From: an uncultured bacterium | GTDB lineage: Bacteria; Patescibacteriota; Patescibacteriia; Patescibacteriales; SZUA-104 | Length of the DNA: 42,643 nucleotides | Direction of reading: 5' to 3' | NCBI GenBank assembly: GCA_913009695.1 | Contig: CAJVWV010000008.1 | Coordinates: 1-42,643 of the forward strand | Shown here: piece by piece, positions 1 through 42,643 of the stretch | Layout: every line of letters begins with the position of its first letter | Position numbering within the stretch: the stretch's first letter is position 1 | The notes under the pieces: generated by a model | Database searches by the model: none | Seen by the model: the letters and a program-made list of their open reading frames with translations, nothing else | Told to the model about the DNA's origin: nothing | Program-made: the position numbers and the translations under genes

Positions 1-152
1 TTTGTTGCTTTCTCTTGTTGGTTTATAGTTTTCTTTTTTTTTGTTTTTTCATTTTATTATCTTATTTTATGTTTTTTTTTTTTTTTCAAGCAGAAGACGG
101 CATACGAGATATATCAGTGTGACTGGAGTTCAGACGTGTGCTCTTCCGATCT
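1..152. other. Illumina P7 adapter read-through artefact at contig end
   Basis: Bases 87-110 read CAAGCAGAAGACGGCATACGAGAT-like P7 sequence, 111-118 (atatcagt) is an 8-base index, and 119-152 is the Illumina read-2 adapter ending in GCTCTTCCGATCT. Bases 1-86 are T-rich, low-complexity junk, as expected when a read runs past the adapter (poly-A on the other strand). None of this is biological; natural sequence starts at about 153. The adapter is also translated in the ORF track as the tail SEEHTSELQSH of the first ORF. Confidence 0.98.
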
Positions 153-1292
153 CCTCAACGATCCGACTATTTTTTTATTTGAAATTAAGATTAATAAAAG
201 CATAAGTGAAATAAGTAAATTCGGTGAGAATATAGAATAATATATAGTGTCTAATAATGAATTAGCCATATCGCCCCCCATAGAAAGCATATAAAAATCA
301 AACATACCAAAAACATGCGCGACATAAGATAATATAAACGAGGCAAGTATAAAATAAATTGAAATCCTAAAAATATAGTTTATTGGCTTTATATTATTTC
401 TTTTAGAATATACTAACGATAATGGAATCAGCAAAACCATTAGCGCGTAAGAAATAAGTAAAGCGGAATCAATAAAATCATTTACTGGATATATATCAAA
501 GCCATCAGGCCATAACCATAACAACGCAATAATAGTTAAAAGCACAAACTGATTTAATTGATTTCTAAAGCTGACTTTATTTTTAATAAAATAAAAATCA
601 ATTATAAAATATGCTCCGATTATCATAAGTAAAACAGACATCGCGATATATTCAATATTGCCCATTAAATTTTCTTCAAAAAATAATAAATAAAGAAAAG
701 GTTTTAAGCCGTAAATAAAAAATAAAATTGCCAAAAAACCGATTATAGTGCTTTCCATTTCAATAATTTTTCTCACTATGGCATTGAATAATTTTTTTAT
801 ATTTCGCATAAGTTTATTTTCGATTTTACCCAACATTCTATTTACTATTATTGACCAATAGAAAAGCCCTGAGGCGAGAATCAGGGGCGCTATAATTAAA
901 AAGTTTTTTAAACCATCAACGAAACTATAATCAATATCTGTTAAATAAACTATTGAAAAATAATATGAAAAGTAGAAATACTCCCAAAGCCAAAACAAAA
1001 AAATCAAAATAAGATAAACAATAGAAAGCCAAGTTAATATTCTATAAATTATATTTAATTCTTTTAAATTTTTTCCCTTCTTTAATCTTACTATGTACAT
1101 AAAAAATAAAGGCACAAAGACAAGTATCCATATTGGCAAAAGCAATATTGCAATATCTATGTATAAACTGTCATAATTGAAATATCCATAATAATCTAAA
1201 ATTACACCTAATTTCAGAAATACAAACAACACAAGAAATGCTGAAAAAATAATCAATACTTGTTTTTTAAAAATTTGTTTTTGTTCACTCAT
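153..1292 (-). CDS. Polytopic membrane protein of unknown function, C-terminus lost to adapter
   Basis: I do not recognise the family. The protein starts MSEQKQIFKKQ and has about eight to ten hydrophobic segments separated by short charged loops, so it is an integral membrane protein. The ORF in the track runs on to 114, but its last 12 or so residues (RSEEHTSELQSH) are translated adapter; the last natural codon is AGG at 153-155. The real C-terminus is therefore missing. The gene is very AT-rich and stands alone on the minus strand with no operon partner. No catalytic motif is visible. The start is supported by an AT-rich upstream region and the absence of any upstream in-frame extension in the track. 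Confidence 0.7.
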
Positions 1293-1404
1293 ATTTTTAT
1301 TTTAAGAATTATTTATTTTATTTAAAATATTTCACCGCGACAAAAGATAATTCTGCCAGTTTCATCCTATTCATTTCGGCATTTTTTTATCTTCTACCTA
1401 TAAT

Positions 1405-1585
1405 TATAGCATAAGTTAGGATAACCCGTATAATCACAAAACCCCGCGCCAGCTAGGTCTTGCGACCACATATCCCTTTCGGAATATGACCCGATGAAGA
1501 GTTGCTAAACGCGGGGTTTAGTATCTTCATCGGGATTTCTGCCATACCTCGCGATAAAACCGCGAGGGTTAGGCGGATTTTTTTA
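1405..1585 (+). ncRNA. Candidate structured RNA with pseudoknot and intrinsic terminator
   Basis: This gene-free stretch folds on the plus strand. A 10-bp stem pairs 1439-1448 (AAACCCCGCG) with 1510-1519 (CGCGGGGTTT). An 11-bp stem pairs 1490-1500 (CCCGATGAAGA) with 1524-1534. The 3' arm of the first stem lies in the loop of the second, which makes a pseudoknot. Between them sit the hairpins GGTC-TTGC-GACC (1456-1467) and CATAT..ATATG (1469-1488). The 3' end is a GC-rich hairpin (CCTCGCG/CGCGAGG, 1547-1567) followed by a T-run at 1577-1584, as in an intrinsic terminator. A TATAAT at 1399-1404, or a second at 1429-1434, could be the -10. It does not match RNase P RNA, tmRNA, SRP RNA or a self-cleaving ribozyme that I can name. 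Confidence 0.5.
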
Positions 1586-1651
1586 GTTGTTAATTATAAG
1601 TTAGCATATTGGAAGTTGAAAATCAACTAAAAATAAAACTGGATTAAAAAA

Positions 1652-1686
1652 CGGCAGAATCCCCTATCGGGAGATTCTGCCGCGAC
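1652..1686. repeat. REP-like palindrome, copy A
   Basis: An imperfect palindrome with arms cGGCAGAAT and ATTCTGCCg around a short centre, followed by the tail CGCGAC. The same unit recurs at 1699-1744, 2067-2104, 2387-2448 and 2768-2803, around and inside the Y1 transposase gene, as expected for REP elements mobilised by a RAYT. Confidence 0.85.
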
Positions 1687-1698
1687 AGAGCAGGGAAA

Positions 1699-1744
1699 CG
1701 GCATCCTGAATTCTCGGGACTTTCGGGAGATTCTGCCGCGACGG
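1699..1744. repeat. REP-like palindrome, diverged copy B
   Basis: The right arm (GGGAGATTCTGCCGCGAC) matches the other REP copies exactly. The left arm is diverged (cggcatcctgaattctcg). It lies just downstream of copy A in the same orientation, so the two make a tandem pair. Confidence 0.7.
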
Positions 1745-1757
1745 AGTAACTAAAAAA

Positions 1758-1925
1758 CTAACAGCCGCTGGCCGCTTTCTTGCCAAACTTTTCATCATAC
1801 CTCCTAACCAAATCAAGCTGATCCTTGTTTGCCTCGCCGGCCACTTCGCTCATTATTTTTTCCTGCTCTTTAATGGGCAATTTGAAAAATTCATCTATAT
1901 CTAATTTTTTCTTTTTATTGGTCAT
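1758..1925 (-). CDS. Small hypothetical protein, 55 aa
   Basis: Too short for the ORF track. Reading back from the ATG at 1923-1925 gives MTNKKKKLDIDEFFKLPIKE, then EQEKIMSEVAGEANKDQ and an end in KKAASGC before TAG. It is soluble, highly charged, probably helical, with no membrane segment. The regular charged composition and clean start and stop suggest a real gene, but I do not recognise the family. It lies between REP copies B and C, downstream of the transposase on the same strand. It could be a passenger of the REP region or an unrelated small regulator. Confidence 0.55.
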   Translation of the reverse strand: MTNKKKKLDIDEFFKLPIKEQEKIMSEVAGEANKDQLDLVRRYDEKFGKKAASGC

Positions 1926-2066
1926 ATTTCTTTTAAGCTACTTTCAATAAATTATCCCCGCAGCAAGCTGACGGGGAAAAACTAGATTCTACTTATTCAA
2001 TCTATCCTTATCAATGTTTCGAAAACTTTTCTCTTCCCCTCCCGACGATAAATAATTCCAGCCCCT

Positions 2067-2104
2067 CCGTCGCGGCAGAATCTCCCGAAAGGGGATTCTG
2101 CCGG
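2067..2104. repeat. REP-like palindrome, copy C
   Basis: CCGTCGCGGCAGAATCTCCC, then GAAA and the matching arm GGGGATTCTGCCGG. This is the best-conserved copy. It abuts the 3' end of the transposase gene and is inverted relative to copies A and E. Confidence 0.85.
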
Positions 2105-2111
2105 TTCCCCG

Positions 2112-2735
2112 TCAAAAGCCCATTACCTCAATATTATATCTCCCCTTACCCAATATATAATTAGAAGCGCTTGAATAAACATAGTCCTCCGGATTTTCAG
2201 CTAGGCTCCATTTTTCTTGGCAGGGGTTATTATGAATATAATTCAATTTTCCTAAAAAGAATTTTTCGGATTGGATTATTAGCGAATCATACCTCGGTTC
2301 AAATATTTTGTAGTTCGCGTTAGCTTTAGTTTTATTTTCAGCGAAAAAAATTAACAAATCAATCTTATCATACTCCGTAATACTATCCGTCGCGGCAGAA
2401 TCTCCCATTCTCGTCGCGGCAGAATCTCTCCGCAAAGGATTCTGCCGGTTCTCCAGTAAATCCCTAATTCCAAAAGCTAAAAACTTTTTCGCGCTGAATA
2501 TAAGCGAGGGTAATTTCGGGGACTTACCGCTGATATATAAAAGCAGATGAACATGATTAGGCATAATAACATATCCGTATATTTTATTATCATACTTATC
2601 CTTCATGTAATTAAACCACTTGTACACTAAATCGCAATATTTATCGCTAGTAAATACGTGTTTCCATCCAAGTATTGTAAAAGTAATAAAATATATCTCG
2701 TTAGGCATGAACGGCGTTTTATTTCTTACTGCCAT
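2112..2735 (-). CDS. REP-associated tyrosine transposase (RAYT, Y1/HUH family)
   Basis: A 207-aa single-strand DNA transposase of the Y1 IS200-like family. Visible features are the N-terminal YFITFTILGWKHVF segment, the metal-binding HUH motif in MPNHVHLLL (about residues 59-67), and the C-terminal YIHNNPCQEKWSLAENPEDY block with YSSASNY that is typical of RAYTs. Known RAYTs recognise and cleave REP palindromes as single-stranded hairpins. Here the gene is flanked by REP copies on both sides. About residues 96-116 (RRDSAATRMGDSAATD) are encoded by one and a half REP copies sitting in frame, so the protein may be altered or inactive, though the frame is intact. There is no IS200 left/right end pair with a TnpB. 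Confidence 0.9.
   Translation of the reverse strand: MAVRNKTPFMPNEIYFITFTILGWKHVFTSDKYCDLVYKWFNYMKDKYDNKIYGYVIMPNHVHLLLYISGKSPKLPSLIFSAKKFLAFGIRDLLENRQNPLRRDSAATRMGDSAATDSITEYDKIDLLIFFAENKTKANANYKIFEPRYDSLIIQSEKFFLGKLNYIHNNPCQEKWSLAENPEDYVYSSASNYILGKGRYNIEVMGF
2387..2448. repeat. REP-like palindrome copies D inside the transposase CDS
   Basis: A half unit (2387-2406, ccgtcgcggcagaatctccc) is followed by a nearly full unit (2411-2448, with arms GCGGCAGAATC and GGATTCTGCCGG). Both lie within the RAYT reading frame and keep it open; they encode the odd repeated DSAAT residues. Confidence 0.85.
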
Positions 2736-2767
2736 GTTTTGTTTTTAATTATGATTTAGCGCGTTAA

Positions 2768-2803
2768 CCGGCAGAATCCCCTTTCGGGAGATTCTGCCGC
2801 GAC
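2768..2803. repeat. REP-like palindrome, copy E
   Basis: CCGGCAGAATCCCC, then tttc and GGGAGATTCTGCCGCGAC, just upstream of the transposase start and inverted relative to copy C. Together, copies C and E bracket the gene. Confidence 0.85.
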
Positions 2804-2856
2804 AGAATCAGTTCCACGCATTTATCGTCCGGCGCTTCTAATTTGAACTGTCGACA

Positions 2857-2878
2857 AACTGTCGACAGCTCAACCTTA
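2857..2878. repeat. Tandem TGTCGACA palindromes
   Basis: Two copies of the 8-bp palindrome TGTCGACA separated by AAC, downstream of the BRO-like remnant. The symmetry would suit a dimeric regulator, but nothing else supports that role. Confidence 0.3.
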
Positions 2879-2971
2879 CTTCGTCAACGCTTAGTAGTTT
2901 TAGTTATAGCCAAATTGGGGACGACTGAATATCTACAGGCTTTTTTTATTTTACTTTTTTCTAATGCCGTT

Positions 2972-3199
2972 TTAACCGTAGTTTTCTATCAACATTTCCA
3001 CCCGGGGACAATTTGTCCCCCAGTAGGAATTGAGTTCTTTATCCCTTTTTCTCATCTTTTTTATATAATCTCTAACATCTACGGTATTAGTAAGCGCCTC
3101 AACCACATCCGCAACCGAAAACCACCACTCATCGCCATGCCAAACGCGCCGAATTTGTTTATCCTGAAAAATTATTAATTTATTTTGTTTGTTTATCAT
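2972..3199 (-). pseudogene. Truncated BRO-N domain (phage antirepressor-like) gene
   Basis: The reading frame starts MINKQNKLIIFQDKQIRRVW, followed by HGDEWWFSVADVVEALTNT, the typical opening of a BRO-N domain as found in phage and mobile-element antirepressors. The match continues through DYIKKMRKRDKELNSYWGTN and then breaks off at a stop after about 75 residues. Intact BRO-N domains run to about 100-120 residues (the segment ending in SIPSPKAEPFKLWLA is missing). Other frames downstream give no clear continuation. It is a decayed gene, or at most a short N-terminal fragment. It lies divergent from the RhuM-Fic gene, which belongs to the same mobile-element class of accessory genes. Confidence 0.7.
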
Positions 3200-3298
3200 A
3201 TTTTTTCAAATTAATTTTAGTTATTTTTTTGTTGTTAATTATAAAATAGCACGCTGAAATTTAAAAATCAATCTCATCAAGCCGATAAATTTATTTTG

Positions 3299-3307
3299 TG
3301 CTATAAT
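3299..3307 (+). promoter_or_regulatory. Extended -10 promoter of the RhuM-Fic gene
   Basis: TGCTATAAT is a perfect extended -10 (TGn plus TATAAT). The preferred ATG at 3314 is seven bases beyond its end, where transcription would start, so the mRNA is predicted to be leaderless. No clear -35 is needed for this promoter class. Confidence 0.6.
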
Positions 3308-3313
3308 GAACTT

Positions 3314-4312
3314 ATGAAAAAACAAAAATTCAACAAAGGCGAAATAATAATTTATGAGACTTCTGAGAAAGAGGTTGATTTGAAGGTGCGGCTGGAAAAT
3401 GAAACCGTATGGCTGCGGCAGAGTCAAATTGCTCTGCTTTTTGGCACCAAAAGACCTGCTATCACGAAACATCTAAATAATATCTTTAAAAGCGGTGAAT
3501 TGAATAAGGATTCAGTATGTTCCATTTTGGAACATACTGCCGCAGATGGTAAAAAATATAAAACGCAATTCTATAACTTAGATGTAATAATTTCCGTAGG
3601 ATACCGTGTCAATTCCAAACGCGCTACTCAGTTTAGAGTTTGGGCGACTAAAATATTAAAAAATTATCTTTTAAAGGGCTACGCTATTAATGAAAAACAA
3701 ATATTGGAAACAAAAGAAAAATTCCATGAATTACAAACTGTAATTTCCTTTCTACAAGAAAAAGCCGATAAAAAACAGCTCAAGGGGCAAGAAAAAGAAA
3801 TTTTAGGGCTTCTTGCTGGATATTCAAAAACTTTAAGCATTTTAGAACAATATGATAAAGAAAAGCTTAAAAAACCGAAAGGCAAAAAAGCTAGATTTAT
3901 CTTAGAATATAAAAATTGCCTTTCCGTTATTGCCGAGATTAAAAAAGAACTAATCGCGAAAAAAGAAGCCGCTGATATTTTCGGCATGGAACGAGATAAT
4001 GGGCTTGAAAGTATAGTTAAAAATCTTTACCAAACTTTTGGAGGCAAGAATTTATATAAATCATTGGAAGAAAAGGCCGCTCATATTCTATATCTAATTA
4101 TTAAAGATCATCCGTTTTCCGATGGCAATAAACGCATCGGCGCGTTTTTGTTTGTGTATTTTTTAGATAAAAATAATTATCTCTACCGTGAAACCGGCGA
4201 GAAAAAAATAAACGACAACGCCCTGACGGCTCTGGCGCTTTTAATCGCCGAGAGTAATCCGAAAGATAAAGAAATTTTAATTAGAATTGTTATAAATTTA
4301 ATTACGGAATAA
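3314..4312 (+). CDS. RhuM-type N-terminal domain fused to a Fic/Doc domain
   Basis: A 332-aa protein. The first roughly 130 residues match the RhuM virulence-protein type, with VWLRQSQIALLFGTKRPAI, then KHLNNIF and YNLDVIISVGYRVNS. A middle charged helical region follows. The C-terminus carries the Fic/Doc core HPFSDGNKRIGAFLF, containing the catalytic His. The NKR form of the motif resembles Doc-type enzymes, some of which phosphorylate rather than AMPylate targets; the activity here is unknown. The track begins at a TTG (3296), but the ATG at 3314 (MKKQKFNKGE) is preferred because the first codons overlap the promoter -10. Such fusions are commonly found as accessory genes near mobile DNA, in line with the BRO and RAYT genes next door. 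Confidence 0.85.
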   Translation: MKKQKFNKGEIIIYETSEKEVDLKVRLENETVWLRQSQIALLFGTKRPAITKHLNNIFKSGELNKDSVCSILEHTAADGKKYKTQFYNLDVIISVGYRVNSKRATQFRVWATKILKNYLLKGYAINEKQILETKEKFHELQTVISFLQEKADKKQLKGQEKEILGLLAGYSKTLSILEQYDKEKLKKPKGKKARFILEYKNCLSVIAEIKKELIAKKEAADIFGMERDNGLESIVKNLYQTFGGKNLYKSLEEKAAHILYLIIKDHPFSDGNKRIGAFLFVYFLDKNNYLYRETGEKKINDNALTALALLIAESNPKDKEILIRIVINLITE

Positions 4313-4351
4313 AATATCTTTTACAAGCTCTGCTAAAAATTAATTTTCCGC

Positions 4352-4390
4352 CCGACTTTAGTCGGAATTTTAAAAGCTCACTAAAGTGAG
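4352..4390. repeat. Two short palindromes before comM
   Basis: CCGACTTTAGTCGG (4352-4365) and CTCACTAAAGTGAG (4377-4390) are 14-bp palindromes with an identical ACTWWAGT core, separated by 11 bases, followed by AAATA tandem repeats up to the next start codon. They could form a weak transcription stop after the Fic gene or be small mobile repeats. Confidence 0.4.
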
Positions 4391-4418
4391 GTAGAAATAA
4401 AATAAAATAAAATAATTT

Positions 4419-5939
4419 ATGTCATCAAAAATATTATCAGCCGCTGTTGTCGGTTTAGACGCGGAAATTGTTGAAGTTGAAGCCGACACAGGTCCCGGAC
4501 AGCTTGGGGCTTTTGCTATTGTCGGACTTCCTGATATGTCCGTATCGGAATCCAAAGAACGGGTAAGGCTCGCCGTAATAAATTCGGGTTTTAAATTTCC
4601 GCAGAGAAAAGTGACAGTAAATCTCGCGCCGGCTGATTTAAAAAAACAGGGTCCGAGCTATGATTTGCCGATTGCGATAAGCATAATGGTTGCGACAAAC
4701 AGAATTCACTCCTTAATTGATCTTGAAAAAATTATGTTTGTCGGCGAGCTGGCTTTAAACGGGTCTTTACGTCCAATAAATGGGATACTGCCGATTGCCA
4801 TTGCCGCTCGGGACAAGGGAATAAAAACTTTATTCGTGCCGACCGAAAACGCGCAGGAAGCAAAGCTGGCTAAAAACATAGAAATTATTCCGGTTAAAAA
4901 TTTATTGGAATTAGTAGAACATTTACATGAAACTCAAAAAATTGAAGCGACAATAGAAAAAGAAATGGATTTTGCCAATGCTCCTGTTTTGGCTGATATG
5001 TCGCATATTAGAGGGCAGGAGCATGTTAAACGAGCCATGGAAATAGCCGCGGCCGGCGCGCATAATATGCTTATGAACGGCCCTCCCGGATCGGGCAAAA
5101 CCTTAATAGCCAGAACATTCGCTTCCATTCTTCCCAATATTACTCTTGAAGAGGCTCTTGAACTTACGAAAATATATTCAGTTGCCGGAGAGCTAGAAAG
5201 CGGAGCATCGCTTATTACAAGCAGGCCGTTTAGGTCTCCGCATCATACCGCCTCGGGCGCCGCTTTAGTTGGCGGAGGAGCATGGCCGCGGCCGGGAGAA
5301 ATTTCACTCGCCCACAGAGGGGTTTTGTTTTTAGACGAATTCGCTGAATTCCCAAGGCAAATTTTAGAAAACCTGCGCCAACCCCTAGAAGACGGAATAA
5401 TTCATATTAGCCGAGCCGCCGGCAGCCTAAAATTTCCGGCTAAATTCGTTTTAATCGCGGCTATGAATCCTTGTCCGTGCGGATACGAAACCGACGAAGA
5501 AAGAAACTGCATCTGCTCTCCTTTTCAGATTATGAATTACAAGAAAAAAATATCCGGTCCGATTATAGATCGGATTGATTTGCATATTGAAGTGCCACGG
5601 ATTAAATTTGAAAAACTAACTTCTGTAGGGGGAGGAGAAGGTTCACAAGCAATTAAAGAAAGAGTGCAAAAAGCCCGCGACATCCAGCATGAAAGATTTA
5701 AAGACTCGCCTTTTATTACTAACTCGGAAATGTCGTCAGAAGCGGTAAAACAATTTTGCGAGCTTGAAGGCGATTCTATCGGCTTGCTTAAAAATGCCGT
5801 TAATCAGATGCATCTGTCGGCAAGAGCTTATTTCAGAATTTTAAAACTGGCGCGTACTATCGCCGATCTAACTGAAGAGAAAAAAATTGCCACATCCCAC
5901 ATTGCCGAAGCCCTGCAATATAGACCGAAGGTTGAATAA
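4419..5939 (+). CDS. comM: ComM/YifB-type Mg-chelatase-like AAA+ ATPase
   Basis: A 506-aa AAA+ protein of the YifB/ComM family, full length for the group. The N-terminal ChlI-like domain (GLPDMSVSESKERVR, then LAPADLKKQGPSYDLPIA) is followed by the Walker A GPPGSGKT, Walker B VLFLDEFAEF, the conserved AAMNPCPCGY segment and a C-terminal helical domain (LSARAYFRILKLARTIADL). In naturally competent bacteria ComM is a hexameric helicase that promotes branch migration of incoming DNA during recombination. That role is known for the family and inferred here; RecA is encoded 2.8 kb downstream. The start MSSKILSAAVVG fits the family. There is no clear Shine-Dalgarno sequence. Confidence 0.93.
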   Translation: MSSKILSAAVVGLDAEIVEVEADTGPGQLGAFAIVGLPDMSVSESKERVRLAVINSGFKFPQRKVTVNLAPADLKKQGPSYDLPIAISIMVATNRIHSLIDLEKIMFVGELALNGSLRPINGILPIAIAARDKGIKTLFVPTENAQEAKLAKNIEIIPVKNLLELVEHLHETQKIEATIEKEMDFANAPVLADMSHIRGQEHVKRAMEIAAAGAHNMLMNGPPGSGKTLIARTFASILPNITLEEALELTKIYSVAGELESGASLITSRPFRSPHHTASGAALVGGGAWPRPGEISLAHRGVLFLDEFAEFPRQILENLRQPLEDGIIHISRAAGSLKFPAKFVLIAAMNPCPCGYETDEERNCICSPFQIMNYKKKISGPIIDRIDLHIEVPRIKFEKLTSVGGGEGSQAIKERVQKARDIQHERFKDSPFITNSEMSSEAVKQFCELEGDSIGLLKNAVNQMHLSARAYFRILKLARTIADLTEEKKIATSHIAEALQYRPKVE

Positions 5940-5946
5940 TATTGAT

Positions 5947-5976
5947 TTGTTTGTTTTTATTGTTATATGCTATAAT
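5947..5976 (+). promoter_or_regulatory. Promoter upstream of the solute-binding protein gene
   Basis: TTGTTT (5947-5952), an 18-bp spacer, and the extended -10 TGCTATAAT (5968-5976). It would give a 5' leader of about 130 nt made mostly of AATTGAAAATTG-type repeats. Confidence 0.5.
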
Positions 5977-5999
5977 AATAACAATAATTACTATTTAAC

Positions 6000-6092
6000 G
6001 CTTCTTAATTTTCAATTACTAAACAATTACTAATTTATTAATTGCTAATTGAAAATTGTTTGAAAATTGAAAATTAGAAATTGAAAATTGTT
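6000..6092. repeat. AATTTTCAATT / AATTGAAAATT intergenic repeat
   Basis: Many direct and inverted copies of AATTGAAAATTG and ATTACTAATT-type units. The same low-complexity sequence occurs at 10797-10826 and 34704-34775. It is a genome-wide spacer motif, not a regulator I can name. Confidence 0.6.
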
Positions 6093-6115
6093 TTTATTTT
6101 TATCAAAATAACATT

Positions 6116-7498
6116 ATGAAACCTAAATTATTTGCATTACTTCTAATATTCACCTTCATCCTCACCTCCGGTTTTGGCTGTAAAACTGTCAGTCGGGAAG
6201 TGGAGAAAAAAATGCAGCCTATAACCTTGGAATATTGGCGGGTTTGGGACGGGCCGGACGCTTTTCAGGAAATAATTGATAAATATAAACAAACACGTCC
6301 ATATATAACCATTAATTACCGAAAATTACGTTATAGTGAATATGAAAAAGAATTATTAGAGGCATTAGCCGAAGATCGAGCTCCTGACATGATATCTATT
6401 CATAATACTTGGATTAAAAAATATCAAAGTAAACTTGAGCCGATACCGGAAACTATTACAATGGCTTATCCCGTTGAAAGGGGGACATTAAAAAAAGAAA
6501 TAATTCCTGAGCTGCGTACCACCAAAAGTATAACCACAAAAGAAGTTAAGAATAACTATGTTGATGCCGTATATACTGATATAATTATTGAAGAAGATAA
6601 TCAAGAAAAAATATTTGGTCTGCCTCTTTCGGTCGACACGCTGGCCCTTTATTATAATAAAGATTTATTTAATAATGCGGGAGTAATTAACCCTCCGGTG
6701 TATTGGAACGAAGAATTTCAACAAAACGTTAAAAAATTAACAAAGCAGAATAAAAAAGGGCAAATAATACAATCTGGCGTTGCTTTGGGCGGTAGCTTAA
6801 ACATAGAACGTTCTAGCGATATTTTATCTATTTTAATGATGCAAAATGGCGCTACAATGATAAATGACAATGAACAAGTTATGTTTCATGCTGTTCCACC
6901 AATTTACAAAAGCCAAGATTTTAATCCCGGTTTAGAGGCTTTACTTTTTTATACTGATTTTGCCAATCCCGCGAAAGAAGTTTATGCCTGGAATAGCAGT
7001 TTAGAAAATTCACTAGATATGTTCACGGAAGGGAAGCTGGCTATGATGTTTGGATACGCTTATTACTTACCGACAATTAAAGCCAAGGGGCCTAAATTAA
7101 AATTTTCTATCGCTCCTCTGCCACAAATTGAGAACAGTCAGCAACAAATAAATTTTGCTAACTATTGGGTGGAAACCGTTTTAAAAAAAAGCAAAAATAC
7201 TGACTCGGCATGGGATTTTCTTCAATTTGCCACTCGCGCCGAAAATGTAAAATCTTATTTAGATAATACAAAAAAACCAACCGCCCTTCGTTCACTAATT
7301 GAAGAACAACTTGAAGATGAAGATGTTGATGTGTTTGCCGGCCAACTGCTTACCGCGAAAAGCTGGTACAAAGGAAAAGATTCTAACGCGATGGAAAATA
7401 TAATGGCTGAGTTGATTGATAATGTTATAAATAATACTGAAACAATCGCAAAGAATATTAGCCTGGCAGCGAGTAAAATACAGCAAACTATTAAGTAA
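6116..7498 (+). CDS. Extracellular solute-binding lipoprotein, family 1
   Basis: A 460-aa protein with a lipoprotein-like signal peptide (MKPKLFALLLIFTFILTSGF, then GC, Cys about residue 22; the -3 residue is not the usual Leu). The mature part has the family-1 solute-binding fold of sugar ABC systems: a hinge start TLEYWRVWDGPD, the DMISIHNTWI segment, LPLSVDTLALYYNKDLF and GKLAMMFGYAYYLP. The ligand cannot be read from the sequence, and no permease or ATPase gene lies nearby, so it may serve a distant transporter or a separate adhesion or sensing role. It is followed after 10 bases by a pilin gene and then a RodZ-like gene on the same strand, a probable three-gene operon. Confidence 0.85.
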   Translation: MKPKLFALLLIFTFILTSGFGCKTVSREVEKKMQPITLEYWRVWDGPDAFQEIIDKYKQTRPYITINYRKLRYSEYEKELLEALAEDRAPDMISIHNTWIKKYQSKLEPIPETITMAYPVERGTLKKEIIPELRTTKSITTKEVKNNYVDAVYTDIIIEEDNQEKIFGLPLSVDTLALYYNKDLFNNAGVINPPVYWNEEFQQNVKKLTKQNKKGQIIQSGVALGGSLNIERSSDILSILMMQNGATMINDNEQVMFHAVPPIYKSQDFNPGLEALLFYTDFANPAKEVYAWNSSLENSLDMFTEGKLAMMFGYAYYLPTIKAKGPKLKFSIAPLPQIENSQQQINFANYWVETVLKKSKNTDSAWDFLQFATRAENVKSYLDNTKKPTALRSLIEEQLEDEDVDVFAGQLLTAKSWYKGKDSNAMENIMAELIDNVINNTETIAKNISLAASKIQQTIK

Positions 7499-7508
7499 AT
7501 TTAGAATT

Positions 7509-7964
7509 ATGAATTACGAATTAAGAATTACGAATTATAAAAAATTGTTTTATTGTTTCATTGTTTCATTGTTGGCAGGTTTTTTTATTTTCTCTTTTAA
7601 CGTTGTTTTGGCCGATGGATTATTACCAGACAAAGAGAGCGCACCCGCTACAGGATCTGCTTGTACTTCAGATAACTGCGGTAATTATACATTAAATGAT
7701 ATGATGCAGGTTTTTGTGAATGTTTCTGAGTGGATATTGGGCATTGTAGGTTCGTTAGCTCTGCTTATGTTTATATACGGCGGGGTTATGTTTCTAATTT
7801 CCGGAGGCAGCGCCGAAAAAGTTACTCAAGCAAAGCAAATAATAGCCGGCGCGGTAATTGGTTTAGTAATAGTATTTACAAGTTATATAATAATTACTTT
7901 TGCCGCTCAAGCGCTTGGTATTGAAGTGACGGGCGGTATATTGCAAAGCGGCTGGCTACAATAA
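7509..7964 (+). CDS. T4SS VirB2-like pilin, copy 1
   Basis: A 151-aa pilin-like membrane protein. A signal peptide (LLAGFFIFSFNVVLA) is followed by a short polar region with two Cys (ACTSDNC), then two membrane helices. The first is ILGIVGSLALLMFIYGG and the second is AGAVIGLVIVFTSYIIITF, joined by the loop SGGSAEKVTQAK. This is the layout of VirB2/TrbC-type pilins and of the T4SS pilin family common in CPR bacteria. The N-terminal MNYELRITNYKK is encoded by an intergenic-type repeat, so translation may begin a little further in. Eight more intact paralogues occur in the window. It sits between a solute-binding protein and a RodZ-like gene. Confidence 0.85.
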   Translation: MNYELRITNYKKLFYCFIVSLLAGFFIFSFNVVLADGLLPDKESAPATGSACTSDNCGNYTLNDMMQVFVNVSEWILGIVGSLALLMFIYGGVMFLISGGSAEKVTQAKQIIAGAVIGLVIVFTSYIIITFAAQALGIEVTGGILQSGWLQ

Positions 7965-7968
7965 AACA

Positions 7969-8640
7969 ATGAAATTTAAATCAAATAAAATTTTCCTTGA
8001 TATAGAAACGGTAGCGGAACAGCTTAGGAGCGTTAGACAAGAGAAAGAACTAAAAATAGAAGAGGTTGCTAAAAGGCTGAACATTAATAAAAAATATCTT
8101 GAAGCTTTAGAGAAGGGAAATTTTAACGAGCTGCCGACCGGTGTTTATGGTAAAAATTTTTTGCGGGAATATTCTCTTTTTTTAGGATTGGATTACAAAG
8201 AGTTAGATAAAATTTTTCAAAAAGAATTAAGTACAGAAAAAAAATTATTGCAAAAAGATTTATTTTCAAGGCAGGTTGCCCATATTCGTTATTTTTTAGC
8301 TACCCCCAAAATCATTAAAAATATCATTATTGCTTCAGTGGTAATTATTTGTTTCATTTATCTCGGGGTTGCCATAAAAGACGCCACTTCTCCACCGGCT
8401 TTATTTATAGAAAGTCCACTTGAAAATATAATTATAAATGACAGAACAATTAATATAATCGGCGCGACGGAAGCGGAAGCTCAAATATTGGTTAACGGCC
8501 AGCACGTATTAAGCGATACCGAAGGAAATTTTTTCAAAAAAATAGATTTAAAAAACGGTATAAACATTATTACAATAACGGCTAAAAAGAAATATGGACG
8601 AGAAAATACGATTAAACGCCAAATTTTAGTAAAAAATTGA
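7969..8640 (+). CDS. RodZ-like helix-turn-helix membrane protein
   Basis: A 223-aa protein with an N-terminal HTH_25 domain (LRSVRQEKELKIEEVAKRLN, then KKYLEALEKGNF, then YGKNFLREYSLFLGLD). One membrane helix follows (about residues 117-137, NIIIASVVIICFIYLGVAI), then an exported Ig-like domain (GATEAEAQILVNG, then DTEGNFFKKIDLKNGINIIT). This is the RodZ arrangement: the cytoplasmic HTH binds MreB in rod-shaped bacteria and the outer part faces the envelope. It ends with TGA, showing that TGA is a stop here. It starts 5 bases after the pilin stop, so the two are probably cotranscribed. Confidence 0.85.
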   Translation: MKFKSNKIFLDIETVAEQLRSVRQEKELKIEEVAKRLNINKKYLEALEKGNFNELPTGVYGKNFLREYSLFLGLDYKELDKIFQKELSTEKKLLQKDLFSRQVAHIRYFLATPKIIKNIIIASVVIICFIYLGVAIKDATSPPALFIESPLENIIINDRTINIIGATEAEAQILVNGQHVLSDTEGNFFKKIDLKNGINIITITAKKKYGRENTIKRQILVKN

Positions 8641-8644
8641 TAAG

Positions 8645-8673
8645 TTGCGCTATAAAAATAATTGGTATATAAT
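8645..8673 (+). promoter_or_regulatory. recA promoter
   Basis: TTGCGC (8645-8650), a 17-bp spacer and a perfect TATAAT (8668-8673), with a G-rich tract (gagaggggggg) about 15 bases downstream in the leader. No LexA box is visible. Confidence 0.6.
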
Positions 8674-8734
8674 GAGAATGTTAGAGAGGGGGGGGAACCT
8701 TCTTTTTTATTTAATAAATTTAATCTACTAATAT

Positions 8735-9799
8735 ATGACAAGTAAAGATGAGTCATCTTCCGCCAAGGCCTTGGAGGAGAAGAAAAATAAAAAGAGCGAA
8801 AACAACGAAAAAATGATTGCCGCCATGGAAGCGATGGAACAAATTAAAACTAAATTCGGGGAAGGCGCGATTATGAAATTCGGGGAGGCTAGAAAAACCA
8901 ATGTTGACGTCGTGCCAACCGGATGCCTTTCTCTTGATATTGCCTTGGGCATAAACGGGGTTCCCAGAGGGAGGGTTATTGAGATTTTCGGCCCCGAAGC
9001 TTCGGGAAAAACCACTTTAGCTCAGCATATTATCGCTGAAGTGCAAAAATTGGGAGGCGTAGCGGCTTTTATTGACGCGGAGCACGCGCTTGACCCTGAT
9101 TATGCGGTTAAAATCGGAGTCAATATTAAAGACATGTTAATTTCCCAGCCCGACACCGGCGAACAAGCCTTAGAAATACTTGAAACTCTAGTGCGTTCTA
9201 ACGCGGTTGATATTGTTGTAGTTGATAGCGTTGCGGCTCTTGTGCCGCAAAAAGAAATAGAAGGCGACATGGGCGACTCACACATGGGATTGCAGGCTCG
9301 CTTAATGAGCCAAGCTCTAAGAAAATTAACCGGCATAGTCTCTAAGTCTAAAACCGTAGTAATTTTTATAAACCAAATAAGGATTAAAATAGGAGTATTT
9401 TTCGGAAATCCGGAAACAACAACCGGAGGAACCGCTTTAAAATTTTATTCCTCAGTTAGAATTGAAGTAAGGCGTTCAGCGCAAATTAAACAGGCCGATA
9501 AAATAATTGGTAATCGAGTAAAAACTAAAATCGTAAAAAATAAAGTAGCCGCTCCATTTAAAACATGCGAGTTTGACATTATGTATAATGAAGGAATCTC
9601 AATCGCCGGAGACCTGCTTGATACCGGAACAGTTTATGGCGTAATAAGTAAGGCGGGAAATTCATATAGTTACGGCGACATAAAATTAGGCGTAGGCCGA
9701 GAAAACGCAAAAAGATTTTTAAAAGCGGATAGAAAATTAATGAAAGAAATTAGAAAAAGAATATTGTCTGAAGTTAGGGCAAGAGAAATGGAAGAATAA
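8735..9799 (+). CDS. recA: Recombinase RecA
   Basis: A 354-aa RecA, normal length and without an intein. It has the Walker [10 protein letters not shown], the loop 1 region [20 protein letters not shown], the strand [18 protein letters not shown] and loop 2 [14 protein letters not shown], and a short acidic tail (RAREMEE). It catalyses ATP-dependent strand exchange. The N-terminal segment [13 protein letters not shown] is encoded by a near-perfect palindrome (8759-8778) related to a repeat found in tsaE. It has its own promoter and shares a bidirectional terminator with the convergent efp gene. Confidence 0.98.
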
Positions 9800-9800
9800 A

Positions 9801-9843
9801 AAAAATGTAGGGGCAGAACAATGTTCTGCCCCTACATTTTTTA
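9801..9843. terminator. Bidirectional terminator between recA and efp
   Basis: A long perfect stem (AAAAATGTAGGGGCAGAA with the complementary arm TTCTGCCCCTACATTTTTT) with T-runs on both strands. It serves the two convergent genes. Confidence 0.95.
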
Positions 9844-9854
9844 TTTAAATTTAT

Positions 9855-10412
9855 TTACGCCCGCTCCACATATTCCCCCGTATCCGTATTTATTCTTATT
9901 ACATCACCTTCGTTTATAAACATTGGCACGGATATTTGAGTACCTGTTTCTAAATCAACAACTTTCGTAACATTTCCGGCTGAATTGCCTTTTACTCCCG
10001 GAGGAGCGCTAACAACCTTAAGTTCAACTTTAACGGGTAAATCAATTACAACTGGCTTATCTTCAAAATACAATACATCAACATCAGTACCATCTTTTAA
10101 AAACTTTTGCTTTTCTCCAATCTGATCAAGAGCAATGCTAAACTGTTCGTAAGATTCATTATCCATTAAATGCGCTTCAGTTTCATCTTTATACATAAAA
10201 TTCGCTTTCTTTTTTTCGGTTTGCGCCGGCTCAGCCTTGTCATTTCCCTGAAAAGTTTTATCTAAAACATTACCTGTTATCAAATTTTTTAATTTAACTT
10301 TTAGAACAGCCCCGCCCCTGCCCATTTTATGATGATCAGCTTTAACCACAACATACGGTTCGCTAGAAACACTTATCAGTTTTCCCAATTTTATTTCATT
10401 AATATTTAACAT
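9855..10412 (-). CDS. efp: Translation elongation factor P
   Basis: A 185-aa EF-P with the three usual beta-barrel domains: an N-terminal KOW-like domain (LGKLISVSSEPYVVV), a central OB domain (YEQFSIALDQIGEKQKFL) and a C-terminal OB domain (NSAGNVTKVVDLETGTQISV, then PMFINEGDVIRINTDTGEYVER). EF-P relieves ribosome stalling at polyproline runs. The tip residue that is modified in many bacteria is Arg32 here (HKMGRGGA), not Lys. Arg32 is rhamnosylated by EarP in some proteobacteria; no such enzyme is encoded in the window. Upstream lies the rpsR-ssb-rpsF cluster on the same strand. Confidence 0.97.
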   Translation of the reverse strand: MLNINEIKLGKLISVSSEPYVVVKADHHKMGRGGAVLKVKLKNLITGNVLDKTFQGNDKAEPAQTEKKKANFMYKDETEAHLMDNESYEQFSIALDQIGEKQKFLKDGTDVDVLYFEDKPVVIDLPVKVELKVVSAPPGVKGNSAGNVTKVVDLETGTQISVPMFINEGDVIRINTDTGEYVERA

Positions 10413-10513
10413 AGCCTAGGGTTTAGCCACTTAGTTAAACAGGAATTATACTAAAAATTATATCTAATAATAACCCTAATCAACTAATTACTAAGAAACT
10501 AATTAACTAACAC

Positions 10514-10735
10514 CTATCTTCTGATAAAAGGCAGTAATGCCATAACGCGAGCTCTCTTAATAGCAGTCGCTAATTTGCGTTGATGCCACGCGCAAGTTCC
10601 TGTTCTTTTTTTTGGCAAAATCTTCATATAAGAATTAATAAATTTGCGCAAAGTCTGCGCGTCCTTATAGTCAATTTCGTTAATATTGTTAACGCAAAAA
10701 TAACATTTTTTTTCTTTTTTTACTGGTTTTTCCAT
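10514..10735 (-). CDS. rpsR: Ribosomal protein bS18
   Basis: A 73-aa small-subunit protein, with IDYKDAQTLRKFINSYMKIL followed by PKKRTGTCAWHQRKLATAIK and RARVMALLPFIRR. The CYFC pair and CAWH suggest the zinc-binding (C+) form. The track extends the frame to 10771; the ATG at 10733-10735 (MEKPVKKEKK) fits the family better than the hydrophobic extension MIFEICLLNC. It is the last gene of the rpsF-ssb-rpsR cluster and binds next to S6 in the 30S platform. Confidence 0.95.
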   Translation of the reverse strand: MEKPVKKEKKCYFCVNNINEIDYKDAQTLRKFINSYMKILPKKRTGTCAWHQRKLATAIKRARVMALLPFIRR

Positions 10736-10826
10736 AAACATACAATTCAACAAACAAATTTCAAAAATCAATTATTAATTTCTTTTAAAAAAATAATTGA
10801 AAATTGAAAATTGAAAATTGAAAATT

Positions 10827-11285
10827 TTAGAATGGTATATTTTCAACTTTGATATCTTCCTCAGAAGATTCTCCTCCGACTGGTTCGTTAGAATCAATTA
10901 CCGGCTCGTTACTTGGCGCGGGCGGTTCATTGCTTGGCGCTACTGGCGCTGCTCCCCCGGCTCTGTCAAGCATAATCATATTTTCAACATTAATTTCCGT
11001 GCGATATCTTTTTACGCCGTCCTGTCCGACCCAGTTATTGGTTTGCAATCTACCTTCAATATATACTTTTGAGCCTTTACGTAAATACTGTCCGCAAATT
11101 TCTCCTAATCTTCTCCACGCGACAACATTATGAAATTCTACTTTTTCCTGTTTCTGCCCTTGTTGGTCTGTCCAAATTAAATTTGTTGCTACCGCGAACG
11201 AAGCAACGGTCGCGCCAGATGGAGTATTTTTTACTTCCGGATCTCTGGTTAAGTTGCCGATAATCATCGCTTTATTTAGGTTCAT
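10827..11285 (-). CDS. ssb: Single-stranded DNA-binding protein
   Basis: A 152-aa SSB. The OB fold covers about residues 1-110 (MNLNKAMIIGNLTRDPEVKN, then VEFHNVVAWRRLGEICGQYL, then KGSKVYIEGRLQTNNW). A Pro/Ser/Glu-rich linker leads to the conserved acidic tip, here VENIPF in place of DDDIPF, which recruits repair and replication partners. It lies between rpsF and rpsR, the usual bacterial order. Confidence 0.97.
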   Translation of the reverse strand: MNLNKAMIIGNLTRDPEVKNTPSGATVASFAVATNLIWTDQQGQKQEKVEFHNVVAWRRLGEICGQYLRKGSKVYIEGRLQTNNWVGQDGVKRYRTEINVENMIMLDRAGGAAPVAPSNEPPAPSNEPVIDSNEPVGGESSEEDIKVENIPF

Positions 11286-11442
11286 AGATTTTTATATTTA
11301 CAAATTAATCATGAATCCCGAATTTTCGAGAAGAATAATAGTAAATAATATTAATAATTAAGTAGTTTGAAATTTGAAATTTGGTCATGTAAAAATTATT
11401 TTTTACGCCAAATTACCAATTTACTAATTACAAATTGCTATT

Positions 11443-11931
11443 TTATAACAAATCGTCGGTTTCCAATATTTTATCAAGTTTTTTATCCAAGCCCTCCATA
11501 TCAACCTTTTCTTTCTTTTTAGGTTTTTCTTTTTGACATAGAGTCTCTTCTTTTTCTTTAGCCTCTCTTACGGCTATTTTCTTTGAAATTTCTTTTGCTT
11601 TTTTAATTTCTTCGGCTGACTTTACTTTTTTTACAACAATTTGGTGGCGAAATATCTCGCTCATCATTCGCAAAGCCCTATCTATTTCCTTAAGCTTTCC
11701 GCCTTCTGAATCAAATTCAACTAAAATATAATAAGCATAGCCGAGATTTTTAATCGGATAAGCTAAACGTTTTTTACCCCATTCTTCGGTTAATGTTATA
11801 TTCCCGCCTTTATTGGTAATTATTTTACCCACTTGTTCAATCATAGGCTTAATTTCTTCTTCAGTAAATTTGTTTGGTATGAAATATAATAGCTCGTAAT
11901 GAGATATATCTGATGATTTTACTTTTGACAT
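11443..11931 (-). CDS. rpsF: Ribosomal protein bS6 with charged C-terminal extension
   Basis: A 162-aa S6. The first roughly 95 residues are the family domain (HYELLYFIPNKF, then GKKRLAYPIKNLGYAYYILV, then EIDRALRMMSEIFRHQIVVK). About 65 further residues are rich in Lys and Glu (KEISKKIAVREAKEKEETL), longer than in most bacteria. S6 pairs with S18 on the platform of the small subunit. It is the first gene of the cluster, preceded by a foldable leader (11941-12075). Confidence 0.95.
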   Translation of the reverse strand: MSKVKSSDISHYELLYFIPNKFTEEEIKPMIEQVGKIITNKGGNITLTEEWGKKRLAYPIKNLGYAYYILVEFDSEGGKLKEIDRALRMMSEIFRHQIVVKKVKSAEEIKKAKEISKKIAVREAKEKEETLCQKEKPKKKEKVDMEGLDKKLDKILETDDLL

Positions 11932-11940
11932 AAATTTAAA

Positions 11941-12075
11941 TAAAAAATCCCCAGATATTCTCTAAGTTTGAAGAGTTCAAACCAAAATCTTGGGATTGTT
12001 GAGAATACCTTTAGTCCTTTAAATATTTTGGGACTACCCCTGAAATCAGAGATGTGGGAAAGGTTTTAATATTGA
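11941..12075 (-). promoter_or_regulatory. Candidate rpsF leader RNA / attenuator
   Basis: On the minus strand the leader can form AATCCC..GGGGATT with an inner AGAT/ATCT pair and a GTTTGAA-CTC-TTCAAAC hairpin, followed at once by TTTTTTATTT just before the rpsF start. An upstream GTATTCTC can pair instead with GAGAATAT inside that structure, and GTAGTCC can pair with GGACTA. The mutually exclusive pairings suggest autoregulation by S6/S18, as known for rpsF leaders elsewhere. I could not confirm the S6:S18 consensus motif. Confidence 0.4.
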
Positions 12076-12150
12076 TTTTTAATTACATAAGCACTTTAAC
12101 ATATGGTTTAAAAAATTGCAAGAGCCCTAGTTATTTGTTATGGTTGTTGT

Positions 12151-13377
12151 ATGAAATACTTCTTTGTTTTAGGCAACAATCCAGCATTATCTACAGCCGA
12201 AATATTGGCTTTTTTTGGAATAAGCGCTGAAGAAACTAAGTTCCCTATAGGGAACTTAGTTTCGGAAAATGTTTTTATTTTAGAAACTAGGGAAAAAATT
12301 GACGCAGGGCAAATTATTAAAAGGCTTGGCGGGACTATTAAAATAGGTGAAGTAATATCTGAAACCAATAATCAGAGAAACAATATTTTAGAAGAAGCTA
12401 AAAAATTATTAAAACCGGGTGAAGGAAAATTTAAATTTGGTATATCTTATTATGGAAAAAATAAAATAAACATAAAGCCTCTTGGCATGGAAATAAAAAA
12501 ATATTTAAAAGAAAAGGGGATTAGCTGTCGCTGGGTTGTAAGCCGTGAACCGGTTTTATCTAGCGTAGTCGTAGAACAAAACAAGCTTGCCAAAAAAGGC
12601 TTAGAAATAATTCTAATAAAAATCCCCCAATCCCCCTTTAGTAAAGGGGGCGCAGGAGGATTTTTAGTTGGAAAAACTTTAGCGGTTCAACCTTTTAAAG
12701 AATTATCATATAGAGACTACGGACGACCGGCGCGCGATGATCGGTCCGGTATGCTTCCGCCGAAACTGGCGCAAATTATGATAAACCTCACCCCAACCCT
12801 CTCCTTAGCAAGGAGAGGAGATAATCCCGTTATATTAGACCCTTTCTGTGGATCAGGTACAGTCTTAACAGAGGCTATGCTTATGGGATATAAAAATTTA
12901 GTTGGTTCAGATATTTCCAAAAAGGCAGTAGATGACACAAAAAAGAACATAAGATGGATAAAAGATAAATTTCATATTAATAATTATGAATTTAAATCGT
13001 TTAATAAAAGCTCAACTGAATTATCAAAATTTATAGAACCGAACTCTATTGACGCGATTATAACCGAGCCATACCTCGGACCGCAAAGAGGACGAGTTGA
13101 TTATAAAAAAACAAAAAAAGAACTAGAAAATTTATATGGCGAAAGCTTAATTGAATTTAAAAAAATTTTAAAACCCAACGGAAGAGTGGTAATGATATTC
13201 CCTGTTTTTCAAGAAACAAATTTTATTAATCCAAGTTTAAATGGTTTTAAAATAGTTAATCTTATTCCTGAAAAGTTGAGTAAAAATAATACAATTAAAT
13301 TAACAGACCGCAATACAATTGTTTATGGCAGACCTGGACAAAAGGTTTGGCGGGAAATTGTAGTTTTAGAAAAATAA
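12151..13377 (+). CDS. TRMT11-like / THUMP-type RNA guanine-N2 methyltransferase
   Basis: A 408-aa protein of the UPF0020 RNA methyltransferase group, related to TRMT11 and archaeal Trm-G10. The conserved RPARDDRSGMLPPKLAQIMI block precedes the SAM-binding motif DPFCGSGTVLTEAMLMGYKN, then SDISKKAVDDTKKN; the catalytic motif is TEPYLGP (the family form is N/D/T-P-P-Y-like). Its likely job is methylation of a guanine in tRNA. The gene carries three in-frame palindromes encoding ETKFPIGNLVSE (about residues 28-38), IPQSPFSKGGAGG (157-171) and LTPTLSLARRGD (212-224). The start MKYFFVLGNNPALS fits the family. Confidence 0.85.
   Translation: MKYFFVLGNNPALSTAEILAFFGISAEETKFPIGNLVSENVFILETREKIDAGQIIKRLGGTIKIGEVISETNNQRNNILEEAKKLLKPGEGKFKFGISYYGKNKINIKPLGMEIKKYLKEKGISCRWVVSREPVLSSVVVEQNKLAKKGLEIILIKIPQSPFSKGGAGGFLVGKTLAVQPFKELSYRDYGRPARDDRSGMLPPKLAQIMINLTPTLSLARRGDNPVILDPFCGSGTVLTEAMLMGYKNLVGSDISKKAVDDTKKNIRWIKDKFHINNYEFKSFNKSSTELSKFIEPNSIDAIITEPYLGPQRGRVDYKKTKKELENLYGESLIEFKKILKPNGRVVMIFPVFQETNFINPSLNGFKIVNLIPEKLSKNNTIKLTDRNTIVYGRPGQKVWREIVVLEK
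12232..12263. repeat. Perfect 32-bp palindrome inside the methyltransferase CDS
   Basis: GAAACTAAGTTCCCTA and its exact reverse complement. The reading frame passes through it. No second copy was noticed in the window. Confidence 0.9.
12621..12664. repeat. CCCCCTTTA-type palindromic repeat inside a CDS
   Basis: AATCCCCCAATCCCCCTTTA, then gtaAAGGGGGcgcaggagga. The same unit recurs at 13901-13932 (in ychF), 19576-19608, 28004-28036 and, as a variant, 41033-41067. Confidence 0.8.
12784..12822. repeat. CTCTCCTTAGCAAGGAGAG palindrome inside a CDS
   Basis: AACCTCACCCCAACCCTCTC, then CTTAGCAAGGAGAGGA. It is similar in plan to the CCCCCTTTA repeats (C-rich lead, then hairpin) but different in sequence. 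It is in frame in the methyltransferase gene. Confidence 0.75.
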
Positions 13378-13382
13378 AAAAA

Positions 13383-13421
13383 ATGCAGAGATATAATATT
13401 TTACGTCTCTGCATTTTTTTT
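13383..13421 (+). terminator. Terminator after the methyltransferase gene
   Basis: The stem ATGCAGAGA/TCTCTGCAT is followed by eight T's. Confidence 0.9.
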
Positions 13422-13450
13422 ATTTATTAATCAAGAAATTACAAACATCC

Positions 13451-13483
13451 CTCCGCCTACGCTGAAGCTTCGGCGGACAGGCG
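13451..13483. repeat. CTCCGCC...GGCGGACAGGCG palindromic repeat
   Basis: CTCCGCCTACGCTGAAGCTT, then CGGCGGACAGGCG, just outside the 3' end of ychF. It belongs to the same general type as the repeat inside tsaE (tccgccaaagccttggcgtaggcgg). Confidence 0.65.
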
Positions 13484-13486
13484 TCC

Positions 13487-14563
13487 TTATTTATTGATTA
13501 AGAAGTTGCATATATCACCATCTTTAATTTCATATTCGCGTCCTTCGGTTTTTATTAATCCTTTTTCTTTTGCTTCTATCTCCCCGCCAACTTCAATAAA
13601 TTTTTTATAGCCTATAACTTCAGCGCGAATAAATCCTTTTTCAAAGTCAGTATGAATTACTCCGGCGGCAACAGGCGCTTTAGAATTTAATTTAGTCGTC
13701 CAGGCGCGTGTTTCATCCTCGCCGGTTGTAAAAAAGGTAATTAAACCGAGTAATTCATAGGAGATTTTTATAAGCTTTTCCAGCCCGCTTTCATTTAAAC
13801 CAAGCTCTTTTATATACTCAACCTGCTCTTCGTCAGAAAGGGCGACAATTTCTTCCTCTAATTTAGCGTTAATTTTAAGTACGTTTCCATCCCATTTTTT
13901 AATCCCCACATCCCCCTTTATCAAGGGGGTGTCTAAATTAGAATTTAAAACATATAAAATAGGTTTTATAGTAAGTAAATTTAAACTTTTTATTAATTTC
14001 TTTTCCTCTTCGTCCAGCTTAAATTCACGCGCTGCTTTCCCCGCTTCAAGCCCCTCTTTAAGCTTTTCAAGCAAATCTCTTAATTTTATCATTTCCTTGT
14101 CTCCGCTTTTAGCCTCCTTAGTAACCTTCGCTAATCTTTTTTCAACCGTTGATAAGTCAGCAAAAATAAGTTCAAGGTTGATTGTCTCTCTATCTCCATC
14201 AGGATCAATTTTTCCGTCAACATGAACAATATCTTTATCTTCAAATTCACGTACAACTTCGCATATCGCGTCGCACTCTCTGATGTGCGATAAAAATTGA
14301 TTACCCAGCCCCTCGCCTTTATGCGCGCCCTTAACTAAACCGGCAATATCTACGAATTCAATCACAGTTGGAATTATTTTTTTTGGATTTGAAATTTTAG
14401 CTAGCTGATCCAGTCTTCCATCAGGCACGGTAACAATACCGACATTCGGATCTATTGTACAAAAAGGATAATTAGAAGCCTCGGCCTTCTTTTTCGTTAA
14501 GGCGTTAAATAAAGTTGACTTACCGACATTAGGCAAGCCGACTATACCGATTGATAATGACAT
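13487..14563 (-). CDS. ychF: Ribosome-associated GTPase/ATPase YchF
   Basis: A 358-aa Obg-family P-loop protein. It has the G1 GLPNVGKST (residues 9-17), the switch region KAEASNYPFCTIDPNVGIV, the G3 DIAGLVKGAHKGEGLGNQFL segment, a coiled-coil insertion (about 130-200) and a C-terminal TGS domain (FFTTGEDETRAWT, then AAGVIHTDFEKGFIRAEVIG). YchF binds ribosomes and prefers ATP in the bacteria where it has been tested. About residues 210-221 (DTPLIKGDVGIK) are encoded by an in-frame copy of the CCCCCTTTA palindrome, at a variable position. It is convergent with the methyltransferase gene. Confidence 0.96.
   Translation of the reverse strand: MSLSIGIVGLPNVGKSTLFNALTKKKAEASNYPFCTIDPNVGIVTVPDGRLDQLAKISNPKKIIPTVIEFVDIAGLVKGAHKGEGLGNQFLSHIRECDAICEVVREFEDKDIVHVDGKIDPDGDRETINLELIFADLSTVEKRLAKVTKEAKSGDKEMIKLRDLLEKLKEGLEAGKAAREFKLDEEEKKLIKSLNLLTIKPILYVLNSNLDTPLIKGDVGIKKWDGNVLKINAKLEEEIVALSDEEQVEYIKELGLNESGLEKLIKISYELLGLITFFTTGEDETRAWTTKLNSKAPVAAGVIHTDFEKGFIRAEVIGYKKFIEVGGEIEAKEKGLIKTEGREYEIKDGDICNFLINK
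13901..13932. repeat. CCCCCTTTA-type palindrome inside ychF
   Basis: AATCCCCACATCCCCCTTTA, then tcaagggggtgt, with hairpin arms CCCCCTT and AAGGGGG. It is in frame within ychF. Confidence 0.8.
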
Positions 14564-14664
14564 TTATTAATTACTTAATTTATTAACTGCTTAATTTAAT
14601 TTAGCAGAATATTAAAAATTTTACAACCGATTGTTAGAAAATAATTTTATAAGAAGTTTCTCAA

Positions 14665-14699
14665 TAAAAAATCCACCTCGTGAGAAGTGGGTTTTTTTG
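14665..14699. terminator. Terminator downstream of rbfA
   Basis: The hairpin CCAC..GTGG around tcgtgagaa has an A-run on one side and a T-run on the other, so it works on either strand. On the minus strand it follows rbfA by about 10 bases. Confidence 0.75.
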
Positions 14700-14708
14700 T
14701 TTTAAAAT

Positions 14709-15047
14709 TTATTTTTCTTCTTCGTGTATTTTTCTAAAAACCTCTTCAATCTCCGACGCTCCTTCGGCCGCTTCATCTACAACCCAATCAAATTTTGGTA
14801 TTCTTCTTAACCGAGTTTCCTTTTTTAAAATACTTGCAAAAAGTGAACCATGCTTTTTTAATTTTTCTATAACATTTTTTGATGAATTAAATGGCAATAC
14901 CGAAATGCCAATTTTGGCGCTACTTAAATTTGGCGCGCAATCTACGTAAGTAATTGTTATTAGTCCATTTTCTAATGGCACCTCTCTTGAAATAAGAATG
15001 GCCAATTTATTTTTTAATAATTCATTAACTTGTTCTATTCTGCGCAT
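14709..15047 (-). CDS. rbfA: Ribosome-binding factor A
   Basis: A 112-aa KH-like protein that helps mature the 30S subunit and 16S rRNA 5' end. It has the family N-terminus RRIEQVNELLKNKLAILISR and core FNSSKNVIEKLKKHGSLFAS, then LRRIPKFDWVVDE. The tail is short and acidic. It begins one base after the infB stop, so the two are cotranscribed, as in most bacteria. Confidence 0.93.
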   Translation of the reverse strand: MRRIEQVNELLKNKLAILISREVPLENGLITITYVDCAPNLSSAKIGISVLPFNSSKNVIEKLKKHGSLFASILKKETRLRRIPKFDWVVDEAAEGASEIEEVFRKIHEEEK

Positions 15048-15048
15048 T

Positions 15049-17028
15049 TTATATTTTTTTAATTTCTTTTTTCAGTTTATAAAGCTGTAATATGTCATCC
15101 ACCTCTATAACCGGCTCCCCTTCATATTTAATACCACATTCTTGTCCGACTTCAGCTAATTTTACGTCTTGCATACCCGCCTGTAGGCTGGTCATTTTCC
15201 CCTGAGCAATAATTTCTTTATCGCGTATAACTTCAATCATGGCATCTTCTTCAATATCGTCATCCATAACTTTTCCGCCAACGATTTGAGCCTTTGGTTC
15301 AGTTCTAAATATTCCAGCCACTTTTATTCTTCCCATGTCAACACGTTTAAGCTCAGCCTCTACTAATCCCTGCATCTGATCTTTAATATCATTAATCAGA
15401 TCGTAAATAACGGTATAAAGTTTAATTTTTACATTTTTATCACGAGCAAGCTCTTCTATTTGCGGTGGCGTCTTTACGTTAAATCCTAGAATTTGCGCGC
15501 CGGTAGCTTCCGCTCGATTTATATTCCCTTCCGCAATATTTCCTAGACCTTTCTGAATTATTTTAACTTTTATATCTTCCGTATTAATTTTTTCTAATGA
15601 TTCTTCAATAGCTTCGGCCGAACCTAAAACGTCACTCTTTATTATTAAATTAATTTTCTTTATTTTATCATCTTCCTCTTCGGTTTTTTGAGCTACTTCC
15701 TGTCTTGGAGCGTTTCTTTTCATTATTTTTGCTTTTATATTCTCTCCTTCTCCAACCTCTAAAATATCCCCGACACGAGGAGTCACTTTAAGCCCAATAA
15801 TTTTTACCGGAGTTGATGGCGGCGCAGCCTTTATAGGCTCTCCTTTATAATTTTTAAGAGAACGCGCTTTGCCAAAAGCTTGTTTATTAAAAGAAAGTTG
15901 ATCGCCCACTTTTAAAGTACCATTCTGAATTAAAATAGTCGCTACCGGCCCTTCGCCTTTATCAACGTGCGACTCAACAACAGTTCCCATGGCTATTGCC
16001 TCGGGATTAGCCCTCATACTTTTAGCATCTAAATCGGCCGTTAATAAAACCATATCTAATAATTCTTCAATGCCGGTTCCCGCTTTGGCCGATATCGGCG
16101 CGCAAATAATTTTACCTCCCCAGTCTTCCGGTGTTATTCCTAGTTGACTAGATAATTCCTGTTTTGTTTTATCAATATTAGCTCCTTCTTTATCAATTTT
16201 ATTGATTGCTACAATATAAGGAACTTTCGCCGCTTTTATTATGTTATGCGCTTCAATAGTTTGCGGTTTTACCCCATCGTCAGCCGCTACCACTAAAATA
16301 GCGATATCGGCTACTTTAGCGCCCCTACTGCGCATAGCCGTAAAGGCTTCGTGCCCAGGAGTATCAATAAAAGTTATACTTTTTTCTTTTCTTTTAACTT
16401 GATAGGCTCCTATATGTTGAGTTATTCCTCCCGCTTCGCCGGCTACGACATCGGTCTCTCTTATGGCGTCCAATAGTTTAGTTTTTCCATGGTCAACATG
16501 CCCCATAATTACGATAACCGGAGGCCTAGACTGTAAATTACTTTCTTCTTCTTTTCCTAAAGCTTCTTTTAATTTATTTTTTTCTTCGCCAGCTGGCGAA
16601 TCGTCAGTGTTTTTGTCCAATTTTACGTCAAGATTAAGATCGGAGCCAACAATAGAAGCCGTTTCAAAATCTATGGTTTCATTCATAGAAGCAAAAATTC
16701 CATTTTTCATAAGTTCAGACAAAACTTTACTAACCGGCAATCCGGCTAAATCGGCAAAATTCCTTACAATTATAAAATTAGGTATTTTAATTTCTTTTTT
16801 CGGAGCGTCTCCGTCTTCCTTCGCCTGCGCCGTAGCCTCTTCCTCTTCTTTTCTTTTTTTCTCTTCAAACTGTTTAATTAATACTGGCCATTCTTTAATT
16901 ATTTTTTTCGCGGTTTTATTATCTACTTTAATAGCGCGTTGCCCAATATGAAAACCGACCTGCGGTAAAGTATCGCGCAGTTCTTGCGGTGTAATTCTTA
17001 AAATTCTTGCTAGTTCAGTTAAATTCAT
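15049..17028 (-). CDS. infB: Translation initiation factor IF-2
   Basis: A 659-aa IF-2 from the preferred ATG at 17026-17028 ([19 protein letters not shown]); the track extends 14 codons further (MSSVLNLFKLSINT), which looks less like the family. An N-terminal IF2-type module and a Lys/Glu-rich linker come first. The GTPase domain has [18 protein letters not shown], the switch [27 protein letters not shown] and NKIDKEG. After that come domain II ([20 protein letters not shown]), the domain with [15 protein letters not shown], and the C-terminal fMet-tRNA-binding domain ([17 protein letters not shown]). It is on the short side, as usual for CPR. It brings initiator tRNA to the 30S subunit. Confidence 0.97.
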
Positions 17029-17193
17029 TGTATTAATACTTAGTTTAAATAAATTTAAAACGGAACTCATGGCTCCGTATTTACTTAACTTTACAATAAT
17101 TTTTATAATTAGTCAATTTTTTTATTAAAAAATTTTTAATAATTTTTTTTTCATGTTAACCCCGCTCTTTATAAAAATTAATAAAAAATTAGC

Positions 17194-17222
17194 TTGACAA
17201 AACCAAAAATTTTTGCTACTAT
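17194..17222 (+). promoter_or_regulatory. Near-consensus sigma70-type promoter
   Basis: TTGACA (17194-17199), a 17-bp spacer and TGCTACTAT (an extended -10 ending at 17222). It faces the 105-aa membrane protein gene and is one of the strongest promoters by sequence in the window. The leader is about 70 nt. Confidence 0.8.
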
Positions 17223-17300
17223 GTATGTAGACAGTATAAATTTGTCTTCCAAAAACATGACCCTCCAATAAAGGCGGGACAGGCAAAAATAAAAACAAAA

Positions 17301-17618
17301 ATGCAAAATACAACCAACCTTTCAGCTTATGCTTTTGAGCATGGAAGCTGGAAATATTACAATACTATAAAAAAGAAAGCAATGGAACAGGAGTTCAGTT
17401 GGTCTGGACTTTTAGTTAGTTTGTCCATTGCTTTTTTTGTTGTTTTAGCTTGCGCGCAAGCTTTGAGCATGGTCTATACCGCGATTGAAAGAACAAAGAT
17501 TGAAGAAAAGCCGATTGAGCAAAAAATTTATCAACTGGAAAGCTTTAAGCATCTTAATATTCAAGTTATAGAAAATACAAAATATTTAGAATTAATAAAC
17601 AGTAAGTCTATGGTTTAA
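17301..17618 (+). CDS. Small single-pass membrane protein of unknown function
   Basis: A 105-aa protein that I do not recognise. The N-terminal 35 residues are polar and aromatic (MQNTTNLSAYAFEHGSWKYY), with one strong membrane helix at about residues 35-58 (SGLLVSLSIAFFVVLACAQA). The rest is charged (ERTKIEEKPIEQKIYQLESF) and likely helical. Its own consensus promoter and the downstream GC-rich hairpin suggest an independently and strongly transcribed gene. Which end faces out is uncertain. Confidence 0.65.
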   Translation: MQNTTNLSAYAFEHGSWKYYNTIKKKAMEQEFSWSGLLVSLSIAFFVVLACAQALSMVYTAIERTKIEEKPIEQKIYQLESFKHLNIQVIENTKYLELINSKSMV

Positions 17619-17720
17619 AATTAAAATATTACGGCCAAGAAATTAACGCCGTAAATTATATAATAAAAAATGTTCTTTTCAAAAGAGGTATAGAATGAAA
17701 GATATTAGAAGAAAAAATTG

Positions 17721-17753
17721 AGCTGTGCCTGTCATTGTTTGGCCGGCACAGCT
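17721..17753 (+). terminator. Hairpin after the small membrane protein gene
   Basis: The stem AGCTGTGCC/GGCACAGCT (9 bp) is followed by a poor T-tract (tctgttctt). It may be a weak terminator or an RNA processing hairpin. A tiny frame (ATG at 17695, 8 codons, with GAGG upstream) precedes it; I do not call it. Confidence 0.5.
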
Positions 17754-17801
17754 TCTGTTCTTAATTTATTATTTTAATAGTAAAGTGAGAATGGAAAAAA
17801 T

Positions 17802-17844
17802 AAAAACGTAGAGACGAAGTAATGCCTCGTCTCTACGTTTTTAT
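17802..17844. terminator. Strong bidirectional terminator before tRNA-Asp
   Basis: AAAAACGTAGAGACGA pairs with TCGTCTCTACGTTTTT around AGTAATGCC, with a U-run on both strands. It ends transcription of both the upstream plus-strand unit and the minus-strand tRNA. Confidence 0.93.
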
Positions 17845-17848
17845 TTTG

Positions 17849-17922
17849 CGGGAGTGAAGGGGCTCGAACCCTCGACCTTCTGCGTGACAGGCAGACGCTC
17901 TAACCAGCTGAGCTACACCCCC
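17849..17922 (-). tRNA. tRNA-Asp (GTC)
   Basis: Reverse-complement acceptor arms GGGGGTG and CACTCCC, D-arm GCTCAGCTGGTTAGAGC, anticodon loop CTGTCAC (anticodon GTC), T-arm GAGGGTTCGAGCCCC and discriminator G. CCA is not encoded. Confidence 0.97.
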
Positions 17923-18006
17923 AAAACAAAAATAGCCGTTTAGGACTATTTAATATAGATACTAACAGATTTATTATATTTAGTCAATAATATTTGGTTA
18001 ATCTCC

Positions 18007-18041
18007 CAATGCCCCCCCCTCAAGGGTAGGGGGGGGCATTG
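18007..18041. repeat. C-run/G-run hairpin
   Basis: CAATGCCCCCCCC is mirrored by GGGGGGGGCATTG with the loop tcaagggta. The right edge overlaps the -35 of the csoR promoter by a few bases, so folding could influence it. It may be a strongly expanded relative of the CCCCCTTTA palindromes. Confidence 0.7.
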
Positions 18042-18067
18042 ACAGCTTATTTGTTTTGCTTTACAAT
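18039..18067 (+). promoter_or_regulatory. csoR / copper operon promoter
   Basis: TTGACA (18039-18044), a 17-bp spacer, and TACAAT (18062-18067). The probable start of transcription falls inside the adjoining operator. Confidence 0.8.
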
Positions 18068-18093
18068 ATACCTATACCCTAGGTATGGGTATA
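18067..18093. promoter_or_regulatory. Probable CsoR operator
   Basis: A pseudo-palindrome with C-tract and G-tract halves (TATACCTATACCCTAGGTAT, then GGGTATA), of the TACCC..GGGTA kind bound by CsoR-family repressors. It overlaps the end of the -10 and the transcription start, so bound apo-repressor would block transcription and Cu(I) would release it. Confidence 0.7.
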
Positions 18094-18103
18094 AATAAAA
18101 ACT

Positions 18104-18376
18104 ATGACGGAAGATGTAAAAAAATCTATTATTAGCTTAAAAAAGGCTCGATCACTTTTAGATAAAATTATTAAAATGACCGAAGAAAAAGAATATTGTA
18201 TAGATATTATGCAGCAGAATATGGCGGCTATCGGACTTCTTAAGTCCGCACATCAAATGCAAATGGAAAATCATCTTAACACCTGCTTTAAAAACGCGAT
18301 GGCCGCTAAAAATGAAAAGTTAAAACAGCAAATGATTGATGAAATTTTAAAGGTCTGCAGTTTATCAAATAAATAA
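18104..18376 (+). CDS. csoR: CsoR-family copper-sensing repressor
   Basis: A 90-aa all-helical protein of the CsoR/RcnR/FrmR (DUF156) family. Cys32, His57 and Cys61 (EYCIDIMQQN; ENHLNTCF) have exactly the C-x24-H-x3-C spacing of the Cu(I) site in CsoR. The family works as a tetramer that lets go of DNA when it binds metal. It lies directly downstream of its own probable operator and heads a plus-strand gene run ending in a copper ATPase. Family members that sense other signals (formaldehyde, nickel, persulfide) use different residues, so copper is the best reading. Confidence 0.9.
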   Translation: MTEDVKKSIISLKKARSLLDKIIKMTEEKEYCIDIMQQNMAAIGLLKSAHQMQMENHLNTCFKNAMAAKNEKLKQQMIDEILKVCSLSNK

Positions 18377-18396
18377 TATTTACGAATATACAAATT

Positions 18397-18774
18397 ATGA
18401 GGAAAATTTTATTACTATTTATAATGTTGTTTATAGGGGGACTGATCGGGTATTTCGTTTTTTATACGCAAAATCCCGCTTTTCAAAAATTAAACGCGGA
18501 AGCAATGCATGACAGAATTGTTAAAGAACGGGATTACGCGATCGGCAAAGCGGTAATGGAGGGGAATTACAGATGTTGCATCAGCCCACCCTGCACGATG
18601 TGCTACGCGGAGGCGAATAAATGGAATAATTTTACGGCCGGCACATGCGCCTGCGATGACTTAATCGCTGAAGGAAAAGAAGCGTGTCCCCAGTGCGAAA
18701 GGGGCTTGAACGAAATCCACGGCGATGACAACACTTTTTGCGATATAGACGCTAAAATTTCAACATGTAATTAA
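18397..18774 (+). CDS. Membrane-anchored Cys-rich protein, unknown function
   Basis: A 125-aa protein with an N-terminal membrane segment (ILLLFIMLFIGGLIGYFVFY) and an exported domain rich in Cys: GNYRCCISPPCTMCYAEANK, then AGTCACDDLIAEG, then ACPQCERGL and a Cys near the end. At least ten Cys in about 70 residues suggest metal binding or disulfide chemistry. I do not recognise a named family. Its position between csoR and a DsbA-like gene suggests a copper-handling or redox role outside the membrane. Confidence 0.7.
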   Translation: MRKILLLFIMLFIGGLIGYFVFYTQNPAFQKLNAEAMHDRIVKERDYAIGKAVMEGNYRCCISPPCTMCYAEANKWNNFTAGTCACDDLIAEGKEACPQCERGLNEIHGDDNTFCDIDAKISTCN

Positions 18775-18835
18775 AAAATAACCTACAAATTACGAATACA
18801 TTACAAATTTACGTAATTCGTAGAAAATAAATTTT

Positions 18836-19555
18836 ATGAACAAAGAAAAAAACAATTTCATTTTAGGCATTGCCGTCGGTATCGCGGCTGTCTCTTTAAT
18901 CGGTTTTATTATGATGTCAGTCGCTTATATCCGGGGAGGCGATTCAAAATCCGCCCAAGACGCGGACTCAAAGCAGGTGAATGTTATTAATCAAAAACCG
19001 ACACCCGCGCCAACGCCGGCTCCAACTCCGGCGGCAGGCAAAATTAATATTAGCGTAGCGGACAATGATCATATAAGAGGAAATAAAAACTCTAAAATTA
19101 CCATTATTGAATTCGCCGATTTTCAATGCCCATATTGCTCCAGATTTCATAATACCATGAAGCAGGTAATGGACGCTTACCCCGATGATGTTCGCTGGGT
19201 CTATAAGCATTTCCCACTGGATTCCATCCATCCTTACGCGCGCAAAGCGGCCGAGGCGGCCGAATGCGCCGGTGAACAAAACAAGTTCTGGGAATACACC
19301 GATAAGCTTTTTGACAACCAAAAAAGCATAAATACGGCATACCTTTCCACGGTGGCAAAAGAACTCAACCTTAATAATTCTCAATTTGAGAGTTGCTTGT
19401 CTTCCGGTAAATACGCGAGCAAAGTTAATAATGATTACAGCCAGGGCAGACAAGCCGGAGTCACCGGCACGCCCGGAAGCGTAATAAACGGTGAGCTAAT
19501 TAAGGGCGCCGTGCCGTTTGAAACGATTAAAGCGAAAATTGAAGCTTTAAAATAA
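18836..19555 (+). CDS. DsbA-like membrane-anchored thiol oxidoreductase
   Basis: A 239-aa protein: one N-terminal membrane helix (about residues 8-31), a Pro/Ala/Thr linker (KPTPAPTPAPTPAAG), then a thioredoxin-fold domain of the DsbA/Thioredoxin_4 type. The active site is C98-P-Y-C101 in EFADFQCPYCSRFH; the cis-Pro loop is GVTGTPGSVING. Further Cys at AECAG and FESCL could form a structural disulfide. It probably forms or shuffles disulfides in exported proteins, with the Cys-rich neighbours as likely clients. It is in the copper gene run, same strand. Confidence 0.92.
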   Translation: MNKEKNNFILGIAVGIAAVSLIGFIMMSVAYIRGGDSKSAQDADSKQVNVINQKPTPAPTPAPTPAAGKINISVADNDHIRGNKNSKITIIEFADFQCPYCSRFHNTMKQVMDAYPDDVRWVYKHFPLDSIHPYARKAAEAAECAGEQNKFWEYTDKLFDNQKSINTAYLSTVAKELNLNNSQFESCLSSGKYASKVNNDYSQGRQAGVTGTPGSVINGELIKGAVPFETIKAKIEALK

Positions 19556-19563
19556 TAATAAAA

Positions 19564-19622
19564 TATAATGCGAATATAATCCCCCAACCCCCTTTATCAA
19601 GTGGGCGATCATTCGCATTATA
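19564..19622. repeat. Nested palindrome: CCCCCTTTA repeat inside a 12-bp inverted repeat
   Basis: The outer arms are TATAATGCGAAT (19564-19575) and ATTCGCATTATA (19611-19622). The interior is a copy of the C-rich palindrome (atcccccaacccccttta, tcaagtgggcg). It looks like a repeat that landed in, or carries, a second inverted repeat. It lies between the DsbA-like and HMA genes. Confidence 0.75.
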
Positions 19623-19632
19623 ATTATAAAGC

Positions 19633-19815
19633 ATGCTTAAAAAAATTAAATTGCAAATCAGCGGCATTCATTGTAAAAGCTGTAAAACATTAATTGAAAC
19701 CGAGATTGATGTTTTGCCCAGGGTAAATACCGTAGAAGTGAACCACACAAACGGCAGGGCGGAGATTGAATTTGACGATGAAAAAATCAAGGAAAAAATT
19801 GAGAGTATAAAATAA
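19633..19815 (+). CDS. HMA-domain copper chaperone (CopZ-like)
   Basis: A 60-aa stand-alone heavy-metal-associated domain. The metal site is GIHCKSC (Cys14, Cys17), the usual GMxCxxC with Ile for Met; the rest (VNTVEVNHTNGRAEIEFDDE) fits the beta-alpha-beta fold. Such proteins carry Cu(I) to the ATPase. It is slightly shorter than most CopZ (about 65-70 aa). It starts 77 bases after the DsbA-like gene and ends 3 bases before the next gene. Confidence 0.88.
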   Translation: MLKKIKLQISGIHCKSCKTLIETEIDVLPRVNTVEVNHTNGRAEIEFDDEKIKEKIESIK

Positions 19816-19818
19816 TAT

Positions 19819-20205
19819 ATGAGAAAAATTGTATTGTTAATACTAATATTTATATCATTGGCGGCGATTATAGCATTGCCGGCTTCTTTGAATATGTGCG
19901 CGCCGGGAGAATGCGATTTCGGCTATGGCGCTTGCGGCGGCGGCGCTTGCGTCGCTAAAAATTTAACCCATCACTTGGACGCCAGAACGCGGCTTTTTGC
20001 CGCTATTATTAATTTTCAAAAAATTATCGTTTCGACCGCCTGTTTAATATTGTTCTTCATCGGCGCAAGATATTTAAAAAATAAAAAACTTGTTATCGCC
20101 GAATTTTACGCGAAACAAAAATTATTTAATTCGCCCGGCATCAAGCTGTTCAGTTATTTTATTAAAGCGTTTTCGCGAGGAGTGCTGCGCCCTAAAATTT
20201 ACTGA
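19819..20205 (+). CDS. Small membrane protein with Gly/Cys-rich exported loop
   Basis: A 128-aa protein with a hydrophobic N-terminal segment (IVLLILIFISLAAIIALPA) and a second one (IIVSTACLILFFIGARYL). Between them is a short Cys/Gly-rich exported loop (MCAPGECDFGYGACGGGACV) with several Cys. The tail is basic and cytosolic. I do not recognise the family. It follows the HMA gene by 3 bases, so it is probably translated from the same message. Confidence 0.65.
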   Translation: MRKIVLLILIFISLAAIIALPASLNMCAPGECDFGYGACGGGACVAKNLTHHLDARTRLFAAIINFQKIIVSTACLILFFIGARYLKNKKLVIAEFYAKQKLFNSPGIKLFSYFIKAFSRGVLRPKIY

Positions 20206-20299
20206 CGATGATTTAATTTATCGGTTTATTAATTTATTAATTTATTTTTTTGAATTACCGGACATTATTTTCCGCGATTCAAATTAGTTCACTAAAAAT

Positions 20300-20953
20300 A
20301 TGTCAGAACATAATATTCAAAAAACACAAAAACAAAGTTTTATTTTCGGATTTGTCGCCGGAGTGGCGATTGTCAGCGTTATTGGACTTGTCATTATGAT
20401 GTCAACCGGATTTCATAATATGGGAATGGAAGAAGATGGCGGCGCAACCGTCGCCAACACGGTGGAAACAGGGAATAGCGTCCAAACCCAAAATTCATCC
20501 GGTTCAATGCAGGAAGTCCTAAAAGAAATCACTCCGACCGGAACTCCTGATTACGGTAAGAAAGCCGGAATCAGCTATGATAAAGTTGAGCAAAGTTTAT
20601 CGGTTTTGCGGGGTTTTGACCAAAGTATAACTTTAAGCGCGAGCCAGCAAAAAAGATATGTTAAAGTCGGCACATCGCCCTTAACCGCCTGTGAATTTTG
20701 CTGCGGAATTAAAGAAGGCGGTTTTGCCAAGGCAAGCGGACAAACCGCCTGTGGCTGTTCCCATAATATCGCTTTTTCCGGCTTAACCAAGTGGCTTATA
20801 AAAAATACCTCGTATACCAACGACCAAATCGTCGCGGAGATAGGACAATGGAAAATCCTATTTTTCCCAAAAGGCGCGGTTGAAAAAGAAATAAAAAAGA
20901 GAGGCATCACTCCCTCCGGCGGCGAGATTCCGTCAATGAAAGGCGGATGCTAA
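20300..20953 (+). CDS. Membrane-anchored protein with CEFCC...CGC motif, unknown
   Basis: A 217-aa protein with an N-terminal membrane helix (FIFGFVAGVAIVSVIGLVIM, much like that of the DsbA-like protein) and a polar linker. The exported domain has LTACEFCCGIKEGGF, then TACGCSHNIAFSGLTKWLIK and YTNDQIVAEIGQWKILFFPK. The clustered Cys and the CSHN motif look like a metal-binding site. The C-terminal end has one more Cys (MKGGC). The tight spacing of Cys, His and Trp suggests a conserved fold, but I cannot name it. It lies in the copper run. Confidence 0.7.
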   Translation: MSEHNIQKTQKQSFIFGFVAGVAIVSVIGLVIMMSTGFHNMGMEEDGGATVANTVETGNSVQTQNSSGSMQEVLKEITPTGTPDYGKKAGISYDKVEQSLSVLRGFDQSITLSASQQKRYVKVGTSPLTACEFCCGIKEGGFAKASGQTACGCSHNIAFSGLTKWLIKNTSYTNDQIVAEIGQWKILFFPKGAVEKEIKKRGITPSGGEIPSMKGGC

Positions 20954-20992
20954 AAAAAGGCGTTAATCGCCGATAACGGAATTAATTAAAAA

Positions 20993-21026
20993 CTGTCCGG
21001 CGGATTCAAGTTTGCCGGACAATTTT
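20993..21026 (+). terminator. Possible terminator or attenuator
   Basis: The 8-bp stem TGTCCGGC/GCCGGACA is followed by ATTTTAAC. A smaller GGCG-ttaat-CGCC hairpin lies at 20959-20971. The T-tract is short, so read-through into the next genes is likely. Confidence 0.45.
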
Positions 21027-21091
21027 AACATTTATTATAAAGAAGTTATTGAAGATCGCATTTTAATAACCGCTTTTAATAAAAATTCAGT

Positions 21092-21565
21092 ATGTTTTGT
21101 TTAATTGCTTTAATTGTGTTTTCCATTATGGGAATTTTTAGCGCCACGCATAGGAAGCTGGCAAAAGAGGCGTTTGACTGCGTTTTCAGAAGAATTACTT
21201 TCAGGCCGTGCAATACCGGTTTTGACCAAAAGGTAAAAGGAAAAATAATCGGAAAACTTCTTGATAAATCGCCAAAATTAGCGCGCGGGATTCATCGTTT
21301 CTGGGAGCAAATTTCATGGGCGCTGGTGATTATATTTTTCGTTTCTATGTTTTTCAGCGTAAGAAGCGCGTATAATTTAGCCGTGTATAAAACCTGCGAT
21401 CCGGAAAATCCGGAAAATTGCATTTTAAGCGGAAAAAAATGTTCCGGTTCCGAACATTGCGAACCGTGCAATTGCGAGGCAGGCGAGGCGAATTGCCAAG
21501 CGCCGGAATATACCGCCTGTGGCGGAGAAGGAAGCTGCGACTGCGACACGAGCTGCGAGAAATAA
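21092..21565 (+). CDS. Two-segment membrane protein with Cys-rich tail, unknown
   Basis: A 157-aa protein. It starts with a membrane segment (MFCLIALIVFSIMGIFSA), then a basic cytosolic stretch with FDCVFRRITFRPCNTGFDQK, and a second membrane segment (ISWALVIIFFVSMFFSV). The exported tail of about 50 residues contains twelve or so Cys (CSGSEHCEPCNCEAGEANCQ, then CGGEGSCDCDTSCEK). The tail looks like a metallothionein-like metal-binding region, but the family is unknown to me. It is the last gene before copA. Confidence 0.68.
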   Translation: MFCLIALIVFSIMGIFSATHRKLAKEAFDCVFRRITFRPCNTGFDQKVKGKIIGKLLDKSPKLARGIHRFWEQISWALVIIFFVSMFFSVRSAYNLAVYKTCDPENPENCILSGKKCSGSEHCEPCNCEAGEANCQAPEYTACGGEGSCDCDTSCEK

Positions 21566-21594
21566 CAAGAAATAAAAAAGGGCGGCCGCAACCA

Positions 21595-21623
21595 GACGGC
21601 TCCGCGCAAAGCGCGGAGCCGTC
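21595..21623. repeat. 13-bp perfect GC-rich hairpin
   Basis: GACGGCTCCGCGC, loop AAA, GCGCGGAGCCGTC. There is no T-run, so it is not a normal terminator. It may reduce read-through into copA or stabilise the 3' end of the upstream message. Confidence 0.7.
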
Positions 21624-21826
21624 AAGGTGAGCCCTAATTTAAAAATTAAATATCAAAAATCAAAATGACCCCGAGCACTCGGAACAAAATTTTTGAAATT
21701 TAATAATTTTGATTTTTGCTTGTCCCGTTTATCACGGGGATATTTACATTTTAATTTATAGAAGGATCTAGACCAGATAAACTACTGTTTTAGATGTCAT
21801 TTATATATTCGCTGCGGCAGAATATT

Positions 21827-24007
21827 ATGTCAATAAAAAAAACAATTATCAAAATAACCGGTATGCATTGCGCGGCTTGCGCGGCTAATATTTCTAATGC
21901 TTTAAAAAAGCACGGGGGCGTGAAATCCGCGGATGTTAATTTTGCCACTCAAAAAGCGAAAGTGGAATTTGACGAGGGGGAAACTGATTTAAATGAAATT
22001 AAAAATATTGTTGAAAAAGCCGGTTTTATGGTTGAGGACGAAACATCAGCGGACAATACCGCGCGCGCCGCGCGCGAAAACGAAAAAAAACAAAGGAATA
22101 GAACAATACTTGCCATAATTCTATCCGCGCCTGTTGTCGCGAGAATGTTTTGGGCGTGGGAGATCCCGGGCGAATTTTGGGGCGTTAATTTTAAAAACTG
22201 GACTCAGCATGACTTAACTTTTATTATTGTCTTTATTCTGGGCTGGCAATTCCATAGCGGCGCGTTCAAACAGTTAAACAGGGGCAAGGCCAATATGGAC
22301 AGTTTGATTTCTCTGGGGACTTTAACCGCTTATTTTTACAGCGTCTACGCTATGTTCATCGGCGCGGAACTGTATTATGAAAGCGCCGCCGCCATTACCG
22401 CGTTGATTTTACTGGGCAGATACATGGAGATAAAAACCAAGGGAAAGGCCAGTAAAGCCATGAAAAAACTAATGGAATTGGGCGTAAAAAAGGCAAGATT
22501 AGTAAATAAAAAAGGACAAGAAACAAAAATAGATATTGAAAAAATAAAAATCGGAGATATTATTTTAGTAAAACCAAGCGAAAAAATACCGTTAGACGGA
22601 ATTGTGATTAACGGAAATTCAAACGTTGATGAATCAATGTTGACCGGCGAAAGTTTACCCGTTTCTAAATCTAAAAACGATAAAATATTTGGCGCGACGA
22701 TCAATAAAGACGGAATTTTAAAAATTAAAGTTACGCAAATCGGAGAAAATACAATTTTAGCGCAAATTATTAAAACTGTAGAAGAAGCGCAAATGTATAA
22801 AGCGCCGATTCAAAAATTAGCGGATAGAATCGCCGGAATTTTTGTACCGATTGTTATTGTAATAGCCGCTTTAACTTTTTTGGGCTGGTATTTTATCGGA
22901 GGAATTCTAGCTATAAGTATAATTAACGCGGTAGCCGTTTTAGTTATAGCTTGCCCATGCGCTTTGGGTATTGCTACGCCGATTGCAATTATGGTAGGTA
23001 CTAGCGTCGGAGCGCGCCAAGGAATTTTAATTAAAAACGGAGAGAGCTTTGAACGGGCAAAAAATATTGATACGATTATTTTTGACAAAACTGGAACGCT
23101 TACCAAGGGTGAACCGAAAGTGGAAGAAATAATAATAAATAAAAACTCTAATTTTAAAAATAATAAAATTATTAAAATCGCCGCCTCGCTTGCTATCCAA
23201 TCAGAGCATCCTTTGTCTAAAGCTATTGCCAAATACGCTAAAGAAAAAAATATAGAATTAACTAAAACAGAAAATTTTCAAGAAGTTTCCGGCCGGGGCG
23301 TAAGCGCAAAATGCGTTGAACATAAAACTAATTTACTTTTAGGCAATAGAAAAATTTTAGAAGAAAATAACCTTGATTTAGTATGGGCGGATAAAATTAT
23401 TCAAGAGTATGGAAATAAGGGGGGAACTATAAATTTTGCGGCGCACGGCAGCGCGGTAATCGGCGCGATTTTAATCGCGGACGAGCTTAAAGAAACCGCG
23501 GAAGAAACAATTAAAAAAACGAAAAAACTTGGACTAGAGCCGATAATGATTACGGGGGATAATAAAAATACGGCGAAAACAATTGCCGAAAAAATTGGCA
23601 TTAAAAATTTTTTGGCTGAAGTTTTGCCAACCGAAAAACAAGCGCAAGTTAAAAAATTGCAAGAGAGCGGAAAAAAAGTTGTATTCGTCGGCGACGGCAT
23701 AAACGACGCGCCTTCGCTTGCGCAATCCGATTTAGGCATCGCCATGGGTTCGGGCACGGATATTGCCAAGGAAGCCGGTAATATTATTATAATGAAGAGT
23801 GATCCGATGAAAGTGGTTGACGCTATTAATTTATCGCAAAAAACTTTCAAAATAATAAAACAAAATCTTTTTTGGGCATTTTTCTATAATGTTTTAGCTA
23901 TTCCTTTGGCAATCGCCGGGTTAATAAGCCCGATGATAGCGGCTATCGCTATGAGCAGTTCAAGTATTACGGTGATAGGGAATAGTTTAAGAATTTACAG
24001 AAAATAA
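21827..24007 (+). CDS. copA: Copper-exporting P-type ATPase
   Basis: A 726-aa P1B-1-type ATPase from the preferred ATG at 21827 (MSIKKTIIKITGMHCAACAA); the track starts 11 codons earlier at 21794. One N-terminal HMA domain carries GMHCAAC. Eight membrane helices are expected, with the actuator loop DESMLTGESLPVSK, the metal site CPCALGIATP, the phosphorylation motif DKTGTLTKG, the SEHPL motif of the nucleotide domain, TGDNKNTA, and the hinge GDGINDAPSLAQSDLGIAMG. The last helices have YNVLAIPLA and AMSSSSITVIGNSLR, the Cu(I) signature. It pumps Cu(I) out of the cytosol. It ends the copper run and is followed by a terminator. Confidence 0.95.
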   Translation: MSIKKTIIKITGMHCAACAANISNALKKHGGVKSADVNFATQKAKVEFDEGETDLNEIKNIVEKAGFMVEDETSADNTARAARENEKKQRNRTILAIILSAPVVARMFWAWEIPGEFWGVNFKNWTQHDLTFIIVFILGWQFHSGAFKQLNRGKANMDSLISLGTLTAYFYSVYAMFIGAELYYESAAAITALILLGRYMEIKTKGKASKAMKKLMELGVKKARLVNKKGQETKIDIEKIKIGDIILVKPSEKIPLDGIVINGNSNVDESMLTGESLPVSKSKNDKIFGATINKDGILKIKVTQIGENTILAQIIKTVEEAQMYKAPIQKLADRIAGIFVPIVIVIAALTFLGWYFIGGILAISIINAVAVLVIACPCALGIATPIAIMVGTSVGARQGILIKNGESFERAKNIDTIIFDKTGTLTKGEPKVEEIIINKNSNFKNNKIIKIAASLAIQSEHPLSKAIAKYAKEKNIELTKTENFQEVSGRGVSAKCVEHKTNLLLGNRKILEENNLDLVWADKIIQEYGNKGGTINFAAHGSAVIGAILIADELKETAEETIKKTKKLGLEPIMITGDNKNTAKTIAEKIGIKNFLAEVLPTEKQAQVKKLQESGKKVVFVGDGINDAPSLAQSDLGIAMGSGTDIAKEAGNIIIMKSDPMKVVDAINLSQKTFKIIKQNLFWAFFYNVLAIPLAIAGLISPMIAAIAMSSSSITVIGNSLRIYRK

Positions 24008-24011
24008 AATA

Positions 24012-24056
24012 AAAAAACGCCATTCCGCCAGTTGGTAAATTGCAGGGCGTTTTTTG
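24012..24056 (+). terminator. Terminator after copA
   Basis: AAAAAACGCC pairs with GGCGTTTTTT around a 24-base loop, followed by a T-rich run. Confidence 0.75.
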
Positions 24057-24236
24057 TTGTTTTTTGTTTTGTTGTTTTTTTGATTTTATGTTAGAATATA
24101 TACAAGTATATTGTTGATAACTTTAAAAATAATCTTATACAAACTCACTTAAGATAGCTTATATACTTTGCTTATTTTATTATATAAATAAGTTGTCTTA
24201 TATAATTTTGTATAACTTTTAGAGAGGGGGTGAGAT

Positions 24237-24641
24237 ATGATGAAAAAATTATCAAAAGGAATAATAATTTCTGTAGCTATTTGTTTTGTTTTCGCTATGG
24301 CTCTTGCGGTAACATCGCCTGTTTTAGCGGCTAACACAGCCGACTCTCTTCTTTGGGGGAACACAGAAACAAATGTTGAGGCTGCTATTGGTTTAGGAAA
24401 TGAAGATCCAAGAATAATAGCCGCTGAAATAATTAATGTAATTTTAGGGTTTCTTGGAATAATCGCGGTTGTTATCATCTTACTCGGTGGATTTAAATGG
24501 ATGACTGGCGGAGGAAACGAAGACAAGATTGGAGAAGCAAAAAATTTATTAACTGCCGGCATAATCGGTTTAGTAATCATTTTGGCTTCTTGGGGTCTTG
24601 CTAAATTTGTTATTGACCTACTCTATAACGCGACCAGATAA
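24237..24641 (+). CDS. T4SS VirB2-like pilin, copy 2 (first of the tandem array)
   Basis: A 134-aa protein. A signal peptide ends at SPVLA-AN. Then come a polar segment and two helices (INVILGFLGIIAVVIILLGG and GIIGLVIILASWGLAKFVI) around the loop FKWMTGGGNEDKIGEAKN. It has the strongest Shine-Dalgarno in the area (AGAGGGGGTGA, 5-6 bases before ATG), unlike most genes here, so it is probably highly translated. Fold and length match VirB2/TrbC-type major pilin subunits. A 168-base spacer with two large hairpins separates it from the other five. Confidence 0.88.
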   Translation: MMKKLSKGIIISVAICFVFAMALAVTSPVLAANTADSLLWGNTETNVEAAIGLGNEDPRIIAAEIINVILGFLGIIAVVIILLGGFKWMTGGGNEDKIGEAKNLLTAGIIGLVIILASWGLAKFVIDLLYNATR

Positions 24642-24689
24642 CATAATTTTAAGGAACATAAAATTTTTAAAGTTAACTTAAAATATAGT

Positions 24690-24765
24690 GTATCTCATCC
24701 CGAACTCTCGGAATTGGGATATACTACTCTAACCATAAACGAAAATTTTGTGTTTAGAGTAGTGA
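24690..24765 (+). promoter_or_regulatory. Two hairpins between pilin copies 2 and 3
   Basis: AGTGTATctCATCCC pairs with GGGATATACT, and ACTACTCTAA pairs with TTAGAGTAGT around a 20-base AT-rich loop. There is no T-run. They may set the ratio of pilin 2 to the downstream pilins by RNA processing or act as a leader; a TATAAT lies at 24802-24807, just before the next start codon. Confidence 0.4.
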
Positions 24766-24809
24766 ACCACGTAAAACCACTTTGTGATAACTGGGTAAAA
24801 ATATAATCT

Positions 24810-25229
24810 ATGTATTTACCAAAAAATCAAAAAAAACTTCTATTTATACTTATAGTTTTTGTTTTTAGTTTTTTATTCGTAGCGCAAGGCGTAATAGCGG
24901 AAACCGGAGCTGAAGATGCTTTAAGTGGACTAAATACAACCGCCCAGACGGGCTTTGGAGGCGGCACTACAATTCCTGAGAACATTCAAAAACCCATCTC
25001 AGAACAAATAGGAACAATAATAGGAGCTTTACTCGCATTTATCGGCGTTATATTTTTTATTCTAATGATTTACGGAGGGTTTCTCTGGATGACAGCACAA
25101 GGGAACGAAGAACAAATAACAAAAGCTAAGAACTTAATTATCGCCGCGGTGATAGGAATAATTATAGTAATGTCCGCTTACGCAATTACGGCGTATATCG
25201 GTGGGACTTTAACTGGAGGCCAAACTTAA
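24810..25229 (+). CDS. T4SS VirB2-like pilin, copy 3
   Basis: A 139-aa protein. A signal peptide (LLFILIVFVFSFLFVAQGVIA) is followed by a polar Gly/Thr segment, then helix 1 (IGALLAFIGVIFFILMIYGG), the loop FLWMTAQGNEEQITKAKN and helix 2 (IIAAVIGIIIVMSAYAITAY). It is separated from copy 4 by only 6 bases, so the two are cotranscribed. The mature N-terminal region differs between copies while the two helices and loop are nearly constant. Confidence 0.88.
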   Translation: MYLPKNQKKLLFILIVFVFSFLFVAQGVIAETGAEDALSGLNTTAQTGFGGGTTIPENIQKPISEQIGTIIGALLAFIGVIFFILMIYGGFLWMTAQGNEEQITKAKNLIIAAVIGIIIVMSAYAITAYIGGTLTGGQT

Positions 25230-25235
25230 AATTAT

Positions 25236-25646
25236 ATGAAAAATAAAATCCTTTTTATACTTATTACTTTCGTTATATTGTTTTTTGGAATCATTAATAT
25301 AGTTTTAGCGGAAGAATTTGATTTTGAAGAAAACAGCGGTCTTATTGATACTGGACAGGGAGCGGGTTATGACACTGACTCATTGGTTTATGATTCTGAA
25401 AGCGCTCTTAATAATACAATCGGAAATATTATTAAAGCTGCTCTTTCTTTTCTCGGCGTTATATTTCTTATTCTTATGATTTACGGCGGATTTCTATGGA
25501 TGACAGCCAAAGGCAATGAAGAGGAAGTTACAAAAGCTAAAAATCTAATTAATGCCGCGATAATAGGCTTGATTATAGTTGTTTCCGCTTACGCGATTAG
25601 TTATTTTGTTATAAAAAATTTAAGTGGCGCGGCATTACCTAAATAA
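25236..25646 (+). CDS. T4SS VirB2-like pilin, copy 4
   Basis: A 136-aa protein with a signal peptide (ILFILITFVILFFGIINIVLA), an acidic mature start (EEFDFEENSGLIDTGQGAGY), then the pilin helices around FLWMTAKGNEEEVTKAKN and IGLIIVVSAYAISYFVI. It is most similar to copies 3 and 5 in the helix-loop-helix part. It lies 6 bases from each neighbour. Confidence 0.88.
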   Translation: MKNKILFILITFVILFFGIINIVLAEEFDFEENSGLIDTGQGAGYDTDSLVYDSESALNNTIGNIIKAALSFLGVIFLILMIYGGFLWMTAKGNEEEVTKAKNLINAAIIGLIIVVSAYAISYFVIKNLSGAALPK

Positions 25647-25652
25647 TAATTA

Positions 25653-26111
25653 ATGTCATACAATATAAAAAAATTAAATATCAATAAAATAGCTGTTTTA
25701 TTGGCAACTTTCTTTGTTGGCTTTTCTTGTTTCGCCGCTCCTAATGATTATAACGCAATAGAAGATGCTCCTAATCTAAAAAATGCTTTTACAGCAGAAC
25801 AGGCTGGTGACGAACCATTAATTGATACGGTTGCCAATATAAGCGGCTATGATGTTTCAAAATCAGAAGTAGAACCAATAATCGGCACAGTTATCCAAAC
25901 TATCCTTTCTCTATTAGGAATAATATTTGTTATATTAATGATCTACGGCGGATATTTATGGATGACTGCTAAGGGCAATGAGGAACAGGTCACAAAAGCT
26001 AAAAACGTAATTATCGCCGCCATAACCGGTTTAGTTATAGTTATTGCGGCTTACGCGATTAGTTATTTTGTAATAAGTAAAATAAGCGCGGGAGTATTAA
26101 AAACATCTTAA
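25653..26111 (+). CDS. T4SS VirB2-like pilin, copy 5
   Basis: A 152-aa protein. A signal peptide (IAVLLATFFVGFSCFA-AP) is followed by a longer polar region of about 50 residues, then helix 1 (LSLLGIIFVILMIYGG), the loop YLWMTAKGNEEQVTKAKN and helix 2 (ITGLVIVIAAYAISYFVI). It starts 6 bases after copy 4. Confidence 0.88.
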   Translation: MSYNIKKLNINKIAVLLATFFVGFSCFAAPNDYNAIEDAPNLKNAFTAEQAGDEPLIDTVANISGYDVSKSEVEPIIGTVIQTILSLLGIIFVILMIYGGYLWMTAKGNEEQVTKAKNVIIAAITGLVIVIAAYAISYFVISKISAGVLKTS

Positions 26112-26129
26112 ATTAATAAAAAATTTAAT

Positions 26130-26555
26130 ATGAATAAATTTTTAAAAGCATTAAATAATTGGGATTCCATTCGCGATAAAAAGTTTAAGGTAGCGGAACA
26201 AATTTTAATATTAGTTATTTTAGTAAGCATTTTAATTTTACCTTATTTTGTTTTCGCGGCAGGACCGATTGACAAACTAACATCAGTAGCAAACACAGGA
26301 GGATACGCAGACGCGAACGAAACCAGTTTTGCTTCAATTTTAGGTCTAGTAGTTAGCGCCTTTCTAAGCCTGCTTGGAATTATTTTTGTGATTTTAATGG
26401 TTTACGCCGGACACAACTGGATGACGGCAGCCGGCAATGAAGAAAAACTAAAAAAGGCTCAAGAAACCTTGTGGCGGGCGGTTATTGGATTAATAATTAT
26501 TATTGGAGCATGGGCGATTTGGCAATTTGTATGGACTTCAAACTTATTTCAATAA
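26130..26555 (+). CDS. T4SS VirB2-like pilin, copy 6
   Basis: A 141-aa protein. It has a longer charged N-terminus (MNKFLKALNNWDSIRDKKFK) before the signal helix (ILILVILVSILILPYFVFA-AG), then a short polar region, helix 1 (LSLLGIIFVILMVYAG), the loop HNWMTAAGNEEKLKKAQE and helix 2 (VIGLIIIIGAWAIWQFVW). Trp-rich helix 2 and the HNW loop set it apart from copies 3-5. Confidence 0.86.
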   Translation: MNKFLKALNNWDSIRDKKFKVAEQILILVILVSILILPYFVFAAGPIDKLTSVANTGGYADANETSFASILGLVVSAFLSLLGIIFVILMVYAGHNWMTAAGNEEKLKKAQETLWRAVIGLIIIIGAWAIWQFVWTSNLFQ

Positions 26556-26566
26556 TAATATATTTT

Positions 26567-27001
26567 ATGAAAGAAAAAAATAAAAAACATTCAAGGTACT
26601 TATTAATTAATATTTTATTATTTTCGTTGTTCGCTTTTAATATTTGTAGTGCCAAGGTTTCTGATCAATTAATACTTGATACAGACAATCAGAGCCAAGC
26701 ATTTCAAGTTGAGTCTGGGTATGCACCAACTACTTCTGTCGGAAGCATTATGGCCGCGGTCATAAAAGGCTTCTTAGGACTTCTTGGAATTATATTTGTA
26801 ATTTTAATAATTACAGCCGGCTATAACTGGATGACTGCTGCGGGAGAAGAAGAAAAAGTTAATAAAGCCAAAGATACCTTAAAGCGGGCAATAATCGGTT
26901 TAATAATAGTAGTTAGCGCCTACGCTATTACTTATTTCGTGTTTACGAATCTGCCAGGAGGAAGCACAACAGGACCAACGACAACAGTTCCCCCACAATA
27001 A
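26567..27001 (+). CDS. T4SS VirB2-like pilin, copy 7 (last of the tandem array)
   Basis: A 144-aa protein from the ATG at 26567 (MKEKNKKHSRYLLINILLFS). The track starts at 26471 inside copy 6, which is unlikely because those codons read the conserved part of copy 6 in another frame. It has a signal helix, a polar region, helix 1 (GFLGLLGIIFVILIITAG), the loop YNWMTAAGEEEKVNKAKD and helix 2 (IIGLIIVVSAYAITYFVF), then a Thr/Pro/Gly-rich tail (STTGPTTTVPPQ) that the other copies lack. A strong terminator follows 20 bases later. Confidence 0.86.
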   Translation: MKEKNKKHSRYLLINILLFSLFAFNICSAKVSDQLILDTDNQSQAFQVESGYAPTTSVGSIMAAVIKGFLGLLGIIFVILIITAGYNWMTAAGEEEKVNKAKDTLKRAIIGLIIVVSAYAITYFVFTNLPGGSTTGPTTTVPPQ

Positions 27002-27022
27002 AACTAAGCTAAATCCAAATAG

Positions 27023-27056
27023 AAAAGAGGGTGCCTTATGGCAAACCCTCTTTTTT
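27023..27056 (+). terminator. Terminator of the pilin array
   Basis: AAAAGAGGGT-GCC, loop TTAT, GGC-A-ACCCTCTTTTTT. Confidence 0.92.
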
Positions 27057-27066
27057 AATTACTAAT

Positions 27067-27543
27067 TTATTCGTCACAACGCGCATACCAATGCACGTCC
27101 TGACCAAAAAATCTGTGAGTTTGTGTTGATACACGAAACTTCGATCTTTTACCGCAACTACCATTTACACATGACTGTGCTGTATATTCTCCGGGTATCA
27201 GATATATAGTATCCTGCATGTTCGGTGGCATAAGAAACCCTTTTGTCTCAGGACCATAAATACGAATATCACACTCTTCTCTGTTTGCATTGTAAACTAT
27301 ACCCTTGTATCCCATACTGGCTCCATTAATCATCATCGTCTGCGCTGGCTGAGCTTTAAGTTTTTCTAAGGCAAGCTTATCTTGTTTTATTCTAGCCACC
27401 TCGCTAGAGCCACCCAAGAAGTACCAATCACCATTATCGTATTGTGCTTCATTCCCATATAGGGTGGAGCACCCACTCATTATGATTGCTACGAACATCA
27501 ACATCAGTAAAACCACAACATTTTGCATTCTTTTCATTTTCAA
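27067..27543 (-). CDS. Lipoprotein of unknown function with strong Shine-Dalgarno
   Basis: A 158-aa protein with a canonical lipoprotein signal (VVVLLMLMFVAIIMSGCS; lipobox MSGC). The mature part starts STLYGNEAQYDNGDWYFLGG and includes a pair of Cys (TAQSCVNGSCGKRSKFRV) and an aromatic, Gly-rich C-terminal part. I do not recognise the family. It has a perfect AGGAGG 7 bases before the ATG, rare in this window, and a separate promoter about 300 bases upstream. These traits and its orientation against all neighbours suggest a recently acquired gene. Confidence 0.7.
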   Translation of the reverse strand: MKMKRMQNVVVLLMLMFVAIIMSGCSTLYGNEAQYDNGDWYFLGGSSEVARIKQDKLALEKLKAQPAQTMMINGASMGYKGIVYNANREECDIRIYGPETKGFLMPPNMQDTIYLIPGEYTAQSCVNGSCGKRSKFRVSTQTHRFFGQDVHWYARCDE

Positions 27544-27843
27544 TCCTCCTATTTAATGTATTTATATGTTTTAATGCCTAAAGGCATTGGTTTTTGATAA
27601 AGATCTATATTGTACATTTAATTATGAAGCGCAATTTATGATTATGCAAAATTTGCGCGTGAAGGGTCTAAAATCCTGCGAGTTATACTATTTTTATAAT
27701 TCTCATTTGTATACCGGTACATACTATAAATACAATTAAGCGCGCAGGGTCTTAGATCCTTTTAAACCAAATACTTTTAAAACCGTAAAGTTTAATAACT
27801 TATTTTGATTGCACCTCAGTATTTAACGTAGTTGTTAATTTGT
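27544..27843 (-). promoter_or_regulatory. Long (~300 nt) leader of the lipoprotein gene
   Basis: The sequence from the probable transcription start to the start codon has no ORF. On the minus strand it contains two imperfect direct repeats, AGGATCTAAGACCCTGCGCG and AGGATTTTAGACCCTTCACG, about 75 bases apart. It also has the hairpin GCGCAA..TTGCGC, and AATGCCTTTAGGCATT near the ribosome-binding site. It could be a regulated 5' UTR or contain a separate small RNA. Confidence 0.45.
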
Positions 27844-27849
27844 TATATT

Positions 27850-27878
27850 ACTATATCATGTTTATAAATATCTGTCAA
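27850..27878 (-). promoter_or_regulatory. Promoter of the lipoprotein gene
   Basis: On the minus strand: TTGACA (27878-27873), a 17-bp spacer and TATAGT (27855-27850). Near-consensus. Confidence 0.75.
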
Positions 27879-27880
27879 GG

Positions 27881-27909
27881 TTGACCTTAATTAGAATCCA
27901 TGATACACT
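27881..27909 (+). promoter_or_regulatory. Divergent promoter facing the 3D-domain gene
   Basis: TTGACC (27881-27886), a 17-bp spacer and TACACT (27904-27909). Its -35 is two bases from the -35 of the opposite promoter (tgtcaa-gg-ttgacc), so the pair is nearly symmetrical and cannot easily be bound by two polymerases at once. Confidence 0.65.
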
Positions 27910-27915
27910 ATAAGT

Positions 27916-27977
27916 AGAGTTTTATAAGAAGATCCCTATTCATGCTTGTTAATATCAGGCGGATAGGGTTTTTTGTA
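27916..27977 (+). ncRNA. Possible short terminated transcript
   Basis: It begins about 7 bases after the promoter -10 and ends at a hairpin (CCCTAT/ATAGGG, 27934-27968) with a T-run (ttttttg). It would give an RNA of about 60 nt, or an attenuator for the 28046 gene. Confidence 0.4.
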
Positions 27978-28003
27978 TGAAAAAATACAAAATTTAACGA
28001 ATT

Positions 28004-28036
28004 AATCCCCCAAACCCCCTTTAATAAAGGGGGCAG
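28004..28036. repeat. CCCCCTTTA-type palindrome upstream of the 3D-domain gene
   Basis: AATCCCCCAAACCCCCTTTA, then ataaagggggcagc; it ends 9 bases before the start codon, in the place of a ribosome-binding site. Confidence 0.8.
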
Positions 28037-28045
28037 CAAGAGAAT

Positions 28046-28561
28046 ATGGAAGCGCTTAAGCAAAACCACAAAAAACTAATATTACCCAGAAAGGCTAAAA
28101 AACTAATAATTTTATTGGTTTTTGTGCTTTGTTTTGATTTTGCTTTGTTTTTCATGCCGGCTTTAGCTAACGCGGCAACGGAAGAAACTATTATTGACCA
28201 AGAAGTGATGGTTGATCAAGTAATTGAACATTTACCGCAAAATAACGATTTAACAATAAAAAGCACTAGTTTGCGCGTAATTACAGCTTATAATTCTGAA
28301 CCGGGTCAAACTGACAACACTCCCTGCATTACAGCCAATAACTTTAATTTGTGTGAGCATGGCATTGAAGATACAGTTGCGGCTAATTTCCTGCCATTTG
28401 GCGTAAAAGTAAGGATTCCTGAGCTTTTTGGAGACAGAGTGTTTGTTGTTCGGGATAGAATGCATTCACGATTTTCAAACAGGATTGACGTATGGATGTT
28501 AGAAAAAGCCGATGCTATAAATCTTGGCATAAAATCAACTAAAATTGAGGTTCTTGAATAA
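28046..28561 (+). CDS. Secreted 3D-domain protein
   Basis: A 171-aa protein. A basic N-terminus and hydrophobic signal (LIILLVFVLCFDFALFFMPA) end near LANA-ATE, then a short linker. The 3D (double-psi beta-barrel) domain has RVITAYNSEPGQTDNTPCIT, then VAANFLPFGVKVRIPELFGD, then VFVVRDRMHSRFSNRIDVWM. The third Asp of the DxD signature is in IDVW. Such domains act on or bind peptidoglycan, as in MltA and YabE-like proteins. Two Cys may form a disulfide. The start is chosen on the basis of the signal peptide. Confidence 0.85.
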   Translation: MEALKQNHKKLILPRKAKKLIILLVFVLCFDFALFFMPALANAATEETIIDQEVMVDQVIEHLPQNNDLTIKSTSLRVITAYNSEPGQTDNTPCITANNFNLCEHGIEDTVAANFLPFGVKVRIPELFGDRVFVVRDRMHSRFSNRIDVWMLEKADAINLGIKSTKIEVLE

Positions 28562-28652
28562 AAATCGTAAAACACATAAAAAACATTATAACGAGAGCCT
28601 TTTATGGGTTCTTTTTGGTTTATATTGTTTTTTAAGTAATAATTTGATATAT

Positions 28653-28658
28653 TATAAT
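28653..28658 (+). promoter_or_regulatory. -10 of the tRNA-Cys gene
   Basis: TATAAT, nine bases before the mature tRNA start, so transcription would begin almost at the tRNA 5' end. The -35 region is T-rich (ttttttaag) and weak. Confidence 0.5.
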
Positions 28659-28666
28659 AGGTGCGT

Positions 28667-28739
28667 GGCCTGGTCGCCAAGTGGTTAAGGCAACAGTTTG
28701 CAAAACTGTCATTCGTGGGTTCGACTCCCGCCCAGGCCT
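28667..28739 (+). tRNA. tRNA-Cys (GCA)
   Basis: Acceptor arms GGCCTGG and CCAGGCC, anticodon stem ACAGT/ACTGT with loop TTGCAAA (anticodon GCA), T-arm GTGGGTTCGACTCCCGC, and discriminator U, as expected for tRNA-Cys. CCA is not encoded. Confidence 0.97.
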
Positions 28740-28750
28740 CATAATAAATA

Positions 28751-28786
28751 AAAAGCCTTATTCAATAACACGAATAAGGTTTTTTA
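28751..28786 (+). terminator. Terminator after tRNA-Cys
   Basis: CCTTATTC/GAATAAGG, flanked by AAAAG and a T-run. Confidence 0.92.
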
Positions 28787-28890
28787 AGTCCACAAAAACG
28801 TAGACTTAAGTTAATTGTGGATAACTTTTACTATTTTATACAATAATTAACTTAAGTCCACAATTTTCTAGACTAAAATGTGTATAACTA
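28786..28890. other. DnaA-box-like cluster with long inverted repeat
   Basis: TGTGGATAA (28816-28824) is a perfect reverse DnaA box (TTATCCACA). TGTGTATAA (28879-28887) has one mismatch and TTATACAAT (28836-28844) has two. AAGTCCACAA occurs twice. A GACTTAAGTTAATTGT inverted repeat (arms at about 28804-28818 and 28841-28858) encloses the perfect box. An AT-rich stretch (taaaattttatatatattaat) follows at 28926-28948. It could be an origin-like or DnaA-controlled site. dnaA and dnaN are not nearby. Confidence 0.4.
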
Positions 28891-28947
28891 AACATTAATT
28901 ATATTATTATTGACTAAAATTAGCATAAAATTTTATATATATTAATA

Positions 28948-28976
28948 TTGACTTTTTGTATTTTGCATGTTATACT
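28948..28976 (+). promoter_or_regulatory. Strong extended -10 promoter of the candidate RNA
   Basis: TTGACT (28948-28953), a 17-bp spacer and TGTTATACT (extended -10 ending at 28976). Confidence 0.8.
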
Positions 28977-28982
28977 AAGAAC

Positions 28983-29264
28983 ATAAGCTTTTACTAGTTG
29001 ACCTAAGGGCTGCTACCGACACAGCCACTTAAAAACAAAAACAAAAAAACAATAGACCTTAATTATTATAAAAAATGCTTGAGGCCTATTACAACAGGTA
29101 AAAGTTCGTGCTTTTAAAGTCGGGACAAAGCTTCATATCCTGAGAATAGGGATTTTCATGGTTTATCTTCCTGATGAACCAGAAATAAAATTCTTAGGAA
29201 TGCGGCTCAGTTACAGGAGCTATTTTATTCTTAAAGAAGGGCCCCTTTCTGGGCCGCTTTTATA
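28983..29264 (+). ncRNA. Candidate ~280-nt structured RNA of unknown class
   Basis: There is no ORF between a near-perfect promoter and an intrinsic terminator. The RNA contains GGCTG..CAGCC near the 5' end, an A-rich linker (acaaaaacaaaaaaaca), TAGACCTT..GAGGCCTA, and TAAAAG-ttcgtg-CTTTTA. Further on are GGTT.ATC..GAT.AACC and GCTC-agttacag-GAGC closed by AATAAAAT/ATTTTATT. CTTTTAC (28988-28994) can pair long-range with GTAAAAG. It ends with AAAGaaGGGCC..GGGCCgCTTT. RNase P, tmRNA, SRP and 6S signatures were looked for by eye and not found. Confidence 0.6.
29232..29264 (+). terminator. Terminator of the candidate RNA
   Basis: AAAG-aa-GGGCC, loop cctttct, GGGCC-g-CTTTT. The T-tract is interrupted (ttttatattt). 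Confidence 0.75.
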
Positions 29265-29296
29265 TTTGAAAATAATTATGCCTCAATAATTACATC

Positions 29297-29325
29297 TTGA
29301 TAAAAGTGTTAATTTGATATACAAT
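29297..29325 (+). promoter_or_regulatory. Promoter of the DksA/TraR-lspA unit
   Basis: TTGATA (29297-29302), a 17-bp spacer and TACAAT (29320-29325). The leader of about 110 nt has CATTG/CAATG repeats in inverted orientation (29352-29432). Confidence 0.65.
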
Positions 29326-29444
29326 AATAGTAGGTAAATAGTAAATTATTATTGTTTCATTGCCTCATTGTTCCATTGTTTGATAATTATTTTACAGCAA
29401 CAACAATGGAGCCATTTGACAATGAAGCAATGAAAGTTAAATAT

Positions 29445-29816
29445 ATGGACAAAAAAACAATAGAAAAAATTAAAAAAGACTTGCTTGCGAGAAAAACTCA
29501 GATAGAAGAAGAATTAAAAAATATTACTGAAGATGACGGAGCGGGAGAGAGTGAACATCGCACTAAGTTTCCTGACATAGGAAGTAAGCCGGAAGAAAAC
29601 GCTCAGGAAATCGGTGAATACACAACCAATATTGCCACTGAAAAGGTTCTTGAAAGCTCGTTAAGAGATATTAATAGCGCTTTAAAGAGGATGGAGGACA
29701 ATACTTATGGCGTATGCAAATACTGTAATGAAGAAATCGGAGAAAAACGCATGCTTGCCCGTCCGGTAGCGAGTACTTGTGTCGCGTGCAAAAGCAAACT
29801 TCAATCAAAAAATTAA
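29445..29816 (+). CDS. DksA/TraR-type C4 zinc-finger protein
   Basis: A 123-aa protein from the ATG at 29445 (MDKKTIEKIKKDLLARKTQI). The track begins 31 codons earlier, in repeat sequence (CATTG units) that does not look coding. A long N-terminal coiled coil is followed by the zinc finger CKYC and CVAC, with YGVCKYCNEEIGEKRMLARP between. Members bind RNA polymerase through the secondary channel (DksA, TraR) and tune transcription; some have other roles. It starts the unit with lspA 7 bases downstream. Confidence 0.9.
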   Translation: MDKKTIEKIKKDLLARKTQIEEELKNITEDDGAGESEHRTKFPDIGSKPEENAQEIGEYTTNIATEKVLESSLRDINSALKRMEDNTYGVCKYCNEEIGEKRMLARPVASTCVACKSKLQSKN

Positions 29817-29822
29817 AATAAC

Positions 29823-30275
29823 ATGTATATATATAATAAAAAGATGATAATGCTATCGTTAATTATCATCTTTTTTATTTCATTAGATCGATTTTTAAAA
29901 TTTCTGGCTATTAATAATTATTTTGGAGATGGCTTAAATATTATCGGAGAATTTTTTAAATTAAAATTCATCGGCAATCCAAATATAGCTTTTTCCTTGC
30001 CTTTTAACGGACAATTTTTAAATATAATTATAATATTTATTATTTTAGGATTAATTTATAATTTAATTTATGTTGCTGTAAAAAAAAGTTTTCACCAAGT
30101 AGCCTTACTATTAATAATTATTTTAGGGGCAATGAGTAACTTATTGGATAGACTAAAGTACGGCTATGTAATTGATTACTTGGATTTAAGCTATTTTACG
30201 GTTTTTAATTTGGCAGACGCCATGATAGTTTTGGGGGTTATTGGATTGGGGTGGATTATGATTAAAAGTAAATAA
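29823..30275 (+). CDS. lspA: Lipoprotein signal peptidase (signal peptidase II)
   Basis: A 150-aa membrane aspartic protease with four predicted helices, cleaving lipoprotein signal peptides before the lipidated Cys. Signatures are FIGNPNIAFSLP, the first catalytic Asp in GAMSNLLDRLKYGYVIDYLD, and the second in FNLADAMIV. The N-terminal SLDRFLKFLA replaces the usual LDQxTK. The window encodes at least two lipoproteins that would be its substrates. It is very AT-rich. Confidence 0.93.
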   Translation: MYIYNKKMIMLSLIIIFFISLDRFLKFLAINNYFGDGLNIIGEFFKLKFIGNPNIAFSLPFNGQFLNIIIIFIILGLIYNLIYVAVKKSFHQVALLLIIILGAMSNLLDRLKYGYVIDYLDLSYFTVFNLADAMIVLGVIGLGWIMIKSK

Positions 30276-30326
30276 AAAAACAGCTGAAATAAATCAACCA
30301 TTTTAAATATCCTTTATTTAATTTTA

Positions 30327-30668
30327 TTAATTATTGTTCTGAACTTCTTTTATGCCTGTCTTGCGTTCCGCTAATTCTTCACAAATCACGGCGAGCATAA
30401 ACGCATCTTCACCGCTATCTTTTACATAATTTTTATAGTCCTTTAAAGATATGCTAAGGACTTCTGAATAATTTTTACCTTCAATAATTCCTTCTGCTAA
30501 TTCAATTACTTTACTCTCAGGATTTGATAATACTCTATAAAAAGCAGGTTTTTTTCTTGCCTCTTCTTTTAATTTATTAAATGATAATTTTCCTTTCATA
30601 CCTTCTTTTTTATATTTTGAATCCCGAATAACGTCAGAATATAAATTTTCTCTAATGGATTGTTTCAT
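30327..30668 (-). CDS. Hypothetical protein, 113 aa
   Basis: I do not recognise it. It is soluble, mostly helical and charged (MKQSIRENLYSDVIRDSKYK; GIIEGKNYSEVLSISLKDYK; AVICEELAERKTGIKE). There are no membrane segments, Cys clusters or catalytic motifs. It lies 10 bases downstream of tsaE on the same strand, so the two are probably cotranscribed, and it is convergent with lspA. Confidence 0.55.
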   Translation of the reverse strand: MKQSIRENLYSDVIRDSKYKKEGMKGKLSFNKLKEEARKKPAFYRVLSNPESKVIELAEGIIEGKNYSEVLSISLKDYKNYVKDSGEDAFMLAVICEELAERKTGIKEVQNNN

Positions 30669-30677
30669 ATAATTTAA

Positions 30678-31145
30678 TTAATATCTAATTAATCTTTTAT
30701 CTTCCTCCTTATTTATAATGCTAACAAATTTTGTCTTTTTAGGCAAGATCTTTTTTATTTTATCAGCCCATTCAACTATTGTAATAGTGTTAGGTCTATT
30801 AAAATATTCTTTTGCGCCAATAGCTGTTATGTCTTGCGCATTTTTAATGCGATAAGCGTCTATATGACATAGACTTTTGACTTTTGACTTTTGCTTGTCC
30901 GCCAAAGCCTTGGCGTAGGCGGGACTTTTGACTTCGTACACTTTCATTAATACAAACGTAGGACTAGTAATATGCTTTTTAATTCCTAATCCTGCTGCAA
31001 GACCTTTTGTAAAAATAGTTTTGCCCGCGCCTAATTCTCCGACTAAACCAATAACTTCTCCGCCTTTTAATTTTTTAGCAAAGTTTTTAGCAAAATTAAA
31101 TGTTTCTTTTTCTGAATTTGTTATTTTTTCCACCCCGTTAGACAT
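30678..31145 (-). CDS. tsaE: tRNA threonylcarbamoyladenosine ATPase TsaE
   Basis: A 155-aa P-loop protein from the ATG at 31143-31145 (MSNGVEKITNSEKETFNFAK); the track starts nine codons earlier. It has Walker A GELGAGKT, SPTFVLMKVY, HIDAYRIK and IVEWADKI, all typical of TsaE. TsaE works with TsaB and TsaD in t6A37 tRNA modification. About residues 72-87 (SPAYAKALADKQKSK) are an insertion encoded by a palindromic repeat, between the SPTF and HIDAYR motifs. Confidence 0.93.
   Translation of the reverse strand: MSNGVEKITNSEKETFNFAKNFAKKLKGGEVIGLVGELGAGKTIFTKGLAAGLGIKKHITSPTFVLMKVYEVKSPAYAKALADKQKSKVKSLCHIDAYRIKNAQDITAIGAKEYFNRPNTITIVEWADKIKKILPKKTKFVSIINKEEDKRLIRY
30885..30930. repeat. Palindromic repeat inside tsaE
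   Basis: GTCCGCCAAAGCCTTGGCGT, then aggcgggact, flanked by GACTTTT heptamers. It is in frame and encodes SPAYAKALADKQ. It is related to 13451-13483 and to the shorter palindrome in recA. Confidence 0.8.
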
Positions 31146-31240
31146 ATGATTTTTCTCAACAATTATCCCCACTAAACATTATAAAATGTCTAACGGGGTT
31201 CATGTTTTTATATTAACTTTAATTTGTGTTTTTTGCAAAT

Positions 31241-31279
31241 AAAAAAGAAGGTGAGGATTGCAATCCTCGCCTTCTTTTT
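31241..31279. terminator. Terminator next to tRNA-Val
   Basis: AAAAAAGAAGGTGAGGATT pairs with AATCCTCGCCTTCTTTTT. It ends the minus-strand tRNA transcript. Confidence 0.93.
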
Positions 31280-31283
31280 GTTG

Positions 31284-31357
31284 TGGACGATGTAGGATTC
31301 GAACCTACGACCCCTTCGGTGTAAACGAAGTGCTCTAACCAGCTGAGCTAATCGTCC
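31284..31357 (-). tRNA. tRNA-Val (TAC)
   Basis: Reverse-complement acceptor arms GGACGAT and ATCGTCC, D-arm GCTCAGCTGGTTAGAGC, anticodon loop TTTACAC (anticodon TAC), T-arm GTAGGTTCGAATCCTAC and discriminator A. CCA is not encoded. Confidence 0.97.
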
Positions 31358-31366
31358 GTAGCTCTG

Positions 31367-31450
31367 TGCCGCAGAAGGGATTTGAACCCTTACGCTCTAA
31401 CGAACACCAGCCCCTCAAGCTGACCTGTCTACCAGTTCCAGCACTGCGGC
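31367..31450 (-). tRNA. tRNA-Leu (GAG)
   Basis: Class II tRNA with acceptor arms GCCGCAG and CTGCGGC, anticodon loop TTGAGGG (anticodon GAG), a long variable arm (TGTTCGTTAGAGC region), T-arm AAGGGTTCAAATCCCTT and discriminator A. CCA is not encoded. It lies 9 bases upstream of tRNA-Val. Confidence 0.96.
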
Positions 31451-31462
31451 CAAGAAAATATT

Positions 31463-31933
31463 TTAAACAATTTTCTTTTCTTTTAATTTCTTCTTGAAGC
31501 CTCTTTTTAAAAAATATAGCTTAGCTCTTTTTACCCTTGACTGTTTTTTGATTTCAATTTTTGTGATAGTAGGAAGATTTAAAGGGAATATTTTTTCAAC
31601 GCCAACGCCGTCAGAAACTTTTCTTACCGTAATAGTTCCGCCTTTTTCCTTGCCGTGCTTCTTCGCTATAATCATTCCTTCAAAATACTGAACCCTTTCT
31701 TTTTCTTCACCTTTTATATTAAGCTCTTTAATTTTTTGATAAATACGAACAGTCATCCCCGGCTTAAGATCGGGAATGGATTTTTTTTCTTTTTTTTCTT
31801 TTTTCTCTACAGTAGGAGCTTTTTTTTCTTCCGTCTGCCCCGCTGTGGCGGTGGTTTTTTTATCCGCAGCAGCTTTCTTGCCATCCATAGCTTTAGCGGC
31901 GGATGGAACGGAAGTGGACTTTTCTTCAGCCAT
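31463..31933 (-). CDS. rplS: Ribosomal protein bL19 with N-terminal extension
   Basis: A 156-aa protein from the ATG at 31931-31933 (MAEEKSTSVPSAAKAMDGKK); the track starts nine codons earlier. The L19 domain (about 105 aa) has DLKPGMTVRIYQKIKE, VQYFEGMIIAKKHGKEKGGT, TVRKVSDGVGVEKIFPLNLP and SRVKRAKLYFLK. The first roughly 50 residues are an Ala/Lys/Glu/Thr-rich extension absent from most L19. It lies at the 30S-50S interface. The tRNA genes downstream start 13 bases after its stop, so they may be cotranscribed. Confidence 0.96.
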   Translation of the reverse strand: MAEEKSTSVPSAAKAMDGKKAAADKKTTATAGQTEEKKAPTVEKKEKKEKKSIPDLKPGMTVRIYQKIKELNIKGEEKERVQYFEGMIIAKKHGKEKGGTITVRKVSDGVGVEKIFPLNLPTITKIEIKKQSRVKRAKLYFLKRGFKKKLKEKKIV

Positions 31934-32054
31934 ATAGTTTATAATATAAAAATAGAACACGAAGTCCTATTAAAGATTATTATTAATTATTGTTTCTTGT
32001 GTAATATTATAATATTATTCAGTTTTTGTCAATAAAACGTTATTTATTTCAATA

Positions 32055-32627
32055 TTAAGGCAAATTCGCGTCTTTTTTTATAATTTCAACCGTTTTTTTC
32101 ACTGCCTCTCCTAATTTTCCTTCTTCATTCTCAATTTCATAATCATATATATATTTATTTTTTAACCATTCTTTTGTATATTTCATTCTCTCTTTAATAT
32201 ATTCTTCGGTTACATTATCTCTGCTTTTTATTCTTTTTTCTAATATTTCAAGCGGAGCGCCTATATAAATAGCTTTAATATTGGGCATTAATTTTTTAGC
32301 CGCTATAACACCTTTGTATTCTATTTTCCAGATTCCAATTTTACCGCCTCTTCTTATTCTATTTATTTCATTAAAAGTTACTCCATAATAATTATCATTA
32401 TATTCCTGGGCATATTCAAAAAATTTGTTTTCTTTTATTCCCTTTTTAAATTCTTCTCTGGAAATAAAATAATAAGGATTTTTTTGTGATTCACCCGAGC
32501 GCATTTCACGAGTAGTGCTAGTTATTACCCTTTCAATAAAAATTTCTTTTTCTAAGCCATTTATTATACTATCCTCGCCCGCGCCTGACGGCCCTGATAT
32601 TATAAATATATTATTTTTTTCATTCAT
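32055..32627 (-). CDS. Guanylate kinase-like protein with altered P-loop
   Basis: A 190-aa protein with guanylate kinase architecture: IFIISGPSGAG at the P-loop, TSTTREMRSGE and YYFISREEFKKGI at the GMP site, YGVTFNEINR and a lid region with RDNVTEEYIKERM. The P-loop reads GPSGAGEDS: Glu18 and Asp19 replace the Lys-Thr/Ser that normally bind ATP phosphates. Either it uses a changed mechanism or it is not a GMP kinase. It follows the RluA-like gene by one base. A canonical gmk may lie elsewhere. Confidence 0.82.
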   Translation of the reverse strand: MNEKNNIFIISGPSGAGEDSIINGLEKEIFIERVITSTTREMRSGESQKNPYYFISREEFKKGIKENKFFEYAQEYNDNYYGVTFNEINRIRRGGKIGIWKIEYKGVIAAKKLMPNIKAIYIGAPLEILEKRIKSRDNVTEEYIKERMKYTKEWLKNKYIYDYEIENEEGKLGEAVKKTVEIIKKDANLP

Positions 32628-32628
32628 A

Positions 32629-33582
32629 TTATTTAACTTTCTCTAAAAATTTCTTAAGTTCATCCGGCATATTAATTTTAAAACTTTGTTTTTCGCCTGA
32701 CAAATCGTTAAAAGACAATTCATTAGCAAATAAAAATATTCTTTCCAGTTTTAATTTTTTATTTTGCTCTCTCGTTCTTTTCGTATTATATAAATTATCG
32801 CCTACAATCGGATGTCCGTAAGCCGCCATATGAACTCTAATTTGATGCGTGCGGCCGGTTTTAATTTGCACTCTTACTAAAGTATAATTAATAAATCTTT
32901 TAATAATTTCAAATTGCGTAATTGCCCGCTTAGCCTCAATATTTTCATCACCTTTAATCGTTAAAGGATGGGCGGCCATTTTATATCCTAAGCTTGAACG
33001 GCTAATCGGAAAATTTATTTCATCGCTATCTTTTTCAATTTTTCCGTAAACTAACGCGGTATACTCTTTTTTTATTGTTCTTTTTTGAAACTGCTTCTTT
33101 AAATTATCAAAAGAATCCTGCGTCTTAGCGATGACAACTAGACCGCTAACTTCTTTGTCAATCCTGTGCACTATCCCTGGCCTTATTGGATCTTCCCCGA
33201 CTTTTTTTATTTTAGGATATTTTTTTAAAATTAAATCAACTAAAGTTATATCCTTAATATGCTCCGCCCCATGCATTATTAATCCGGCAGGCTTATTGAT
33301 TATAAGATGTTCTTTGTTATTGGCAATGATTTTTAATTTAAAATTTTTAATTTTTAATTTTGTTTTTTTTAATTTATTTGTAATTTGTAATTTGTAATTT
33401 GTAATTTTAACAATGTCTCCCTCTTTCAGCTTGTAATGCTTAGTCACAGTTTTTTCGTTAATGGTAACGCAATCCCCTTTAAATAGCTTTTGAATTTGGC
33501 TGCGAGAAGAATCCAATAAATTATTCGTTAAAAATTTATCAATACGTTGTTTTGAGTCTTCTGTTTTTACTTTAAATTTCAT
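32629..33582 (-). CDS. RluA-family pseudouridine synthase
   Basis: A 317-aa protein from the ATG at 33580-33582 (MKFKVKTEDSKQRIDKFLTN); the track uses a TTG nine bases up. An N-terminal S4 RNA-binding domain is followed by the catalytic domain with the active-site Asp in GIVHRIDKEVSGLVVIAK, then KKEYTALVYGKI and GRTHQIRVHMAAYGHPIVGD. It isomerises uridine in rRNA or tRNA; the exact site cannot be told. About residues 56-81 (ITNYKLQITNKLKKTKLKIK) between the two domains are encoded by intergenic-type repeats. Confidence 0.93.
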   Translation of the reverse strand: MKFKVKTEDSKQRIDKFLTNNLLDSSRSQIQKLFKGDCVTINEKTVTKHYKLKEGDIVKITNYKLQITNKLKKTKLKIKNFKLKIIANNKEHLIINKPAGLIMHGAEHIKDITLVDLILKKYPKIKKVGEDPIRPGIVHRIDKEVSGLVVIAKTQDSFDNLKKQFQKRTIKKEYTALVYGKIEKDSDEINFPISRSSLGYKMAAHPLTIKGDENIEAKRAITQFEIIKRFINYTLVRVQIKTGRTHQIRVHMAAYGHPIVGDNLYNTKRTREQNKKLKLERIFLFANELSFNDLSGEKQSFKINMPDELKKFLEKVK

Positions 33583-33587
33583 AAATA

Positions 33588-34694
33588 TCAAATTATTTTT
33601 TCAAATTCCTCTACCATCCTATCAATTATAAAATATTTTTCAACCCCTTCTACGCTTGATTTTCCTATTTTTGCTCGTAAATTTTTATCCCGCCATAATT
33701 TTATAATTTGGCGCGCTAACATTTCACTATTATCAGGCTCAACCAAACATCCATTTTTTTTACTAATTTCCGGAATAATTTCTTCTAATCCCAAATTTTG
33801 CGGCCCTATTATCGGCAATTTAGCATTCATAGCTTTAAGCAAAATATTGATGTCGGCCAACCTCAAATCTTCGCAAGCTGCCACAAAAACATCAAAACCA
33901 TCCAGCCATTTTTTTAGATGAATCTGTTCTCCAACAAACCAAGTTATATTGTCCAATTCCATTTTTTTGCTAAGCCACGACAAATTTTTTCTTTCTTTTC
34001 CCTCTCCCACTATAATTAACTGCATGTTTGGTATTACCGTTAAACAATGTTTTATTGCCTGGAATAAGTTTTCTATTTTTTGCGGTTTTTTTAATTCAAC
34101 TACCGCGCCAACTGTAAAAAATTTTCGCTTATAAGCCTTTCCTTCATTTTGAGCCAACTCGTTAAAAAGATTATTTTGATGTTCTCTTTTGTTTAGTTTT
34201 ATGCCCGGTTGTATTGCTTTTATGTTTTTTTCTTTAATGCCTAAATTTTTTAATCTTATTTTATTAAAATTACTAAAAGTTATAATAGTTGCTTGGTTAG
34301 AAATAATTTTATAGGCTTTAGATATAAATTTATTTAAAGTCTTATTGTTAAAAACAGCAGAATCCGCGTCTTCTGTCCAGACAACTTTCATTTTTAATAA
34401 TTTGGCTATCGGAGTAATAATTATTTTTTCATTTATATTTAAGCAAATAATAGTTTGTATTTTTTGAATTTTGTAATAAGCCAAATATAAAAAATTTACT
34501 AAGCATAAAAATGGAAGTAATATAATAAATAAAATTTGCTTCAAAAAATTATTTAAACGAGGGCCAAGACATTGTTGAGCCGCGCGAGAAGCAATAAAAA
34601 AATAAAAATCTCTATTTTTTAATTCTTCAAAAATAGCAAAAACAGCCTTGTTGTTTTCTTGTAATGAATTAAATATTAAAATATTTTTAGACAT
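33588..34694 (-). CDS. GT4-type glycosyltransferase
   Basis: A 368-aa GT-B fold protein. The N-terminal half has a hydrophobic, membrane-associated segment (QILFIILLPFLCLVNFLYLA). The C-terminal half has the family-1 transferase pattern: FFTVGAVVELKKPQKIENLF, LIIVGEGKERKNL, VFVAACEDLRLADINILLKA and GCLVEPDN. The usual E-x7-E motif is only partly matched. It probably adds a sugar to a surface glycan or lipid carrier. It lies next to a flippase gene on the same strand. Confidence 0.82.
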   Translation of the reverse strand: MSKNILIFNSLQENNKAVFAIFEELKNRDFYFFIASRAAQQCLGPRLNNFLKQILFIILLPFLCLVNFLYLAYYKIQKIQTIICLNINEKIIITPIAKLLKMKVVWTEDADSAVFNNKTLNKFISKAYKIISNQATIITFSNFNKIRLKNLGIKEKNIKAIQPGIKLNKREHQNNLFNELAQNEGKAYKRKFFTVGAVVELKKPQKIENLFQAIKHCLTVIPNMQLIIVGEGKERKNLSWLSKKMELDNITWFVGEQIHLKKWLDGFDVFVAACEDLRLADINILLKAMNAKLPIIGPQNLGLEEIIPEISKKNGCLVEPDNSEMLARQIIKLWRDKNLRAKIGKSSVEGVEKYFIIDRMVEEFEKII

Positions 34695-34703
34695 AATTTA
34701 TAG

Positions 34704-34775
34704 TAATTTTCAATTTCTAATTTTCAATTTTCAAACAATTTTCAATTAATTATTTACTAATTTATAATTAAAAAT
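34704..34775. repeat. AATTTTCAATT-type intergenic repeat
   Basis: Inverted copy of the 6000-6092 repeat (tttcaatttctaattttcaa units), between the flippase and glycosyltransferase genes. Confidence 0.6.
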
Positions 34776-34780
34776 TGCTT

Positions 34781-36211
34781 TTATTGTTTATTTATTAAAT
34801 TCCGTAAGTCATATCTTGATATGCCTTTAAATAAATATAAAGCGGCAAAATATATAACTGTAGATAAAAGTAAAATTATAAATAGATTTAATTCCTGAAA
34901 AGGAATCTGAATATAATATATGGCCATTGCCATAACTGCCGACGCTCCTAATGATTTTATAAAAATAGAAAGATTGGGTAAAAATTTAGCGTATTTCCAG
35001 ACTAAGAAAATTGACGCGGCGACAACGACTATCTCGCTATAAATCGTAACCCAGGCCGCGCCGAAATAAGAATAACGGGGGATAAAAATCAAATAGCCGA
35101 TGACTGCCGTTATGCCGGTAAAAATATAAACGCTAATAATCTTTTTTTGTTTGTTTATTGCTATTACGCCGTGCGTAAACATAGAACCGAAAAATATGAT
35201 ACTGGCGGCCAGAATTAAAATTCGTAGTACCGATCCGGAAGAACTAAAATCTTCTCCAGCCACTAGAGTCATAATCGGTTTAGCTAAAAATTGTGTGCCT
35301 ATTGTAAGCGGCACGGCTAAAATTACTAAAGCGTCAAAGGATTTCTGCATTACAGCCTTAAAACGATCTATATTTTTTTCCGCCCAAGAAGCCGTAATTA
35401 TAGGAAGAACAATTCCCGCGAACATAAATGGAATAGTAATAAACACGTCAATAACTTTATAGGCGGCTCCGTAAATACCGACTTCGGCCTGCGTTTTTAT
35501 TAAAGATAAAATTAAAGTATCAGTTTTAAGATAAACCAGATTAAAAGCTATGGTTATGGCAAGCGGCCATGATTTTTTAATAATATCTTTCCAGACCTCC
35601 TTATCAAAACTAAGTTTAATTTTTACAAATTTAATTGAAAATATGTAATGGAATAAAAAATTAATCGCGTTAGAAATCACCGTAGCGACCATTATGCCAA
35701 TAAGTCCGTAATTTAAACGAACGGCAATTAAAACACCTATTACTAAAATAACTCTGCCTGCTACTTCGGCGATTGAAACCTTGTCCATTCTTAAATTCTT
35801 CTGAAATACTCCGACTAGAATCTGATTTAAGGCTATAAAGAAAAAAGAGAGCGTAGTTACGGCTACTCCCATTTTTACGGCTATGTCATAAGGAAATAAA
35901 AAAACAACCAAAGGAGCAAGCCCTAAAAAAATAATCGCCGAAATTAAGCGCAAACTAAATAAATTACTAATTACTTTATCCTGATCAACGTCAGGCCTAC
36001 TTATCATCTGTACGGTAACGAGAGTTAGTCCCAAATCAGCTAAAATTCCAAAAAAAGACAAAAACGTAATAATAATCGTATATTGTCCAAAGCCAGCTAA
36101 CCCTAAATAACGAGTTATTACCGCGATCGCGATTAAACCCAAAAGAGTAGCAATGAACTTGCTAGCAACCTGAATTATAGTATTGTAAGCCACTTTAGTA
36201 GACAATCGCAT
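34781..36211 (-). CDS. Wzx-type polysaccharide flippase (MOP superfamily)
   Basis: A 476-aa protein with about 14 membrane helices. The N-terminus (STKVAYNTIIQVASKFIATL, then TRYLGLAGFGQYTIIITFLS) is typical of polysaccharide transporters of the PST/Wzx type. It moves lipid-linked oligosaccharides across the membrane. With the glycosyltransferase it suggests a surface-glycan route. It is divergent from pilin copy 8. Confidence 0.9.
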   Translation of the reverse strand: MRLSTKVAYNTIIQVASKFIATLLGLIAIAVITRYLGLAGFGQYTIIITFLSFFGILADLGLTLVTVQMISRPDVDQDKVISNLFSLRLISAIIFLGLAPLVVFLFPYDIAVKMGVAVTTLSFFFIALNQILVGVFQKNLRMDKVSIAEVAGRVILVIGVLIAVRLNYGLIGIMVATVISNAINFLFHYIFSIKFVKIKLSFDKEVWKDIIKKSWPLAITIAFNLVYLKTDTLILSLIKTQAEVGIYGAAYKVIDVFITIPFMFAGIVLPIITASWAEKNIDRFKAVMQKSFDALVILAVPLTIGTQFLAKPIMTLVAGEDFSSSGSVLRILILAASIIFFGSMFTHGVIAINKQKKIISVYIFTGITAVIGYLIFIPRYSYFGAAWVTIYSEIVVVAASIFLVWKYAKFLPNLSIFIKSLGASAVMAMAIYYIQIPFQELNLFIILLLSTVIYFAALYLFKGISRYDLRNLINKQ

Positions 36212-36239
36212 AAATATTAAGTTAAAAGTAAAATTTAAA

Positions 36240-36267
36240 TTGTTTTTTTGCTAATTTTTGGTATAAT
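36240..36267 (+). promoter_or_regulatory. Promoter of pilin copy 8
   Basis: TTGTTT (36240-36245), a 16-bp spacer and the extended -10 TGGTATAAT (36259-36267). Confidence 0.65.
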
Positions 36268-36300
36268 AGAAATAAGTAATTTAATTATAACATAAACCAT

Positions 36301-36759
36301 ATGCAAACAACCACAAAAAAAATAATTAACAGTCTTGTTGTTTTATCAATTTTTCTTTTAATGGCGCAGATAGCCCTAATCCATGGAGCGCCAGCGGCAG
36401 AAGCGGGAAATTTATGGGACATGCAAAAACAGTCTGATTTTCAGGATGAAATCGGCAAAGAAGCGTTTCAAGTAATTGATCCCGATAAACCAGAAGACAT
36501 AAGAGTAATAGTTGCCGGGGTTATACGAGCTCTTCTTGGAGCTCTGGGTATTGTTTTTGTATTTTTATTGGTTATAGCCGGCTACAAGTGGATGACTGCC
36601 GCGGGCAATGAAGAAAAAGTAACTGAAGCAATGAGCCAAATAAAAATGGCTATTATAGGCTTAATAATAGTTCTCGCGGCGTGGTCTATAACAACTTTTA
36701 TTGGTAATTGTCTAGTTGATGTTACCGGGGTTTCATCATATAAATGGTACTGCCCTTAA
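36301..36759 (+). CDS. T4SS VirB2-like pilin, copy 8
   Basis: A 152-aa protein with a signal peptide (LVVLSIFLLMAQIALIHGAP, likely cut near AEA). A charged region is followed by helix 1 (LLGALGIVFVFLLVIAG), the loop YKWMTAAGNEEKVTEAMS and helix 2 (AIIGLIIVLAAWSITTFIG). It has a C-terminal tail with two Cys (NCLVDVTGVSSYKWYCP) not seen in the others; these could form a disulfide. It has its own promoter, and the glycosidase gene follows. Confidence 0.86.
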   Translation: MQTTTKKIINSLVVLSIFLLMAQIALIHGAPAAEAGNLWDMQKQSDFQDEIGKEAFQVIDPDKPEDIRVIVAGVIRALLGALGIVFVFLLVIAGYKWMTAAGNEEKVTEAMSQIKMAIIGLIIVLAAWSITTFIGNCLVDVTGVSSYKWYCP

Positions 36760-36788
36760 ATATATAACATAACACTTAACTTAAAAGG

Positions 36789-37787
36789 GTGCTCAAAAAA
36801 ATTAAAAAATTAAAAAATATAATTCTTATTTTAATAGTTTTTTTATTTTCCATATTTTTATTTAGCCGCGGACATATCTATAATAAAAACGAACTCAAGT
36901 ATGGTATAACTTTTTCCAAAAAACAAGCCCAAAGCTTAAATCTTGACTGGCAGGAAGTTTATTTGGAAATACTTGATGATTTGGGCGTAAAAAAATTAAG
37001 GATACCGGCTTACTGGGATGAAATAAACTTTGAAGAAAATATTTACAGTTGGGAAGATTTAGATTGGCAAATTAAAGAGGCGAGCGAAAGAGAGGTTGAA
37101 ATAATTTTAGCGGTTGGCGGACGGCTTCCACGCTGGCCGGAATGCCATTTTCCTGATTGGATTAATAATTTATCTAAAGAAAAAAAAGAGGAAAAAATAT
37201 TATCATATATTAACGCGACTATAACAAGGTATAAAAACAATAAGCAGATTGTCGCTTGGCAGGTAGAAAATGAGCCTTTTTTGTCCCATTTCGGAGATTG
37301 CCCAAAATTAGACAGCAAATTATTAGATAAAGAAATCGCCGCAGTACGCGCGATTGATTCTCGACCCATAGTCATAAGCGATTCAGGAGAGCTATCAATT
37401 TGGGTACGAGCCGCGAAACGCGCGGATATTTTTGGCACAACAATGTATAGAGATACGTATTCTGTACACTTAAAAAGATATGTGCATTATCCGATAAGTC
37501 CGGGATTTTTCAGATTTAAAAAAAATATAACCAAGCTTTTCGCAAAACCTGATAAATGGATAGTGATAGAATTGCAGGCCGAACCATGGACAAAAGTTCC
37601 TTATCAGTACGCCACGCAAGAAGAAAGGGACCGCACAATGAATTTACAAAAATTCAGGGAAATACTGGAATTTGGAAGAAAAACTGGATTTAATGAATTT
37701 TACTTATGGGGAGTTGAGTGGTGGTATTGGGAAAAGGAAGTTAATAATAATCCGAGTTTGTGGGAAGAAGCGAGAAAATTATTTTAA
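36789..37787 (+). CDS. Membrane-anchored clan-A glycoside hydrolase-like protein
   Basis: A 332-aa protein starting at GTG (AAAGG lies just before it). An N-terminal membrane anchor (NIILILIVFLFSIFLFSRG) is followed by a TIM-barrel with clan-A features: YGITFSKKQAQSLNLDWQEV, KLRIPAYWDEINFEENIYSW, the acid/base Glu in AWQVENEPFLSHFG, and the nucleophile Glu in VIELQAEPW. The substrate is unknown; it may trim the surface glycans made by the neighbouring GT and flippase, or host or environmental sugars. It follows pilin 8 by 29 bases. Confidence 0.83.
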   Translation: MLKKIKKLKNIILILIVFLFSIFLFSRGHIYNKNELKYGITFSKKQAQSLNLDWQEVYLEILDDLGVKKLRIPAYWDEINFEENIYSWEDLDWQIKEASEREVEIILAVGGRLPRWPECHFPDWINNLSKEKKEEKILSYINATITRYKNNKQIVAWQVENEPFLSHFGDCPKLDSKLLDKEIAAVRAIDSRPIVISDSGELSIWVRAAKRADIFGTTMYRDTYSVHLKRYVHYPISPGFFRFKKNITKLFAKPDKWIVIELQAEPWTKVPYQYATQEERDRTMNLQKFREILEFGRKTGFNEFYLWGVEWWYWEKEVNNNPSLWEEARKLF

Positions 37788-37913
37788 TAAAAATGTCAAA
37801 GCTCAAATGCCAAATCAAATCCAAATGTAAAAATTTCTTAATTTCGGACTTTAGTCATTGATTTGTCATTAGGATTTTGAAATTTGGATTTATATATTTT
37901 CTATAAAAACAAT

Positions 37914-38780
37914 ATGCAAAAAGAAAAAAATAATTATACTATCGGCATAGATATTGGGGGCACCAAAATGTCCGCTATTCTTTTTGACGGCTCCAAAATC
38001 TTGGCCGATTATACTTTGGCGACTCCGCAAGACACCGTAGATCATGTTGTCATTATGATTGGGGCCTTAATTGACCCTCTGTTTGAAAGGGCCAAAGAAG
38101 ATAAAATTAAAATTAAAGGAATTGGCATAGCGGTTGCCGGAATTGTTGATTTTAAAAATCAAATAATCGCTAAAAATTCTCCGAATTTAGAAATTTTAAA
38201 CAAAATAAAATTAGCAGAGCTAATTGAAAAAAGAAGGGGCGTTCCAACGATAATGGACAACGACGCTAATTGTTTTGCCCGCGCGGAAAGCGTATTAGGC
38301 GCGGGGAAAAAATATAGTAATATTTATGGTCTAACAATCGGAACCGGCATTGGCGGCGGATGGTTTGTAAATAACCGCATATATTACGGCAGCCATGGCG
38401 GCGCTAACGAACCGGGCCGATTTATTATGAACGGAGAAGAAAAGGTTGATTTAGAAATAATGTATCAGAAACTAACACAACACAACCTATTTAAGCTAGC
38501 CCAAAAAGCATACAGGGCTGACGCATTGGCTGAAAAGGCCTTTGACGATATTGGAGAGTTATTAGGAATATTTTTCGCTAACGTCGTAAATTTAATTGAT
38601 CCTGAAATATTTATTATCGGCGGAGGCGGACTAGAGGCCTGTGACCTGTTCTTGCCTAAAACAAAAAAAATAATGAAAAATTATATTATGAACCCGGAAT
38701 CAAAAAAGAAAATTAAAATAGAAAAAGCAAAATTAGGCGAACATGCCGGAGCGATAGGAGCGGCATTGTTGGTCGCGTAA
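37914..38780 (+). CDS. ROK-family sugar kinase-like protein
   Basis: A 288-aa protein from the ATG at 37914 (MQKEKNNYTIGIDIGGTKMS); the track begins at a TTG ten codons up. The ATP-binding phosphate-1 motif is GIDIGGTK, the catalytic segment is MDNDANCFARAE, and GLTIGTGIGGGWFVN and IFIIGGGGL follow. The zinc-binding CxCGxxGCxE motif of most ROK kinases is missing (the site reads HGGANEPGRFIM), so it may be a zinc-free glucokinase-like or a divergent member. The upstream spacer has CAAAT/ATTTG repeats. Confidence 0.85.
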   Translation: MQKEKNNYTIGIDIGGTKMSAILFDGSKILADYTLATPQDTVDHVVIMIGALIDPLFERAKEDKIKIKGIGIAVAGIVDFKNQIIAKNSPNLEILNKIKLAELIEKRRGVPTIMDNDANCFARAESVLGAGKKYSNIYGLTIGTGIGGGWFVNNRIYYGSHGGANEPGRFIMNGEEKVDLEIMYQKLTQHNLFKLAQKAYRADALAEKAFDDIGELLGIFFANVVNLIDPEIFIIGGGGLEACDLFLPKTKKIMKNYIMNPESKKKIKIEKAKLGEHAGAIGAALLVA

Positions 38781-38862
38781 CACATAGTACATAACATATA
38801 ACATAAATTGTTCAGGAGTTAATGTCATAAAATTAATTTTACACAAAAATAACAACAAATAT

Positions 38863-39123
38863 TTAGCTTGCTGCCATTTTTTGTTTTAAGAGTCCAATTT
38901 CTTTTTGCATATCCTTAACTGTATTTTCCAATTCCTGCAGCTCAAAACGATAAGCGACATTAGACAACTTAAGCTTAATGTCTTCGTGTCCATGCTCTAA
39001 ATTTTTTTGCCCCTGCTCTAAATTTTTTTGTCCTTTCTCTAATTTATCAAAATGTTTACCAGTCTTCTCAAATTCATCTTTAATTATTACCGCTAAATCA
39101 TCTATGGTTATATTATGAGCCAT
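38863..39123 (-). CDS. Small coiled-coil protein
   Basis: An 86-aa protein that starts MAHNITIDDLAVIIKDEFEK and contains tandem 7-residue units (EKGQKNL, EQGQKNL, EHGHEDI), then a second coil (ELQELENTVKDMQKEIGLLK). It is soluble. Small coiled-coil genes of this kind, made of repeated heptads, are frequent in CPR genomes; the function is unknown. It lies near toxin-antitoxin genes on the same strand. Confidence 0.6.
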   Translation of the reverse strand: MAHNITIDDLAVIIKDEFEKTGKHFDKLEKGQKNLEQGQKNLEHGHEDIKLKLSNVAYRFELQELENTVKDMQKEIGLLKQKMAAS

Positions 39124-39230
39124 ATAGTTTAAATTAATTTTAATGTATTGTTATAACTTAATAATAACAAAAATCATAAATAACGCAACAGTGGCGCGCC
39201 ACACGTAACACATAGCACATAACAATTTAT

Positions 39231-39299
39231 CTATTTTAATAAACTCCAAATCATTTTTCCGACTTCTTCCGCCGTTTCTGTAATTTTATTCTTATTCAT
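39231..39299 (-). CDS. 22-aa ORF overlapping the RelE toxin stop
   Basis: The frame MNKNKITETAEEVGKMIWSL, then LK, begins at the ATGA overlapping the toxin gene's last codons (ATG at 39297-39299). It may be a translationally coupled peptide, or the start of a gene that has been cut down. Low confidence because it is so short. Confidence 0.3.
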   Translation of the reverse strand: MNKNKITETAEEVGKMIWSLLK

Positions 39300-39549
39300 A
39301 AATATCATGGTTTCCGACTGAGTAAAATCTTACTGTCTTATCGCCAATAAAATCAAAAATGATTCTATAATTATAATTTACAGAAAAGGACCAATATCCC
39401 TTTAATTCTCCACGGAGTTTATGGGTTTTCAGTCTTTTATCAAAAGGATCTCTGCGGAAAATCTTTTCCTTCTCTTCAGCGGAATTTTTAAGATTATCAG
39501 GTAATTTTTTGTATTGCTTTACGAATTTTGGCAAGTAGAGTATCTCCAT
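39292..39549 (-). CDS. RelE/YafQ-type toxin
   Basis: An 85-aa protein of the RelE/ParE fold: FVKQYKKLPDNLKNSAEEKE, then DKRLKTHKLRGELKGYWSFS, then YNYRIIFDFIGDKTVRFYSV and GNHDIYE. RelE-type toxins cleave mRNA on the ribosome. It is translationally coupled to its antitoxin (TAATG overlap at 39549). Confidence 0.88.
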   Translation of the reverse strand: MEILYLPKFVKQYKKLPDNLKNSAEEKEKIFRRDPFDKRLKTHKLRGELKGYWSFSVNYNYRIIFDFIGDKTVRFYSVGNHDIYE

Positions 39550-39764
39550 TATCTTAAATTTTTAAGAGATTTTAATATTTTTCTTTTTCCTGCTTCAAAT
39601 TCTTTCTTGTCATTATTTAATTCTTGCGCCAGTTTACGCGTATTCCACAAACGAATAAGATGGCGAAAAAATTCGCTAGTGGAAGCAAACTCGCCTTTTT
39701 TAACTTCTTTTTTTACTGTCTTTGCCATAGTGTCGGGCAAAGATATATTAATTATATTTCTCAT
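39549..39764 (-). CDS. RHH-type antitoxin
   Basis: A 71-aa protein with a ribbon-helix-helix N-terminus (NIINISLPDTMAKTVKKEVK, then FASTSEFFRHLIRLW) and a charged C-terminal tail that would wrap the toxin. It is the first gene of the pair. An inverted repeat operator lies 20 bases upstream (39784-39808). Confidence 0.85.
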   Translation of the reverse strand: MRNIINISLPDTMAKTVKKEVKKGEFASTSEFFRHLIRLWNTRKLAQELNNDKKEFEAGKRKILKSLKNLR

Positions 39765-39783
39765 AAATTTTGTTGAATTAATT

Positions 39784-39808
39784 AATTGTAATAATTTGTA
39801 TTACAATT
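39784..39808. promoter_or_regulatory. Operator of the RelE/RHH toxin-antitoxin pair
   Basis: A perfect inverted repeat AATTGTAATA-atttg-TATTACAATT just upstream of the antitoxin start, as expected for an autoregulated RHH pair. Confidence 0.7.
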
Positions 39809-39836
39809 ATATAAAACAAAAAATTATTTGTCAAAT

Positions 39837-39864
39837 AAAAAAAGGCGATTAATCGCCTTTTTTT
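39837..39864. terminator. 28-bp perfect palindromic terminator
   Basis: AAAAAAAGGCGATT joined directly to AATCGCCTTTTTTT; works on both strands. Confidence 0.85.
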
Positions 39865-39888
39865 AATATGTAATTTATAATACGTAAA

Positions 39889-39938
39889 TTACTGCACGCC
39901 AAGACCCATAAATACAAATTTTACTAGCGCGTAGGAGG
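39889..39938 (-). pseudogene. Remnant of T4SS pilin C-terminus (oldest copy)
   Basis: On the minus strand the sequence reads SSYALVKFVFMGLGVQ and a stop, matching the last residues of the intact pilin at 41068 (SSYALVKFVFTGLGVS). Everything upstream has been lost. Confidence 0.75.
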
Positions 39939-39947
39939 ACCTGTCCT

Positions 39948-39976
39948 CGTGCCGTCGCTAAAGCTATGGCGACGTG
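39948..39976. repeat. Hairpin between pilin remnants
   Basis: CGTCGC-taaagctatg-GCGACG. It separates the two pilin remnants and may mark the break where the older copy was cut. Confidence 0.5.
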
Positions 39977-40018
39977 CGACCGAAGCTTTTGCGAATAACA
40001 GAATAATTCTATTATTAT

Positions 40019-40156
40019 TATGAAACCCCTAAACCCGTAAATACAAATTTTACTAACGCATAGGAGGAAAAGATAATGAAAAGCCCAGCGGCCGCCCAGA
40101 CTAAAACATCTCTTCCTTTAGTTACTTTTTCCTGATTACCGGCAAGTCATCTATAC
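40019..40156 (-). pseudogene. Remnant of T4SS pilin (second copy)
   Basis: The minus-strand frame reads NQEKVTKGRDVLVWAAAGLF, then IIFSSYALVKFVFTGLGVS and a stop. It is nearly identical to the C-terminal 39 residues of the intact pilin at 41068. The signal peptide, mature N-terminus and helix 1 are missing. The high DNA identity points to a recent duplication followed by deletion. Confidence 0.85.
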
Positions 40157-40199
40157 CAGTCCTCTGAAGTTTGAACGCAAACAGATAAACGACATAAAA

Positions 40200-40505
40200 T
40201 TACAATTCACAAAATTCAAACTTAGCATTCACATTAAATTTATTACAAATTCTTTGTAAAACTATAGTACTTGGATAAACTTGCGCGTTTTCAATTCTTG
40301 AAACAACGGCTTGCGTGGTATTAATCTTTTTCGCTAAATCTTTTTGCGTTAAGCGTCGTTTTTTGCGCAAAGCGATAATCTGCTCCGCTATCTGCAACTT
40401 TAACATTTCTTCGTTAAAAGTTTTCTTGAATTTAGGATTTTTTAAATCTTTTGCCAAGTCGCCATTAAACGAATTGGCTATTTTTTTAATTTTATTCTTA
40501 TTCAT
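40200..40505 (-). CDS. XRE/HigA-type antitoxin
   Basis: A 101-aa protein with a helix-turn-helix domain in its C-terminal half (RRLTQKDLAKKINTTQAVVS, then RIENAQVYPSTIVLQRICNK) and an extended N-terminal part (SFNGDLAKDLKNPKFKKTFN) that would contact the toxin. It is second in the operon; its start overlaps the toxin stop by 8 bases. HigBA modules have this toxin-first order. Confidence 0.88.
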   Translation of the reverse strand: MNKNKIKKIANSFNGDLAKDLKNPKFKKTFNEEMLKLQIAEQIIALRKKRRLTQKDLAKKINTTQAVVSRIENAQVYPSTIVLQRICNKFNVNAKFEFCEL

Positions 40506-40863
40506 ATAATCTAATATTATTAATAAAATTTTTATACCTCATTTCAGCCTCTATTAATTCTTTTTCCGGAGTTTTTTGATTTTCTTTTTTAACAAACATA
40601 TGCAACAGGACCATTTTATCGTTTCGCCAAATAAAATATAAAATTCTGTATAAATCTCTGGAAAACTTTACTCTTACTTCCGAAAAATGATAACCGCGAA
40701 TATTCTTGGTAATGATGCTCGCCGCTTTGCCGTCGTTTTCTGCCGCGTACATAATAGAAGCTCTTACTTTGGCTCTAACTGAATCTTTTTTAATATTATT
40801 AATATTCTCCCTAATTGACGATTCGCCGCTTGCGCTATCTACATAATAAATTATTTTCAACAT
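40498..40863 (-). CDS. HigB/Gp49-type toxin (RelE superfamily)
   Basis: A 121-aa protein with IREGYHF-like and LYRILYF motifs of the phage-derived Gp49/HigB family: ENINNIKKDSVRAKVRASIM, GYHFSEVRVKFSRDLYRILY, and MVLLHMFVKKENQKTPEKEL, the last being very typical. It is a ribosome-dependent RNase in known members. It has a consensus promoter containing a palindromic operator. Confidence 0.88.
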   Translation of the reverse strand: MLKIIYYVDSASGESSIRENINNIKKDSVRAKVRASIMYAAENDGKAASIITKNIRGYHFSEVRVKFSRDLYRILYFIWRNDKMVLLHMFVKKENQKTPEKELIEAEMRYKNFINNIRLYE

Positions 40864-40877
40864 ATTTTATTAACTTC

Positions 40878-40906
40878 ATTATATATCTTTAAAGATATAT
40901 TGTCAA
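40878..40906 (-). promoter_or_regulatory. Promoter and operator of the HigBA-type pair
   Basis: On the minus strand: TTGACA (40906-40901), a 17-bp spacer and TATAAT (40883-40878), a full-consensus promoter. The 20-bp perfect palindrome ATATATCTTTAAAGATATAT (40881-40900) fills the spacer and runs into the -10, a classic site for autorepression by the antitoxin. Confidence 0.85.
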
Positions 40907-40932
40907 GAGTAAATTAAATTCCATTTATTTAA

Positions 40933-41026
40933 TGGACTGTTTATGACGGAGCGGAGCGACTGAATGGACAGTTCACGGTCGTTGCTGGCAAACTGTCCGT
41001 CCCAAAACGTCGGGACAAACAGTCCG
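40933..41026. repeat. Composite palindromic element
   Basis: Outer arms GGACTGTTT/AAACAGTCC enclose an inner GGACAGTT/AACTGTCC palindrome and a small GTCCC-aaaacgt-GGGAC hairpin. No ORF is present. It looks like a non-coding MITE-like element. Confidence 0.65.
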
Positions 41027-41032
41027 CTTCAT

Positions 41033-41067
41033 AAAACCCCCCTTTAAAAGGGGGGGGTTGGGGGGGG
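41033..41067. repeat. CCCCCTTTA-type palindrome variant
   Basis: AAAACCCCCCTTTAAAAGGG, then ggggg, TT and a G-run. It directly follows the stop codon of pilin copy 9 and probably belongs to the 12621/13901/28004 family, inverted. Confidence 0.6.
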
Positions 41068-41463
41068 TCAAGAAACCCCTAAACCAGTAAAAACGAATTT
41101 CACCAATGCGTAGGAGGAAAAGATAATGAAAAGCCCAACGGCCGCCCAAACTAAAACGTCTCTTCCCTTAGTTACTTTTTCCTGATTGCCCGCGGCAGTC
41201 ATCCAGATAAAACCTCCGTAGATAACCATGACTAAAGCAATAGAACCGACTATACCTAAAATAGCCTGAATGATGTTGCCCATGAGAACCTCAGGTGTTG
41301 TTGTCTTGCCAAGGGGATTGTCGAGGGTGACGGGTTTGCTCGTGTCTAGGGCCTCACTAGATATAGGTCCTTCATCAGCAGCATTACATAATAAAACAAA
41401 ATTAAAATTTATTAAAATAAAAAGTGATAATATTGATAATAAAAATATTGTTTTTTTTGTCAT
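41068..41463 (-). CDS. T4SS VirB2-like pilin, copy 9
   Basis: A 131-aa protein. A signal peptide (KTIFLLSILSLFILINFNFV) ends near LCNA-ADE, then a polar region with PVTLDNPLGKTTTPE. The helices are MGNIIQAILGIVGSIALVMV and VWAAVGLFIIFSSYALVKFV around the loop FIWMTAAGNQEKVTKGRD. It is the parent, or a sister, of the two decayed copies at 39889 and 40019. It lies next to the giant surface protein on the same strand. Confidence 0.87.
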   Translation of the reverse strand: MTKKTIFLLSILSLFILINFNFVLLCNAADEGPISSEALDTSKPVTLDNPLGKTTTPEVLMGNIIQAILGIVGSIALVMVIYGGFIWMTAAGNQEKVTKGRDVLVWAAVGLFIIFSSYALVKFVFTGLGVS

Positions 41464-41509
41464 ATTTAATAATTTTAAGATATTTTTTATATTCTAATTA
41501 TATCATTAA

Positions 41510-41543
41510 TAAAAAAAAAAGGGAATAGTATAGACTATTCCCA
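41510..41543 (-). terminator. Terminator of the surface protein gene
   Basis: GGGAATAGT/ACTATTCCC with loop atag; an A-run (T-run on the minus strand) of ten follows, eighteen bases past the stop of the edge gene. Confidence 0.88.
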
Positions 41544-41560
41544 GTAGTTTGAAACGGAAG

Positions 41561-42643
41561 TTAATATAGGCTTGCAAAAAATTCTCTTCTTGGCTCTGGA
41601 ACCACTTTTCTCTTCACCGTTACACTGAACTCAATATCTCTTCTTTTACTCAAGCTAACGATGTAGTATTTTCCATTCTGCAATGTATCTATTGTAGTTG
41701 AGAAATGTCCGTTATCTGTTTTAACCCATTTTCCGCCTTTGATAACAGATATTTCTTTGCCAGAGAACTTATCAGTCCCGATCACTTTTGCAGTAACAGT
41801 AACTTTATCGCCTAACTTTACGTCATGTTTGCCGGCCCGGAACGTTTTTACTTGTCCGTAATTCTTTTCAAAAGCATCCGCGTAAGTGTAGGTGTCGGCG
41901 GTGCCTTTTATCTGGGTTGGTTCAGAATAATAATTCGGATTTAAATCCGTTCCCGTCGGCTCGGTGATAACAGTTGTCGGATACGGGGATTTGAAATACC
42001 ATGAATGCAGATTCTCCGTTTCGACATTGCCTGCTTTGTCCGTCGCCTTGAAATATGTTTCATATTGAACCCCTATGGCGGTCGCCTCCCAGGCAACCCC
42101 CGAGGTAGTAATATTCCAGTTATTTCCTGTGGGAGTAATCGCATCCGACCACGACTGCGCAGGCGCGGCGCTCCAGATAGTGTTTGACCAGTCCCAGTAT
42201 TTATTATAATTAGCGTGATCCGCCTGAATATTTTTTATCTGAATTTCAACCTTATAAACCTCTCCCGGCGGGGTGTCCGAAGCAGTGCCGTAAGTATTAT
42301 TCATCGTTTCATAATAAATCCCTGCGGCCGGCACAGTCATTTCGGAAACAGGTTCTATTGTGTCATAAGTAAATGTCTGCGTCGTTATCGACAGTTCCAC
42401 GTTCGGATTGTTCGTTCCGTCGGACGTCGTGTCGTCTTTCGCCCGCGAATTTACGACATAGCTTAAACCGTCCGAAAATGCGCTTGTCAGAGACGTGTAA
42501 GTCCAGGAAGAAGCCCACAGGGAAGAGGCCTGCCAGGCGGCGTCAGGCGCGAGCGACTGCCAGACGGAACCATTCCAGTAAATTCCGGTTCCCGAACCCG
42601 AAGATATCCTCACCTGAACATTACCCACACCCGCATTCCAGTA
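41561..42643 (-). CDS. Large surface protein, 3' part (runs off the right edge)
   Basis: The frame is open up to the last base (YWNAGVGNVQV continues before the GTG used by the track), so this is the C-terminal 360 residues of a longer protein. It has Gly/Ser/Thr/Trp-rich segments (RISSGSGTGIYWNGSVWQSL), Ig-like or cadherin-like units (TYFKATDKAGNVETENLHSW; ITEPTGTDLNPNYYSEP) and a C-terminal beta-sandwich part (GDKVTVTAKVIGTDKFSG). It has no Cys. Large repeat proteins of this kind in CPR are secreted and may bind host cells. The DNA looks more GC-rich than its neighbours. Confidence 0.75.
   Translation of the reverse strand, partial: YWNAGVGNVQVRISSGSGTGIYWNGSVWQSLAPDAAWQASSLWASSWTYTSLTSAFSDGLSYVVNSRAKDDTTSDGTNNPNVELSITTQTFTYDTIEPVSEMTVPAAGIYYETMNNTYGTASDTPPGEVYKVEIQIKNIQADHANYNKYWDWSNTIWSAAPAQSWSDAITPTGNNWNITTSGVAWEATAIGVQYETYFKATDKAGNVETENLHSWYFKSPYPTTVITEPTGTDLNPNYYSEPTQIKGTADTYTYADAFEKNYGQVKTFRAGKHDVKLGDKVTVTAKVIGTDKFSGKEISVIKGGKWVKTDNGHFSTTIDTLQNGKYYIVSLSKRRDIEFSVTVKRKVVPEPRREFFASLY

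Follow-up and report, generated by a model that had tools for sequence, protein, structure and literature searches.

Do the members of a tandem pilin array supply a bacterium with interchangeable variants of one surface subunit, or do they encode different parts of a single machine? The question is raised by a stretch of 42,643 nucleotides (hereafter the window) in which six genes of the T4SS_pilin family PF18895 lie head to tail at positions 24237-27001, with three further single copies at 7509, 36301 and 41068. The window very probably derives from Ca. Falkowbacteria or a near relative within the class ABY1 of the Patescibacteria, a vast group, for the most part uncultured and presumed to live on other cells, and the organism itself is an ultrasmall and probably host-dependent bacterium. 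Its assembly comprises 939 kb in 43 contigs and is about 80% complete.

The pilin genes of the window

All nine genes are open and intact and matched PF18895 above the curated cut-off of 26.6 bits (29.5-49.6 bits, E 7.7e-7 to 4.1e-13), which confirms the six tandem and three dispersed copies reported in a preliminary description of the locus. On the forward strand P1 (24237..24641), the first pilin of the array, is followed by P2 (24810..25229), P3 (25236..25646), P4 (25653..26111), P5 (26130..26555) and P6 (26567..27001), and the mean local identity of the six is ~42%. P1 and P2 are separated by 168 nt, and the gaps in the tight part of the array measure 6, 6, 18 and 11 nt, in agreement with the 6-18 bases first given. 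The start of P6 is probably the ATG at 26567, where the product has 144 aa and a signal peptide of normal appearance, rather than the GTG at 26471, with which the gene would overlap P5 by 85 nt.

In their predicted topology the window pilins correspond to the description of VirB2-like proteins, that is, a signal peptide (judged by eye) and then a two-helix membrane hairpin. The AF2 model of P1, which carries a GLGxxDPR motif before TM1, is such a helical hairpin, with helices at 58-90 and 95-133 and a pLDDT of ~71-87 there, the end excepted. A structure search with this model returned nothing at E<=0.001 and no convincing match to a solved pilin, and a sequence search of the PDB gave no informative relative. 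Conjugative pilins of the VirB2/TrbC family (PF04956) have the same signal peptide and two-helix hairpin, and some copies show weak similarity to them, but all nine genes stay below the PF04956 cut-off of 27.9 bits (best score 23.7 bits, best E 5.5e-5); furthermore, such pilins usually come singly, whereas the window holds many paralogues. Two of the genes exceed the cut-off of NF045849, the NCBIfam Mbov_0395 pilin-like conjugal transfer family.

In the assembly as a whole PF18895 was matched 17 times, 15 of them above the cut-off. The family was present in 60/60 genomes of relatives, each of which carries 4-20 matches rather than the single copy that had been considered as an alternative, and in 234/241 genomes across the phylum, as compared with 1/14 control genomes. 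Since PF18895 is absent from 13 of the 14 controls and many families across the order have the array too, it is not a product of chance. Arrays hold 6-8 genes in the order, and class-wide their size runs from 4 to about 12.

The premise that T4SS operons normally have one pilin, from which the locus had first appeared unusual, proved to be the wrong yardstick. In a survey of 383 Patescibacteria assemblies, 441 arrays of 2-11 VirB2-like genes were recorded (PMC12102498), and in Ca. Southlakia epibionticum, one of the few Patescibacteria in culture, an array of six pilins was shown to be essential (PMC10633639, PMC12857230). As Patescibacteria arrays have already been published (PMC12102498, PMC10633639), a pilin array as such is not new. 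The window array resembles the surveyed ones in its Pfam family, in its tandem run of divergent genes, which lies within the 2-11 by which such arrays are defined, and in the MPF-FATA-like VirB4 and PrgI of its genome; a position near virB4, a feature of part of the surveyed genomes that is not required, is absent (PMC12102498). With Ca. Southlakia epibionticum it shares six sequence-divergent VirB2-like genes in tandem, but in that organism the array is part of the T4SS cluster (PMC10633639), whereas the window array stands apart from virB4.

Secretion machinery elsewhere in the genome

The locus had been described as containing no VirB4, VirB6 or VirD4 gene. As regards VirB4 this holds for the window, yet a VirB4 gene (PF19044, 98 bits), split into 641 and 227 residues, was located together with PrgI (PF12666, 32.3 bits) on contig C7, the array being on contig C8. 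A ComF-like gene adjoins VirB4, and virB4 next to comF has been reported for ABY1 (PMC12102498). Judged by these profile matches, the same genome carries the combination of VirB4 and PrgI/VirB3 by which an MPF-FATA-like T4SS is recognized. VirB6, which is very divergent in the phylum, gave no match to PF04610 in this 80% complete assembly. A search for VirD4 led to two ambiguous PF12696 matches, both in HerA-like ATPases.

Linkage between the array and virB4 is absent in this order. Three genomes of other classes have arrays beside PrgI, with VirB4 confirmed in one of them, which ties the pilin family to the T4SS. Taken with the PF18895 matches and the AF2 hairpin, the VirB4 and PrgI genes uphold the initial view of the nine genes as VirB2-like, exported helical-hairpin paralogues and plausible subunits of a filament or channel.

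Conserved order of the array positions

Sixteen arrays from the order, with 6-8 genes each, were compared. Among the eight six-gene arrays the best match of a gene in another genome occupied the same position in 232/336 cases, where 56 were expected by chance. Trees were built from about 125 columns of these short proteins, and many of their forks are weakly supported, P3 and P4 being weakly separated from each other; in them P1, P2, the penultimate group P5 and the last-position group P6 each unite genes across family borders, and the position labels change 8 times, as against a mean of 27.2 and a minimum of 21 in 2000 within-genome shuffles. With first, middle, penultimate and last as labels, 15 arrays gave 9 changes (shuffle mean 41.6, minimum 35). 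The mature N-termini follow the same pattern, with a similarity of 0.12-0.25 within a position, 0.064 between positions and 0.030 when shuffled. The array of genome G008 is an exception, as it carries two genes of the P1 type and the three genes at its end are one another's closest relatives; extra copies occur in several arrays and are mostly P1 duplicates. When arrays of other classes were set against the position profiles, the best-matching profile was ambiguous. Because the positions are orthologous across families and the N-termini are alike within positions, the array members are to be seen as different fixed parts and not as spare variants.

Patescibacteria arrays have previously been read as a means of variation or host versatility (PMC12102498), and changeable surface subunits had also been suggested for the present locus. 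In a system of this kind the paralogues would be exchanged, or expressed in turn, to alter surface antigens or host range. The VirB2 paralogues of Bartonella and Anaplasma have reportedly been proposed to work in such a way. Conservation is lowest in the mature N-termini, far below that of the core, and degenerate copies of the 41068-type gene could serve as donors for that one gene. Nevertheless, orthology of the positions extends across families, the N-termini resemble one another more within a position than between positions, recent array duplicates are mostly extra P1 copies, and the P1-specific expression signals described below are conserved. On the grounds of positional orthology antigenic variation was rejected as the main reading, the paralogues found here appearing neither interchangeable nor recombining, and we regard a variable-surface system as improbable.

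Another explanation is that the genes are old duplications kept by drift, with no division of labour. They do share a common core, and array sizes in the order and class show that gain and loss are possible. However, strongly reduced genomes would be expected to shed redundant copies, and both the position-specific motifs and the gene order have persisted, which makes this reading very improbable. In the explanation that we prefer, the six genes would be an ordered set of ancient origin, each member a distinct VirB2-like subunit of a Patescibacteria T4SS.

Expression signals of the first gene

P1 is preceded by a strong Shine-Dalgarno sequence (GAGAGGGGGTGAG, 24222..24234, forward strand) with a duplex energy of -11.7 kcal/mol, and a strong P1 signal was found in 15/16 arrays. 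Over the 16 arrays the mean energy was -9.8 kcal/mol for P1 and -1.2 kcal/mol for the other members, by a method that picks the best in-frame ATG and with which single minor-gene values are possibly too favourable. In class-mates of other orders the P1-type gene reached -11.3 kcal/mol or stronger in 7/8 cases. P1 is also set apart by what follows it: the spacer behind P1 measures 55-211 nt in most arrays, as opposed to a few nt between other members, and in the window it contains two adjacent RNA hairpins (24690..24763, forward strand; 24690-24722 and 24723-24763) without a U tail. The stability of this spacer corresponds to a z of about -3.7 to -3.8, and comparably stable RNA directly after a P1 copy was seen in 15/16 arrays (z about -2.5 to -9.3). 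The hairpins were considered as terminators, a role that was rejected because the U tail is absent in the eight spacers read and a terminator scan raised no flag.

In the Rhodobacter puf operon, mRNA-stabilising stem-loops lie in the intercistronic region behind a gene needed in excess. The P1-P2 hairpins are likewise stable stem-loops with no U tail, although the genes are unrelated, and by analogy they may shield the mRNA of P1 and cause P1 to be made in excess. P1 would then be made in large amounts through its own ribosome-binding site and the protecting hairpin block behind it, and P2-P6 would be minor subunits made in small amounts. On the strength of these signals P1 is probably the abundant main subunit. 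A metatranscriptome of archaea-associated Patescibacteria, which has no position data, placed T4SS pilins among the highly expressed exported genes (PMC10936435).

The presumed excess of P1 also bears on the proposal that a heteromeric ring or patch of hairpins sits in the cytoplasmic membrane as a T4SS channel or platform, through which giant proteins (see below) would be anchored as well. The hairpin topology of the AF2 model fits a membrane ring, monoderm T4SS are usually without pili (PMC12102498), and the search with PF04610 found no VirB6, which is the usual platform. On the other hand, the family is annotated as a pilin, P1 looks to be made well above the need of a channel ring, and the essential six-member array adjoins the T4SS in a cultured relative (PMC10633639), where no pilus has been imaged either. 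We consider a scaffold of this type unlikely, though a more serious contender than variable surfaces or redundant duplicates.

Giant P1-type pilins

Two neighbouring giant genes of 887 and 2035 residues were found on contig C9, unlinked to the array. Each begins with a signal peptide and a pilin hairpin, which are followed by Ig-like (Big_5, TIG) and fn3 domains. Across genomes one giant has ~890 residues and the other 1,800-14,000, the largest being 14,252 residues long (G141). The pilin-bearing pair, giantA and giantB, was present in 18/18 genomes of the order for which giant loci were fetched, and pilin-bearing giants occurred in 8/8 class-mates studied in detail, the larger giant alone being seen in G244. 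Among 85,000 species genomes, 140 giantA relatives were found, in Falkowbacteria, Buchananbacteria, Uhrbacteria, Komeilibacteria and other Patescibacteria.

P1 and all giants form a single clade (SH-aLRT 94). In addition, the mature pilin part of a giant is more similar to the P1 of its own genome than to that of other genomes: identity to P1 was 53.1% within and 42.5% between genomes for giantB (17/17, p=1.5e-5) and 49.7% and 41.7% for giantA (13/16, p=0.003), in both cases as calculated without a species-tree model. In the same test the P2, P5 and P6 controls showed no effect, nor did the signal peptides of P1 and giantB, and those of P1 and giantA gave a small one (27.6 within vs 23.6% between, p=0.006). 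An ancient split of paralogues alone predicts no such within-genome effect. In genome G278 a mature start of the NADxYYGxNDLVQQGxRL type is common to the unlinked P1 and both giants. The simplest reading of this P1-specific co-variation is a matched interface between P1 and the giants, in other words, co-assembly. Recent gene conversion was rejected as an unlikely source of the likeness, since codon identity at shared residues was 0.39 and not above the P1-P2 control of 0.44. Between the neighbouring giantA and giantB codon identity was 0.52 vs 0.37, and some conversion between these two is possible.

The giantA model consists of a helical hairpin and a beta-rich ectodomain (mean pLDDT 82), and a structure search with it gave weak matches to S-layer and Ig-like proteins and no convincing solved structure. 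The giants fit the layout of modular type IV pilins, as exemplified by Streptococcus sanguinis PilB, in which a small pilin module is fused to a large, separate functional module and for which a tip location has been inferred (PMC8179133). Unlike PilB-type pilins, which are type IV and depend on another assembly machine, the giants start with a VirB2-like hairpin that matches PF18895, matched no type IV pilin domain and carry ectodomains of 400 to about 14,000 residues. In our reading giantA and giantB probably assemble with P1 through the common pilin domain. Their long ectodomains, beta-rich and Ig-like, would be displayed on an envelope appendage, at its tip or its base, and the appendage might attach to another cell or exchange material with it. 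Alternatively, the giants could use the hairpin solely as a membrane anchor.

The whole explanation, an ancient ordered set of distinct T4SS subunits with an abundant P1, minor P2-P6 and giants assembling with P1, is in our judgement fairly probable. Fixed and distinct members, a main subunit and co-varying giants would turn "many variable pilins" into a concrete and testable machine and, if true, would add a modular pilin, perhaps an adhesive one, to the VirB2 class. As far as our literature search showed, an ordered subunit set with fixed identities, P1-specific translation and RNA signals, and giants that co-vary with P1 have not been described and appear to be new; a term search in the text of the earlier survey found no mention of positional orthology, main or minor expression signals, or giant P1-type pilins (PMC12102498).

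Scattered pilins and neighbouring genes

The single pilin at 7509..7964 (forward strand) is the orthologue of the first pilin of contiguous ABY1 arrays, and that at 41068..41463 (reverse strand) of the second. The third, at 36301..36759 (forward strand), has the P1/giant clade as its closest relative in the tree, and its orthologue in G041 shares its neighbours, a flippase and a glycoside hydrolase. Ten nt upstream of the 7509 pilin lies a gene for a solute-binding lipoprotein (SBP_bac_1, PF01547; 6116..7498, forward strand). In other ABY1 orders this lipoprotein, the 7509-type pilin, the 41068-type pilin, P1 and P2 to P6-like genes form one run, so that of the three scattered pilins at least two have dispersed from a single old cluster. 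Homologues of the lipoprotein adjoin a pilin gene in 17/17 loci where they were found, in several classes, and no ABC permease was found beside the gene in the window.

With the lipoprotein included, a wider proposal can be put forward as a tentative one, which we rate as possible and would not yet bet on: class ABY1 may build a heteromeric VirB2-class appendage from a single abundant pilin and several minor ones. Two giant modular pilins of up to about 14,000 residues, with a pilin domain that evolves in concert with the main pilin, would cap or decorate this appendage, and an orphan solute-binding lipoprotein would accompany it. Such an assembly would be a new T4SS filament architecture for cell-to-cell attachment or uptake.

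A gene for an exported protein downstream of the array (28046..28561, forward strand) is conserved at 11/16 array loci. Its resemblance to 3D-domain (lytic, VirB1-like) proteins was noticed by eye; a Pfam search gave no match. Finally, a tenth pilin copy was recognized at 40022..40151 on the reverse strand as a degenerate fragment with 88% DNA identity to part of the 41068 gene, and, with a further one on contig C24, such degenerate copies are 88-93% identical to that gene.

A single ORF of 14,252 residues, with an N-terminal domain of the type of P1, the first pilin of the array, was found from about position 501,271 of contig C1 in the ABY1 class-mate genome G141, starting at L180:4772 and continuing through stretches L193 and L194. 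Since two further frames in the encoding DNA are also open over more than 13,000 codons, this stretch bears the sign of highly repetitive DNA. In other Patescibacteria classes, pilin-domain fusions of 600-1600 residues were found, some lying within arrays; they are the genes at L166:7841-11560 and L167:8667-13454, and two in L176.

The pilin at 41068 has partial copies with a DNA identity of 88-93%, some broken or at contig ends, at window 40022-40151 and on contig C24 (L050) at 1-235, 2178-2326 and 13487-13732. They represent a recent duplication or, possibly, donor cassettes for the 41068-type gene alone.

Among the array neighbours, an exported protein (28046-28561), kept in 11 of the 16 array loci, was judged by eye to be 3D-like and gave no Pfam match. 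A small lipoprotein (27067-27543), encoded on the strand opposite to the array, has homologues at two other loci. Beside VirB4, a single-TM protein (L049:9310-9927, minus strand), likewise unmatched in Pfam, has a C-terminal part judged by eye to be NTF2/VirB8-like, making it a candidate VirB8.

A solute-binding lipoprotein (6116-7498) lacks an adjoining ABC permease; its place beside VirB2-like pilins is kept across classes. The gene at 1649-2806, with inverted repeats of ~41 bp on its flanks and a weak match, below cut-off, to IS200-like Y1 transposase at 2112-2735, is likely a REP-type element.

Illumina adapter sequence, AGATCGGAAGAGC, occupies window 140-152 (minus strand) at the end of ORF 114-1292, whose tail RSEEHTSELQSH is the adapter in translation. 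Because ORFs on contigs C9 and C40 of the same assembly begin MLFRS, adapters are suggested to be present there too.
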